A stretch of DNA of 64,000 nt from Isoetes taiwanensis. Lineage: Eukaryota > Streptophyta > Lycopodiopsida > Isoetales > Isoetaceae. The position numbers and the translations under genes are program-made. The stretch covers positions 3,162,001 through 3,226,000 of the forward strand of contig JAJEKV010000034.1 of the NCBI GenBank assembly GCA_021234155.1, read 5' to 3'. The notes below the pieces were generated by a model. That model was not told the origin of the DNA, ran no database searches, and worked only from the letters and a program-made list of their open reading frames with translations. Position 1 is the stretch's first letter, and each line of letters begins with the position of its first letter. Shown in pieces: positions 1 to 64,000 of the stretch.

Positions 1-1277
1 AACAATGGCGGGGCTGGCATAAGACAATGGCTAGGGTTGACCACTCCATCCGCCCCTCTTGTGCATACCTTGCAGATGGGCTAGATCAGGCTCTGGCATG
101 ACTCTAACTTTCCGGATACGCAATCCCATGGCATCACCCATCGGGACTACTCCAGGTTGCATCTCCCTGGTCCGTCGAGGTAGGAAGGGTTGCATCTCCC
201 CTTCCCGGGGTCTAGAGGCTCCACGGGCGGCTAGAGAATCGTGACGACACACGATTCGTACCCGACTGAACCCCCCAAAACAAGAGCCAAGCCGACACTT
301 GCAACTCTTGAGAGGCAGGGCAACACCTTCGCCCCAGGAGGTGTCGGACCCATGCCCGGCCCACACGGGTGACCGCCATAAGCCTAGCCCACTATGGGAT
401 CCCCCCGTAGTCCCCACTTTCGGCCAGGGGATCCTCCCTCCATATTGCCTCTAGCCCCATTGTGTAGTGCTGAGTCACATCATAGCCTCCATAGCCTGGT
501 GGGTTCCTATGCACAGGCCGCAATCTAATAGGAACTAAGGGATCTATACTAGGAACATACTACATATGGCCCTAGGTCTCTACCCCCCTTCCCAACACAA
601 GAGGAACAAACATGATCAACCATCATCCCATAATCATCATGAACAATATCATATGAACATCTTAACCCAATCATACATATCTAACTATTAGTTAGGGTTC
701 ATTGATTAGGGTTCAAGATGTTCAACAAAGGATCTAGGGTGGCTCTACTCTAGCTACGAAATACTAACCCATCTGGATTGCTAACTCCCAGATGAACTGA
801 CATGGACTCTACTCAACCTACCTCCTCCAGAAGCGCTTCCTCCCATCCCTGGCGTCTCCATGCTCCTTGACGTGGCTCGAAGACTTGCTCCCTCTACGAT
901 CATACACACCTTCCGGGGCACTTTGCTCCGTGCTAGGCTACGACGAGCGATGCTTTCGAAGCGGAGTTTGGCGCCGTGGATGGGGGTTTAGGTGCTAGGT
1001 CAGGGAAAAAGGTCTAGGGTTAGGGTTAGAGCTAATATAGGTGTGGGTCCACATGGGATGCCACGTGGCACCACTAGGATGAGGCCGTGTGGCGGTTGCC
1101 CAATAGGATAAGGCCATGTGGAAATGGGTCTTATCCTAAGGTTATCTAAGTTAAACAATTAACTTAGATGTGCACCCCTTGCCACTTCCCAATGCATACA
1201 AGGCTACCCAGGTAGACTTGTATGGTGACGGTCGAGGAATATCGTATATATATAGCGTATATTCCCCCAACGCATCA
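1..1277 (-). repeat. 3' LTR of outer element (partial)
   Basis: This stretch is colinear with the LTRs at 22462-24106, 3142-4787 and 12805-14432, and is closest to the first of these. About the first 370 bp lie outside the window. Its U3 end (right end here) is degenerate, CGCATCA in place of CGTCACA. It is followed at 1278 by the pyrimidine-rich complement of a polypurine tract. Confidence 0.93.
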
Positions 1278-1290
1278 TTCTCCCCTTAGA
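1278..1290 (-). other. Polypurine tract of outer element
   Basis: On the minus strand the bases directly before the 3' LTR are purine-rich (AAGGGGAGAA). This is the expected plus-strand primer position for an LTR retrotransposon. Confidence 0.75.
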
Positions 1291-2093
1291 ACAATGCTTC
1301 CCTCGGCATTGCGCTAAAATGACGAGGCTACTCGATCCCGCAAAAAACAACACACATATACTTAAATTCAACGATCAACTTGTTATTAAAGAGTTAAATG
1401 TCAAAATTTAGGCTATATTTGTACTTATACAAAATTATATAGCCTTAACGAGGTTACTTCTTACAATAATTCAAAACATTATTATAAGAGTTATTAGGGT
1501 TCATAATCTAAATTATGGTTCCCCCATCTTCTCGTAATGCGCTCCACCTCGATGCTCCTTCTCACTTGCCTGCACATGGAGCACATTACGTTAGTCTAAT
1601 TAATAAAATTGTGGTTTTAGGGGACCACCCCCCTTACCAATACCTTGCACTCGATCATGGCCCTTCCGGTTTGAGCTTAAGGACCATTTAAGATGATCCC
1701 ATCATCGCCCATGATCAAGTGCTACCTTGTACTCTCGTTTGCCCGTGCCGAAAATACCCCTAGTGCATCATGCCCCAAGGGTTTCAAGCTAGGGAACGTC
1801 TCACGATCCCATCATCGCGCATGATCACTTTGACCTTCACCATGACCCCCCTACGGCCAGGTGTGCGACCCCCACATCGTGGCATAGGGAGCATCCGACC
1901 AATGTCCCATCATCGCGCACCATGCCTTTCCTTCTCTCTCGCATGACCCTATTGGTCATGCGCACCTCTGGTGCATGTTGGCCTAGAGAACCTTAAAGGC
2001 TTATCTCATCATCGCCCACACGTTCCAAGATTACGCACATGTATTCTACCAACTAGAGGACATGAGCGAACTTAAGGTTAACTAAGAAGCATA
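1291..2093 (-). other. 3' noncoding region of outer element with four phased GCGATGATGGG motifs
   Basis: No coding frame is visible between the integrase stop at 2094 and the polypurine tract. The motif CCCATCATCGC (GCGATGATGGG on the element's own strand; the last copy has CTC) starts at 1698, 1808, 1906 and 2005. It recurs about every 100 bp. The same four-fold layout occurs in the inner element at 5251-5566, so the arrangement is a conserved feature of the family. Confidence 0.8.
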
Positions 2094-3136
2094 CTAAGCT
2101 AACCTCCCCATGAAGTCGGGAATTAGACCAGGTGGGAGGCGACTTCGCCTATCAAACTCCTTCATGAACTCTGGGTATTGCTTCTCCAAATCTTGCTTTA
2201 ATACCCACGTCGCGTCTTCCACTGGCAAGTGTTTCCACTTAACCAAATACTGGAGGAACTGAGACCTCCTAGTCTTCTTGAATGACTTATCAAGAAGTAA
2301 CTTCGCACCACGATTTCCACTTGCTCTTAGTCATTTCCAACAAAGTTGGAGTATCCAAAACCTCCTCAGGGTTAGGATTGTGCCTTTTTAATAAACTTAT
2401 GTGGAAAACCTTGTGAACTTTGAGATGGGCCGGAAGATCCAACTTGTAGGCTTGGGAGCCCACTCTCTCCAAAATCTTGAACGGACCAGCCCACCTAGGG
2501 GCAAGCTTCTTGCAACTCCCAATCCGAAGCTTAGCTTGCTTGACCTTGATCTTCAACCACACGCTATCGCCTATTTTGAACTCTCTTACGGTCCTGTGCT
2601 TGTCGGCTACACTCTTCTGCCGACTTCTTGCTGCTAGGAGGTAACCCCTCACCTCTTCCACCAACTGCTGCATATCTCCTAGCATTTGTTGGGACACCTC
2701 AACCTTTGACACGGGATTGTGCCAAGTGTCCGGGGTTAAGCACTGGTACCCGTAATTTACCATGAAAGGAGACATCTGAGATGACTCCTGTTTGGCACTA
2801 TTGTAGGCGAATTCCACCAAGTGGATGTACTCCTCCCACTTGGACTGCTTATTCCACACAAAGCTTCTAAGCATATCTTCAATGATTCGATTCGTCCTCT
2901 CCGTCTGACCATCTGTTTGGGGATGATAAGCTGTGCTCATGGAGAGCTTCGTCTGAATGGTGCTGAAGAGATCCTGCCAAAAAGCACTCATAAACTTGGA
3001 ATCTCTATCAGATATTATCTCCCGAGGCATGCCATGGAGCCTAAAAATCTCCTTCACAAATAGCTTGGCAGTATCTAATGCTGTGTCAGTAGTTCTACAA
3101 GGCACAAAATGTGCCATCTTAGATAATTTGTCTACT
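2094..3136 (-). pseudogene. Outer element integrase core (C-terminal part) plus chromodomain
   Basis: Continues the integrase interrupted at 14438. The reading resumes inside the catalytic core at VVVDKLSKMAHF. It then shows the second catalytic Asp (ISDRDSKF) and the Glu region (HPQTDGQTERTN), followed by the SH3-like GPF segment (APRWAGPFKILERVG) and the LHKVFHISLLK-type motif. The frame shifts near 2320. After that a chromodomain-like stretch similar to the inner copy (YLVKWKHLPVEDVTW) can be read down to a TAG at 2094-2096. All three DDE residues are present across the two halves. Chromodomains on chromovirus integrases are known to steer insertion to modified histone tails. The nested insertion and the frameshift make this copy dead. 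Confidence 0.88.
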
Positions 3137-3141
3137 ACGAC
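3137..3141. repeat. Target-site duplication (left), ACGAC
   Basis: ACGAC immediately precedes the inner element's LTR and is repeated at 14433-14437. A five-base duplication is normal for Ty3/gypsy integration. It proves that 3142-14432 is one insertion into the outer integrase. Confidence 0.93.
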
Positions 3142-4787
3142 TGTGACGCTCCCTGCTAAATATACGGCGCCCGGCCGTACACTCGGCAGGAAATCCCCCA
3201 TCCGGTCCATCAACCGCATGGGCCCTCCGTCTAACCCGCACTCTGAGAGAATCCTAGTGCGGGCAGGGGACACGAAGGTGTCTTGCGCGCCCTTCCCCTA
3301 TGGGCTCCTATCACAGCGGAAGCATAAACAACGTCAGAACTAGCAATAACAATACAACATACTACCTCGAAGGGTAGTCCATCACATATCCACAACTGCA
3401 AAGAAGATAATCCTAAGCCATAAAACATAAGAGCTCCTACCCATGGCTCCCACTTCGTGGGAGGGTGACCCGACTGGCTAGGCCTCAAGATAGAGCGGAC
3501 CCAGGAGTCATAACAATGGCGGGGGCTGGCTATAGACAATGGCTAGGGTTGACCACTCCATCCGCCCCTCCCCATTGCATACTTTGCAGATGGGCTAAAT
3601 CAGGCTCTGGCATGACTCTAGCCTTCCGGATACGCAATCCCATGGCATCACCCATCGGGACTACTCCAGGTTGCATCTCCCTGGTCCGATGAGGCAGGAA
3701 GGGTTGCATCTCCCCTTCCCAGGGTCTAGAGGTTCCGTGGGCGGCTAGAGAATCGTGGCGACACCGCGATTGCGTGCCGACTTAACCCCCAAAACGAGGC
3801 CAAGCCAACACTTGCGGCTCTCGAGAGGCGACACCATTGCCCGGGAGGTGTCGGGACCCATGCCGACCCCCACGCAGTGACCGACCATAGGCCTAGCCCA
3901 CTATGGGATCCCCCGAAGCCCCCACTCGGCAGGGATCCTCCCTCCACATTCCCTCTAGCCCCGCTATGTGGTGCTGAGTCACATCATAGCCTCGATAGCC
4001 TGGTGGGCTCCTATGCACAGGCCGCAACTAATAGGAACTAAGGGATCTACTCTAGGAGCATACTACATATGGCCCTAGGTCTCTACCCCCCTTCCCAATA
4101 CAAGAAGAGCAAACATGATCAACCAACATCACATAATCATCATATCCTAAGAATGATCATAAGAAGAACATCTTAACCTAATCATACAATCTAACTAATG
4201 GTTAGGGTTCATTGATTAGGGTTCAAGATGTTGAATACGGGTTCTAGGATGGCTCTACTCTAGATACAAGATACTAGCACATCTGGAATGCTAATTCCAG
4301 ATGAGCTATCACAACTACTACCCTACATACCTGCTTTTGATGCTCTCCCTCCAGATCCGTGTGCCTCCATGGTCTTCGACTCACGTGATGCTGCTCTTGC
4401 TTCAAGAACGAGTCTACCCTGCGGGGGCTGCTGCACCAGTCTATGCCACAACAAACGATGTTCGAAACGGGGTTTCGAACGAGTAGGTGAGTCTCTGGGT
4501 GCTAGGGCTGGAAAGAGGCCTAGGGTTAGGGTTTCAGCCTATATAAGTTAGGTCCACCTAGGATGCCACGTGGCACCAATCGGGTGAGTCCTGTGTGGCG
4601 GGTGCCCCCAATAGGTTAAGGCCACGTGGATAATGGTCTAACCTATGGTTGGCTAAGTTATGAGAATAACTTGGCCATGCCCCCTAGTGCCACAATCTAT
4701 GGTATACAAGGCTATGAAGATAGACTTGTATAGTGACGGATCCAGGAATATACGTATTTATGGCGTATATTCCCCTGGACCGTCACA
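3142..4787 (-). repeat. 3' LTR of inner element
   Basis: Runs TGTGACG to CGTCACA (plus-strand reading), 1646 bp. It is nearly identical to 12805-14432 apart from small indels, many of them in GC-rich stretches. The last 55 bases form an inverted repeat (arms GTGACGG..CCAGG..AATATACG), described under findings. Confidence 0.95.
4733..4786. repeat. Terminal palindrome of LTR (inner 3' copy)
   Basis: GTGACGGATCCAGGAATATA is followed, after about ten bases, by its near reverse complement ending GACCGTCAC. Each LTR in the family ends with this hairpin, at 14378-14431 and 24052-24105, with a weaker form at about 1222-1276. The arm motif also resembles the opposite LTR end (TGTGACGCTCC..AAATATACGG). 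Confidence 0.8.
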
Positions 4788-4803
4788 TTCTCCCCCCCTT
4801 AGG
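4788..4803 (-). other. Polypurine tract of inner element
   Basis: Minus-strand reading is AAGGGGGGGAGAA directly before the LTR's TGTGACG. This is the canonical position for plus-strand priming. Confidence 0.8.
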
Positions 4804-5250
4804 ACAATGCTGTCCTCAGCATTGCGCTAAGGTGACGAACCTACCTTATGCCTGCAAAAACAACAACATGTCATAACCTTTAGTTTACTTTAGCAATCAA
4901 GTTTTATTAGTAAAAAGTCAAAATTTAGGCTATATTTGTACTTATACAAAATTATATAGCCTTAACACCGTTATTTCTTACGATAATACAAAATACTATT
5001 ATAAGTGTTATTAGGGTTCATAATCTAAATTATGGCTCCCCCTATCTTCTCGTAATGCGCTCCTCGTTGAAGTCCCCCTTCTACTTGCCTGCAAAAGGAG
5101 CACATTACGTTAGTTTAGTTAATAATTTGTGGTTTTAGGGGACCACCCCCCTTACCTCCTTGAGCCGAACTACTGGCTCAAGGTTGTCCTACTACCTTGC
5201 ACAAGATCATGGCCCTTTTCGATTTGAGCTTAAGGATCATTTAAGATGCT

Positions 5251-5566
5251 CCCATCATCGCCCATGATCGAGTGCTACCTCGTACACGATCGCCCAGATC
5301 GAGTACACCCCAGTGCATCATGCCCCGAGGGTTTCAAGCTAGGGAACGTCTCACGATCCCATCATCGCGCATGATCACTTTAACCTTCACCATGACCCTC
5401 CTACGGCCAGGTGTGCGTCCCCCGCATCGTGGCATAGAGAGCATCCGATCGATGTCCCATCATCGCCCACCATGCCTCATTCCTCACTCACATGACCCTA
5501 ATGGTCATGCGCACCTCTTGGTGCGTGTGGCCTAGAGAATGCCCTAAAGGCGTATCCCATCATCGC
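5251..5566 (-). repeat. Four phased CCCATCATCGC motifs (inner copy)
   Basis: Motif starts are at 5251, 5358, 5456 and 5556, so spacings are 107, 98 and 100 bp. They match the spacing in the outer element. The surrounding 4804-5649 has no coding frame and is the 3' noncoding region of the inner element. Confidence 0.8.
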
Positions 5567-5649
5567 CCACACGATCCAAGGTTCTGGCACATGCACCCTA
5601 CTAACTAGAATGCATGCGCCAGGTCTAAGGCTAACTAACAACATACTAG

Positions 5650-6114
5650 CTAACCACGGCAGAGTCGGGTCGACCAAGTGAGGAGATGACTAAGCCCATC
5701 AAACTCCTTCATAAACTCTGGGTATTGCTTCTCCAAATCTTGCTTCAATACCCATGTCACGTCTTCCACGGGCAAGTGCTTCCACTTGACCAAATATTGG
5801 AGGAATTGGGACCACCTAGTCCTCTTGAATGACTTATCAAGAAGCAATTCAGGCACAATTTCAACTTCATCCTCCGTCATTTCCAACAAAGTTGGAGTAT
5901 CCAAACCCTCCTCAGGGTTAGGATCGTGCCTTTTTAATAAACTCACATGGAAGACCTTAAGGTGGGTCAAGAGATCCAACTTGCAGGCTTGAGAGCCCAC
6001 TCTTCTCCAAGATCTTGAACGGACCGGCCCACCTAGGGCGAGCTTCCTACAATTGCCGATGCGAAGCTTCCCTTGCTTAACCTTTACTTTAGCCAACTTT
6101 ATCTGCCACAACAA
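5650..6114 (-). pseudogene. Inner element integrase C-terminus and chromodomain
   Basis: The open stretch contains the VFHVSLLKRHDPNPEE motif found at the end of chromovirus integrases. A chromodomain-like segment follows (FLQYLVKWKHLPVEDVTWV) and then a helix (LEKQYPEFMKEF). The aromatic/charged pattern (Y..KW...W) is typical of a chromodomain that reads methylated histone tails. Upstream sequence is too decayed to join to an intact integrase. This section is much closer to the outer copy than the neighbouring pol sequence is. Confidence 0.85.
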
Positions 6115-6129
6115 AACAACTCTCGAGGA

Positions 6130-7500
6130 GTTTTATGTCTATCTGCTAGACTCTTCAAATATGCCCATGCTGTTGAAGATACTCTCACACTTCTACCAAA
6201 AGCTATCGCATATATGTTGTCGTTGTTGAGAAACTTCCACCTTGGGCACTAAATTATGCCACATAACTATGGTCACACATTGATAACTGTAACTGATCAT
6301 GGGGAAGACATCTTCGATGACTCTTGCTTTATATTATTGTACGTAATTGACCAGGTGGATGTACTCGGCCCATTTGGATTACTTGTTCCAATCATAGCTT
6401 CTCAACGTGCTCTCCAAAATTGTGTTGGTGCGGTCCCTTTGCCGATTGACTGCAATTGATAAGCAAAACTCATCAACAAGTTGGTGCAGCTCGTGTTGAA
6501 GAAGTCTTGCTAAACGTCGCTAAAGAACTTCGGATCTCTGTTGGTGATGATCGACCTGTGCATTCCATGCGGCCTAAAAGAACTCTTATGTAAACCACAC
6601 GGCTAGATCCAAGGCGGTGTCTATGGTGTGGCATGGCAAGTATGTGCCCTTTTGATAAGCTATATACCACAACTATCAAGGCTTTGAAGCTTCTTGTTGT
6701 CCTTGAAGGCCAACTATAAAGCCCATGCTGATGACTTCCCACTTGGTGTCTGGCACTGCCCAAGGTTCCAAAACTCTTGGAATCCGAAGTTGTTCCGCCC
6801 TTGTCCGCTGGCTCCACCGACATTCTTGGATATATCCGATTATCTACTTCTTCATACCCGCCGCACGGCTACTTCTAATCTTGAAGTAGGCCTTTATAAA
6901 TTTTGCATGGCTGGAAATAGGGCTATTATGTGTCATGGAAGATTGTTCTTACTTCTTATACTTTGGGTACGCATAATTGTTCTTTGCTATTAGAGATTGC
7001 CTTCCTTTTTAAACTATTTGAAGGTTTCTATTTCTTAATCCGTCCTTGCACTCTTGCAACGACTAGCCCATTATGTGCTTGAAGTCCATGTTGGGTAGAT
7101 GGCTTCTTCTATCTTCTTGCCGAATTCACTTGCCGAAGTGGAGATTGCAAATTGATGCTTCAAAGGCTTGCCAATGAGTGGCGGCGTCTTAGCATCTCCA
7201 TGGCTTCCCTCAATTGGGCTACATGCTCTTCCATTAATTTGCTGTAGATCACGATGTTGTTGAAGAGATATTGATGAAGAAATCATCCAAGGAATCTTCA
7301 AAGATGTCGTCCTCGAATGCATACAAATTGGTGGAGCATTCCATAGACTCAAGGGCATCACTGTGAAATGATAGTGCCCATACCAAGTTCTGAAGGAGTC
7401 TTATAATTATTTTTCCCCTTCATCCTTATTTGCTGATTGCCTGAGCTTAAGTCGATTTTGTAGAAGAATCCTGCTTCTTGGGGCTGATCCATTATGTCGT
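6130..7500 (-). pseudogene. Decayed integrase / RNase H / reverse transcriptase of inner element
   Basis: Base-level similarity to the outer pol can be followed. The RT palm region at about 7080-7370 lines up with outer 15620-15850: the segment before the palm reads M-PLSLWNAPP where the outer has [12 protein letters not shown]. The DD-containing palm strand is lost, reading as a run of Gln, Ser and Ile. Near 6500-6830, broken integrase sequence reads in several frames. There are many stops and substitutions and no continuous frame. The decay is far greater than in the LTRs or ORF1 of the same element. Confidence 0.75.
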
Positions 7501-9800
7501 TTACTTGCTGAGCTTCCCATGGTTGATATACATCTTTAGAATTCCACCTTGGCCGAAAGGATCCCCAAGTCGGTCAACTCTTACAACTGTTCCTTGTGTT
7601 CCTTGAGCTCTGCTAGCTTGGAAGTGCTCATTCTATAAAGAGCCTTGCTAATCCGGTGCAAGAGTGATTTTAGACTCTACGCCTCTATAGAGCACAAGCT
7701 CTCAAATTTCATCAGGGGATATATCATGGGACTTCTTAATTAACTTAGAAATTGGCCAAGGCAACTGTTTCGAAGTAGCATGTTCTTACTCTTGTAGTCG
7801 GGGTTGACAACTTGTAGCTTATGTACGACCTCATTCCTCATGATGTACTTAAGTAATTGCTTTACTGACATGCGTTGCACGATTGGAATTACTTAACTTA
7901 AATTATAAGGTACTTGCCCTTTGGTGCTGGGATAAGTATCTCTTGCTTATGATAATAAATTATTGCCTTAGCCGGCTTTAATATTGCATGTCTATTCTGA
8001 GGTCATGGCTGCCAATGTACATAAGTTGGTGCCGATGCTTTACTTAGCTATGCTTGAGGTTGATGTCGACTTGACTCTTGTTCCGTTGGTGCTGCTAATT
8101 ACTCGACCTTGCCTTAATTACTGGCCTAGATTTAGACTTAAGAGTCTTGCTCTTAAAGATGTCCGTCATCTAGGAGGTGCAAAATTACAAGTTAAAGAAC
8201 TACTTACATAAATCCTATGGCCACAAATTTAGTCGGCATGACATTACTTTTGGGCACACATAGAAAACTATATGGTTAGATAATTATTCTTGTTTCAGAT
8301 CTAATCTATAGTCTAGGATCTCCCCTTTCTTACTTATTGCCCTCTTGAAATAGTCCCACCTTTGAGTTGATGCCATCTAAGAAGTTGGCCGGACTTATTA
8401 GATTGCTTCCCTTCATTTGGTCGGATTATTCCTTATGTCATGAAGTACTGGCCATATACATGGTCGACGGTTATCCTATTATTGAATCCTTCTTAGCGAG
8501 GTGATCAAGTTCACTTAAGAGGTTCCAATATGTTGATATCTCGCACAATGTGTATACAATTATTGTACTCCATACATTTTCTTTCCAATACTTGAAGCTT
8601 TGCTCCATTCTTGGGTCCATCTTTCTAAAGGAAAAGACAAAAAATTCTACTCGAAATTTCGTCCCCATCCCATCATGGATGTTATCACCCATAATTCTAA
8701 GAAACTCAACTATCTGATAGGTCCCCTAGCTTGCTCAAAGCTGGTGTAGACATTAGTCATTGGAGTAGCAAGGCGATGATCCATAATTTGTTGAAAAGAA
8801 TCTGGTATCCTTGGAGTTGTTGTATGGTCCTTCAAGTGCCCCCGCTTTTATTGAACATATTTTGACTCGGCTCGTCCTTAATGTTGATGCTGACTACCTT
8901 CATTAACATTATCCCTCTTAGTGGACTTGCTGATGTAGATAACATAACGCTCGGTGTCGCATCCCAAGAGCTTGAAGATAATGTTCTTCACATTCTAGAA
9001 TCTTTCATGTCGCCATCCGCCTTTGGAGGTTACGAGATTCGAGGATGATTCTTCCAACTCCTGAATTGCTATTGTTGTGTTTGACCTTGTCGATTCTATT
9101 CTTCGCCTTGCTGGGTGCATGTTGTTGTTATAAGGTCGATGACAATGTTGGGTGCTTTACCGCTTCTAACCGGCAACTTCTCTTGCTGAGATGAGTTTAT
9201 GTGCATCCATCTCAGGGGGGACTAATCTTGACCGATCAATTAATAATGCCGGTATTTGGTCCCCCATGATGCCTCTTCTTGATGGTGTTTGACCTCCAAT
9301 CTCTCGAGGTGGAAGATCAAGATCATCATGAGCTTGGATGGTGTTGCCGAGGTTGATGTAGGCGCTCAAGTATTGGGGCTGATGAGGAAGAAATTTGTTG
9401 CGCCTCGCCATATGCCTACTCCCCGAGGAACCTACCCTTGTCGGCTTGCAATACCTCCTTAGTCAAAGCATGTCCGCTTGGAATCTAGATCCGATACTAC
9501 TATGTCCTCAGATATCTCAAGATAGTTGCCCTTCCTGAGGTGTATCCAAATCTCATCTTTTAGGGCTCTTGATATCATAAGTCGATGAAGTATACTTGTT
9601 GGTGGTGTAGTCTGTGGCATTAGTCATCGATGTGGGGTCGCTTCTTCCTATAGCCTCTCCTTTATTTTTCGTGTTCGGGCTTCCCCATACACCATCTTGG
9701 CCTTTGATTTGTTGAAGTTTCCTCCATAGTTTGCCCTCTTCTTTCAATTGTTGATGTTGTCGAAGTCTCTCCAATGTCGAGGCTCGAGGATTTGTGACGA
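7501..9800 (-). pseudogene. Decayed gag/protease region of inner element
   Basis: By position this should be protease and gag. Only short open stretches remain on the minus strand. One at 9166-9411 starts MARRNKFLPHQPQYLSAY, and a basic Gln-rich one lies at 9553-9774. I cannot identify a zinc knuckle or the protease active site. It does not look like the gag of the outer element, so it may come from a different lineage by recombination. Confidence 0.45.
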
Positions 9801-10395
9801 AGGTTCTCCTGACCTATTTTAATCGCCCTAAGCACAAGGCAATTAATACTACCCGCAAGAACAATTATTTACGCTTACTTACTCTACAAACCCTAATTTT
9901 TATACCTTTATCCACTCTACCTCAAATGACCCACTTGGCATATGGCACTCTACTAGGCAATCGAGAAAGGTACTTATTTACTATCGTGGGGTGGTAGAAG
10001 GAGATTTATTCAATCGAAAGTGTACTTGGTGTGCTAAGACTAAATTACTTAAATAGAATGAATTCCTAGATAATTATCTATGATACAAGGCATGGCTGAA
10101 GACACTTGATGATAGTGCACCTATAACGTGTGTTGGTGTACCCTACCAACGCAGTGACAACAATTTCTAAGGCCTTGGCAACTAGTCGGGTTTCTATGAA
10201 AAAGGTTTAATTATACTACCTACATGTAGAAAGAAGACACTTAGCAAGATAAGACGACAAGTAAGCTATGATGAGTGCAGGTGCTGTCTCTATCTAGCTT
10301 AAGGTTCTTGGTTCTAAATCTAAGGCTTGGCCATTAATATTATTTAACATTATTAAAGCTTAAATCTAATTAAGAATCCTAATTTAAACATAAAC

Positions 10396-10510
10396 GATGC
10401 CCGCCCTCAGTGGTTGGCACGGGGGGGTTTGGAGGGGTTCAACCTTGTGGGTGGGAGGTTCGATTCCCGCTACTGTGGGAATTCTTTTAAGATGAGGTTC
10501 AAATAGATTG
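10396..10510 (+). mobile_element. tRNA-derived SINE-like insertion
   Basis: A polymerase III A-box-like sequence (CTCAGTGGTTGG, 10406-10417) is followed at normal tRNA spacing by a perfect B-box (GGTTCGATTCC, 10457-10467). The rest does not fold as a normal tRNA, since there is a G-run in place of an anticodon stem. The downstream part is unrelated to tRNA, which is the SINE pattern. It could also be a tRNA pseudogene. The flanks 9801-10395 hold no recognisable coding frame. Confidence 0.6.
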
Positions 10511-10540
10511 AAAAGCTAGAATAGAGTGCTGCAAGATACT

Positions 10541-10620
10541 AGAATGCATGGAAAAGGCTAGGATATGCACTCAGAACTCTAGAATGCATGGAAAAGGCTA
10601 GGATATGCACTCAGAACTCT
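10541..10620. repeat. Perfect 40-bp tandem duplication
   Basis: The 40-base unit beginning AGAATGCATGGAAAAGGCTA occurs twice head-to-tail (10541-10580 and 10581-10620) without a mismatch. This suggests a recent slippage event inside the inner element's spacer. Confidence 0.95.
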
Positions 10621-10724
10621 TCATTGCAGTTTTGCCAAATCTTCTGATTCCAATTTTGCCAGGCACATGAAACCGGTGGCTGCATGCCAAATTTCTAGAC
10701 AGAGCACATAAAACCGGGTGGTCT

Positions 10725-11030
10725 GTGGCGAAAAAAATGGGCCTTCCGTGAAGGGTGCACATGAGGCCAATTTCATAGCCTTCCATTTCCCAATTTAAGG
10801 GTGCATAATGGTCAAGAGCCTTCGATTTGAATCTTTGGGACTTCTATCAAGAGTTTTAGAGAATTTAAAGATCCTAACATACTTATTTGGGAATTTCTAA
10901 CCTAATTTGGAACTTTTCCTGGGCTAATTGGGCAAAATTTGGCCTGGATATGGTGAAATCGGATGGCTATGCGAAAATGGGCCTTCCGTGAAGGGTGCAG
11001 AGGCCAATTTCGCACAGCCTTCCGATTTCG
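10725..11030. repeat. Two hairpin-forming modules between ORF1 and the gag region (inner)
   Basis: The block AAATGGGCCTTCCGTGAAGG occurs at about 10735 and 10975. In the second module the left arm (GAAATCGGATGGCTATGCG) pairs with the reverse complement of the right arm ending TTCCGATTTC. This gives a stem of about 28 bp. The first module is a decayed version. The outer element has two different hairpins in the same place. Confidence 0.65.
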
Positions 11031-11241
11031 GCTGTTTGGTCCAAAATTTAGCTAATTTGCCTATAGTACCCATACTAATTTACCCTATTTGGATGCTTAC
11101 AGTCATGGTGGCTACAACTAAACTAAAATTTGAGCAACTTAAACACATTTTAATACAAGAATTGAAGTCAATTAACAACAAAATTTTATATTTATAGAGG
11201 GGAAACTTAGCAATTACATTAATTTACACAAAACTTCATCC

Positions 11242-12225
11242 TCAAGGGTATTCCTTGCGGATGCGACGCGCCAAGTGCAAGTCCTTGGGCATCAGGGTCA
11301 CCCTCTTCGCGTGGATCGCGCAGAGGTTCCCTTCTTCGAACAACTGGGTGAGCTCAGCCTCAGCGGCTACTTGCAGCACTCGAGTTGTGAGCGACGTCAC
11401 CCTATAGTCGGTGACGAAGTCTTGCATGACCTCCCTCATGAGCCGCTCAAAAGGCGCCTTCCTAATCAGGAGATTAGTGCACTGTTGGAAGTGCCTAATC
11501 TCCCGAAAAACTCGGGCATGCCTTGTGTTCGGCCCATGGTGGACCTTCCTTGGCTTCTCGCGTGGCGGCGGCGGCGGCGGTTTTTCTTCTTTATCGGCCT
11601 CCCTCCCGTTATCGTTGAACGTTTTGGCGGCAGTACCAGTCGTTATACCTCGTCCAACGACGGAGGTATTCTTCATATGCCTTGAGGCGTGGCCCCAGAG
11701 TCGGGTCCTCCCTCAAGGCGAATCTGGCCGCCGGCCCGCTTTTCGCTTCTTAACCACCTTAGGTGGCTTGGGCCACTTTGGATAAGGTGGTCTTAAGGGC
11801 CGGGTTTGAAGATTCCCCGACGACTTCGGCCTCCTCCCCTTCTTCTTCCTCTTCATCCTCGCAAGCACCTCCTCGTCCATTCCGCAACCTTCTCCTTGCC
11901 CTTCTTCTTGGGTACCGGCGGGGCCGCCTCGAGGTTTGGTGCTGCTGCTGCTGCTCCACCTGCTCCTCAACCTGCTCTTCCACCTCTGTGTCCGAGGAAG
12001 GCCCAAAGTGGCGGGACTCTCCGATTCTCTGGGTGCCCGCCGACGAAGAACTGGTGCTGCTGGGCGGAATGTCTCGTCGCTGTTGCTGGAGGGAAGCTCC
12101 TCTTCCCCCTTCTTGGGTCGAAGGTGCTCTGGGATCTTCTTCACATGGCGACCTGCTGCTAAATGCGCAATCGAGAGTGTAGGTCGCTCACCTGGCTTCT
12201 TGGCTGTCTGCTTGGTTCGAGCCAT
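11242..12225 (-). CDS. Retrotransposon ORF1 with histone H3 tail and histone H3 fold (inner copy, frameshifted)
   Basis: A true ATG at 12225 opens a protein starting [16 protein letters not shown]. Its first residues equal the histone H3 tail: A1, R2, T3, K4, Q5, T6, A7 and a Lys at position 9. A charged, Pro/Glu/Lys-rich linker of about 200 residues follows. The last 90 or so residues are an H3 histone fold: [20 protein letters not shown] (alpha-N and alpha-1), [20 protein letters not shown] (alpha-2) and [19 protein letters not shown] (loop 2, alpha-3). Canonical H3 is 136 residues; this frame is about 327. A TGA at 11713-11715 interrupts it, but the frame before and the frame after are the same. 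Between them a shifted frame ([18 protein letters not shown]) matches the outer copy, so there are two compensating indels. It lies about 580 bp downstream of the PBS, where gag would normally begin, on the pol strand. It is not a host H3 gene in antisense. Confidence 0.92.
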
Positions 12226-12790
12226 ACTTGACAGTCTAGAAAACGGGTGACGTAAGGCTGACCAAGAGAGAGATGGTGGAGGAAAAGGTTGGAGGGAAAA
12301 TGAGGTGTCAGGGATATTTAAAAAGGAGGGTCCCTGGGAATTTTCCCTACCATTAATAGGCCTACTTATTAGCCCCCTTATTAATTACACCATAGTACCC
12401 TTATTATTAATATATATTAAATTTCTAATACACATACTAAAATTCCTATTATACCTTTAAAATTTCAAATTTCCTAATGGTTCGAAGTGTTAATTATGGA
12501 TTTGCGCCATTTTTCACTCGGGTCTCAGATTGGCATGATTCTTCGACCCATTTTAGGTGAAATTTGATGCAGATGCATAATTTTCACTCAAAATTTACTA
12601 GAAGGTAAATTTGACTCATTTATTTCTTCGTCTAACACTTAACCTAATTCCTGACCCACTACCTAGGAGAAAAAATTTTTCCCCTATTTTCGCGGTTCAA
12701 TGGTGGAAATGTTTATTTCACACCCCTATAGGCCTGTTAGACTACTTTCATGGTTATGGTCAGTGCTAGTTCTTGGTCAACCAAGAACAT
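12226..12790 (-). other. 5' leader of inner element
   Basis: This AT-rich sequence between the PBS and the ORF1 start is colinear with outer 21885-22446. It has no coding frame. It includes a conserved segment (TTTTTCACTCGGGTCTC on the plus strand near 12508) shared by both elements, as expected for a packaging or leader region. Confidence 0.7.
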
Positions 12791-12803
12791 CGCTCTGATA
12801 CCA
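12791..12803 (-). other. Primer binding site, initiator Met tRNA (inner)
   Basis: The minus-strand reading TGGTATCAGAGCG begins one base inside the 5' LTR end (…CGTCACA). TGGTATCAGAGC complements the 3' end of plant initiator tRNA-Met and is the commonest plant retrotransposon primer site. It fixes the element's orientation. Confidence 0.93.
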
Positions 12804-12804
12804 T

Positions 12805-14432
12805 TGTGACGCCCCCGCTAAATATACGGGCCCGCCACACTCGGCAGAAATCCCCATCCCGTCCATCAACCGCATGGGCCCTCCGCCTAACCCGCACTCG
12901 AGAGAATCCTAGTGCGGGCAGGGGACACGAAGGTGTCTTCCTGCCCCTTCCCCTATGGGCTCCTATCACAAATGAAGCATAAACAACGCCGTAACTAGCA
13001 ATAACAATACAACATACTACCTCGAAGGGTAGTCCATCACATATCCACAACTGCAAAGAAGATAATCCTAAGCCATAAAACATAAGAGCTCCTACCCATG
13101 GCTCCGACTCGTAAGGAGGGTGACTGACTGGCTAGGCCTCAAGATAGAGCAGACCGAGTCATAACAATGGCGGGGCTGGCTATAGACAATGGCTAGGGTT
13201 GACCACTCCATCCGCCCCTCCCCGCATACTTTGCGGATGGGCTAAATCGGCTCGCATGACTCTAGCCTTCCTGATAACGCAATCCCATGGCATCACCCAT
13301 CGGGACTACTCCGTGTTGCATCTCCCCTGGTCCGATGAGGCAGAAGGGTTGCATCTCCCCTTCCTGTGGTCTAGAGGTTCTCGTGGCTAGAGAATCGCGG
13401 GCGACACACCATTCGCACTCCGACTTAACCCCCCAAAACGAGAGCCAAGCCAACACTTGCAGCTCTCGAGAGGCAGGGCGACACCATTGCCCCAGGAGGT
13501 GTCGGACCCATGCTCGGCCCACACGAAGTGACCGACCATAGGCCTAGCCCACTATGGGATCCCCCGGCCCCCCACTGCGGCGGGGATCCTCCTCCACATT
13601 CCCTCTAGCCCCGCTATGTGGTGCTGAGTCACATCATAGCCTCGATAGCCTGGTGGGCTCCTATGCACAGGCCGCAACTAATAGGAACTAAGGGATCTAC
13701 TCTAGGAGCATACTACATATGGCCCTAGGTCTCTACCCCCCTTCCCAATACAAGAAGAGCAAACATGATCAACCAACATCACATAATCATCATATCCTAA
13801 GAATGATCATAAGAAGAACATCTTAACCTAATCATACAATCTAACTAATGGTTAGGGTTCATTGATTAGGGTTCAAGATGTTGAATACGGGTTCTAGGAT
13901 GGCTCTACTCTAGATACAAGATACTAGCACATCTGGAATGCTAATTCCAGATGAGCTATCACAACTACTACCCTACATACCTGCTCCTGATGCTCTCCCT
14001 CCAGATCCGTGTGCCTCCATGGTCTTCGACTCACGTGATGCTGCTCTTGCTTCAAGAACGAGTCTACCTCCGGGGCTGCCGCACCGCCTATGCCACAACA
14101 AACGATGTTCAAACGGGGGTTCAACGAGTAGGTGAGTCTCTCGGGTGCTAGGGCTGGAAAAGAGGCCTAGGTTAGGGTTTCACCTATATAAGTTAGGTCC
14201 ACCTAGGATGCCACGTGGCACCAATCGGGTGAGTCCTGTGTGGCGGGTGCCCCCAATAGGTTAAGGCCACGTGGATAATGGTCTAACCTATGGTTGGCTA
14301 AGTTATGAGAATAACTTGGCCATGCCCCCTAGTGCCACAATCTATGGTATACAAGGCTATGAAGATAGACTTGTATAGTGACGGATCCAGGAATATACGT
14401 ATTTATGGCGTATATTCCCCTGGACCGTCACA
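12805..14432 (-). repeat. 5' LTR of inner element
   Basis: 1628 bp, TGTGACG to CGTCACA in plus reading, paired with 3142-4787. It abuts the PBS on its left and the outer integrase on its right. The differences from its partner are mainly short indels in the GC-rich half. Confidence 0.95.
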
Positions 14433-14437
14433 ACGAC
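14433..14437. repeat. Target-site duplication (right), ACGAC
   Basis: Matches 3137-3141 exactly and bounds the nested insertion. Confidence 0.93.
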
Positions 14438-14746
14438 CATCAATGCATCCTTGCCTCGAAGAGTCTTGGGGAGTCCTGTGATAAAATCCATACTTACCAC
14501 TTCCCACTTTGCATTCGGCACTGCCAGAGGTTCCAAGGCACCTGGAATTCGAAGCTGCTCCGCTTTGGTTTGCTGGCACAACTGACACTCGCGAATATAT
14601 CTTGCTATCTGCTTCTTCATTCCCGGCCAGAAGTAGCTACTTCGAATCTTGAAGTAGGTCTTCATAAACCCTGCATGCCCTGCTATTGGGCTGTTGTGTG
14701 TGTCATGGAGGATTAGCTTCCTTACCCCTCGGCGATTCGCACACAC
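14438..14746 (-). pseudogene. Outer element integrase, zinc-binding domain and start of core
   Basis: Shows the HHCC zinc-binding pattern. The histidines are in LILHDTHNSPIAGHAGFMKT, followed by YFWPGMKKQI and the CQLCQQ cysteine pair. The core then begins with the first catalytic Asp in VSMDFITGLP. The reading breaks at DALMVVV exactly at the target duplication and resumes as VVVDKLSKMAHF at 3136. A shorter decayed stretch (14747-15130) links it to RNase H. Confidence 0.93.
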
Positions 14747-14999
14747 AACTTATGCTTATGATACAACAAGTTGCCTTCCTTCTTATAATGCTTGAAGGCT
14801 TCTCGCTTCCTTATCTGTTCTAGCCTCTCTAGAAAGGCTTTCCCATACCTCCTTGAAATCACCATCGATGGTAAAGTCTCCTCAATTCTCTTGCCATACC
14901 CGCCGAAAGAGTTGATATAGCATTACAATGAATTCTGTTTCAAGAGGTCTTCTAGAAAGAGCATCGGGCGACCACATTCGACTTACGGCTTATAAGCAA

Positions 15000-16300
15000 T
15001 CTCAAAGTCATACTCTTCTAGGAATTCCATCCACCTCCTTTGCCTCGTGATTCAGGAGTGGTTGGGTAAAAATGTATTGGAGGCTCGTGATCAGTATCTA
15101 ACCAAACTTCCTCCCAAGCAAATAATGCCTTCAAATCACGAAAGAGCCCCGACAATCGCTAGAAGTTCCTGATCATGGGTTGGATAGCGCTGCTCGGTGT
15201 CGTTCAACTTCTTGGAATCATAAGCTATTACCCTTCCTTCTTGCATAAGGACTCCACCTGTTGCTATCTTGCTTGCATCTGTTGCTACTATCTTGTCCTT
15301 GTCTGGATCTGGCAGAACTAGCACTGGTGCTGTTGTTAAGGCCTCCTTAAGCTTTTCAAATGAAGCTTGAACATTTTCTAACCAATGTGTTCTCCAATCT
15401 TTCACCTTAACACTCTTAGTGAGGTCCGTCAAAGGGGACGCCCACTTAACGAAGTCCTTCACGAACTTTCTGTAATAACCTGCCGGACCTAGAAAGCTTC
15501 TTACTTCCGCCACATTCTTTGGAGCTGGCCAATCTACTACCGCTTCGATCTTTGCGGGGTCGGTGGAGATTCCTTCCGCCGATATGACATGGCCCAAGTA
15601 CTCCACTCTTTCGGTAGCAAAGTGGCATTTGGAGAGCTTGCCATACAATCGATGGCGTCTCAGCTTCTCCAAGACTTTCCTCAAATGCTGATCATGATCT
15701 TCCATGGACTTGCTGTAGACTAGAATGTCGTCGAAGAAAACAATGACAAACTCATCTAGAAAATCCCTGAAGACGTCGTTCATGAGGCGCATAAAAGTTG
15801 CTGGAGCGTTCGACAATCCAAAGGGCATTACTGTAAACTCAAAGTGACCATACCGCGTTCTGAAGGCGGTCTTATGGATATCCTCTTCTTTTATTCTTAT
15901 TTGGTGGTACCCTGACCTCAAATCAATCTTGGAGAATACCTTTGCTCCTTGGAGCTGGTCCATTAAATCATCTGCCCTTGGCAAAGCATACTTGTTCTTT
16001 ATCGTCTGTTTGTTGAGCTGGCGATAGTCTATGCACATTCTTAAACTGCCATCTTTCTTCTTCACGAAGAGTATGGGTGCTCCAAAAGGAGACACACTTG
16101 CTCTAATAAAACCCAGCCAAGCAATTCTCGAGTTGCTTCTTGAGCTCAATCAACTCCTGTGCTCATCCCGTATGGTGCCTTGCTGGTAGGCTTAGCATCC
16201 GGTGCTAATGTGATCTCACACTCCACACCCCTATAAGGTGGTAGCTGCCGGATCTCATCCGGAATACATCCTTGAATTCTGAAATAAGCCTAGCTACCGG
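15000..16300 (-). pseudogene. Outer element reverse transcriptase and RNase H
   Basis: The RT fingers/palm motifs are well preserved: [73 protein letters not shown] and the catalytic [13 protein letters not shown]. The connection domain ([18 protein letters not shown]) and the RNase H start ([17 protein letters not shown], then [10 protein letters not shown]) follow. The open stretch runs 16149-15136. Upstream and downstream parts are readable only with frameshifts. The motif set is that of Ty3/gypsy chromoviruses. Confidence 0.93.
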
Positions 16301-16769
16301 GCTTGGGCAATTGCTTTCCCTTTGATCGCTTTCCCTCCTCGCTTATTGGGCTCGATTGCCTCCAATCTCAAGATGTAATCCACCTTATTTCTTTCTATAC
16401 TTTTCCTTAATCGCTTCAAAGAAATACACCGCATAGAAGAAGTCGCCTTCTTACCTCTCACTATGAATTTGGTGCCGTCCGGTGCTGTCATGGCGACTTC
16501 ATTAAGGCCGCAATCGATCATGGCTTTTTTGCTGGCTTTAGGAACTCCATTCCTACTATAAGGTCATACCTTCCAATCTCCATGACCTCTCCCATCGGCC
16601 ACTTACTTCCACTAAGGTCTATGTCGAATGTGATCCTCCTCCCCTTAGTGTGCCGAATGGCCGCCGCTTGCCATAGCAACCGCCTTGGCTTAGACTTCAA
16701 TACCTTGTTCTTCATTAGGGAAGCCAGCCTAGGAGAGGCAGAGTTATGAGAGCTACCTGTATCTATCAA
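16301..16769 (-). pseudogene. Outer element aspartic protease and protease-RT linker
   Basis: The retroviral-type protease active site is visible as LIDTGSSHN, with the flap-side and C-terminal strand recognisable as YDLIVGMEFLKPAKK. One frameshift near 16520 leads into the linker (MIDCGLNEVAMT...). The catalytic DTG triad is intact. The enzyme would act as a dimer to cut the Gag-Pol polyprotein. Confidence 0.85.
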
Positions 16770-16919
16770 TACTAGATATGGACTGCTATCTATGATCCCC
16801 TCAGCCGCAATGACTGTTGACTGACTTTCAATGTCATCTGACTCAATGTTTGCACATATGTGGCACTCACCATCTATGAAGTCCTGGCCTCATGCTGAGT
16901 CGCCGTTTCATCCGCTTTC

Positions 16920-18240
16920 GTTGGTGAATCCCAATCCATAAGTTCTCGCCAAGGTCACCCGCATGACCTAATGGGCAATCATGGGTTCGTTGCCGGCCGG
17001 AAGCACTAAACAAAGCTTCTTCTCAATACATTCCTGTCTCTTCTCTTTTAGCCAGTCGTCTAGAATACGCTTTAACATGCTGCCCCGATGCATTCTCCGC
17101 GGCTTACGGTCCCCAAAGTTCTTACCCTGAGCTCCCCTTGCCGCTGGCCTCCCCGATGGCGGTTCTTGCCGATTGCTTACTCTGTGCTGCCCTTGGTACC
17201 GTCCCGCTGACCTTCCTTTGAAGGCCGATTGTCTCTCACCGGCGGGCGCTGGAGCTTCTTCCAAACTTATGGCTTTATCCTCTTCCGCCAATCGACTTAG
17301 GGTTGATTGCTCGGACTAGCCTTTTTGATATTGCCGCTCAATCCCTCAATGTAAGTCTCGACCGCTTGCCTTTCCGACACTCCGTGAACATGGAGTCTAA
17401 GTCGCATAAATTCCTCTCAGATACTTTGCAACCGACAATGTACCTGGTTCAATCTATAGAACTGCTGGATCTCGCCTCGCTAGTATGTGACCTAGGCACA
17501 TAATGTCTCAAAAAAGCCTTGTGAAGGTCTTGAATCTGCAACCGCTTCCTTTTGAGCTTGTTAGACTTCGTGATAGCCTTTCCACCAGATTCTAGCTGCC
17601 CTATCAAGTTTGTCAGAGCAACTTTCCCTATGTCCTTATCCTTCATGCCATAAGAGTTGCCGAACTCTTCCATCTCGCCAAGCCGGCTTCGCCTCCATAC
17701 CCGACCGTCCTTCCCTCGAGAACTCCACCCAACTTCCTAGTCTTCCACACATTGCTCATAGCGGCACAACTAACTTTTCTTTTGATAATCATCTTCCTTC
17801 CTTGCCCCGGGCTCTTACCACGGGAGTGTCGGACTCACTTTCTCGAGCTAGAACCGTCATGACTGCCTCAAGTGTCCGATGAGCTGGAGCTAGGTGGTGT
17901 TGGAGATCTTCTGCTTTTCCTTTTCCTCCTCCCCTCTCGACATTTCCCTCGGGTTGTCTTGCCCCTCCCGCCGTGGACCTTTCTCAATGCCTTGCTGAGG
18001 TAGTGGTGGAGGTGGAGGTGGTGCAGGTGCATATTCTTGGGCATTCGTCAATGGGGTGGCCCAATGGATCAGCTGATGCATCTGATTCCTCATCTGTACC
18101 AGCCTTGCGTTGATTGCCTCCGGCGTCATTTCCTCGTTGTTGTCATCCTGATCACGTCCGAATAAGTTCCTTGGTATCCACTGATGCTGTCGGCCCTGGC
18201 CTTGGGAACCTGAGCCGGTGTTCCTTGCTGCAAGGATTGA
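16920..18240 (-). pseudogene. Outer element gag (frameshifted)
   Basis: The N-terminal part at 18129-17890 contains MTPEAINARLVQMRNQM and a Pro-rich run. Then comes a capsid-like segment with the pattern of plant gypsy gag (KDIGKVALTNLIGQLESGGK ... AFLRHYVPRSHTSEAR, 17650-17450). A basic RNA-binding tail follows at 17291-16968. Several stops and frameshifts interrupt it and I cannot see an intact zinc knuckle. Position between ORF2 and protease supports the call. Confidence 0.72.
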
Positions 18241-18443
18241 TCATCAATGCTTGTTATTTGTTTTATATATCAATTATATCCGTTTACAATTAATTCATTG
18301 TTAGATACAAAAGAAATCATGTGAAATTTCCACTTACAAGTCAAGATGATACTAAGTCATTAATATATAGAAGTACATTACATGATAACATCAAAGAGAT
18401 TACTCAATACAATTTAAAACTTAAAAGGAAATCTTATAGCTGA

Positions 18444-19976
18444 TCAATGGCCTCCTGAAAGCCTAAAGAAATTCTTCACATCTCTGAATCGGAGGCCTTT
18501 GCCGAGGTTGCGCAGGATGTTCCTTGTCGATCTTCCCTCGAGTGCTCGCGCCATTTCCGGTTCCGGGAGTTCTGGTGCAGTTGCTGCTACTACAGAAAGT
18601 GATGCATCCCTGAGGTGGCCCCTAGCGAAGTCGAGGCAATGGAGCGCCATGCACCTCTTGAAAAGGATGACGGATCTTCATGGGCGATATCTTCGAATGC
18701 TGCCCGAAGCCCGAGAGTGCTATGAGAAGTGCCACTGATTCTTCCCCCCTTGGACTGAACTCCTTGTGGAAGACTACCATTTGCCCTTGGCTGAGGGCTG
18801 GAAGATAGTAGCGTAGTGCCATACCCTTACCTGTGCCTCGTGATCCCGTGCCTTTCCTTTGAGCCGCTCCGCCGTAGGCATCTACTGCCATAAGGTCTTC
18901 ATGGTCTCTCCACATGCTGGTTGCATTGTCCAAGTTGATGCTACTGACCCTTCCCCTCATGCTCCCGCTCGAATCGCTCGGGCTTGAGCTTGGGCCCCTC
19001 CCCGGTTTGTACAGTGTGCTCAGATTCTGCTGGAACTCCTCCTCTGAAATGACAGTTTCTCGCCACGCCGATAGATTTCCCTATCTCGCCGATAGGCCGC
19101 TATGTCGGACATTGTCTCCCCAAAGATAAGAATGTCTTTCCGCCAGCTCCCTTGGAATCTCCTGGGTATGAATAGTCGATGAGGTCCGTGCTTTTCCCAT
19201 GTGCTATCATGCCTAGAAGCTCGCCGATTCAAGTCCCCTGTTCTCGGCAAGATGACAAGTTGAGGATGTCACTTGCTAGAATGTACTCCTCTCCGCCGAT
19301 GACTATCGGGCGATGAGCTGTGATGCCGACCGGTGGCTCGGTGGCTCTTCTGATGTCGTCGTCATGCCTCGACATGTACCTCTGCATTCTTGTCGCCTCT
19401 CTGCTCTCCCACTCTGGGTTTTGCTCCCCTAGCTGCTCGTAGTCTTCATGGATCTGCAGAGATGGTGCCTCAAGGCCGTGCCATAGTATTCGTGGGCGAG
19501 GACTCTATATTCAGGATTTGATCCTGGGCCCTACGGGTATCAAGTGGAGCTAAGTCTAAGGGCTGAACGGAAGGTTCCCCTACTTTGTTGATTGACTTAT
19601 AATGCATGAAGAGGGCAAGGGCGGTCTGAGATGAAAGGTACCTATGCCTATTATGTCTGCAGGTCATGTAATCCGCATGGTCCTAGTCCTATCCCATAGC
19701 CGCTTCTTGCCTTTGGATCCCCGCCATCTCTCTCTGACCTAAGGCTTGGGTGAGTGTCTCAAGAGAAACCCAATTCCCTCCCCTAGGGGGTAGTCTAACT
19801 TCCCAAGGTAGGACCTGTTGGTCATATTGGCACATGATATCTGTATAGTATGGTGTTCTAGACAGAGTTGCATGAAGATCAAACAAGTGGTCAAACACAG
19901 AGAAGGCTTGGTCAGCAGGGAGCTGATGGATATGGCTTGCAGCATTGTACCATCTCTCAAAGTTGTTGGGCGCCAT
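18444..19976 (-). pseudogene. ORF2 of outer element, unknown function
   Basis: Open stretches in changing frames fill the space between the H3-like ORF and gag. The first starts at an ATG at 19976 (MAPNNFERWYNAASHIHQ). Later pieces read HEDYEQLGEQNPEWESREA (about 19450), WEKHGPHRLFIPRRFQGSW (about 19190), MALRYYLPALSQGQMVVFHK (about 18810) and a final piece ending at 18444. Together they suggest a protein of roughly 500 residues. I recognise no domain. It could be an amino-terminal gag extension or an accessory protein. No clear equivalent is readable in the inner element. Confidence 0.5.
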
Positions 19977-20261
19977 TGAGCAAGGAAGGGTGCAGAAAAT
20001 GACTTGCAAGGATCAGTGAGGAGTTAGAAAATCGCCTAAGTGGTTGGGAGCAGTTCTGTGGAAGGAAAAATGACAAATGAGGCCCTTTTTATAGACTATG
20101 GTTGACCTCGGGATTCGTGCAAAAGGTTCCTAGATGGGGAAGACCTTGGTTCTACGGCTCTGGGTGTCCAATTGAGCTACCATGAAGTGCAAGTCTAAGC
20201 AAAGCAAAGCAAGCAACACTACATGGCAGTTTGTTTGGTCGAATTTGGCTAATTTGGGTCA

Positions 20262-20550
20262 AAATGGGCTGACCTCGGTGAGTCCGGCTGATGGCCTCCG
20301 CGTCGCGGACGCAGACGCGTTTGGCGCGGTCTCACCCGGTTGGCCTATTTTGGGCCAATTTTTTTGGTCATTTTTGGGAATTTCAAATGCTAACATGGCT
20401 AATTGGGCCGATTCTAAGCTAACTAGCAACTTATTTTGAGCAAAACCCGACATCTAAAAGCATGTTTTTGGGGCGTCCGGGTGAGTCCACATGATGGCCT
20501 CCGCTGTCGAACGCTAGACGCTTTGGCCCTGCCTCACCCGGTTGGGCCAA
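20262..20550. repeat. Two GC-rich hairpin modules between ORF1 and ORF2 (outer)
   Basis: Two related blocks, about 20264-20345 and 20468-20545, each contain GATGGCCTCCGC. Each is bounded by inverted arms (GGTGAG..CTCACC; in the second, CCGGGTGAG..CTCACCCGG). They sit in an otherwise AT-rich spacer (19977-20774) and parallel the hairpins at 10725-11030 in the inner element, with different stem sequences. Confidence 0.65.
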
Positions 20551-20774
20551 ATTTTGCTTTTTTTGATGATTTTTTTGCCAAAATTTTGTTGTAGTCATGA
20601 TTTCTAGGATATTTCTGAGGGTGCTATGAAGAATTCTACTACAATTGTGTTCTATTTCCTAAATTTCAAGCATACAACATTTTTCTAATTACAGAGGGGA
20701 AATACTTTTATATTAATAAGAAAACATAGTACATGAAAATTTAAACTTTCTAACAAAATTTACAAAATTAGGGC

Positions 20775-21884
20775 CTAGGGCCTCTCCCTGCGAATCCTCC
20801 GTGCTAAGTGAATGTCCTTTGGCATAAGGGTGACTCTCTTAGCATGGATGGCACAGAGATTTCCTTCCTCAAAGAGCTGCACCAGCTCTGCTTCAGCGGC
20901 CTCTTGCAGGGCCCGGGACGTTAGAGGAGTGATCCTATAATCGGTCCGGAACTCCTGCATGACTTCCCTAAGGAGGCGCTCGAAGGGCGCTTTCCTTATG
21001 AGGAGATTTGTGCGCATTTGGAAGTGCTTGATCTCCCTAAACACCCGGGCGTACACGTTGTTCGGCCCGTGGTGAACCCTTTTGGGTTTTTCCGGTCTAG
21101 GTGGGGGTGGCTTCGGCTGATTTTTCTTCGGCCTGCCGCCCTCCACGGCCCGCTGCACCTCTTGACGGCAATACCAATCGTTGTACCTCGTCCAACGACG
21201 GAGGTACTCCTTGTACGCCGCCATCTTCCGCTTAAACTCGCGGTCCTGTCGGAGCGCGAATGCCCGCTCCCCTACCTTTTGCTTCTTCACCACCTTAGGT
21301 GGCTCCGGCCACTTAGGGTAGGGTGGTCTCGCATCGGGGTCCTGCTGCGGCTCCTCCTCCTCTTCTCCGCCACCCTCCTCTTGCACTTCCTCCTCTACAC
21401 GAGGCTCTTCAATAACAACGGACTGGCGAGGTCGGTCGTTTCTTCTCTTTGTCCTCCGCTCTTGCTGCCTGAGCTCCCTTTCCCGCTCCCTCTTCTTCCT
21501 GGCGGCCCTCTCCTCCGGCCACTCCGCGACCTTTTCCTTACCCTTCTTCTTGGGCGCGAAGGGGCCGCTTCCCTCAGTTTGGTGGTGATCTTTGCTCTTC
21601 CACCTGTTCTTCAACTTTGTTCTTCCACCTCGGTGTGCGGGGCCCCGAGTGGCGAGATTCATCCGTTCTCTGCGTGCCTCGATGGCCAAGCTGCTCTTCC
21701 GGGCTCTCCTCGGCATCATGGAAGCTCTGGTAAGCCTTTAGCTGCTTTCTTTGCTAGGGGAACTCCTCGTCGCGCCCCGGCCGAAGGTGTTAGGGGACCT
21801 TCTTGGCGATGCCGCCTGCTGCTGCGCCATGGAGAGGGGTGGGCCTAGGGCCGCTTCTGTGTAGGTTTGCTTGGTGCGTGGCAT
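20775..21884 (-). CDS. Retrotransposon ORF1 with histone H3 tail and histone H3 fold (outer copy, one in-frame stop)
   Basis: The ATG at 21884 gives [14 protein letters not shown], so R2, T3, K4, Q5 and T6 of the H3 tail are kept while A1 is Pro and K9 is Glu. A TAA at 21738-21740 interrupts the frame. The same frame then stays open from 21719 to 20775, 369 codons overall. The linker is strongly charged (Lys/Arg/Glu runs) with the shared block [15 protein letters not shown]. The last 100 or so residues form the H3 fold: [57 protein letters not shown] and [11 protein letters not shown]. Equivalents of H3 Cys110, His113, Arg116 and Asp123 are present. The H3-H3 dimer and H4 contact surfaces in alpha-2/alpha-3 look intact by sequence. 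Function is unknown; nucleosome incorporation or decoy binding of tail readers is my inference. Confidence 0.92.
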
Positions 21885-22446
21885 GTCTTGTGGTTCAAGA
21901 AATGGGTGACGTAAGGCTGATCAAGAGAGAGGTGAAGGTGAAGGGTTGGAGAGAGGGAATGAGGTGTCAGATATTTAAAAAGGAGGGTCCCTAGGAATAT
22001 TCTCCCACCATAATTACCCCTATTTATTATGGCCTCCCTTATTAATTACACCATATTTAGTAATTATTTAATTATTAATGTATATATTAACTTTGTATTA
22101 ATTTTGTATTATACTTTAAATTTTCGAATTTCCTAATAGTTTGATGTGCTAATTATGAATTCGCGCCATTTTTCACTCGGGTCTCCGATTGGCATGATTC
22201 TTCGACCCATTTTATGTGAAATTTGATGCAGGTACATAATTTCCACACCAATTTACTAGAGGATGAATTCGACTGATTCATTTCTTCGTCTAACACTTAA
22301 GCTAATTTCGGACCCACTACCTAAGAGAAAAGTTTTTCCCTTATTTTCGAGGTTCGATGGTGGAAATTTTTATTTCACACCCCTATAAGCTTGTTAGACT
22401 ACTTTCAAGGTTATGGTGAGTGCTAGTTCCTGGTCAACCAAGAACA
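21885..22446 (-). other. 5' leader of outer element
   Basis: AT-rich noncoding sequence between PBS and ORF1, colinear with 12226-12790. The PBS-to-ATG distance is almost the same in both elements (about 577 bp). Confidence 0.7.
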
Positions 22447-22460
22447 TGGCTCTGATACCA
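22447..22460 (-). other. Primer binding site, initiator Met tRNA (outer)
   Basis: Reads TGGTATCAGAGCCA on the minus strand, next to the LTR end. It matches the tRNA-iMet complement better than the inner copy does. Confidence 0.93.
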
Positions 22461-22461
22461 T

Positions 22462-24106
22462 TGTGACGCTCCCTGCTAAATATACGGGCGGTAGTACACT
22501 TTCGGCAGAAATCCCCATCCGCTCAACAAAAAGACAGGCCCCGCCTACCCCGCACTCTAGGGTGACCCTAGTGCGGGGAGGGGACACGAAGGTGTCTTGG
22601 CGCGCCCTTCCCCTATGGGCTCCTATAACAGTGGAAGCGATAAACATGTCAGAACTAGCATCAACAATACAAATACTACCTCGAAGGGTAGTCCATCACA
22701 TATCCAAAGGTGCAAAGAACATAGCCACATACCATAAAACGTGAGAGCTCCTACCCGTGGATCTCGACACATAAGGAAGTCGATCGATTTGATAGGCCTC
22801 AAGATAGAGCGGAACCGAGTCATAACAATGGCGGGGCTGGCATAAGACAATGGCTAGGGTTGACCACTCCATCCGCCCCTCCCATGCATACCTTGCGGAT
22901 GGGCTAGATCCAGGCTCGGCATGACTCTAACCTTCCTGGATCACGCAATCCCATGGCATCACCCATCGGGACTACTCCAGCTGCATCTCCCCGTCCGTCG
23001 AGGTAGGAAGGGTTGCATCTCCCCTTCCGGGTCTAGAGGCTCCATTTGTATTGCGCTAGAGAATCGTGACACACACGATCTGCACCCGACAACCCCCAAA
23101 ACAAGAGCCAAGCCGACACTTGCAACTCTTGAGAGGCGTGGCAACACCTTCGCCCCCCAGGGAGGTGTCGGGACCCATGCCCGCCCACACGCGAGGTGAC
23201 CGGCCATAAGCCTAGCCCACTATGGGATCCCCCGTAGTCCCCACTCGGCAGGGATCCTCCCTCCATATTGCCTCTAGCCCGTTGTGTAGTGCCGAGTCAC
23301 ATCATAGCCTCCATAGCCCGGTGGGTTCCTATGCACAAGTGCCGCAATCTAATAGGAACTAAAGGGATCTATACTAGGAACATACTACATATGGCCCTAG
23401 GTCTCTACCCCCTTCCCAACACAAGAGGAACAAACATGATCAACCATCATCCCATAATCATCATGAACAATATCATATGAACTTCTTAACCCAATCATAC
23501 ATATCTAACTATTAGTTAGGGTTCATTGATTAGGGTTCAAGATGTTCAACAAAGGATCTAGGGTGGCTCTACTCTAGCTACGAAATACTAACCCATCTGG
23601 ATTGCTAACTCCCAGATGAACTGACATGGACTCTACTCAACCTACCTCCTCCGTAAGCGCTTCCTCCCATCCCCCTGGCGTCTCCATGCTCCTTGGACGT
23701 GGCTCAAGACTTGCTCCCTCTCACGATCATACACACCTTCCGGGGCTGCTGCCTCGTGCTAGGCTACGACGAGCGATGCTCTAAACGGAGTTTGGGCGCT
23801 GATGGGATGGGGGTTTAGGTGCTAGGTCGGGGGAAAAGGTCTAGGGTTAGGGTTAGAGCTAATATAGGTGTGGGTCCACATGGGATGCCACGTGGCACCA
23901 CTAGGATGAGGCCGTGTGGTGGTTGCCCAATAGGATAAGGCCATGTGGAAATGGGTCTTATCCTAAGGTTATCTAAGTTAAACAATTAACTTAGATGTGC
24001 ACCCCTTGCCACTTCCCAATGCATACAAGGCTACCCAGGTAGACTTGTATGGTGACGGGTCCAGGAATATACGTATATATAGCGTATATTCCCCTGGAAC
24101 GTCACA
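22462..24106 (-). repeat. 5' LTR of outer element
   Basis: 1645 bp, TGTGACG to CGTCACA in plus reading, with the terminal palindrome at 24052-24105. Its right end abuts a CACACA/CCACCA microsatellite, so the element inserted at the edge of simple-sequence DNA. Its partner LTR is at 1-1277. Confidence 0.94.
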
Positions 24107-24350
24107 CACACCCCATCACCACACTCCACCATGTCCCACACCACACTCCACCACCACCACACACCCCACCACCACCACCACCAAACCCCACCACCACACA
24201 CACCACCACCACCACCACACACACACACCTCCACCACCCCACCACCACCACACACACCACCACCACAGCGTGTTGTGTGGTGTGTACTGTGCAGCGTATG
24301 TTGTGTGGTGTGTGGTATGTGGTGGTGTGTAGAGACTACCTTGTGTTGTG
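24107..24350. repeat. CCACCAC / GTGTGGT microsatellite
   Basis: Irregular runs of CCACCAC and CACACA give way near 24270 to the opposite-strand composition (GTGTGGTGTGT). Open frames here translate to His/Thr/Pro repeats and are composition artefacts. A longer tract of the same kind lies at 40930-41520. Confidence 0.9.
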
Positions 24351-24419
24351 TGGTGTGTGATTGTGGTTTTCCATTAGTACGTGGCTTACTATGTTAGGAG
24401 GCTGACATATACGTAGTGT

Positions 24420-25147
24420 TTTGTTTTGCAGACTGGCAGACTTGTGAAGGAATGGTTGGCTGCAACATCAGCTAGGTTTGATAGATGCAAGCAACGATTG
24501 CAAGCAAACGAGGATAGGAAAAATGATATCAAAAGAAAGATTGAGTTGATGGAGCATAAAGCATCAGAAATTAGAGCTGATTTGCACAGATGGCAATCAA
24601 TCATGACAGCAAATCCGAAAGCAGCAGAGGGTGTTCGGGTTGTGTTTGAACTAAAGGATGAAGAGCTAAATGGTACAGTGTTGCCTGGGCTGAAACAATT
24701 AAATAAGGAATTAACAAAACTAAAATTGAGCTAAAGGCATGTGAAGACTTATCACTGAGCTGCTACCTCGAATGCAAAGATTTGAGATTTTTTCTGGCGT
24801 TAGTGGTCATGACACTCCTTTAGATCCTGCACTTCCAATGCTTCCTGAGGCAGAAGAAGAGGGTGATGAAGGTTGTCCATTTTGTGGATGTTGTCTGAAA
24901 TGGGAGGGTAAAATGTTGCCGCCAGATAGCGGAATCGCGATCACCAAGATCACATTCCATGTCTATCACACCATTTGAGGTCAATATTATCATCTCTAAC
25001 CCTCGTCTAAAGACTCTATTGATTTTGAATTTGTTTTGCAGACACTCTAGAACCTGCTGCAGCCCCAGTTGTGCCCACATTATGACTGAGACATGGCTTT
25101 TGGCTTTTGGTGTTCGAGTGGTACCACAAGAACCAATAGACACAAGT
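24420..25147 (+). pseudogene. Host-like gene fragment: coiled coil followed by RING-like cysteine motifs
   Basis: An acceptor (TTTTGTTTTGCAG) at 24420-24432 opens an exon encoding a charged helical stretch (KEWLAATSARFDRCKQRLQA onward to about 24734), probably a coiled coil. After a small frameshift the frame continues through MQRFEIFSGVSGHD to an acidic run and GCPFCGCCLKWEG. A further acceptor (TTTTGTTTTGCAG, about 25041) precedes CCSPSCAHIMTETWLLAFG. The Cys/His spacing suggests a degenerate RING- or PHD-like zinc finger split by an intron. A donor-like GTAAGT begins at 25146. The gene's upstream part is cut off by the outer retroelement. It may continue at 36840 beyond the MITE and retroelement. 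No precise family assigned. Confidence 0.5.
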
Positions 25148-25150
25148 AAG

Positions 25151-25440
25151 TCCAAAGAGGGGTGAAAGCAAGGTTTGGGAAGTCTCGATGCTTGTACTCA
25201 GGTTTACTAACCCTGGCTTAGTCTCTTTCGTTTGTCCTGTTTGATGTATCTAATTTGCCCCCTAGGATGAGGTCGCTCACTCATTTTAGGTGGCGAATTA
25301 GATACATCAAGCAGGAAACTCGAAAAGGGAGTAAGCCCGACATAAAACAAGATAGCAATCTGTGGGTTAATTGGATGTTAGTAATTGCTGAGTACAGGCA
25401 TCGAGACTTCCCAATCTTTCTTTGACCTCCTCTTTGGCCA
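25151..25440. mobile_element. MITE-like hairpin element
   Basis: Terminal inverted repeats of about 51 bp: left 25151-25201 (TCCAAAGAGGGGTGAAAGCA...), right 25388-25440. Both contain GGGAAGTCTCGATGC and GTACTCAG. The centre is itself palindromic (GATGTATCTAATTTGCC against GGCGAATTAGATACATC, 25243-25311). It has no coding capacity. A second copy starts at 25474. Confidence 0.82.
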
Positions 25441-25484
25441 ATGTAGCTTAGTTTACATGTTAAGTTCCATTGTCCAAAGAGGGG

Positions 25485-26076
25485 TGTTAGTCCTGTGCCT
25501 CCTGGTACAGGACTATTCATGCATACGACGGACCAAGTCAAGCTCAAGGATCCACAGACAGGCACGGGTCAGTCGTCCAAGGCCCAGCAGAAGACCAAGC
25601 CGCAGACCACGCAGTCAAAGCCTGCGTCCGTCAACAAGAGGCGCCGCTCAGACAAGTGACGGCCCGTCACCACCAAGCGTCCACCGGGCGTGATTCTAGG
25701 CACTTCAAGAGGCACCGCCAACATTCCTCAGAATCGGGCCTCCTTCCGTGAGTCGGCACCCCGAGATCAGTCAGAGTGTCTATATTGGGCCAAAGGCCAT
25801 TGTACTATATATATGAGTAGAGCTAGCACATGAGTTTTTAGATGAGTTTTGAGTCTTGTCTCTCTTCAGTCTTCTCTCGATTGTGAGAGCTCATGTATGT
25901 TCATCATTGATATCAAGGAAGCTTATCATTTTCCTCTCATTGTTCTCTTTGTTCTATTTTCTTCTTCTTGTTCTTTTCTTGCAAATCCCGCGTGACATAG
26001 TCCCCCGAATTCTCCTGTTAGATCCAAGGGTCCTCACAGAGGGCTGTCCTTTGCGTTCGAACCCGGACCCCAAACA
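25485..26076 (+). repeat. 5' LTR
   Basis: Pairs with 36001-36600. It contains a TATA-like ACTATATATATGAGT near 25803-25817 followed by GTAGAGCTAGCACATGAG, a plausible transcription start region shared by both LTRs. Confidence 0.93.
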
Positions 26077-26125
26077 CCGCCGCCGCGCTGCTTGTCTAAT
26101 TCGATCCTCATTTCTTACGTAAACC

Positions 26126-27560
26126 ATGTCTGTCCGAAACTTCACGCCAGAAGAACTCCTTTCTCAGACGGCATCTCGCTTGGAGCGACATCATCGAAGG
26201 GAAGCTGTTCGCGACATGTATGGATCAGCTTACGACATTGAGGGCAGCCACATTGAGTCTCGGGCTCAGTCGGCGCCACCCACCCCTCGTGTCTGTCTCC
26301 GTCCCCAGCCCCGCCCCCAAGCGTGCAAACATTGCTCACGGCCTCGGTCCACCTCATCACTATCAGAGCCCCATCGCTCAACCTTCTCAACCTTACTTTT
26401 ATACCCCGATCATGCCTACATTCATCACTCTTCGTGCCATACGCCTCTTCCTTCACAACCATCATCTCCCGGGTGGCAGGGGATATCCACATGTCTCTTT
26501 TATGCCTACCTGTGAATTTCCTTTCCCCTACATTTCCCACCACTCTTCCCTGTTTACAACCTTTACCGCCTCAAAACCAATGCTCGTGCACCTTCAGCAC
26601 CTCCACCGCTAGCACCCCTTCATCGTGGTCTTTCCGCACCATACCACCTCCAACTCCACCTCAATATCCTCACTATACCGCTTCATGTCCAGCCCAAAGA
26701 CTTTCACCTCTACCTTTCGGACCCTTAAAAGCTGACTTATCCCACCTTTGGCAACACGAAAGGCAAACCATTAGACCAAAGTGCTCAGGGCCCACATGGA
26801 AGAATTTGAGGCTCGCCGTCCCAATGGTCATGCGCAACCTCAACTGAAATTCCACATCTTTTTCCACCACACCTGCGTGGCTCCTCATCAATGGCTCATG
26901 TCCAACAAAAGCCACTGGAAACAAGATTGGTCGGAAATGAGAACTGCTTTTCTTTCTCACTATGGGACCACGGATGATGATCAGCTTCATCTCAAGCAAC
27001 TCAATGACCTTCAACAAGAGTCCATGGAGTCTGCCAGGGATTTTGCAGATCGACTTCACATTCTCGCCGCCAAGAAGCTCAAGGAGTACCCCACACGTAG
27101 CCGGATCTTGGTGCGGTTTCTCCAAGGACTTCCTCCAGCTATCCGACTCATGACTGAATACTGGCTACCAAGACTTTGGAGCAGGCTATCGATCTTGTCA
27201 ATCACTCCGTCAATGTTTCCTCCCGTGGCGTGGCTCTTCAGGAGCTCCCTTTCATTTCACCCGTCATGGTTCCCCAGACTGCTGTTCAACCTCAACACGC
27301 CAATCCGCAGCGCAGTCAGATCTGGTGCCATATCTGCAAATATCAAGGCCACTTGGCGAATGAATGCAACTCCACCAATGGCTCGCCTCATTGTAAAAGA
27401 TGCAACATGTGCAATCATGCCACGGAAGAGTGCACTCGCACTCATCCTACACCTTTCCGCAACAAGATGGTTTATCAAGCGCAAACCACACCTCAGCACC
27501 AATCGCAATATCAGCAGCCACCACTGCAGGCGCAACCCAATCAACTCTATCAGCAATAGG
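26126..27560 (+). pseudogene. gag with two zinc knuckles (frameshifted)
   Basis: ATG at 26126 (MSVRNFTPEELLSQTASRLE) is 50 bp after the LTR. After frameshifts the capsid-type segment reads SHWKQDWSEMRTAFLSHYG and ESARDFADRLHILAAKKL (26890-27080), the pattern of plant retrotransposon gag. Two CCHC zinc knuckles follow: CHICKYQGHLANEC and CKRCNMCNHATEEC (27325-27435). A Gln/Pro-rich tail ends at 27559. Nucleic-acid binding and particle assembly are the expected roles. Confidence 0.88.
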
Positions 27561-28800
27561 AGCAACAACGGGACCCAACACACGCCCTCCTTTTGATCCT
27601 TCAAAGCTCGCGTTATCACCGCCAAGGATGGGGTCATACCACCACGGCGTGTCCTCAACTTCCACAAGTTCAAAAGTGCGCTTCCCGGCACAAATCAGAC
27701 CACATCGGTCCGCCTCCGCGCTTACCAACTCGGATTGCTAATGGCAAACAAGGCCCGCGTCTGCCCTCGTTTCTTCGAAGCCACCTCGCCGCCTCAACAA
27801 TCACGCTATCAACCAGCTCCCCGCCAATCAACCTCGATGGATCAACAAGCACGTAAAGAAATTTTTCAGGCTCTTAATCCTCCACCCAGCCATCAAATTG
27901 GGTTGGTTTGGTTTCACGCCCGCACCGTATGCCACGCCCCTTAACCATTATTCCTAATGGCACGCAACCCCGCTTTGCTTTCGACACCATTCCTCATGAC
28001 GGCAAAAAGGTTCACTTTGCACCCGACTTGAGAAACTCATGCCGCATGTTATGCCTAAAGTTCGCCAAAGCATTTTGAACCTCATGCAAGCCGCTGAAGG
28101 CCGCGACGCTGGCTAATGTTCATGCCACCACTAGAGCTCAACAAAGACAAGAAGCACCTTCCACGCCTCAACCTCCACGCCTCGGACATATCCCAATATC
28201 GCCTGCAGAGGTTGACCTACTCAAAGAAGTTGCCGCTTCTTTACCACGCACTCCCCGCACTGCGGATCCAAATGCCATCCTTTTTCTCATGTCCCTCTGA
28301 ACTCCAAGAGGAGCTAGCCAAAATCAAAATTCCTTTAAGCTTGGCCACAATTTTGAAACTCTGTCCTGCTCTCAAGGACCAGTTACCACTCCCGACTGTT
28401 TTGGTTGGGGCTGTTGCTACCTCTACTCCCACGGTACATGCCACGGTGGGCAATCAACAAGTCAATCATGTTCAAATTGACTCGGAGGTAGCGCTGTCAA
28501 TCTCATCACGGATAAACTCCGCAAACAAATGGGCATCAAACAACTCTATCGTGCCCCATATGACATCAAATTGGCCAATGGCCATATCACGAGACCTCAA
28601 GGCGTCACGCCTCTTCTTCACATCAACATTGGTGATCTCAGATTCCCTTTGGAATTTGGTGTTTGGAAGGCTGGAGAAGATCCAGGTGATTATGAAATGT
28701 TGGTCGGCAGACCTTTTCTCTGCCAGGCCAAGAGTATCCATTACTGGGCGACGGATCAGTTAGTCATCACAAATGGTCACCTCAATGCCACCATGGACTT
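27561..28800 (+). pseudogene. gag-pol linker and aspartic protease
   Basis: A Pro/Gln-rich region in several frames leads to a protease-like segment. Near 28470 the active-site region reads as D-S followed by a frameshift, then AVNLITDKLRKQMGIKQ and the conserved downstream strands LLHINIGDLRFPLEFGVW and YEMLVGRPFLCQ. The last motif resembles the I-L-G-R-P/D-W-L strand of retroelement proteases. A single-base indel at the active site makes it non-functional as written. Confidence 0.75.
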
Positions 28801-29950
28801 GGAAACAGGCAAAATTATTTCCGTCGACAATGCTGAACCCTCTCTCTCCGACACCAATTCTGAGGACGCCCAGAATATCTATCAAGTTCAGGCTCCACCT
28901 GCGAGTCTGCCTCTGTCCTCCTACCCCGAATATGCTGATCCTTGGGGAGAAATGACTCTTGATCAGGACCAGGCTGTGGCTGCTTTGCTTGACCCTTACC
29001 TGGCTCCTTGCAATCGAATCCAACGTGTTGATCACTTTTCAGATGCTGAACCTCCTGCCGCTCCTGTAGATGTACACGATGTCATGAAGCAACCTCTGCT
29101 TGATGAAACTCAGCAACCTCTCTTTTTCACCACGCAGAGTGCCACGCATCCTGTTATGCTTCAACCTCCTGCTCACATTGTCCAGGACACGGAAGTTATC
29201 CCCCATATTCAGACTCCTGAAGTCGAGATTGTGGACGTAGGCAACAATCAGCCTGTCCGCATTGCTGCACATCTTCCGACACCATATCGTAACAGGGCCG
29301 TCACGCTCTTCAAAAAGTTCAAACACATTTTCGCCTGGAGCTACAGAGATCTTCGGGGGATCAACAAAACCTTGGGGGAACTCACCATTCCTACCAAGTC
29401 TGATGCACGCCCAGTCTAGCAACGACAGTACCGGCTCAACCCCAATTACCGTGATCGCGTCAAGGCGGAAATTGACAAACTCCTTGCTGCAGGTTTGATC
29501 TATGAGGTCAAACATTCTGAATGGGTGAGCCCCATCGTCATTGCACTCAAACACAATGGTAAGATCCGGCTTATGCGGGACTACCCAAAAACTCAATCAG
29601 GCCACGGAGCGTGATCATTTTCCACTTCCCTTCACAGACCAGGTTCTGGAAGAGGTTGCTGGACATGAGATGTACTCCTTCATGGATGGTTTTTCTGGCT
29701 ACAATCAGATCTCAATCAAAGAATCTGATCAACTCAAGACTACTTTCACCACCCTCAGGCACTTTTGCCTACAAGGTGGTTCCTTTTGGCTTATCAAACT
29801 CTCCATCCACGCTTTCAACGATCATGCTCTCGCTTTTCATGATTTTATGAAGGAAAATCCCTTCTTACAAATTTTTCAAGATGACTTCTCCGCCTCTGGT
29901 TCCATGGTGACCATTTGGATAAATTGGAACTCGTCTTTCGTAATGTGATG
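28800..29950 (+). pseudogene. Reverse transcriptase
   Basis: An open stretch to a TAG at 29417-29419 (DARPV then stop, QRQYRLNPNYRD) leads into RT motifs KVKAEIDKLLAAGLIYE-type, EWVSPIVIALKHNGKIR, MYSFMDGFSGYNQISI, VPFGLSNSPSTL and a catalytic box reading IFQDDFSAS (29868-29900). The box is FQDD where Y-x-D-D or F-x-D-D is usual, so both aspartates remain. Several frameshifts break it. Confidence 0.88.
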
Positions 29951-29976
29951 AGTCCGCATTAGTTTCAATCCGAGAA

Positions 29977-30700
29977 ATGCACCTTTTGTGTCACCTCGTG
30001 TGTTCTGTTAGGACACGTTGTCGAGAAAGGTGTATCACCACGATCCCGCCAAAATCGCTTAATGTGCTCAAAGCTCAAGCACCAGCCAATATCAAGGAGA
30101 CACGCTCTTTCCTGGGTAAGGTCAATTATTACTCCACCTTCATTCCTGGACTAGCAGCCATTGCAGATCCCATTCATAAACTCACGGGTGATGAATCCAC
30201 CTGGGCTTGGAATTCCCAGGTGGATGCTGCTTTCCAACAGTTGAAGCTTTTGCTTACTCAGGCCCCGGTTCTTGTTCCTCCTCAATGGGACAAGCCCTTT
30301 CATGTTCATGTCGATGTCTCGGCGTTTGCTATTGGAGCTGTTCTTTCTCAAGAATATGATGCGCACACTGACAAACCAAACCGATACGCCCGGTTTAAAA
30401 AACTCAATTCTCACGGAGCGAACTATTCTATTCCCGCCAGGCGTGAAGCTTTGGGTCTCATTTTCTGTGTCCAACGCTTCCGTCACTACCTTTTGGGCAG
30501 TCAGATCAAATTCTTTGTTGACCACCAAGCACTCCTTTATTTGATCAACAAATCCACGCCCACGGGCCGCATTGCTCGTTGGGTCCTTCTTCTCCAAGAA
30601 TTTGCCCCTTTTGAAATTGTTCACAAGGCCGGCAAATCTCATGTTGTCCCGGATTATCTTTCACGCATCCACACAGATGATCCCTCCACTGGAGTCTCAG
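29977..30700 (+). pseudogene. RT connection and RNase H
   Basis: Reads ETRSFLGKVNYYSTFIPG, then the RNase H acidic residues in FHVHVDVSAFAIGAVLSQE, ARREALGLIFCVQRFRHYLL and IKFFVDHQALLYLINKS. The closing GKSHVVPDYLSRI is typical of the end of gypsy RNase H. This section is open and well preserved. Confidence 0.92.
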
Positions 30701-30719
30701 ACGCCTTTCCTGACGCTCA

Positions 30720-31960
30720 ACTCTTTTTAGTCACGGCAACACCACATTGGTTCCATGACTTTCAGCAGTACCTCCTCACAGGCGCTCTTCCACCAGAGGA
30801 CATGACGCTCTCTAATGCCAAACGACAATCCCGTCGTCATCAATTTCTCCGCGACGTCCGTGACTACACCATGGTTGCAGGACATCTTTACAAAAAGGGT
30901 AAGGATACCATCCTTCGACGCTGTGTTCTACCTCATGAAGTTCCAGATATTGTCCGAGAAGCTCATCAAGGGCTAGGTGGTGGTCATTTTCATGGTGACA
31001 CCACGGCACGCAAAATCCTTCTAGCTGGGTATTTTTGGCCCACGCTCTTCAAAGACGCTCACGCCCACGCCAAGCGTGTGATGCTTGCCGCCGGTGGGGA
31101 CGCCCACGCCCGCGGACGCTCTTCCCTTGACGCCGGTCGCCACGCCACTTCCCTTCAGCAAATGGGGAATGGATTTTGTGGGACCCATCGATCCTCCTGC
31201 GTGGCACACCCGTGCCCGCTACATTCTGGTTCTCACTAACTACGCTACTAAGTGGGCGGAAGCTTGCGCACTTCCAGACAACACTGCGGCAAGCACAGCC
31301 AAGGTCCTCTATCAACAAATTATCACGCTGATTTGGCTGCCCTACGAGCTGGTCGCTGATCGTGGTGTCCATTTTATCAATCATACCATCAAGGAGCTGA
31401 CGGATTATCTCCTGATACATCATCACAAGAGCACACCTTACTATCCTCAAGGCAATGGTTTGGCAGAAAGCACCAACAAAACTCTGGTCACAATTCTCAA
31501 GAAAATTTGTGACGCTTCTCGACCGACCGCAAAACAAGCTTCCCTAATGCGTTTTTGGGCTTACAATACTTGTTTCAAAATAGCTACAGGTCACACTCCC
31601 TTCAAATTGGTTTATGGTCAAGAAGCTCTCATGCCGTTTGAATACATCCTTCCAACACTCCGTTTTCAACTGGCTACTGCCCATAATCCGCCTGCTGCAC
31701 TCAAAGAAAGGGTCTATCAATTGGAACAGTTGGATGAACTTCGAAGGGATGCTTATATTCGTGTTCTTCATGGACAAGGTTGAAAAAATCTCTACATGAC
31801 AAATGTCTGAAGACAAAAACATTCAAAGAAGGAGATTTGGTTCTTCTTTATGATTCTCGGTACAAAAATTTTCCCTGTAAGCTTAAGTTTCATGGTTTGG
31901 CCCTTATCAAATTGTTCAAGTGGTTCAACCCAGCGTTTTCCAGCTGGCTGAGTTAGATGG
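30720..31960 (+). pseudogene. Integrase
   Basis: Zinc-binding domain with the two histidines in REAHQGLGGGHFHGD and a GYFWPTLFKDAHAHAKR segment. The CDAC cysteine pair exists only in a shifted frame at about 31074-31085 because of a one-base indel. The catalytic core is open from 31085 to 31783, with DDE residues in KWGMDFVGPID, ELVADRGVHFIN and GNGLAESTNKTL. No chromodomain is seen after it. Confidence 0.9.
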
Positions 31961-32039
31961 AACTCCATTACCTACACTGGTTAATGGCTTTCGCCTCAAA
32001 ACATTTCATACCACAGCAAGTGAAAATCAACAAACAGAT

Positions 32040-33000
32040 ACAGTTCAAGACGCAAACACAACAGATAGTGACTAAAACGGCGGCATATTATATTATAGGT
32101 GGAAATTTTTACAAAATGTGGGCACAGCCCAGCTATTTCCGCTATGGGCACTGCCCTATATACAAAAACGGGCTCAGAGCCCTATCTACTAAAAACCTAA
32201 GAAGAAAAACCTCTACTCCGGGTTCGGAGCAGAGGTGATGCGGGGGAGGTGGTAGAGGTTCTCGCCGTGGTCCCAAATGGTGCGTAACCACCTCCATCCC
32301 GCTGGTCTTCGGATCGGGATGTTCAGCCATCCCGCACACCAGCCATCCATTCTCGGGCCACGATTGTGGCGCGCCCGCCCGGGTCCGCATAATCCATCTT
32401 GCATGTAATCCACTCCTAACAGTTAGTGGGCATAGTGCAGTTCTCGTTCAAACCAGCAGCAGCCATGCTGAGCGCCATCGGATGTCTTCGCTTCACTCCC
32501 AGTTCGTCTTATATAGCCAACCGAGGAACTCCTTGTCGACGTGGACCAATAAAAAACTCGCCAACGTGTTTGCAATGCAAGGCTGTTTCTAAACTGAGAA
32601 TCTTTTCTCCCGCCGCATATCTCGCCATGGTACCCTCTGACACATTCGTTTTAATGATATCCCACTTCGAAGTTGCCAAAGATTAAATGCCATTGCTTCT
32701 TTTCATACCCGTCAAACATTAATATGTGTCCTTTGGCCACCTGTCACATCCGATCATTCTCTCACGTCTCATCTCCACCGTTCATTGCTTCTCCCTTTGT
32801 TGTTTGGGGACTTAGCCAAAATTTTTGCCTCTCCATCGCCTCCTTGGCATCTTTCGACATCTGGCACCATCCATGGTCGCTGTTTCGCCCTCATCATACC
32901 CCTTCGCCTCCATTTGCGCGGCCCTAAACCTTTTTTTTTCGACTCTCTCATGCCAGTCCTCCGTTCTTTGCCTTCGCCTCCTCCTTTGAATCACTCATTT
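32040..33000 (+). other. Spacer between integrase and extra ORF
   Basis: Includes a segment with repeated GGGCACAGCCC/GGGCACTGCCC and GGGCTCAGAGCCC palindromes (32120-32190). Then pyrimidine-rich sequence follows with T-runs. I see no coding frame here. The palindromes could form RNA hairpins just downstream of pol. Confidence 0.5.
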
Positions 33001-33017
33001 TTTTTCCGAAATCTTTG

Positions 33018-35990
33018 CCATGGTCAGCACCAAAATTTTCTACACTTCAAGCTCATTGTTCCTGTGGAACCGCTTTTTTTCGAAGTCAGATCTTTCTTGA
33101 CGCCCACTTTCCGTGAAGCCCTTGTTGGCCCGAATCGTGAAGTCGCAGAACGCCAGAAACTTTACGAATTCTCTCAAATGGAACTTCCGGCTCCAAATCC
33201 TGACCAGTTGAAGCAGTTCATCGCTAACATCGCCAATGTACCGCATGGATACACCACGCTGGTCGATGGCACCACCATTTCGGCACTCAACACCTGATTT
33301 CAGAGGTATTCCATATTCCTTTACAAACCCCTTGTTTATCTTGGTCTCCGCCATACGATCTAGATGTCACTGAGTTTGGTGCACCTCCTTATCACGCCAA
33401 TGTGCATCGCCTGACAAATATAGACAAACCCCATGAAACTTTTGTTAAGTTTCTGTGGCGAAAGTTCCTTGGGTATTCTATCAAGAACACCCATATCAAT
33501 AAGCCTTTCTATAATATTGTGCTCACTGCTACGCACTCCAACCACCACATTGATTGGCCCCAATTGCTGTTCTACCGTCTTCTCCAAGAAGTGGACCGTC
33601 TTCGGGCTGCCACTTTTATTTCTGAAGTTTCTGTGGGAGGCCACCTTCAAGCCATTATCCGTCATTACTTTCCTCCCACACCTCCTCCTTCTCATGATTC
33701 CACTCAGCGGTCCCTTCCTCAGACTCACCAAGTCGGCACTTCACGCCCTTCTTCCTCTGGTCATGTCAAAATTCCGCACTCCCATGTCACTGTCTCCTCC
33801 TCCGCTACAGAATCCAAGCATTCCAGTTCACACCATGTCTCACAAACATCGCAAACCGGGCAACAGCAGGCTCCACCACCACAGCACCCTCGTCAGCTGT
33901 TGTATCAGTATCAGCAGGATGCTCAAGCTGCTGTTCTAAAGTTACAAGAATCCCAAGAAGCTCTTATGAATGGGGTTGATACGGCCCTGACGGCCTCCTC
34001 GATCTTTGCGGTTCCTTTGTGACCTTCAAGCCGCAATCGCACAAGTTCAAACTTTGGAAGCCCAACTTCAAGAAAAAGCACGGGGCTCTCTTACAGGCCG
34101 CATAGATCTCAAAAGTGCACAGATCGGACCAGCCTACTTGCGGATCAACAGGCTCAGCTTCAATCCGAAATTCAGGACTTATTGAAGCAAAACAAGTCCA
34201 AAGACACCCTCCTGGGTGACAAGGAGAAAGATATTGCTAAGCTCGATGCCTTGTACTCCGAAGCTTTGTGACAATTACAAAGACTCAAGTTCAACACCTT
34301 TACAGAGGCGTGGCCAGCTCAAATTGCCTCTTTGACGCTCGGCTCTCCCACGCAGGACTTCTCGGCTCACATCCCTCCAAGATCAGCTTACGGAGGTTCG
34401 AAACGAAAACTTCTTGATGATGCGGAGATTGCCGTGTTTCCGACTCAATGCTCCCGGGCAATCCTCCTCACAAAGTTAATACTTCTCGTGAACGGGTCCG
34501 TGACCCGATCCACGCCTTAGAAAAGGACCACAGATCCGTGACCTCGAACAACGGCTTCAAAGACGCTATTCGGTCTGGCGATGAGGCTCGGAACCAAACG
34601 GACGGCTATATCACCATCGTTAGCAACCCCGCTGTTGTTTTCCCAGCCTTCCTTCCTCGCTATCCGATTATGTGGTTGCCCGCCAGCCACCTCTTTCTTC
34701 CGAAGTGGCATTGAGGCTGATGGTCCCGTGGATATTCCATGCGCCTTTACTTGATTTTCTTCGGATTTGGCGGAACTCTCTATTGAAGACAAAGGTGTCC
34801 GCCGTGCCCTTTTAGTCTTTGATCTCATTCATCATGAAGATCCAGATTTCATCACCTTCAGAGTTGTTCAGCCCATGGCTTACATTTTTCATGATTTCTA
34901 TCCGAAAGTGATACACGAGAGATTTCGGATGGGCCACCCGCACAACTATCGTGGTGACCCCACCCTTCAATGGTTGCTTGGGGATAACAACCCCTACCGC
35001 TGATCATGCTCGGACACACGCTCTTCATCAAGAGTACATGCCCGAGCTTGCACATCATTTACCTCTCCTCGCAAGCGGAAGTGCTTTTTAACAAATAAGG
35101 AAGTATCCGGGACATCCCGAGGATCTTCCCTATGCACAAATTTATATGCAACACCTGCCGGTTACAATCAATTACGTGCTCTTCCGGATAGCAAGACAGT
35201 CCCCACAGTGCCGGGATAGCCCTCCTGTCAACTCTCAACTCTCGCCTCCATCGTTGGTGTAAAGCTCTTGATCCGCCCTTGTCGCTGAATTCCGGGAGCA
35301 GGCTCAAGAACCCACGCCCACGGGCATGGTTCCCTCTCCCTATGCTTCCCCGGTGTTCCTCCACGCCCCGTGTTCCCGACTTCGATTGGCGTCTCCCCTT
35401 TTGGACAAAGGTCATGGATGGCCATCTTTGGATGGACTCCACCTCGGATCTCGACGGATCTCCTGTCAGGATCCCCCGCTTTTGTTCGCCTCCCCATTGG
35501 GAGGAGGGTGCCACTCTTGATAACACCACCGAATTGGATCTATATTGCTAATGAGCGTGGTTGGCAACGCCCTGGCCGATGCGCTTACATGGTCTTGACA
35601 CCTTCTTGCGAATCACGCCGCCACCTCACCCGGATCCTTCACCACCTTCAAGCAGGTTTTTGTGCTGCTCTAAAATGCATCTTGCTCAGCTCCTTAAATC
35701 GGCAGCCATTTTTTTATCATCGCAATCCAATGCGGCGTTAGTGCCTTCGGCCACCAGACCTGCCTGCTCATGGAATGTCGGTTTGTTTTCTTAGGCGCCC
35801 ATGCCGCCCTTGAAGACATGGTGCGATCTCGTTTTCTCATTGATGCAGATCCCGCCCTTGGCCTCAACACTCCTCCTGCGCCCGGTATCCATAATGGTGC
35901 CCGCCCTCATTCCCCGAGAGGATCACTTTCAGACGGATGGCTTCCGCCCTCGAAACTCTTCCTCCTTTTCTTCACTCACGAAGTGTCGTT
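33018..35990 (+). pseudogene. Additional ORF between integrase and 3' LTR
   Basis: From an ATG at 33018 coding-like sequence continues in changing frames. Recognisable pieces are PNREVAERQKLYEFSQMELP (about 33130), the helical block FVKFLWRKFLGYSIKNTHIN with HHIDWPQLLFYRLLQEV (33430-33600), a Ser/Gln/Pro-rich region (33680-33920), a coiled-coil-like YQYQQDAQAAVLKLQESQEA (33905-33965), and later GVRRALLVFDLIHHEDPDFI (34795-34860). The INWxxxLFxxL-type block resembles the N-terminal domain annotated in plants as a putative plant transposon protein. That is a recollection and not a search result. It is in the sense orientation. I see no hydrophobic segment that would suggest an envelope protein. 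Confidence 0.5.
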
Positions 35991-36000
35991 TGGTGGGGGG

Positions 36001-36600
36001 TGTTAGTCCCAGGCCTCCCGGTACAAGACTATTCATGCATACAACGGACCAAGTCAAGCTCAAGGATCCACAGAGGCATGTGCACGGGTCACTCGTCCAA
36101 GACCCAAAAGAAAGACAAGACCAAGCAGACCACGCACAAAGCTGCGTCCCGCCAACAACAAGAGGCGCCGCTTCGGACAAGTGATGACCGTCACCGCGTC
36201 GGTGTCGGGCGTGATTCTAGGCACTTCAAGAGGCACCGCCAACATTCCTGCAAATAAGGCCTCCTTCCAGGAGTCGGCACCGAGATCAGTCAGAGTGTCT
36301 ATATTGGGCCAAAGGCCATTGTACTATATATATGAGTAGAGCTAGCACATGAGTTTTTTAGATGAGTTTTGAGTCTTGTCTCTCTTGAGTCTTCTCGACA
36401 GTGAGAGCTCATGTATGTTCATCATTGATATCAAGGAAGCTTATCATTTTCCTCTCATTGTTCTCTTTGTTCTATTTTCTTCTTCTTGTTCTTTTCTTGC
36501 AAATCCCCGTGACATAGTCCCCCTGGATTCTCTGTTAGATCCAAGGGTCCTCACAAAGGGTCTGTCTTTGCAGTTGCTCCTCAACCCCAGACCCCAAACA
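36001..36600 (+). repeat. 3' LTR
   Basis: 600 bp, partner of 25485-26076, differing by scattered substitutions and short indels. The duplication AGGGG follows at 36601-36605. Confidence 0.93.
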
Positions 36601-36839
36601 AGGGGGTGAAAGCAAGGTTTGGGAAGTCTCGATGCTTGTACTCAGTCTCTTTCATCCTGGCTTAGTCTCTTCCATCCCGGTTGGCTTAGTCTCTTTTGCT
36701 TGTCCTCGATTTATTGTATCTAAAGTGCCCCCGGGATGAGATCGCCGCTCATTTTAGGGGCACTTTAGATATATATAAACAGAACATCGAAAAGAGTAAA
36801 AAGCCCTGCGCGCGTGACCCTCTTGAATGGTTGTCAACT

Positions 36840-38067
36840 CACCGGGCTTGATATTGTTCGGCCGCAAACAAGTGCCTTAACTAATGTTTATCGATGTTGT
36901 CACAGTGTCTCATCGACTTAGTGTTTGCGACTGCGTAAATTTGAGACCAAGGATATCCAACGCTTATCCACGCCTCGATCAGTTATGAGACTGCAAAGAT
37001 ACCTCCCCGGTTGTACCTAGAATTCACCCCATTTGATACTCCTAAGTCAATCCCACCGGCGATGGCGGGAGACTCCAAAACGAAATTTGATAGTCAATCA
37101 ATGCGGTCATTATCAAGTAAGTACCGATGCCACATACATGATTTATTTTTTTGTATTTTTTACGGGTCTTCCTCATTTTCAATTATGTTGCGTAGATAAA
37201 TGCTACTGAACCGGAAGCCATGGCTAAGAGATTCCTAGTGCATCGATTCGTGGGGAAAATTAATTCCCTTGAGATTCATTCTCAGACGGGTCCTTCACCA
37301 GAAAAAAGTTTTGGTGCTGAATATGAGCCAAATGCGGATGCAGGTGATGAAGTTGACAAAGAAACCCCGGATCTTGGACAAGATGCAGACTGCTCAACGA
37401 GTCCAATACAACCTCAACCAAGAAAAACCAAGAGGTTAACTGAAATTCTCCTTGTTCTGGATTTTAATGGGGTTTTAGGCAAGTTTTATGACTTGAAAGA
37501 GAGGATCCCTGCATCGGCCGAGCCAGAAGTGACCATCCAGAAATTGAACCATCAAAAGTTTGCGCTTTCGTGCCCGGATTACAGGAGTTCTTAGAATGGT
37601 GTTTTTCAAAATTTGAGATTGCATTGTGGTCCAAAGATGGCTAAGAGTAATGTTGAATTGTTGATGAGAAAGTTGCCGCAGAATATAAGGGCAGATTTGT
37701 TTTATTTGGAATCGATGATCGCACCAACACAAAATTAAAGGTGGTTAATAAGCCAATTTTCCTTAAGGATCTGTCCCAAAGTGTACCAGAAATTTTGGAG
37801 ATACCAGGTGACAAACACATTGTTGATAGATGACAAGAGATATAAGGGTTCTCGCCAACCAGTAGAACACAATGATATGTCCAAATAGTTTTGCTCCCGG
37901 CAAAGTTGGATTCCAATTTCCTTTTGGAGCAACTCAAACCATGGTCGAGGGGACTTCGGCTGCGAAAAGTGTGCCACTTATGTGAAGGAACATCAAATGT
38001 GAAACATGTGGGATTCTCAAGAGTCAAGAATCGCATGAAAATGCTCGACAAGTATTTTCATAAATGA
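36840..38067 (+). pseudogene. FCP1/NIF-type HAD phosphatase-like gene segment
   Basis: An upstream exon (LYLEFTPFDTPKSIPPAM...) ends at a GTAAGT donor (37117). A 79-bp intron ends in GTAG and the reading resumes at 37196 with MAKRFLVHRFVGKINSLEIH. An acidic region precedes the HAD core: motif I is LLVLDFNGVLG (about 37449-37482), in which the second catalytic Asp of DxDxT is Asn. After frameshifts the later motifs appear as WSKMAKSNVELLMRKL (about 37630-37670) and LLIDDKRYKGSRQPVEHNDM (about 37820-37880). It ends at a TGA at 38065. Members with D-x-N-G-V are known in plants, but this copy has several frameshifts. C-terminal-domain phosphatases act on RNA polymerase II; activity here is doubtful. 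Confidence 0.68.
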
Positions 38068-38179
38068 ATCTTGTAAAACTCTTTGAAAGTCAATAAAAGT
38101 AAAAAAAATTCTATGATATGTGTTGTACTTTTTCAATTTAAAATATTTGAATGGATTGTGAGCAAATGTTTCGTGTGTG

Positions 38180-38930
38180 TTTAGAACTAGAGATGATAGA
38201 GCTTCGGCAGTCCCTGACTATCTAAAGCCAAATACACATCTAGAAGTGGTGCTGAGTGGAACTGAAACTGTCGTGATTAGCTCCACCGACATCAAAATTT
38301 TGGAAGCCGATACGCTAAAGGGTTCAATGATCAATTGATCCTCCTCTTCTCAAGGTGATACTTTCATCTGATTTGTGATCATCAGGATTGTGCCAGATGA
38401 TATGCATATGTTTGCAGATACATGGAATACTACTTGATTCTCCAAGGAATGAGCATCCCTTTCATTTCTTTGACCCTCTTTTTCACTCGACATTGTCCAA
38501 GGACACGAATAGTTACAAAACAATAAGGAAACATGTGAATCTGGATAAGTGCCAGTACATGTTTTTGCCTGCTTGTGATGGACATCACTGGACCTGTTTT
38601 CTTATTGTAAGCCACGCGTGTCTCGCACAGAGATATAAACCAGGGATATATCACTTTGATAGCTCGGGCTTGCATGGCAAAAGCAAACATATTGAGAGGT
38701 TAGTGCTTGCTCATTGCATTTTGCTGTTGTGGCACAATGACAACAAACTTTGGGTGCAGGTTCCTGGAATTGCTTGGACACAATAATTTCAGCTTTACAA
38801 CCTCAGATGTTGTGAAAATTTCCAGAACGCCTCTTCAAGCCGATGGTCATTCATGTATTCTGCCCCAGATGTTCGCTTTATGCACAAATTTGTGAGGGGT
38901 ACTTAAAAGGAGTGAATATATTGTTGCCCG
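38180..38930 (+). pseudogene. Ulp1/C48-like cysteine protease segment
   Basis: An exon-like stretch (VPDYLKPNTHLEVVLSGTET followed by VISSTDIKILEADTLKGS) has the shape of the N-terminal strand/helix of Ulp1 proteases. The main segment (38388-38786) shows CQYMFLPACDGHHWTCFLIV with the catalytic His before Trp, then GIYHFDSSGLHGKSKHIERL with the Asp. In a shifted frame PLQADGHSC follows at about 38835, carrying the Gln and the nucleophile Cys. So the H, D, Q, C set is present but not in one frame. Ulp1 domains cut SUMO-type conjugates and are also common in plant DNA transposons. It directly follows the HAD segment on the same strand. Confidence 0.68.
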
Positions 38931-39429
38931 ATCTAGTAAGTCAACTTAAATGCAGCAGACAAAACCAAACTCATTATTGACAAAGTGTGGTCAACTGCAG
39001 TTGTGGACATTTCGCACCGGATCTAGTTGATGTTAGAGTGTTCATGCTTGAAGTTTTAAGATTAGAAGCAACAAAAGCCGAACCGAGAGGAACATATGTA
39101 TTGGGAAGTATGTAGGTGCATGAGTCACCTCGTACTTAAATCATCAGATATCTTTCTTATGTACATAATTGTTATTGTAACCTCGATTCATTTCAATGAA
39201 AATTCATATTCAATTCATCTCACAAACAAAGGAATCAAGTGTTTCGAAGAAGAATTCAAATCTTCAAAAGAAATCAAGACAAACTCATTTTCACAAATGA
39301 AGCACAAAAAACTTCACATGAGTTCCCTCAAAACTACGTAATGGTTTTACATTTCATCATCATCGAAAGACGGGTAAATTCTCAGAAAATTTTCTCCTCA
39401 TCTAAAGGATCCAAAATATATATATGATC
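38931..39429. other. Intergenic, no gene recognised
   Basis: AT-rich sequence with only short fortuitous frames. It separates the plus-strand Ulp1-like segment from the minus-strand gene that follows. Confidence 0.5.
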
Positions 39430-40960
39430 TTTGTTTTGACATTTAGTTGGTGGCATGTGAAGTCCGATTGCACGATCCGTTTGTGAATACTATGCCTAAG
39501 GCGTCTTTACTGCAAAGATCATAGCTGACGTTGATCTTGCGCCCTTCTTGTAATACATACCTTCTATGACACTATCACCGCATGGTACCATGTTCCATTG
39601 AGTTGGAAGTCTTTCTCCACTATCCATTTTGGTTTTGTGCACATCGTAATCCAAAATTCAGAACCCTCATCATTCCCTTTCGAGCAACGACAAAGAAAAT
39701 TATCACCAACTCTAAGTGCCTCTGCTAACATCGTGGGATTGGAGGAGAACAAGGACCTGCTGGATTTACGGTCCTCAATGTCAGCATGCACATTGGAGGA
39801 TGGTACAATAACTTGAAGTTTCCAATCATCAACGTAGTGCTTGTTCACACAAACCGTCCCACATGCCATCCAAGCAAAGAGGGTCGCAGTAAGCATGAAA
39901 GTTCCCTCGTGTGCAACCGCAATGGAGATTCGTGATTGAATGCATGTACACAATGGATCTGCCTTAGTGTCCAAAATCCTTTCTGCACCCCATGCTTTCT
40001 TTCTATCTATATCCTCCACCTTGACTTCCCAAAAGAACCTTTTTATATTCTTCCTCTTACTGGTTTCAGATGTGTTCATCCACTCGGATGTTCCACAAGT
40101 AAACATCTCTTCGGCAACTTCTACCACTTCATGAGCATTACCCAATTTTATGCTGCTGTATTTTAATTGCAGTTGTCTTAACCGTCTCTTCAACTCAGCA
40201 GCTTTGCCATCGTGTTCACCTTTCCCGCACCTCCTCTTGTTCCTTGAATGTATAGTTCTCTGCAAAATCCACTACCGAGAGACATGCATCTGCTGGGAGA
40301 TTCTCCAGAAGCTCCTTAAACTGTTTTGCCTGCCATTGGTACCTTCGAAATTATGCAAAGGAAATATTTTAGACGCTCTTTCAGTTTATCCAGAAGCTCC
40401 TTGGGTTCTGTCTCATTGTACTGATGAGTCAGTCTCCTACCAGAACTCGAGACGTTGTCTTTTTCATAGTCAATGTACTCCCATTTCACTTTCCTACTGC
40501 CACTTCCTTCCATGGGACAGGTCTGAAACTTCTTGATTCCACACAGCTCACAATTTCCAAGGATGCACGCCTTCTTGTGAAACTCATCTAATTCACTCTT
40601 TGGACACAATATAGATCTCCACAAGCTTCCTGTACTTGCAATTTTATGCTGGTGTGCCCTGCATTGACCAAGTTCATGTGATCTACAAACATCGCAGGTG
40701 CAAGTGCAATTCTTCGGATGTTTGGTTCTCATCCCATTGAGTCCATCCACTAGCATTTGCATCCTCACGTGCTGAATGCAACAGCAACTATTGAAGTCCT
40801 TCAATTTCACAACAAACCAGGGTTTTAGCTTCTCAAAAGCTCGAAGACGAATCTTAATTTCTGGATGTTGGTCCAGAAACCTCTTGAACAATAGCATCTG
40901 CATGAAATGAACACTAAACTGTTAGGATGTGTATACCACACCAAACCATGCACCATACCA
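39430..40960 (-). pseudogene. Cysteine-rich transposase-like protein, central and C-terminal exons
   Basis: The minus-strand frame 40903-40316 encodes FKRFLDQHPEIKIRLRAFEK and LKPWFVVKLKDFNSCCC, then a Cys/His cluster (NCTCTCDVCRS, CILGNCELCGIKKFQTCPM). After a shift it reads YQWQAKQFKELLENLP and VVDFAENYTFKEQEEV (about 40340-40215). The pattern K-I-x-x-x-x-F-x-x-L-x-P, cysteines, then V-D-F-x-E-N-Y recalls a family of eukaryotic DDE transposon-derived proteins; this is from memory. The frame 40265-39564 continues with a basic/acidic region and a small C-terminal domain (DNFLCRCSKGNDEGSEFWI). The later DDE acidic residues are not seen. Probably a dead element or domesticated relic. Confidence 0.5.
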
Positions 40961-41600
40961 TGCCCCACACTCATCATATTCACCAGAACGAGCACCTTAG
41001 TGCTGTGTACATTACCACACACCACACCACACCACACCCCACCACACACCACACCATTCACCACACACCATACACCAAATGGTGGAGTGTGGAGTGGTGG
41101 TGGAGTGTGGTGGTGGGGGTGGTGGTGGTGGGGGTGGTGGAGTGGTGTGTGGTGGTGGTGGGGGGGTGGTGGGGGTGGTGGTGGAGTGGTGTGGGGTGTG
41201 GTGGTGGGGCGTGGTGGTGGTGGTGGTGTGTGGTGCTATGATGTGGTGTGGTGGAGTGTGGTGGGGGTGTGGTGGTCGTGGTGGTGTGTGGTGGAGTGTG
41301 GTGGTGATGGAGTGTGGTGGCGGGGTGTAGTGGTGGTGGTGTGGTGTGGTGGATTGTGGTGTGATGTGGTGGTGGTGGAGTGTGGTGGTGGTGGTGGAGG
41401 GGTGTGGCGTGGGATGTGGTGGGATGTGTGTGCATGTGGTGGTGGTAATGTGGTGGTCGCAAAGATGTGGTGGTAGTCTATGGTGGTGGGATAGATGGGG
41501 TGTGGTGGGGTGAGGGGGGAGAATAAATAAAATTGAATCCACACATATCATACATTAACATGCACCACACCACACCACACCATCACGACACCACACATCA
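40930..41600. repeat. GGTGGT/GTGTGG microsatellite in putative intron
   Basis: A CACACC-rich left part (40930-41080) is followed by about 400 bp of irregular GTGGTGGTGGGG on the plus strand (41081-41515) and a short CACACC part (41560-41612). The tract is strongly strand-asymmetric, with a switch point near 41080 and again near 41540. Its long open frames translate to Gly/Val/Trp or His/Pro/Thr repeats and are not genes. Confidence 0.92.
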
Positions 41601-41612
41601 CATCACATCACT

Positions 41613-42720
41613 TTTATCCTATTTCGTCTGACATAAAAAATCTGCCTAGCCTGCTCTCATAAACACTTCTGAAATTCGTACACCCTGATAATAATTACAT
41701 TCCTCTTCTAATCATTAGAAAAGGGTCTGGGTCCTAAATCCTGTCCCTACGTCTGATTTTTGGCGTTTCATTCCCACTTAGCCAATTCAACAAGTTCATT
41801 CCGCAACATGGTAGGATCCATGTTCGAGATCACTACGGCTATTGTAGGGTGACCGAGGAGGGCATTCGCACATGTTAAACGTGGGCTCGGATCAATCTCT
41901 CAAGGTGGATATGCCTAAATCTACCTTCTTTGTTGATTTCAATCCAACCTAAAGGATACAACAGACCGGATGTTTGGGCCTTCAATGGCTATGCTTGGAG
42001 TCGATTGACGGAAGAGAGCTCTTAGACAAGGTCCATCAACTTATGTTACATGTCACGCAAGGGCACCGGTATATTTGTTCTCTCATCCACTTGTCCTCTC
42101 CGGGACCGCAGAAAGGTTTTTTTATCGGGCGAATTGCGTTTCCTTACCACCGGGGATGCAGAAGCACCGGCAAACCTCATCCTATTAAATTGGATGATCG
42201 CAGAAAAGCTTAGATGCTTTAGTGCGTAAAACAATAATTTTGGATGCACCAGTTCTCGAGCACCATACCAAAGATTTCACGCTGCTTAGGAAATCATGCA
42301 TGTAAATTTAGTTCTCGGTACGTGAGCTTTCAATGGAAAGCCAAATTTTGTAAAGCCATTTTGTAAGATCCTTTTTTAAATATATCATACTTTCCAACAG
42401 AGTAGCGTTGCTTGAATCGACAAAAATTTGTCTTTATTCAACAAAAATTTGTATCTCGTGATCAATTAGTTATAGCTCAAATATTTTTTAGACCGCACAC
42501 ACACCCAAGAAAGGAGTACTCAATTCTCATCATGTTCTAATAATATTCCAAACATTAAATATTGCATTTCGGACTAGAGTCAACTACACACAATTCACAT
42601 GTCGCATACAAGACACCACAATCACTGCACAACACAATAACCACCACATGCACCACCACACTAAGCACCATAACTAAGAAAACATGAATAATGTAAATAA
42701 ACTAACCCGTGATTCCTCCG
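41613..42720. other. Non-genic stretch with a possible decayed coding piece
   Basis: Around 41915-42215 plus-strand frames read STFFVDFNP, DVWAFNGYAWSRLTEESS, TGIFVLSSTCPL and APANLILLNWMIAEKLRC in successive frames. This suggests an old protein-coding sequence of unknown type. The rest (42216-42720) is AT-rich with CACCACA tracts near 42600-42660 and nothing recognisable. Confidence 0.35.
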
Positions 42721-42724
42721 GATA

Positions 42725-43516
42725 GTGGGCAGCATGTTCTTCTCTTACATTTCTCTCCAATCTTCTAGTTCTAACATCCTTTGTGTTAGGAGACACTCGT
42801 GTTCTCAATCCAAAATTTTTGAATCTTTTCTATATGTTCATCCGAAATTGCATCAATCTTTTAGCCCTCTTGTAAGAAACCCATTTCCCACCATTGTAAT
42901 CGATCTCTTCCCCTCTTTTTTCTTTGCCTTTTCTGCGGGTTTCTTGGGTGAACACCTAATACCTTTCCAAGATCTCACCGGGCTGATTTTGTCACTTGTT
43001 TCAACCGCACTTGCACGGGTACGCATATTGCAAGGCAGCTATTCTTGGTCGCTAGGCGCCATTGCCGGTAGAGAGTTTGATACCGCATGGAGTCCCGTAG
43101 AGGTTCCTTATAACGATGCTCTTGGCTTCCAAATCCTTTAATTCTTCACCTATGAATTTTTCCAATGTTTTATCCCTCAAAAAATCAAGTAAAATTTCTT
43201 TCTTCGTGCTATCTTCCATTCTTTTGGTCTGTTTATGGAAAGACGTTAGCAAATTAAGGACAATACGGCGTTTACTGCTTGCACTTCTTGATGAACCGGA
43301 TCCTTCCGCCACCCCCGCAAGCTCCAATTTTTCTTCTCTTCTTCTTTTTCCTCCGCGCCTTTTCTTCAACATTTCTTGTTCCTTCGTTCTTCTTCGCTTT
43401 CTCCTGTCTGAAATGCCGGTTTGTGTACAGATTACCTCATTGACATCCATAATTCCACAATGGATTGGAGCTGTAGCAGGGAGGGAGCCAAAGAACAGGA
43501 CGTAGGCAAAGAACAA
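42725..43516 (-). pseudogene. Basic N-terminal exon(s) of the same minus-strand transposase-like gene
   Basis: The frame from 43516 encodes a highly basic region (RRKRRRTKEQEMLKKRRGGK, 43430-43340, a likely nuclear localisation signal). A helical, charged stretch follows (KKEILLDFLRDKTLEKFIGE, about 43210-43150). After a shift it reads NPQKRQRKKRGEE and YNGGKWVSYKRAKRL, then RTRRLERNVREEHAAHYPEE close to 42725. A basic N-terminus before the FKRFLDQHPE block at 40880 fits one gene with an intron holding the microsatellite. Joining the two is inference. Confidence 0.45.
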
Positions 43517-43679
43517 TTTCCCCCACAGCTGAGCGGGACTCTATTCTTAAATACTGGCAGCTGAGCGGTGCCATAATTATACTTTCATACCACAAAAGTG
43601 GTGGATGCAACGCCACATTTTGGGGGGACAGGGGGGACAGCCGAATTGGAACACCACAGCGTGCTTTTACCCCTAATCT

Positions 43680-44128
43680 AACACACTAATCCAGCTCATT
43701 GCCGGACTAAAAGTCGGCATTGCACAACAGAATTGTTGTTTACCTGAACCTTGCTTGCTCTAGCTCCTCGAAACGCGTCCGTGCTTCTGTTCAAGGCGAA
43801 GGCGACCGAATCTTGGAGATCTGTTGTGCAAAGCCGGCTTGGCGGCGTTTGACAATGCAAAATAGCACTAATACTTGGCTGAAATGGCCCAATGAAGGCG
43901 GAATGCAAAAAAGGAAAAGGTTTCGGGTTTCCCATTGGATCCCCCTTTTAGGGTTAGGGCTAAAAGGGCATGTGGGGTTTTGCCATATGGCAAAAGGGGT
44001 TAAATGCAAGTTGTCCCCTAGGGTGCAACCATTTATGGATCTAAGTGCATGTCATCAAGGTGACATGTATGAGTGGCGTGGTCGTATAATATACGTATTC
44101 GTATCGTATGTTATGCTGGAACATCACA
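43680..44128 (-). repeat. Degenerate LTR related to the H3-element LTR family
   Basis: The right end (44080-44128) reads GTCGTATAATATACGTATTC... GCTGGAACATCACA. This parallels the terminal palindrome and CGTCACA end of the 24106 and 4787 LTRs. A GGTTAGGG segment and a long noncoding body precede it. The left boundary is uncertain. It abuts an integrase fragment at 44129 much as the inner element abuts the outer integrase. Confidence 0.55.
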
Positions 44129-45385
44129 TCAGTTGTACCTTCATTGGTGATGGTAATGTCGCAGGGAATAAAATAAGCTATCTTAAAGAAGCGATCAACA
44201 ATGACCATGATGGCACCATGTCCTCAGAGATAGCAACTCCGAAATAAAGCCCACAGGAATACTCTTCCAAGGACCATCCGGAACAGCCAGTGGCTGAAAA
44301 AGACCATGAAGAAGACGTCTCAGAACCTTCGCTCGACAACAGATATCATAGGAACGACGAAGCCCAGGCCACCAATACTCCCGACTAATAGTCTAGCCAT
44401 AGGCGAGTCATAACAAGCCTGAAGAATCTAAAGTCAAGAAGCACCATCTGGAACATACAGAAGCCCATCGCGGAATAGAAATCAATCTCGAATCTTAAAA
44501 CGATCATAGTTTGACCACATTTGGCAAGAAGATGACGCCGAACTAAGATGTGAAAATACATCTTGAGCCAACGGATCGGAGGGCAGAGATGTCCGAATAG
44601 ACACCAACAAGGCGGTATCATGAGACCTCTCGAACAAAGTGGTGGTCATAAGCTGGAACCGATCAGGCTCTAAGATAATCTGTGATTGTTGATCAAACGT
44701 GGGATCACCAAGTTTGGGCTCATGATAGGAGCGTCGAGACAAGGCATCAGTTTTCCCTTGGAGAGGTCCAGGACGGTACTTGATCACAAAATCAATGCAG
44801 AATAATACTTGAGTATGCCACTGGGCTTGGCGAGGTTTGAGCACTCGAGCAGACTGAAAATATTCCAGATTTCGATGATTAGTATAGAATGTGGCCTTAT
44901 GAGGAGATCCTTCCAGAAAACGTCTTCACTCCTCGAAAGAATCAACTATAGCTAACAAATCCTCATCATAAATTAGATAGTTGATTTTGGCAGCTTGGAA
45001 TTTTCGCGAGTGATATGCAATCAGATATAACTCATGGTCATCCCCCTCCTGTGACAGGATACCACTACGGCAAAATCAGAAGCATCAGCTTCGGCAACGT
45101 ATGGGCGCGAAGGATCTACATGAGCAAGAACTGGTGCCGTCGTAAAAGCATGCTTCAGAGTAATGAAGGCAGATTCTGCTTCGAGATCCATAGAAACTCC
45201 ATGAAGGGTGATACGATAGTCAAGAAACTCCACAGTATCCCGATTGAACTGACACTTTTCGAGTTTGGTATATAACCCATGTTCACGAAGCTTCTGGAGA
45301 ACCTGTCGAACATACCTCTCATGCTCTTCAAGAGTCTTAGAATAAATAAGAATATTATCCAAGTAGATGATAATTTTGAATTGCC
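44129..45385 (-). pseudogene. Ty3/gypsy pol fragment (RT end, RNase H, integrase start)
   Basis: From right to left, the RT palm end reads DNILIYSKTLEEHERYVRQV and GLYTKLEKCQFNRDTVEFL (45362-45220). RNase H pieces follow (YVAEADASDFAVV; VIKYRPGPLQGKTDALSRR, about 44790-44720). Broken integrase comes last (PLAVPDGPWKS near 44290, then AIMVVVDRF-type sequence to 44129). The fragment is truncated at both ends. It is not part of the H3-type lineage by sequence. Confidence 0.82.
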
Positions 45386-45479
45386 CGAGTGATGTTCTTG
45401 GTTTGTATTGGAATCATGATTGATTGAGGAATCAATGATGCATAAGAATATGAATCTTGTTGAATGTTGGTAAACAGAA

Positions 45480-47220
45480 TAGATGCACCTTGGCACATCT
45501 AATTGATAAAGACAAATTAACGCCAAGGAAGTCATATGACAGTGTCATGTGGGATGCTATTTCTCTTTGGAGAAAAGGGTTTTGAGAAGCTTATATGTTA
45601 AGAATAGGGTTATGGCATGAGCCATTGTAGGACTATAAAATTATAAGGTATGGTTAGAACATGTAGCGGTATCATATTTGGATGCATTCGTAATGCTTTG
45701 GTATTATATTCTCATGTTGCAATCTTTGTCTCTCTGCTGAGCATATATTTGATGTGGAATACTGGCAACATATGGGTTTTGCATAGTGGGACTCTCTTAT
45801 AGTAAGTTGTTCTATGTGAGAATGGTTCTCATAGTGTATTGTTCGATGTATGATGCTCGTGTATGATGTCTTGGCTATTTATTAACATCCTTAAACCCCC
45901 ACTTAGTCTTTATGACTAACCCCACATGTTCATGGTGTAAGCAGATAGATGCATCAGCCTTTTTTATGATTCTAGGGGGTTGCAGATCAATTTGAGCAAG
46001 ACCAATATGGTGATTTTACACTAGATAAAGATTATGTCTTCTCCTATAAGAAAGACCCATGGAGACTACTACATCCTACAAGTATTTGAGAACCGTAGTA
46101 GATAAGAATTTTAGGTGGAACCAAATAGTGGAGCAGAGGATAAATAAAGGGCTTAAGGCCTTCCTTGCAATGCAAAGAAATTGTGTGAAAGCAGATATAT
46201 GAAAAGTTAGTTTGAAAAAAAAATTATTTAGTGCAAGCAATGGTGCTTCATGGGTGTGAGGTCTGGGGGGGTGGGCTTATCACTAGAATTGTGGCAGAAA
46301 ACTGAAAAGGGTGCAAAGAAATTCATGTTGAGCTTGGAATTAAGACGCAAACTCTATATGAAATGATGTTAGCAAAGTGCGACCAAAATGCGACATGTTT
46401 CCATAAGAATGTGAGGCTCTATACCAATTCTTCATGTACCTGAGCCAAATAGGAAGTCTTGATGATAATAGTAACCCATTAAAGGAATCGTTTGATATGA
46501 GGTGGTATGTAGATAGCATAGGCTGGATGAGGAAGTGGAGGGCTTGACATTGAGGATCTGGATCGGAATAAGGAAAGGACATGTTAATGAATGAACACGT
46601 TAATGAGACAATGACTAACCGAGTCTGGTCTAAGTCGAACATGATGCTGCATTATAGGACAAAAAAATCATACGTTGCAAGGGATGAGCCATCTAAGTGC
46701 TAATATCTCAATCAAGAAAAGGCATACATTTTAATACACGTCCCTCCCCCCTTTTCTCCATCCTTCCAAAGACAAAAATGATTATGTACAAAGCCAATAT
46801 AAATCCAACATTAGACATGCCATTTGCCGAATCTGTCTTAGTTCTTACTGCTTGGAGGTTGAAATAGATGGGTATTATTTTGTAGTGTTTACGGACTTGC
46901 TGAGTTTATGGATGTGGAGACATTGAAGATGCGGAGCATGTCCTGATATGCTGCCCTGCATATGAGTTCAATAATCGATACGATATCCACGCAACCCACT
47001 TGCACAAGTCTTTATTCATAGGTTCAAATAATTTGGGCTCATTTATCATTGAAATTACTCAATATAGAGATTCTGTTACATGATATGTTTAAAGTGATGA
47101 GTGCATAGATCAGTTAAGGAATGAGAATGAAGAAGACTTCGAGGGGACTACTCAGAAATATGAATGATGTAAAACTTGGAGTATATAGACCTGAGAGGTC
47201 TCCACAGACATAATAAACAC
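45480..47220 (+). mobile_element. LINE (non-LTR retrotransposon) 3' portion, decayed
   Basis: An RT fragment (KSYDSVMWDAISLWRKGF, about 45530) is followed by sequence typical of L1-type ORF2 C-termini: YKYLRTVVDKNFRWNQIVEQ with RINKGLKAFLAMQRN (about 46080-46190). The terminal zinc-knuckle-like CGDIEDAEHVLICCPAY lies at about 46914-46964. The 3' end reaches CCACAGACATAATA at about 47207 and then a CT-rich tract. A second copy of the same 3' end lies at 57620-58310. Many stops. Confidence 0.75.
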
Positions 47221-47486
47221 ATCATTTCACTTCTCTCTCCCTCCCTCTTTCTTCTTCTTCTTCTTTTTCTTCTTCTTCTTCTTTGTACATTTTCTCTTTG
47301 TCCTCCCACCCTTTATCCATCTCTCTCTATCTCACATGCACACACATATGCATGCACGCATGCACGCCACACATCCACACATATGCAAGCATGTTTCCAT
47401 TTCCCCATGAATAGAATGCTTCAACCAACTCTATCATTATTTCACTTTGCTTTAATTCTCTATATTGCAGTGTACATTAGGATCAA

Positions 47487-49778
47487 TCATTTGCATGAAA
47501 ACCCATGACATAGTGAAAGCCATATCCCCAAGATCACAAGTATGATCATACAAAGAACAGTAAGTTTGACTTTCATATTTTGGATCCACATACTTCGTCT
47601 TAGTTGTCTTCCCTGACGTTGGAAACTATCAGCCTGTGAATGCAATATACTGATTAGTGGAAATATCACATCTATAGTCTTTACATATAGAATACCTGAA
47701 ACCGAAGATTTTCAGTTTTGTCGACAAGGAGTTCTATCTTCTCTCCTCGTTCCAAAACCTAAACAACAAATATGTTAAGTAAAATTGCAAATGTATATTT
47801 AAATTCTAGATAGCAATTTATTTTGGATTTGGACTGTAATAGCGAACCCAACATCTTTTCCTTTTTTTTTCCCCCTTTTTTGGGGGGGTTTTTTTTTTGG
47901 GGGGGGTGCATGAACGAACAATAGGGATGGTTATTTATTCTAATTATACACAGATCTTAAAAACAATACTGTGTCATCATGTATACCATAAAATCAAATG
48001 GTAATCATGTCGGACTGGTTGTCTACTTGTCTGGCTGCCTACTTGTCTGCTTGCCTATCACCTACCTTTATGTACATATGCCTATCTCTTCGTATTCAGA
48101 TAATCTCAGAGGCATTGGGGTTATGAATTCATTCGTATCATAAAATCAAATTATAATCATGTTTGACTGTCTATTGTCTACCTGCCTATCTGCCTGCTTA
48201 ATCTGTCAAGCTACATTTTTTATCTAAGAATATACCTCTATAACAATCACCACCTCTAAACCTGGATTTTAGTCCGAAGAATATTGGTCATACATGTCCC
48301 GTTATCTGATTCCAATGTTTTGACTTTGAAGGGTGATTCAGAGCTTGTAAAATGAGTCCTCCTTTCAATGTTATGACTTTGAAGGGTGATTCAGAGCTTG
48401 TAAAATGAGTCCTCCTTTCACTAGCATGTTCCTTCTTTCAGTGGCTATTTTAGCCATGACCTACCTATGCTACCTTTCTTCCAGCCAAAACCGGTGATTA
48501 ATCCAACAAGTTGCACTTTCTCAGTCGAGCCAGTGTTTCTTTTTTTTTTACCATAGTTGCTAAAGAGGAAGGATGACAAATGCAAGGATATTCCTTGAGC
48601 ATGTCCTAGAATATATCCAACAAACAATCACATCATAAGAACATCATATAGTCTCTCTATTTACCTTAGGGGCAACCAAAAACACTGTTTGGATATTAAA
48701 ATGATGTCCATGTTGAAGTTATAGTTTTGATCTTTTGTTATAATAGATGCATAGAAAGTTCTCTAGCCCTTGTAGTCTATGTTAAAATGGAATAAAAACC
48801 TTTTCAATATTATCCATCATAATATTCTTGACTTCCGAAACTTGTGACTTTATTTTTGAAATCTTATTCATCTCCTCGGGGTTGTCCATACAATATCGCA
48901 TATGCTCCTTTAGCTTAGATCTGGATAAAACCATTTTCTTCATGTCAATAATAATGCCAATTAACATGCAAAACATCATAGGCTCATTCGAGTACGGACA
49001 TAATGGTTATTCTTGTAGAAACATAAATAAACCATTTATTCCTTGTCATCTATATATCCACAATCATGTTCTCGAATTGTAAACAATCAAAGAGTAATGT
49101 TTATTTATTTGAAGAATCAGTTAGTCCCATACATTTTTATATTGTTTCTTGTGGTTAAAGACGTTTTTCCCCTAGAGAAAGAATGTTGCTATAAGGTGTT
49201 GCATAACTCAACTACACAAAAATTATAACATGTATGTCTGCATACCCATATTCTTTATTCAATCCATGAGCCATAATTGTGTCGGCACGAGCACCTCCAT
49301 ACCGCCGCTTAAAATCCTCTTTAATTCTCTCCAGATAAGCAAATGGTATTTGTCTACCAAAACTCTCCTCTGCCACGACCACATATGCTGCACAAATTAG
49401 ACATTGTGCAATGTTAATCATTGATTGCAATAAGGTGAATATAATCCTCTCAATCATACACTTTTTATATCTTAACCATCCTTGAGAAAGAAAATCATGT
49501 AGCATGGTTCAAATTCTTAAAAAAGAAAATCATGTAAGTTGGTATGCCATTTGTTGTGTTGTATTATAAAAGTTAGCATTGTAAAAAGACATACCAAATC
49601 CATCTTCCACTAGATAATTGAAGGTATGTTGATCACATGTGTAAGTGAATCTATTGTTATTGGGAGGTAACTTCTGTAAGCATTGGGATGCAACAGTGCT
49701 GAAGTTGCCTGAAAATGAAGTGTATTCGACTAAAACAACATTTCCTCTTGCAATCAAACTGTATATAAGTTGTGCCAT
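47487..49778 (-). CDS. VAMP72: VAMP72-family R-SNARE (vesicle-associated membrane protein), five exons, intact
   Basis: Exons join as 49778-49595, 49387-49246, 48920-48800, 47758-47696 and 47633-47487. Each intron begins GT and ends AG, and the total is 657 nt (218 residues plus TGA). Residues 1 to about 115 are a longin domain ([57 protein letters not shown]). The SNARE motif follows ([34 protein letters not shown]) with the zero-layer Arg in LERGEK. A basic linker ([12 protein letters not shown]) and one C-terminal transmembrane helix ([18 protein letters not shown]) complete it. Plant VAMP72 proteins are about 220 residues, drive fusion of secretory/endosomal vesicles with the plasma membrane, and often have five exons. 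It is the only clearly intact host gene here. Introns are TE-poor except for a small tandem duplication. Confidence 0.96.
48313..48418. repeat. 53-bp tandem duplication in intron 3 of the VAMP72 gene
   Basis: The unit starting CAATGTT(T/A)TGACTTTGAAGG occurs at 48313-48365 and 48366-48418 with one mismatch. Intronic and probably neutral. Confidence 0.9.
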
Positions 49779-52155
49779 CGATAAGGGAAACTAAATCCAA
49801 CATTTTATAGTAATCAACTTATGCAAGTGATCTATCCTTTGCATACTTCACTTCAATCTGCATAAAATTTTCAAACTCACTTTAGGCAAAATATTTATGC
49901 TGATTGGCTCTTTGTAAACTATGTAAAAGGAAAATAGTACACAATTGCTTTTGTCAAAGACTTGTCCTTGGATAGTTTTTAAGAACTATTCTGCTTAACT
50001 ACAAGGGTATGCACTTGACTCAAGGCAAACATTTGAGTTATTACAAGGAATTTCTGAGAGCTCCGATGAATTGCTTGGCTTGTCTTCTAATAAAATTTAA
50101 AGTGAGGGTCAGGAGCAGATGTACGCGTGGCTCATTCTGTGCTGTATTGTGTGCTTTACGTTCCCTAAGACAGCTTAATTACAAGAGTTGTTGAAGGTTT
50201 TGCTTAAGGCATTTCTCTAAAAGACCTTAACTCTCTGAGCAATCAATTTTTCTAAAGGTCAGTTCTCTTGTATAGGTTCAAATTGCAAACATATGTTATC
50301 TATTTTTGTGAACAAGCTTAAAGCATAAAAATAGTCTTCTATCACAAGTTGCAGCTATCAAGCTTCGTTACGTTTGAGAAAACAGATTTGCCTTTTAACA
50401 TTCAATTATGCTCAGTAAGAAGAAATTTGGCTTGTTATATCACCTCCTTAAAAAGGCTGTGTATTTCTTTCTCCAACCTGTCATTGCAAATTCGTTCTTT
50501 CATTCTCAAATGCATGATCAGAGAGGAAATATTATAATATAAGCTTGCATAAGTCTAACAGAAAGACTGGAAAGCATCTTGCAAGGAGTTGCATGATCAA
50601 ACATCATGATATTGCTGCAGAGATCAATGTGGCTATGCCACTGTTTCTTGTCAAGACAGCAGATGCTGAGACTATCCTCCTCTGCATATATATATAAGTG
50701 ATAATCTGGCAAAATGTAGCAGGGAACGCAGCATCACTGTGAATGGAGACTATCCTCTTACTATAGTTTCATGTTCTGCATATATATAAGTGACAATCTA
50801 ACAAAATGTAGCAGGGAAGCAAGGGTGTAGTATGCTTTTAGAGAACAGAACTTTCTCCATTTCTTTTTCTTGAACATAAAAAGGGAGCTTGAAGTCTACT
50901 CATGGCAAAAAGCTTAGTTTATAGAGTAAAAAAAGTAATTCCAAGAACAGAATGGGGAAACTTGCGCTGAGCTATCTCTACATAAAGGCCATGACTATGT
51001 ACCCATTTATATTCTATCTATGTTTTTGAATAAGTACCCTTCAAGGTTTCCACTTCAATGCTGTTGGTTTCGGGCTAAAATCTTATATGTAAAGAACACC
51101 TCGCGAATTTTCAATTATTAACTACAGCAGATAGATTACACAAGTGATATAAAGAAGGTCCTGATCAAACCAGAATACATACCTCCGAAAAGCAAGACCA
51201 GTATGCGTAAAGCAACTAACATCAGCTACAATCTGTTCAACAACATAGAATAGATATCCAAACGAATGGATCAACAATTTTGAGACCGAAATCAATCGAC
51301 CTACAATATGCATCGTTCTAGTAAATATAAGGTTCCGTTCAATGGTAAACAGCAGGCAATGGATGAGATACCTAATTCTCGTCGATCATCGGAACCCTAA
51401 CTGTCTTCCGGTGCCCTAAAGGTAGCTAATTCGCTAAGGCTGTTGGTCCGTCGGAATATCTGAACCATCCACGTATGCGTCGCAAGAGTCTAAAAGAACA
51501 CAAGGTCCATAAAACCCCATAATGTGGCATATTCTTTAGGATATGCTTGCGTGTTGCACTTAGTGTTGGGCGATTGGAGTTGATTGCTCATGTGCAATTT
51601 GAGTGGATGGAACCATGCCAATTTCCTCGTCAAATTCTGTGAAGTCATCTTTTGAAAATGTGTTCACATCAATGAGAGCAGTTAGAAACAAATGGGAAAG
51701 GATGAAGGAAATGAGTGGAGTTTGGAATCGGGAAGGATAAAGGAGTTGGGAATGGAATTGTGTCACGGAGTAAATTTTAAGCTTTTCAAAACAAAGGGGA
51801 AGGGCACGATTTACCGCCCACAACGCGAACTCCCAGAGTTCCCCACAATCATTGGGATTAGCCTTCCCAAGAGGTAATCAAGAAGTCGGGCTTCCTCTTG
51901 ATTCTTTCCAAGAAACGAATGGACAATCAAGTCTCTTAACAATCGAAGGCTGAAGAATAATCTTCCAAAAATAATTCCTGCAATGCAAGCACTAATCTTG
52001 CAAGCACACAGCTTAAACCTTCCCTGGCTATCTGAAACGCACCCCAAGAGCGCTCTCTAGGATGTAGGGTCTCAAGCAATGCACAATCGGGTCGGTAACA
52101 GAGGCACAAAAAGATTTGCTGCCTTCACCAATCTGTGGGTCCTTCTTGAATTCGA
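49779..52155. other. Upstream region of the VAMP72 gene, no further gene seen
   Basis: AT-rich sequence presumably containing promoter and 5' untranslated exon(s) of the minus-strand SNARE gene. I could not fix a transcription start. It holds a duplicated segment (about 50671-50730 and 50747-50815, sharing GACTATCCTC and AAAATGTAGCAGGGAA) and only short chance frames. Confidence 0.5.
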
Positions 52156-53099
52156 GTTTCTGGGCAACTTATTCTATGGGAGATCTTGTTACTTTGATTG
52201 GGGAAAAAAAATCCAATCATTGAATAGATTTCATAGCTAAGGTTAATATTTAGCCATTTAATGTCCCTATATAAGTTATTCCCCTATACATATAGGATAT
52301 TTTAGATAATTCCTTGCTGGACTTCAGCCACTGCCTCGAGCTGGCTTATAGCCCTATAAATCCTTCCCTTCCCGAAATTGAATGTCTGCGTCACTCTCGA
52401 GAAAGAATTGCCCACCCTAATTCCCTTAAGGATGATTTCCTCTAGTTCACTTAGGAATAGCCTCAATTCGTTAGATGTCCTTTAAACTCAATTCTTTTAG
52501 AGACATTTATTCCAGTTCAGTTAAGAATGGCCTCAATTCCCTTAGATGTCTTTCATCTTAGTTCCCTTAGAGATGGCCTCAAGCTGGTTAGAGGACTTGA
52601 TATCTTTATAATCATTAATAAAGAAATTAAAATATACCAATGTATACCAATCTTTAGATATTTCTTGTTGGTAAAGCAATTGCAACTTTTATATCAAAAT
52701 TGTCCCAAATTTTGCCTATTATTTTTGAAAAGTTTACTCATATTCATTTACAAGTTATTCTTGAAGTTGATCCTTAGAATACCATACTGCATCAGAGGGT
52801 GGATTGAAATTTGAACTTAACTAGATACTTTCGATAGGAGGAAGTTCGAGTCTCCTTATCCTGGTGCGTAAGTATCTTTTTTTATTCAAGCACCTCTTCA
52901 TCACCCTTGATATTAAGAGGTTCCGCGTGTTCCATTTTCTGCAAGATCTCATGAGAAATTTCACTTCCCTTATAGGTTTTAGTATTCCCACATTAAAAAC
53001 TGGATGTAAATTAGTTCATTTCCCATACAAATGTAAGCGATAGGCATTCTTACCTATTTTGTTATCAACTCGAAATGGACCATAATATCTAGGAGCCAG

Positions 53100-53960
53100 T
53101 TTTACGTACCTATTAACCATTCTTCGAAGGCGTCTCTTAGAAAGATGTACCCAAACCTATTGACCTTTTGCGTAGTCAACTTAACTTCGTTTCTTTGCAA
53201 GTCTGGAAATTATTAACTCTTGGCTCTTTCGGATTCCGGTTTTTACTTCTTGTAAGATATTTGCAAAGTCTGTAGTTGCTTCATTTGAAGCTGGTACTTC
53301 TCCTCCTAATTTCCCAGCCGGAGATTTCAAAGAGTATCCATACACCACTTCAGAGGGAGTTCTCCGGGTAACCGAATGGACAGTGATATTATAGAAAAAC
53401 TCCAGAAGGTAGAGATACTCTTCCCATTGCTGCAATGTAGGCTGGAAGCATATCCTCAATGACACGGTTCACAACTTCAGTCTACCCATCCGTCTGAGGG
53501 TGATATGTTGTGGAAAATTTCAAAGTTGTTCCTAGATTCTTCATGAGTCCTGACCAAAATCGACTGCAAAATTATGGATCTCTATCAGTTATGATTGCTT
53601 CAGACATTCCATAAATTCTAAATATCTCCTTTAAGAAAATCTTGCTTGCTTGAGGTGCTGTCATGCTGGATTTACACGGGAGAAAATGAACCTGTTTAGA
53701 CAATCAATCTACAATTGTCCAAACTTGATCATTTTTATGAGGGAACTTTCGTAATCCTTGAATAAAATCCATGGTAATATGCTTCTAAGGTTTTTCAGGA
53801 ATGGGCAAAAGCTGTAATAATCCGGTAGGTTTACTAGTAGAAGCTTTCATTTGCTGACAGACGACACAAGTCTCTATATACCTTTTAACAATCCTTTCAA
53901 GCTTGGGTCAATAAGAATGCCTTTTCACACTAGCAAGGGTAGCTTGAACGCCTCTATGCC
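53100..53960 (-). pseudogene. Integrase of the 52-57 kb gypsy element
   Basis: The open piece 53465-53181 reads QQWEEYLYLLEFFYNITVHS and TRRTPSEVVYGYSLKSP, typical of the end of a gypsy integrase core. Further upstream on the minus strand (53466-53960) core sequence is readable only in broken frames. The catalytic set cannot be confirmed. Confidence 0.75.
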
Positions 53961-54319
53961 CTGAATATATGGAGGTTCATGACATTTTTACATTATTCTT
54001 GACATGTATACCTGTATAACACATATACGATTCCGATATAAGGGTAATCCATTATGAATTCTATACTCGGCCAGAGGATCCATGCCATCCTTTTCTATCT
54101 GTATATAAGGAACAACAAAGGAAGGATCATTCTTGTATTCTGCTTTCATTGGTTCCAAATCAATTTTCTGTTATGGATATGGCCTGAATGTGTACTCTGT
54201 TCAATGCGTCAGCAACTTGATTTTCCTGACAAGCATTGGTAGTATCTTGAGTTTGTATATGTTTCAAGCTTTGCTGATCAAGCGTGCAACAAACTTCGAT
54301 CCCATGAGATAATGTCTCC

Positions 54320-55352
54320 ATTTCTTTAGTGCATGAACCAATGCATCAAATATTTTTCATAGGTGATATACCCTTGCTCTGACGGCTTTAGCATATGGCT
54401 AATATAAGCTAATGGATGCATGTCTTGCATAAGTACGACACTAATAGCATTTCCACTAGTGTCGGAACATACTATAAAAGGTTTGTTCCCATCTGGCAGG
54501 ACTAATACTGGTTCAGTTGCCATTTTCCTTTTTCAAAATTTGAAAAGCTTCCTCAGATTCTATACCCCAAACAATAGATATATCCTTTTTCAAAAACCTG
54601 TTAAGAGAAAGAGTTACTTTTGCAAAATCTTTCACAAATCTTCGGTAGTAGCTGCATAACTGTAAAAAGAACGCAAACTCTTGAGGTTCTCGGGTCGAAT
54701 AATTGAGAATAACTATAATTTTGTCGGGATCCATCTTTATGCCATCTTTAGATATATTATGAACCAAATATCCAACTTCTTGCATAAAGAATTGACTCTT
54801 CGATTCAATAACAAACAACTTGTTCTATCTGAGAAGGTTAAAAACTTGTTGAAGATGTTGTTTGTGCTCCTCTATGGTTCTGATATAAGTGAGGATATCA
54901 TAAAAAAAAACAACCACACACTTCCCCAGTACTGGTGCCAAAACTCTCCCCATGGGACGACAAAATGTTGTTGGAGCATTAATCAGTCTGAACGGCATTA
55001 CTCGAAACTCATAATGACCAAAGGTTGTTCTGAATGTTGTCTTATCAAGATCCTCATTCTTTATTCAAATTTGATGATATCCTGATTTCAAGTCAATCTT
55101 GCTAAAGATGCAAGCACCTCGTAATTCATCAAACAAATCATTAGCTCTGGGTACTGGAAACGTATCCTTTATAGTCAGTTTATTGAGGGCTTGATAGTCT
55201 ACACACATGCGGTACCCCTCATCTTTAAAAAGATCATTAAATTGCGTAAAGAAGCTGTACAATTCAGGTGGCACTTGCGACGGAGGATCTAAGGCTCTCA
55301 AGTAAATGAAATATGACTCTACTTCACTTTGTATTAACTTCTTTGCTTTCAA
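54320..55352 (-). pseudogene. Reverse transcriptase and RNase H start of the 52-57 kb element
   Basis: RT motifs: [37 protein letters not shown] then an in-frame stop, FGHYEFRVMPFGLINAPTTF, and a catalytic box reading VVFFYDILTY, in which the first Asp of the DD pair is Tyr. The connection reads FFLQLCSYYRRFVKDFAKVT. The RNase H start reads PFIVCSDTSGNAISVVLMQD. The lost Asp plus stops mean a dead enzyme. Confidence 0.9.
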
Positions 55353-55359
55353 GGGTTTA

Positions 55360-57000
55360 ACTTGAGATGCAGAATCAGATTTTTAACTTCAAGGGTTGAT
55401 CTTCAACAAAGATTGTCACAGTCTTTTCACGATAATTAAGTCGTGGATCAAACTATTCTCGCCATCTGCTTCTTAATATCACATCCATTGTTCCTAAAGG
55501 TGCTAAAATTAAGACTCTATCCTCTAAATATTATCAGATTCTGATAGGAGCTATCACATATTGGTCACACTGATTCTTGGGACCTTTTAAACCCTGCACA
55601 ACTGTGACTTGGATTTGCAAATCATAAATAGATAGTCCTAACTTGTACATCAAGTCCTGCGAGATGAAATCATGCATTGCACCATCGTCAAGTAACACTG
55701 TCACTGCCATTCATCTTAAGCAACCATGTTTTTGATGACCCATTATTTACTCCAGAGAAATTCTTTAAATATGCAATTTGCAGTCTCCCTTTCTCCTGCT
55801 CAATCGCCGTGAGTTTTCTTTTATTTCTGTCTTCCCCTTCACGGGAAGTTTCCGCTTTGTCTTCCATAATGTGAGATTGAGTAAATGCCATTCTTTGGGC
55901 ATTGGTTCCTTAAACTACACTTTCTTCCCGGTCTTATCAGCTAAAGTTGTATCATTGGGACAGTTAGATTGATAATGCCCTCCTCCAAAAATGTAATTTG
56001 CGTTTTATTTTCTTGTTTGTTCTGTTCTTTCCGTTAAACCTTGATTTTCGTTCATCACGTCCCCTTTTATTTATCTTATTCTTTCTATTTTCAAATTTAT
56101 CGTGCTCGAATCTTTTCTGCTCCCTAGAAGGCGCTCCATCCCAATCAGCTAGTTTGCAGGTCTTGGAATTTAATTTTCATTCTGCAGCTCTTGCCTTCTT
56201 AATTGCATCCTCCATGTTTATTGGTTCAATTAGATCCAACTTTACAAATATTTCTTCCTGTAAACCATTCATAAACTTCCTTAAAAACTCATTCTCACTC
56301 AACTTCACAACTTGTAAACCTAAATGGCTGAACTTCATGTAATCAAATACAGTCTCTCCATCATCCTGCTTAACAAGATCTCACTCTTTTTGCAATATCC
56401 TATGATAACTTACAGGCACCTAATGCACTTCAAATGCATTACGGAATACTTTCCATGTCTTAACCTCTGGTTGCATCAGTCTGCGGCCACGCCACTAGAC
56501 TTGTAATTGTTCATCCAGATATGTATCCATAGCTTGCAGTGCTCAACCGCATTAACCCTTTCAACAAACTTCTCCCAGATTCCAAGGAAGCTTATCACTT
56601 GCATCAATTTAACAGTCACTCCACCGCTGAAGTAAGGAAAGTCTACCTTTTCCAACCATTTTAGAATTTTATCCTTCTTATTTTGTATTTTGTTTCTATA
56701 ATAGTCGTAGGATCTTGGTTGGAATTAGTGGTGGTGGATTTATAGGTGGTAGATTATCAGATGGAGGCAGATTAGCAGGCAGAGGGTTACTTGGTAATGG
56801 AGGAGGATGAGCAATATTGGGCAAGAACCCATAAAGTAGAGCTATCTACTCTACTTTCTGTTGATAATCTTCTGGAGATGTAGGCGGCGGTAGTGCTATT
56901 TGGTTAGCAATTTCTTTCACAATAAAGTCGGCAGTTCTCAGTGCCTGCTGATAGAGACTATCAATAATATTGAAACGGTTAGCCATTGACACAGGTTCTT
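55360..57000 (-). pseudogene. gag and protease of the 52-57 kb element
   Basis: The protease region at about 55690-55520 reads VTVLLDDGAMHDFISQDLMY, with DDGA where D-S/T-G-A is expected. Upstream, a remnant of a zinc knuckle (GGGHYQSNCPND) sits near 55990-55940. The gag capsid region is only faintly readable (about 56100-56990). The PBS follows at 57014. Confidence 0.6.
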
Positions 57001-57619
57001 GGATTAGAACCGTGCTCTGATATCAGAATTGATACAAATCACGATTATACTCTAGAATAAAACAATGGAACAGATAAAAGTCCTCCAGTCGGTAGGAGAT
57101 AATAACCACCAAGAACTCTTTATCTTGACACGCCAGGAAGGAATCAATACGAAAGCTAAGGCACACATTCAAACTAGGCACTGGCTCAAGAAGGCGAAGA
57201 CACAAGACTGTATATGCTCTCCTCTCAAGAATGAAGACTGTTTGCATATTTATACAGAAACAAAGACCTTTTTTCTAGGCGAAACCTTTTTGCTTCGAAA
57301 GAATTCAGGATAAAAACAAATGAATAGGTAAAGGCTGAATTCAGCTATTTATAGCCAAGTCAAGCTAAATCGGTTGATATGAAGATTTGAGGATGTTCTG
57401 CCGTTTGTCCAGATCATAAATCAGGTTTCTGGCTATAACGGGAGACGACCCATTATCAACCATTCCAATCTAATCATTAAATACATTTCATAGCTAAGGT
57501 TAATATTTAATCATGTCCTTATATAACTTATTCCCCTATACATATAGGACATACCAGATAATTCCTTGCTGGGCTTGAGCCACTTCTCCGAGTTGGCTTA
57601 TAGCCATATCACAAACACC

Positions 57620-58301
57620 TTACTTTATGATGCTAGCAGAATGTGGTCTCATGCCTTTAGAAGGGGAAGCGATCCTTAGATGCATTACGCATTTTAAAAA
57701 GGTGTTACTAATGGACGCAGGGCTTTGTTAGCTAGCAAGGAGAATGGTTTATTCTAAGATATCAGTGTCTCAATAAATGGGATATACAATGGGATGAAGT
57801 GGTCTTAGTAAAGACAATTGAAAGTGCAGAATATTAACCCCATATTGGAAACAACAGGGCACCTGAGGAAAAATATTTCTATCCAAAAAAGACATGCTAT
57901 TTGCAGGATTCAGCTTAGTTCACATCATTTAGGTGTGGAAGTGGGTGGGTGGGGACATATTATTCCTAGAGATCAAAGATACTATAAAATATGTAGAGAA
58001 GATAAAGTAGAGGATGAGGACCATGCATTGCTTCGAATGTACATCGTACAATGTATTTTGTGATAAGTTTAAAATATACTACGAATATCTGCCAATATTT
58101 TCCACGCTAAATGGGGGTATATTAGGGAAGTATTTGATTGAGCTTTTACAGTGTAGAGAACGTTGTACGCATAATCATAATGTTGATGATAATGACAGTT
58201 TGAGTGAGAGTGATGAGCTCGATGAGGACTCAAAAACTCATCTATTGTTTTACGATGACATTTAAAATTGTCGTCTAAGGATTTCAAGGTCCCCCATAGA
58301 C

Positions 58302-58310
<9 letters not shown>
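57620..58310 (+). mobile_element. LINE 3' end, second copy
   Basis: Reads RKNISIQKRHAICRIQLSSH, LGVEVGGWGHIIPRDQRYY and CREDKVEDEDHALLRM (57860-58035), the C-terminal zinc-binding end of an L1-type ORF2. The 3' end TTTCAAGGTCCCCCATAGACATAATA (58283-58305) matches the LINE end near 47200 and runs directly into a CT repeat. Confidence 0.72.
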
Positions 58311-58465
<155 letters not shown>

Positions 58466-58487
58466 TTTTGGGTGCTTGTTTGGGCGA

Positions 58488-58804
58488 TGGCGAAAAGAAA
58501 AGAAAAGAAAAGGACACAACTCAGAGCTCTAAGATCAGATCTACAAGACCATCTAAAGCCAGTGCAGGGTCGTCCAAGATAGGGGCGGGCCTTCCGATAA
58601 TAGAAACAATAATAAAAAAGTAAAACAAGATGGGTCAGATGCAGACATTACCCCAGATGCCGAATCATCTAATATCAGAGAATGCCCACCTGCACAAGCT
58701 GTATTGCATGTTGAAACAACAACTGAAGCATTGAAGGAATCGATTCAGACTGGGACAACTCAGATTGGAACAAAACATGGGTTTTACAGTCCTGAATTGT
58801 TGAT
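58488..58804 (+). pseudogene. Small basic coding fragment, unknown
   Basis: ATG at 58488 gives MAKRKEKKRTQLRALRSD. After shifts it continues as RPSKASAGSSKIGAGLP and then as an open piece, KVKQDGSDADITPDAESSN to TKHGFYSPELLIV, ending where a candidate LTR begins at 58805. The Lys-rich then Ser/Asp-rich composition suggests a nuclear protein, but I do not recognise it. Confidence 0.35.
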
Positions 58805-59133
58805 TGTGAGTTCTTGGCATACACCCTACAGCCGCAGTCTATGACTGCCGGATGCTACAAAGCTGTCATGCTCATGATCACAAAATAAGAACAAGAAAAA
58901 CAAATATGTATAAAGAGTGAAGGAAACATGCGCCAAATGAGGCTCTCCAAACTTGAGATAAAACTTGAATACATCTGAAGAGGCTCTGGTCTAATATAGT
59001 GTAGACTGCAAATCTGAGCCCTACATCTAGCTAAATCTAAGCCCTACACTTATGCTAACCTAAACATGCCAAATGTAGTCTGCCACCACTGACACCTAGC
59101 ATCTGTACAATATTAACCACTAGGTGGTTAACA
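58805..59133 (-). repeat. Candidate short LTR with adjacent polypurine tract
   Basis: Runs TGTGAGTTC to GGTTAACA in plus reading (329 bp). It is followed at 59134 by CTATCTCCCCCCTAAAC, the complement of a polypurine tract, so it could be the 3' LTR of a minus-strand element. No partner LTR or pol was found, so it could be a chance resemblance. Confidence 0.4.
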
Positions 59134-60390
59134 CTATCTCCCCCCTAAACATTTTTAGCACAAAAACATGTACAGACTTTTATAAGACAAGTCTGACAAT
59201 TACAACATGGTGCCACAAAATTTAGGGGTGGAAATGATGGTAATGGTTGGGTTGTGTCGCCATAAAAAGGATCTTCATGAATGTGTTGATGACAAAGAAG
59301 TCGATGCAGCACGTGGATAGAAACTGGGACAAGAAAAAACATGAAGGCCATCCCCTTATATCATGGGTTAGTCCATTTTAACAAATAGTGCTCAAAATTT
59401 CACTTAAAAACAATTATTATAGGGGCTTAAAAACGTCAGCACCATAAAAGTGTCCCCCATGATTAGCATATAAAAGTCAATAGCGTGGACATCTGTGACC
59501 CGTTATAGCCAGGCACAAAGAAATGGTGTGCGCCCTAAAAATTGGTGTAAGCCGAAACAAATGCCTCTGCTGCAGCCGTTGAAGGCGGTGCTCCAACTTC
59601 TGGTCCTTGGATGTAGCGTGGGCCAAATAAGATCTTCTAAGAATAGCATCGAATGATTCCACAATGAAAGCCGGATATGGCAGCCATAAAATACTGCATG
59701 CTTCCTGCTTTGCTCAACAGAAGCGGGAACCAGAGAAAATCAAGGCTAAAAACCCTCAAAGCGGTGGCTGCTTCAATTGAGTTGCCAATTCCACTGATGG
59801 CGAGTATGCAAAGAAAAATTGCTATTGCTTGTTTATGATAGATGGACTGCCGAATGCTCCCTTTCTAAACTGGGACTTTGATACTGCAAGAAGAACACTG
59901 ATAAGAATTGGTTTTCAAGTTCTTCTGAAAACGGAATAGAGAAATGTGTGCCTGAATCAGCTCCTATTGTTTTTAAAGTGTATTGCACCCTTTAAAAAAA
60001 GGTTTAGGCTTTCTTGTATTTGTAGATGCTTCCGGATAGCAGATAGGTATACTGAAAATGGCGTGGCTATTGGGCTTGGCAGAGGATGGGGGCTAGCCAC
60101 ATATTTGGCCCTCTTGAAAAAATTTAAGAAGAAGGTAGACGAATTTGAGGTCGAAATACTTAAAGAAAGCCCTTTTCTTCACATGTTTTGTTGAAAAACA
60201 GAGTGCAAAATGAAAGTTGCGCTTGAATTTGCCTCAATTGTGCTGGATAACTTGATAGAGCTTCAACAACATGGAAGTGTTATTCAGTGGGCTCTGTGCA
60301 GGTAGAAATGAGATGAGGTAACTCCCCAAAACTGATCATGCTGTATTGAATTTGAAAACTCTTTTGCTTCTCTCTTTGATGTGCAGACAG
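59134..60390. other. No recognisable gene
   Basis: Short frames only. A stretch at 59946-60194 reads KCIAPFKKRFRLSCICRCFR and LGRGWGLATYLALLKKFKKK and may be an old exon. I cannot assign it. Confidence 0.35.
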
Positions 60391-60424
60391 GGGCAAATTG
60401 TACAGAGGATAAGCATGCTATATG

Positions 60425-60515
60425 CTAAGGACGTGGAGTCCAAAGATGGCTTTTAGTCCAAAAGGGGGCCTATGGTCCAAAGAGGGCTTTGGTCCAAAGA
60501 TGGACCAAAGGGGCG
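60425..60515. repeat. Degenerate GTCCAAAGA(T/G)GG short repeats
   Basis: Four to five imperfect copies of (T/G)GTCCAAAGAGGG lie between 60431 and 60508, the last in inverted orientation (GATGGACCAAAGG). They fall in what may be LTR sequence upstream of the primer-like site at 60623. Confidence 0.6.
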
Positions 60516-60622
60516 TGCATGCTATATAGTAGCTCGGGGGAGAGCTCTGGGGCGGCGGTGTTCCTGCTGAGAGCTCGTGGTTGGGTGGTGAGATAGCATG
60601 CCGCGTCAAGTGTCTGTTTTAG

Positions 60623-60634
60623 TGGTATCAGAGC
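60623..60634 (+). other. Primer-binding-site-like motif (initiator Met tRNA)
   Basis: A perfect TGGTATCAGAGC on the plus strand. A 12-base match is unlikely by chance in 64 kb. It suggests that an LTR ends just before it, though the preceding bases (GTTTTAG) do not show the usual CA end. Confidence 0.55.
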
Positions 60635-60903
60635 GTTAGGTTTCGATGGGTGTTCCATTAGAGATGGGATTGGTGCTTACACAAGTAACTCCAAGCAAGG
60701 CATACTCATGGTTGTTCTGTTGTGGATTTTGTGGATCCCGACTTGTGTTTGGCAACGAGTATGAATTCTAGTATGGCTAAGCTATGCTTTGTAGCTGGGT
60801 TCTGGCCTTGGCAAGCATAGAGCTACACATGTAAGATAATGAGGTTTTTTGTCTTAAAGTACTTAAAATATGTCCCTTGGTTTATGACCTTGTGGCGATA
60901 TTC

Positions 60904-61434
60904 TTAAAAAGGCAAGAGACCCAGCACGACCCTGACCAGACTGAGAAGCCTCCCATTAAGAGACGGCGAAAGTCCACCGCCCATAAGTCGGGGTGCCAAT
61001 ACAAGGAAAAGTGAGAAGGGCACGAGCTCTGGCCACCGGCAAGATCACGTGGATGCAGCCGGCCTCACCCAGTGTCAGGGGGCAAAACCTTGCCCAAGAA
61101 GCCGACGCAGACCCAGAGGGCAGTGGCTTCAAGAAAACCGCATTGGTTCAAGCCGAGCACAGTGGGCTTATGGGAGATCCGTAAGTGCCAAACAACCACA
61201 AAGCTACTGTTACAGAAGCTCCCCTTTCAGCGCTTGGTCCACGAAATAGCCCAGGAATTCAAGACTGACCTGTGGTTCCAAACTTTTGCTATACTTGCAC
61301 TGCAAGAAGCTGCTGAGGCTTACCTAATAGCCTTTTTTGGAGATGCTAATCTTTGCACCATCCACGCGAAAAGGGTTACTATTATGACGAAAGATTTAGC
61401 TCTTGCCCGAAGAATTCGGGGAGACCACAACTAG
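60904..61434 (+). pseudogene. Third histone H3-like reading frame (divergent H3 or H3 pseudogene)
   Basis: One frame runs from about 60904 to a TAG at 61432-61434, broken by a TGA at 61012-61014. No ATG is evident. The N-terminal part has PPIKRRRKSTAHKSG, recalling the RKST around H3 Lys9. The second part ends in a near-canonical H3 fold: [73 protein letters not shown] and [10 protein letters not shown]. Loop 1 has canonical length (KTDLWFQ), unlike most centromeric H3. It is much closer to standard H3 than the retroelement copies are. It lies 270 bp past the primer-like site. It could be a processed H3 pseudogene, a divergent variant, or cargo of another element. Confidence 0.8.
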
Positions 61435-62422
61435 CTTGTCCATCAAGCATCTTTTTTTTATATTATTTTTGTACATATCTGAATATAGTCCAATTTTGTT
61501 TTTTTTTTTAACTTTGTCTTACAAAAAAAATATCCTTCTACATATATGATTATTAGAGCTTGAATTAGCTTTATCTATTTGCCCTCCCTCTTTGTTCTTG
61601 TGCCACGTATTGTGCCTGGCTACTATTGCCGTCCCTTTCAAGTACACCGCCCTTCTCCAACAAGGACCGGAGCTTGAAGCCCTTCTACCTGAATCACCCT
61701 CCTGGTTCCATCGCCAGATAAAAGCCCCCCCAATGAACTTACAGGTATACCGCGCCTCCATGGATTTGTTTGCGCAAAACGAATTGTAAACACAAACTCT
61801 ATTTGTTGTGCTTCTTGCAGAGCCTCTACGCAGACTAGCATCAACCGGCCATATTAGAAGCTCGGTGAGTTGTTATGTCAGATTTTGAATAGATAGTAGA
61901 ACCATCAAATTTGTTGTAAAGTAAACGAGAATCAGTTGGAGCGTTAAGCCATGTGGTTGTGCACTCCATGCCTTTCGTTTCAATTCCGGTGCGGAAATCC
62001 ATCGCCCGCATGCCCTCATGAAAAGGGACTAAGCTTTTGCTTTGCATCCCAGAAATTTCTTCAGCACAATCGATTCATTGCCTTTTGCTCTGTTATAGAA
62101 TTGAAAATGGATTTGTGCATTGTGTGCCTACAGTTTTGCCAGTTATCAGCCCACGGTCTGAGCTCAGTGCATTCTACCGTAGGTAAGCCTTTAGATTGAT
62201 AAATCCGTGTATTGGAGTGAACGGTTTCCGCTGAGCAAAGTTGAAATGATGAAGATAATTCGAAACTCAAGGTGCGTAAAATACACTTTATTGAAAATGA
62301 TATTTATAGACAAGACTTTGACACAGCCAATATTATATGTCAAAAGGGTGACGTCTGTTTCTAGATAAGTTGTTTCTATTTTAAGTTTCTGAGTCATAGG
62401 CCAAGTGTCCAGGAGCTCGTGG
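61435..62422. other. No recognisable gene
   Basis: AT-rich sequence with T-runs (61440-61520) and only short, unsupported frames. Confidence 0.45.
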
Positions 62423-62546
62423 TGTTGAAAACATTAAGGATTGCGGTGCCATGATTTCTAAATTAAGCACTGCATACTATTGTATAAGAGACGAGTTTCA
62501 AAATCTCAATTCAAGCTTTTCACTGTTCTGAAATTGTCTTTGTACA
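62423..62546 (+). repeat. Candidate 5' LTR of a Ty1/copia element
   Basis: TGTTGAAAAC to TTGTACA, 124 bp, directly before the PBS. TGTTGAAA is a frequent copia LTR start and short LTRs are usual in the superfamily. The left limit is inferred, because the partner LTR is outside the window. Confidence 0.6.
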
Positions 62547-62549
62547 TTA

Positions 62550-62561
62550 TGGTATCAGAGC
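62550..62561 (+). other. Primer binding site of copia element
   Basis: TGGTATCAGAGC, three bases after the LTR end and 69 bases before the gag start. Confidence 0.88.
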
Positions 62562-62629
62562 GGTTCATCCAAATTGAGAAGGAACTAATCTATTTCTGAT
62601 CTTGGAGGCTACTCATAGATAGATCAAAG

Positions 62630-64000
62630 ATGGAAAAGATTGAAAAATTGTCTCATCACAACGCTTTCTATTGGTTTATTAAAGTCAGGGGTAAGCTTGC
62701 CGCAAAAGGATTATGGAACATTATCTCTGGAGATGAACCTAAGCCAGCAAACCTTACAATGGCACAGATCGTCAAGAAAGCGACGTCTGGAGGCAAGAAT
62801 GAACCGATAGATACTGATGTTGCAAAGGTGCATGAGATGGAAAAGCAGACACTTATGAGATGGGTGCAAAGGGATTGGGAAGCCAAGAATCGGCTCATGA
62901 GGTATTTGGACGATACGATGATCGCCCAAGTTGAAGCAACTGACAGTGCTGGAGAAGCATGGAAGCAACTGGAGAAAATATATAAGAAGAGTCATTTTTC
63001 CCAGCAAGCGAATTTGTATGTTGTTATCTTCACCACAAAGCTTAAGGAATGCAATTCAGCTGAAGAATATATTTCAAAGATTAAAGCTGCTGCTCTTCAG
63101 CTTAAAGGTATGGAAAAAGGAATCGGTGATGATTTAATTGTTGGAGCCTTACTCATTGGGCTGCCAGTCTCCTACAACAACGTTAAGAATCTAATTGGCT
63201 CAGCATAACATATTCAATTAGAATGGGCCTGTCAACAAATCCTTATGGAAGAAAGTAATCAAGCTGGTTGTGGGAAGAAGAGCGGTGAAACCCAAGCATT
63301 TGTGAGCAGAAATGAAGGAGGTAAAACTAGAAAGTGTTATAACTGCAATAAACATGGTCATCTGGCTAAGGATTGTCCCGAACCAGATAGAAGGAAAAGA
63401 AAGCAGAAAGTTATGGAGAAAGATGAAATCAAAAAGAAAAAACATCATGCTCATAGAGCCTCAAAAATAAGTGAATCTGAAAAATCCGAAGAAATTTCAA
63501 GTAGTGATTCACTGGTCTCTGCTTCTAGAGCATTTATGGCAATACAAATGAAGCAGGGGATAAGTAGGCTTGCTGATGCTAGCTTTGTAATGAAGTACAT
63601 ATACCAGCTGATTTGCAAGATGATATGTGTATGCATGTCATTATGGAATGTAGCAGACAAGGAAGGAGTCTGGCCTGATATCAGCAAGATAATGGTTGTG
63701 GGATTCGTGGCTGAAATTGGTCATGGGATTTGGTACTTGGCTTCTGGAGCAAGTGACCACATGACCAATAACAAGGCATTGTTCGAGCATTTTACAGACT
63801 TTCCACGTGGCAAGAAAGTGAGGATTGGAAAAGGAATGCTTAGCATCACTGGTTTTGGTACAATGAGCATGATGCTTCCCACAGGGAAAGTTCAGTTGAA
63901 GAATACTCTGTACGTCCCTGAGATTGAGGTGAATCTCATATCCATATCCAAAATAGACGAAGCTGGTTTATCAGCCAAATTTGGAGGAGGTCAATGTCTA
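62630..64000 (+). pseudogene. Ty1/copia gag and start of protease (runs off window)
   Basis: ATG at 62630 opens the gag (MEKIEKLSHHNAFYWFIKVR) with the usual copia core: WNIISGDEP, MRYLDDTMIAQVEATDSAGE and AWKQLEKIYKKS. A TAA at 63206-63208 interrupts, but the same frame continues through the zinc knuckle CYNCNKHGHLAKDC (63332-63375) and a Lys/Ser-rich tail. The protease site reads WYLASGASDHM at about 63730, where D-S-G-A-S is expected. The catalytic Asp is Ala, a GAT-to-GCT type change. Further conserved protease strands follow (GKGMLSITGFGTM, LKNTLYVPEIEVNLISISKI). Without stop and protease mutations this would be an ordinary element; as written it is dead. Confidence 0.92.

Follow-up and report, generated by a model that had tools for sequence, protein, structure and literature searches.

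The window, a stretch of 64,000 nucleotides from Isoetes taiwanensis (contig JAJEKV010000034.1), contains two Ty3/gypsy chromoviruses, one nested in the other and both located on the minus strand, as are all features described below. The 5' LTR of the outer element (22462–24106) is bounded by TGTGACG...CGTCACA ends, and its compared part shows 96.7% ungapped identity to the 3' LTR (1–1275), which continues past the window edge. In both elements the PBS reads TGGTATCAGAGC (22449–22460 in the outer and 12792–12803 in the inner element, at 22460 and 12803, respectively) and is presumably of the initiator-Met tRNA type. Behind the untranslated leader separating the outer LTR from the H3 start (21885–22461), a first piece of a histone H3 gene (21738–21884; MPRTKQT...) and the main H3 ORF of 314 amino acids (20775–21719; Pfam Histone at residues 205–310) were observed. 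These are followed by the pieces of a second extra ORF between H3 and gag (ORF2; 18622–20012), which are without Pfam match, and by broken gag remnants (16968–17736) resembling, by eye, the gag of loci L039 and L063 introduced below; Pfam gag matches were not obtained in the window. Genes for the aspartic protease (16518–16889; RVP_2, E 1.3e-4), the reverse transcriptase (RT) with the start of RNase H (15136–16149; RVT_1, E 1.9e-41) and the zinc-binding part of the integrase (14433–14746) complete this side of the element. The integrase is interrupted by the inner insertion, beyond which its core and SH3-like part (2290–3136; rve, SH3_Tf2-1) and a chromodomain (2094–2330; Chromo, E 4.7e-12) are encoded. 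Protease, RT, RNase H and integrase in that order, and a PBS adjoining the 5' LTR, represent the Ty3/gypsy layout.

The inner element (14432–3142) sits within the outer integrase and is flanked by a perfect 5-bp target-site duplication, GTCGT (14433–14437 on its 5' side and 3137–3141 on its 3' side). Its 5' LTR (12805–14432) shows 97.0% ungapped identity to its own 3' LTR (3142–4787). Between them, an H3 gene in two pieces, namely the H3-type start with linker (11713–12225) and the complete H3 fold (11242–11676), as well as an integrase C-terminus with chromodomain (5650–6132; Chromo, E 1.1e-9) are encoded. The integrase chromodomain was also detected in a further copy (L064; E 4.7e-11). The sequence-only reading had linked the chromovirus integrase to the reading of H3 marks; the chromodomain is indeed present, but apparently only one of the three aromatic cage residues is kept (by eye, at the HP1 cage positions), and direct reading of H3K9me is therefore doubtful.

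The H3 gene occupies the place predicted from the sequence alone, between PBS and gag, in both nested elements. The outer (20775–21719) and inner (11242–11676) folds matched Pfam PF00125 with 107.7 bits (E 5.8e-31) and 106.3 bits (E 1.6e-30), respectively, and the H3-type starts lie at nearly the same distance from the PBS (576 nt for MPRTKQT at 21884 in the outer and 578 nt for MARTKQT at 12225 in the inner element). The predicted full H3 fold at the end of the ORF was likewise found; the 100-residue fold of the outer copy (20778–21077) stops where H3 has its C-terminus. However, neither window copy is a single open frame, and the H3-like start at 21884 had been missed. Both genes are frame-broken: the outer frame begins at 21884 and stops at 21738, upstream of the 314-amino-acid ORF, and the inner gene is split at 11713/11676. 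Among PDB sequences, the 60 matches shown for the outer ORF all belong to histone H3 or its variants, with a best E of 3.4e-31. Screening of a protein database (5.8 billion) with the whole outer ORF yielded 2137 matches, 120 of which were listed; the 26 listed matches inspected consist of conventional H3s, H3 fusion proteins and H3s whose N-termini differ. The linker of this ORF had no match in the same database to E 10, and searches of viral contigs and phages returned no matches. Structures of the element H3 predicted as a lone chain were of low confidence. The two window folds share 82% amino acid identity, and 55 of the 80 differences over 300 nt fall on third positions. Since 2000 neutral simulations of 80 changes each never exceeded 59% identity, this likeness is not due to chance.

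The phenomenon extends beyond the window pair, comprising a genome-wide family (A) and three further lineages (B, C and D). Searching the assembly (1,658,258,908 b) with the H3 ORF gave at least 126 matches, the best of 18,239 unverified first-look candidates; in a further H3 search the best 150 of 8,705 candidates were scored, and in a search with the outer leader plus one extra base the best 40 of 1,722. In all 24 best leader matches, the H3 gene lies directly downstream of the leader, which supports the proposal that it is a standing component of an LTR retrotransposon family. These copies comprise 20 read anew, the window copy, L010, L013 and one more from the H3 search; only two are open through the fold and 22 are frame-broken. 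Of 30 family A loci located through their similarity to H3, 17 distinct ones have an uninterrupted frame between MARTKQ and the fold (including L035 with altered last residues), 27 show the exact MARTKQT start, and an LTR end or the leader adjoins H3 in 28 and 29 cases, respectively. The family A protein begins like H3 for about nine residues (ARTKQT[A/Y]RK), continues with a long insert that is charged and closes with the full H3 fold. Its LTRs carry short terminal inverted repeats and are flanked by 5-bp target-site duplications (GTCGT for the inner element). One complete element (L039 and L064), inserted in a copia element, features the duplication GCACT, LTRs of 97.5% identity, a chromodomain and an open H3 ORF of 369 amino acids; based on this element, family A has been mobile recently.

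Lineages B, C and D encode a near-canonical H3 fold behind an N-terminal domain unrelated to that of A; no homology between this domain and the A insert was detected by hhalign (probability 0.3%), and for the C domain neither a PDB sequence match to E 1 nor a Pfam match was obtained. In each of the four lineages, H3 stands at the same site with respect to the PBS, the PBS of B being judged by eye only. For B, C and D, sequence resembling the A LTR was seen, and no LTR pair. The D representative (L063) encodes a gag with Ty3_capsid (E 9.5e-15), and its gag-protease region is matched by L039 of family A (E 5e-46) and by L040 and L041 of B (E 9e-103 and 3e-44; best E in tblastn), whereas the 10-kb stretch representing C (L062) gave no gag or RT match. 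Retention of H3 tail motifs in B–D, suggested by eye (TPRKSG, STGGK), was not supported: in six of the seven sequences the tail match did no better than shuffled ones (shuffles scoring at least as high, out of 500: B, 170 and 188; C, 368, 157 and 23; D, 126 and 442).

Histone H4 is neither amplified nor element-carried as H3 is. The assembly yielded 69 H4 candidates, 43 matches and 16 full-length genes, as compared to the thousands of H3 ORF candidates.

In order to evaluate selection, pN/pS was determined. The window pair fold showed a value of 0.158 (95% 0.089–0.242), the lowest among six coding regions compared. Pooled values were 0.097 for A, 0.032 for B, 0.060 for C and 0.053 for D, and are biased, since they derive from best-scoring matches and the B–D loci were chosen for long open frames; moreover, one copy is counted twice in the A set (L010 = L039). 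For the 20 leader-sampled copies read anew, the pooled value was 0.37 (0.25–0.53). Within family A the tail stretch (0.22) is less constrained than the fold (0.08). Judged by these ratios, the H3 fold is under purifying selection. Decay of the inner pol long before H3 was considered as well and rejected, with inner RT and integrase values of 0.41, 0.26 and 0.29, well below 1. The two outcomes that could have overturned the sequence-only reading were not encountered: the fold is not absent from other copies, and the gene is not a single capture decaying neutrally.

A residue table comparing 53 fold rows (one row left out) with host H3 confirmed, together with the Pfam and PDB sequence matches, a complete H3-type fold reaching the H3 C-terminus. 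None of the 53 folds differs from host H3 at residues 108, 110, 113–118, 120, 122, 123, 126, 127, 129 and 130 or at R69, R72 and R83; R63 and residue 109 agree with it in 52 folds each, and residue 104 in 42. The loop-2 DNA contacts, together with almost every H3–H3' residue, are thus unchanged. Family A departs from host H3 throughout residues 39–45 and at K56; in its tail, ARTKQT and mostly R8 and K9 are kept and the rest is replaced. Like CENH3/CENP-A, family A is an H3 variant with a long divergent tail, and by eye it shares a few CENH3-like residues (HFQ..TNLLI, VTLM). CENH3s are known for a loop-1 insertion relative to H3. However, the window folds show no gap against H3 from REI to the C-terminus and end at the H3 C-terminus, and in the tree family A forms its own branch apart from the two CENH3s included, whose placement is unsure on account of long branches; a CENH3 origin is thus unsupported. 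A search for host CENH3 (Arabidopsis query; best 150 of 7,013 candidates) returned canonical H3 best and other H3-fold loci next, with no clear CENH3 among them, and introns or the limit on scored candidates may hide one. As a separate observation, a metagenomic H3 with insert (P0097, 27 members) groups with A (support 84/72 and 83/86), which may reflect long-branch attraction.

The nearest precedents are viral histones and an H3-like gene carried by a hAT DNA transposon of a fungus. In the literature searched, no LTR retrotransposon with a histone was found, in line with the suspicion that no such family had been described; however, a mobile H3-like gene as such has been published. According to the available part of that article, H3L of Pyrenophora tritici-repentis resides in a hAT element, together with another ORF of unknown function, in 26 very similar, recently expanded copies (PMC3538342). 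That element has terminal inverted repeats (PMC3538342). The quillwort elements, by contrast, are LTR retrotransposons of four lineages that have diverged from one another, show selection at the sequence level and include a long inserted domain. No transposase domain occurs among the ORFs scanned, and family A is bounded by LTRs and hence not of the hAT type. Capture and retention of a host-type domain in an additional ORF of plant Ty3/gypsy elements is exemplified by the AlkB m6A demethylase of orchid gypsy elements; the same survey reports 15 unusual domains in LTR elements across 121 angiosperm genomes, yet it concerns angiosperms rather than lycophytes, and its available text names no histone among these domains (PMC9289625). 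Viral histones (bracovirus H4, single viral H3s with extended tails, Marseillevirus doublets) are likewise parasite-encoded and combine a conserved fold with a tail that is extended or remodelled; the review on them deals with DNA viruses, and neither 'retrotransposon' nor 'retrovirus' occurs in its available main text (PMC9145170). In the quillwort the carrier is a retroelement with H3, and the genome holds no amplified H4.

Results obtained within this study show that Ty3/gypsy chromoviruses of I. taiwanensis bear a histone H3 variant gene between PBS and gag, and suggest that the elements may make part of their own chromatin. We give an even chance to the proposal that the variant joins host H4 in nucleosomes and thereby provides element DNA with chromatin escaping the usual host silencing. 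Pairing with H4 and entry into nucleosomes would follow from the kept H3–H3' and loop-2 DNA-contact residues, combined with replacement of much of the tail. Less surely, DNA of the element itself, be it new cDNA or a young insertion, would then receive chromatin beyond the usual marking and silencing by the host, and the element would be expressed long enough for self-copying. Retention of K4 and mostly K9 in A leaves a tail tip that could still carry marks and weakens this anti-silencing step. The wider formulation, in which a retroelement clade supplies an H3 variant that forms element-specific, custom-tail nucleosomes with host H4, the parasite writing the chromatin state of its copies, is advanced tentatively, as possible rather than probable.

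Other roles of the protein can be envisaged. Element H3 might be placed in nucleosomes at element-rich sites preferred by the integrase through its chromodomain, with new copies landing in old ones. Chromodomains at the integrase end of both window elements and the insertion of one into a relative would fit, as would the integrase motif of a wheat centromeric element that, according to the available part of a review, is modelled contacting CENH3 (PMC12786077). However, a single nested pair is too little to judge clustering by, and L039 sits in a copia element. The apparent loss of two of the three cage residues (by eye) also speaks against such targeting, which we regard as unlikely. Comparably little probability is attached to a decoy, a mostly soluble protein, or one disturbing host chromatin globally, that ties up H4, chaperones or proteins recognising the H3 tip (ARTKQT) and lowers host silencing capacity. 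Its appeal lies in the conserved MARTKQT start of family A, in the H3-type interfaces kept in the folds and in the bracovirus H4 with extended tail, which the available texts describe as changing host gene expression (PMC5423620; PMC9145170). Since B–D are without the tip, a tip-based decoy cannot be the function common to all families.

Condensation of element cDNA before integration, by H3 protein in the virus-like particle or pre-integration complex, appears improbable. It would accord with the retained loop-2 contacts and arginines (R63, R69, R72, R83) and with the position of the gene upstream of gag, but wrapping of DNA by H3 is not known to occur without H4, H4 amplification was not found, and no fusion of H3 to gag was seen. 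Finally, a host H3 captured once and carried without use is disfavoured and very improbable: the many frame-broken leader-sampled copies would be expected of such a passenger, and a single capture for all four families was not rejected (p-AU 0.126), but the low pN/pS and the amino acid identity of the window pair beyond neutral simulations argue against it, as does retention of the fold despite deep divergence of the families (pS 0.78–0.91).

Plants write transposon silencing on histone H3. An LTR retrotransposon lineage with a long-kept, selected H3 variant would directly exemplify how a parasite of the genome enters the chromatin code, and self-built chromatin, if true, would be the retroelement counterpart of CENH3-like histone variants and viral histones. 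In such a genome, searches for host H3 or CENH3 yield mostly other H3-fold loci, those read among the matches listed being element-type copies. The four deeply diverged families provide a natural set of H3 variants for distinguishing which parts serve assembly and which serve silencing. If the variant is incorporated, the quillwort genome may hold parasite-encoded nucleosomes.

Ty3/gypsy chromoviruses of Isoetes taiwanensis carry a conserved histone H3 gene between the primer-binding site (PBS) and gag. On the minus strand of positions 1-24106, two such elements were observed, the inner nested within the outer. The outer element comprises the 5' LTR (24106-22462), the PBS (22460), protease, RT and RNase H between 16889 and 15136, an integrase broken off at 14433 and continuing at 3136, and a chromodomain followed by the start of the 3' LTR at 1275. 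The inner element (14432-3142, minus strand; LTRs 97.0% identical) is flanked on both sides by a GTCGT duplication that belongs to the outer integrase. In these two elements the H3 gene lies 576 or 578 nt from the PBS, starts with MPRTKQT or MARTKQT and encodes a full H3 fold at its 3' end, and both frames are broken between start and fold. A second extra ORF between H3 and gag (ORF2, 18622-20012 in the window copy) has no Pfam match.

A further gypsy-type element occupies 25481-36600 on the plus strand (gag at 26781, RNase H at 29977-31239, integrase at 31085), and no histone match was found among its scanned ORFs; the direct repeats 25481-26076 and 35997-36600 (87% identity) are probably its LTRs. 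A copia-type gag was detected at 62630-63208 (Retrotran_gag_2, E 6.8e-24). Two GT/CA-rich simple repeats (24103-24330 and 41017-41518) are related but oppositely oriented, and one of them borders the outer LTR at its 5' end.

The window pair represents a sample not picked by score. Its pN/pS amounts to 0.158 (0.089-0.242) for the fold and 0.50 for the linker, with values of 0.41 for RT, 0.26 for the integrase zinc part, 0.29 for the integrase core and 0.26 for the chromodomain. The two folds differ at 80 of 300 nt, distributed over codon positions 1, 2 and 3 as 15, 10 and 55, and retain 82% amino acid identity; 2000 neutral simulations averaged 50% and never exceeded 59%.

Searching the genome assembly (1,658,258,908 bases, 1110 contigs) with the outer ORF yielded 18,239 first-look candidates, the best 126 of which were scored; identity was 70-100% in all 126 matches, and in 103 the aligned region contained no stop. 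Thirty loci of the window elements' family (family A; L009-L038, L009 being the window copy), selected by H3 similarity, were read. An M[A/P]RTKQ start was present in 29 (exactly MARTKQT in 27), a recognisable PBS 518-579 nt upstream in 25, the LTR end in 28 and the untranslated leader preceding the H3 start in 29. The frame from MARTKQ to the fold is open in 17 of the 30, with lengths of 364-375 aa; in one of these, L035, a frame break alters the last residues. On the minus strand of locus L032, the H3 gene is succeeded by a second element leader (3074-3635) and a MARTKQT start (3643), which suggests that another copy is nested or tandemly arranged there.

Since these loci had been selected by H3 similarity, the genome was also probed with the non-coding leader, the best 40 of 1,722 candidates being scored and the best 24 places assessed. 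All 24 carry the H3 gene, and the frame is open in two. Four were already known from the outer-ORF search, namely the window copy, the open loci L010 and L013, and C1078:1605932 with one stop in the matched stretch. Downstream sequence was read anew for the other 20, all of which encode a MART start (MARTKQT in 17) and an H3 fold; in no case does the frame stay open as far as the end of the fold. Frame-breaking gaps lie inside the fold in 16 of the 20, and a stop codon in the fold was detected in nine by tblastn alignment and in two by codon alignment following gaps. In L066 and L080 the linker joining tip and fold of H3 is apparently deleted, the fold beginning 135-169 nt from the stretch start and being 98-100% identical to that of L010.

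Pooled fold pN/pS for the best-scoring loci, biased downward because of how they were found, was 0.097 for family A (31 rows) and 0.032 (2), 0.060 (15) and 0.053 (5) for the further H3-carrying lineages B, C and D. For the 20 newly read leader copies it was 0.371 (0.245-0.532), a mix of selection on source copies and decay after insertion. Among 18 open A rows, four stretches are tightly constrained (0.06-0.09), namely the fold, the basic one, PPYPKW..QEVQR and GGRPKK. The H3-like tail stretch gave 0.22, and constraint was lowest in the acidic and serine-rich parts (0.27-0.32). In three LTR pairs (those of the window elements and of L039/L064), indel events relate to substitutions as 37:49, 28:41 and 36:41, the indels being mostly single-base; in view of these near-equal numbers, residual long-read assembly errors in repeats may be an added source of broken H3 frames.

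Recent mobility is indicated by locus L039 (the same copy as L010), which together with its neighbour L064 forms one element that has the target-site duplication GCACT and sits within the reverse transcriptase gene of a copia element (RVT_2, E 1.1e-77). Across 1621 aligned bases its two LTRs share 97.5% identity; it has a chromodomain and an uninterrupted 369-aa H3 ORF, and its gag and RT frames are broken.

Lineages B, C and D were analyzed from a Pfam histone search of the genome, in which the best 150 of 8,705 candidates were scored. The top 15 matches reached 164-165 bits, and the eight read were ordinary host H3. Among the other 135, 22 were read (L040 and L041 at 10 kb, 20 at 1.5 kb); all 22 contain an open H3 frame of 139-494 aa, which is uninformative on frequency because they were mostly picked for long open frames. 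The N-termini read METPKQV.. or MEEVKQV.. in B, MPRFKLTVDLKK.. in C and MANTKSAPDP.. in D. One N-terminal domain is common to the three lineages; it has no relative found in Pfam or PDB and is unrelated to the family A insert by hhalign.

The element plan was deduced from 10-kb stretches of L062 (C), L063 (D), and L040 and L041 (B). The PBS AGTGGTATCAGAGC occurs in L062 and L063; in L040 and L041 the PBS TGGTATCGAGC was recognized by eye, the pattern search returning none there. In each lineage the PBS is followed by the H3 ORF and an extra ORF. Gag-protease lies downstream of the latter, as detected by Pfam in D and by tblastn in B (E at most 3e-44); Pfam also recognizes the protease of L040, in which RT was identified as well (E 2e-71). 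ORF2 (L062:4785-5720; L063:4756-5931) has no Pfam match; its C and D versions are alike in places, and the A and B versions match weakly (22 residues at best, E 0.003). In L062, the sole C copy read at length, the 5.5 kb that follow the H3 ORF (4513-10000) gave no gag or RT match; this copy could be non-autonomous or interrupted. L063 looks like a non-autonomous derivative retaining H3: protease passes directly into integrase sequence (7089-9233), RT is missing and the H3 ORF is still open. Over 0.9-1.6 kb, L040, L062 and L063 have the sequence preceding H3 in common (80-83% identity), and they resemble the A LTR over a shorter stretch (73-78%); L041 is less similar (73-75%). The 10-kb stretches showed no LTR pair for B, C or D.

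Fold residues were compared with host H3 in 53 rows (31 A with one locus twice, 2 B, 15 C, 5 D), all found by H3 similarity except the two window copies and omitting L035 (altered fold end, wrong length) and the 20 leader-chosen copies. At the presumed contact positions, the loop-2 DNA contacts 115-118, 120 and 122 and the H3-H3' residues 108, 110, 113, 114, 123, 126, 127, 129 and 130 are identical to host H3 in every row. Residue 109 is changed in one row, and 11 of the 15 C rows have Leu at residue 104; R69, R72 and R83 are present throughout and R63 in 52 rows. In family A, residues 39-45 all differ from host H3 in nearly every row (ungapped comparison), and residue 56 is Met, once Gln. This pattern would be expected for an H3-H4 tetramer on DNA with an altered hold on the DNA ends.

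Phylogenetically, family A forms one group (100/99), as do B, C and D together (95/92 and 94/92). One capture may underlie all four lineages, the test not rejecting it (p-AU 0.126). A multi-copy metagenomic H3 (P0097, 27 members), which starts with MARTKKT and has extra sequence inserted ahead of the fold, branches with family A (84/72 and 83/86) and may be another mobile H3. The control search for H4 returned 69 candidates and 43 matches, 16 being full-length genes at at least 99% identity and 27 partial or diverged. Within this comparison of H3 and H4, it is H3 that was taken up and spread, and not H4. No clear host CENH3 was found in the assembly with an Arabidopsis CENH3 query, the scored matches being canonical H3 and further loci with an H3 fold; introns and best-candidate scoring may hide one.

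In line with the sequence-only reading, no LTR retrotransposon with a histone gene came up among the papers listed in literature searches, which lacked most subscription papers and preprints. The nearest case is a hAT DNA transposon of Pyrenophora tritici-repentis that, unlike the Isoetes LTR retrotransposons in class, likewise carries an H3-type gene (PMC3538342), so that a captured histone in a mobile element has precedent; next come gypsy elements of orchids that carry an RNA demethylase (PMC9289625) and histones encoded by DNA viruses (PMC9145170). The orchid-element screen was limited to angiosperms, and lycophytes therefore lie outside that survey (PMC9289625). The word "histone" is absent from the main texts of the I. 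taiwanensis (PMC8566536) and I. sinensis (PMC10541799) genome papers. As far as found, an old, diversified and selected H3 gene in retrotransposons is without precedent.

The sequences show the gene, its place and its conservation. Regarding function, less likely rival readings are that the encoded protein might provide a self-made landing mark, act as a decoy or package the element's cDNA, uses partly foreseen by the sequence-only reading, or the gene might be a passive passenger. Because selection kept the pairing and DNA surfaces, we infer that the protein would pair with host H4 and enter nucleosomes. Hosts write silencing on the tail of H3, and it is this tail that the element has replaced, so the simplest use would be that the element gains silencing-resistant chromatin; however, family A keeps K4 and mostly K9, which counts against this mechanism, and the anti-silencing step is proposed tentatively, as somewhat doubtful. 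The broader reading, that these retrotransposons supply a functional H3 variant incorporated into chromatin, appears somewhat more likely than not.
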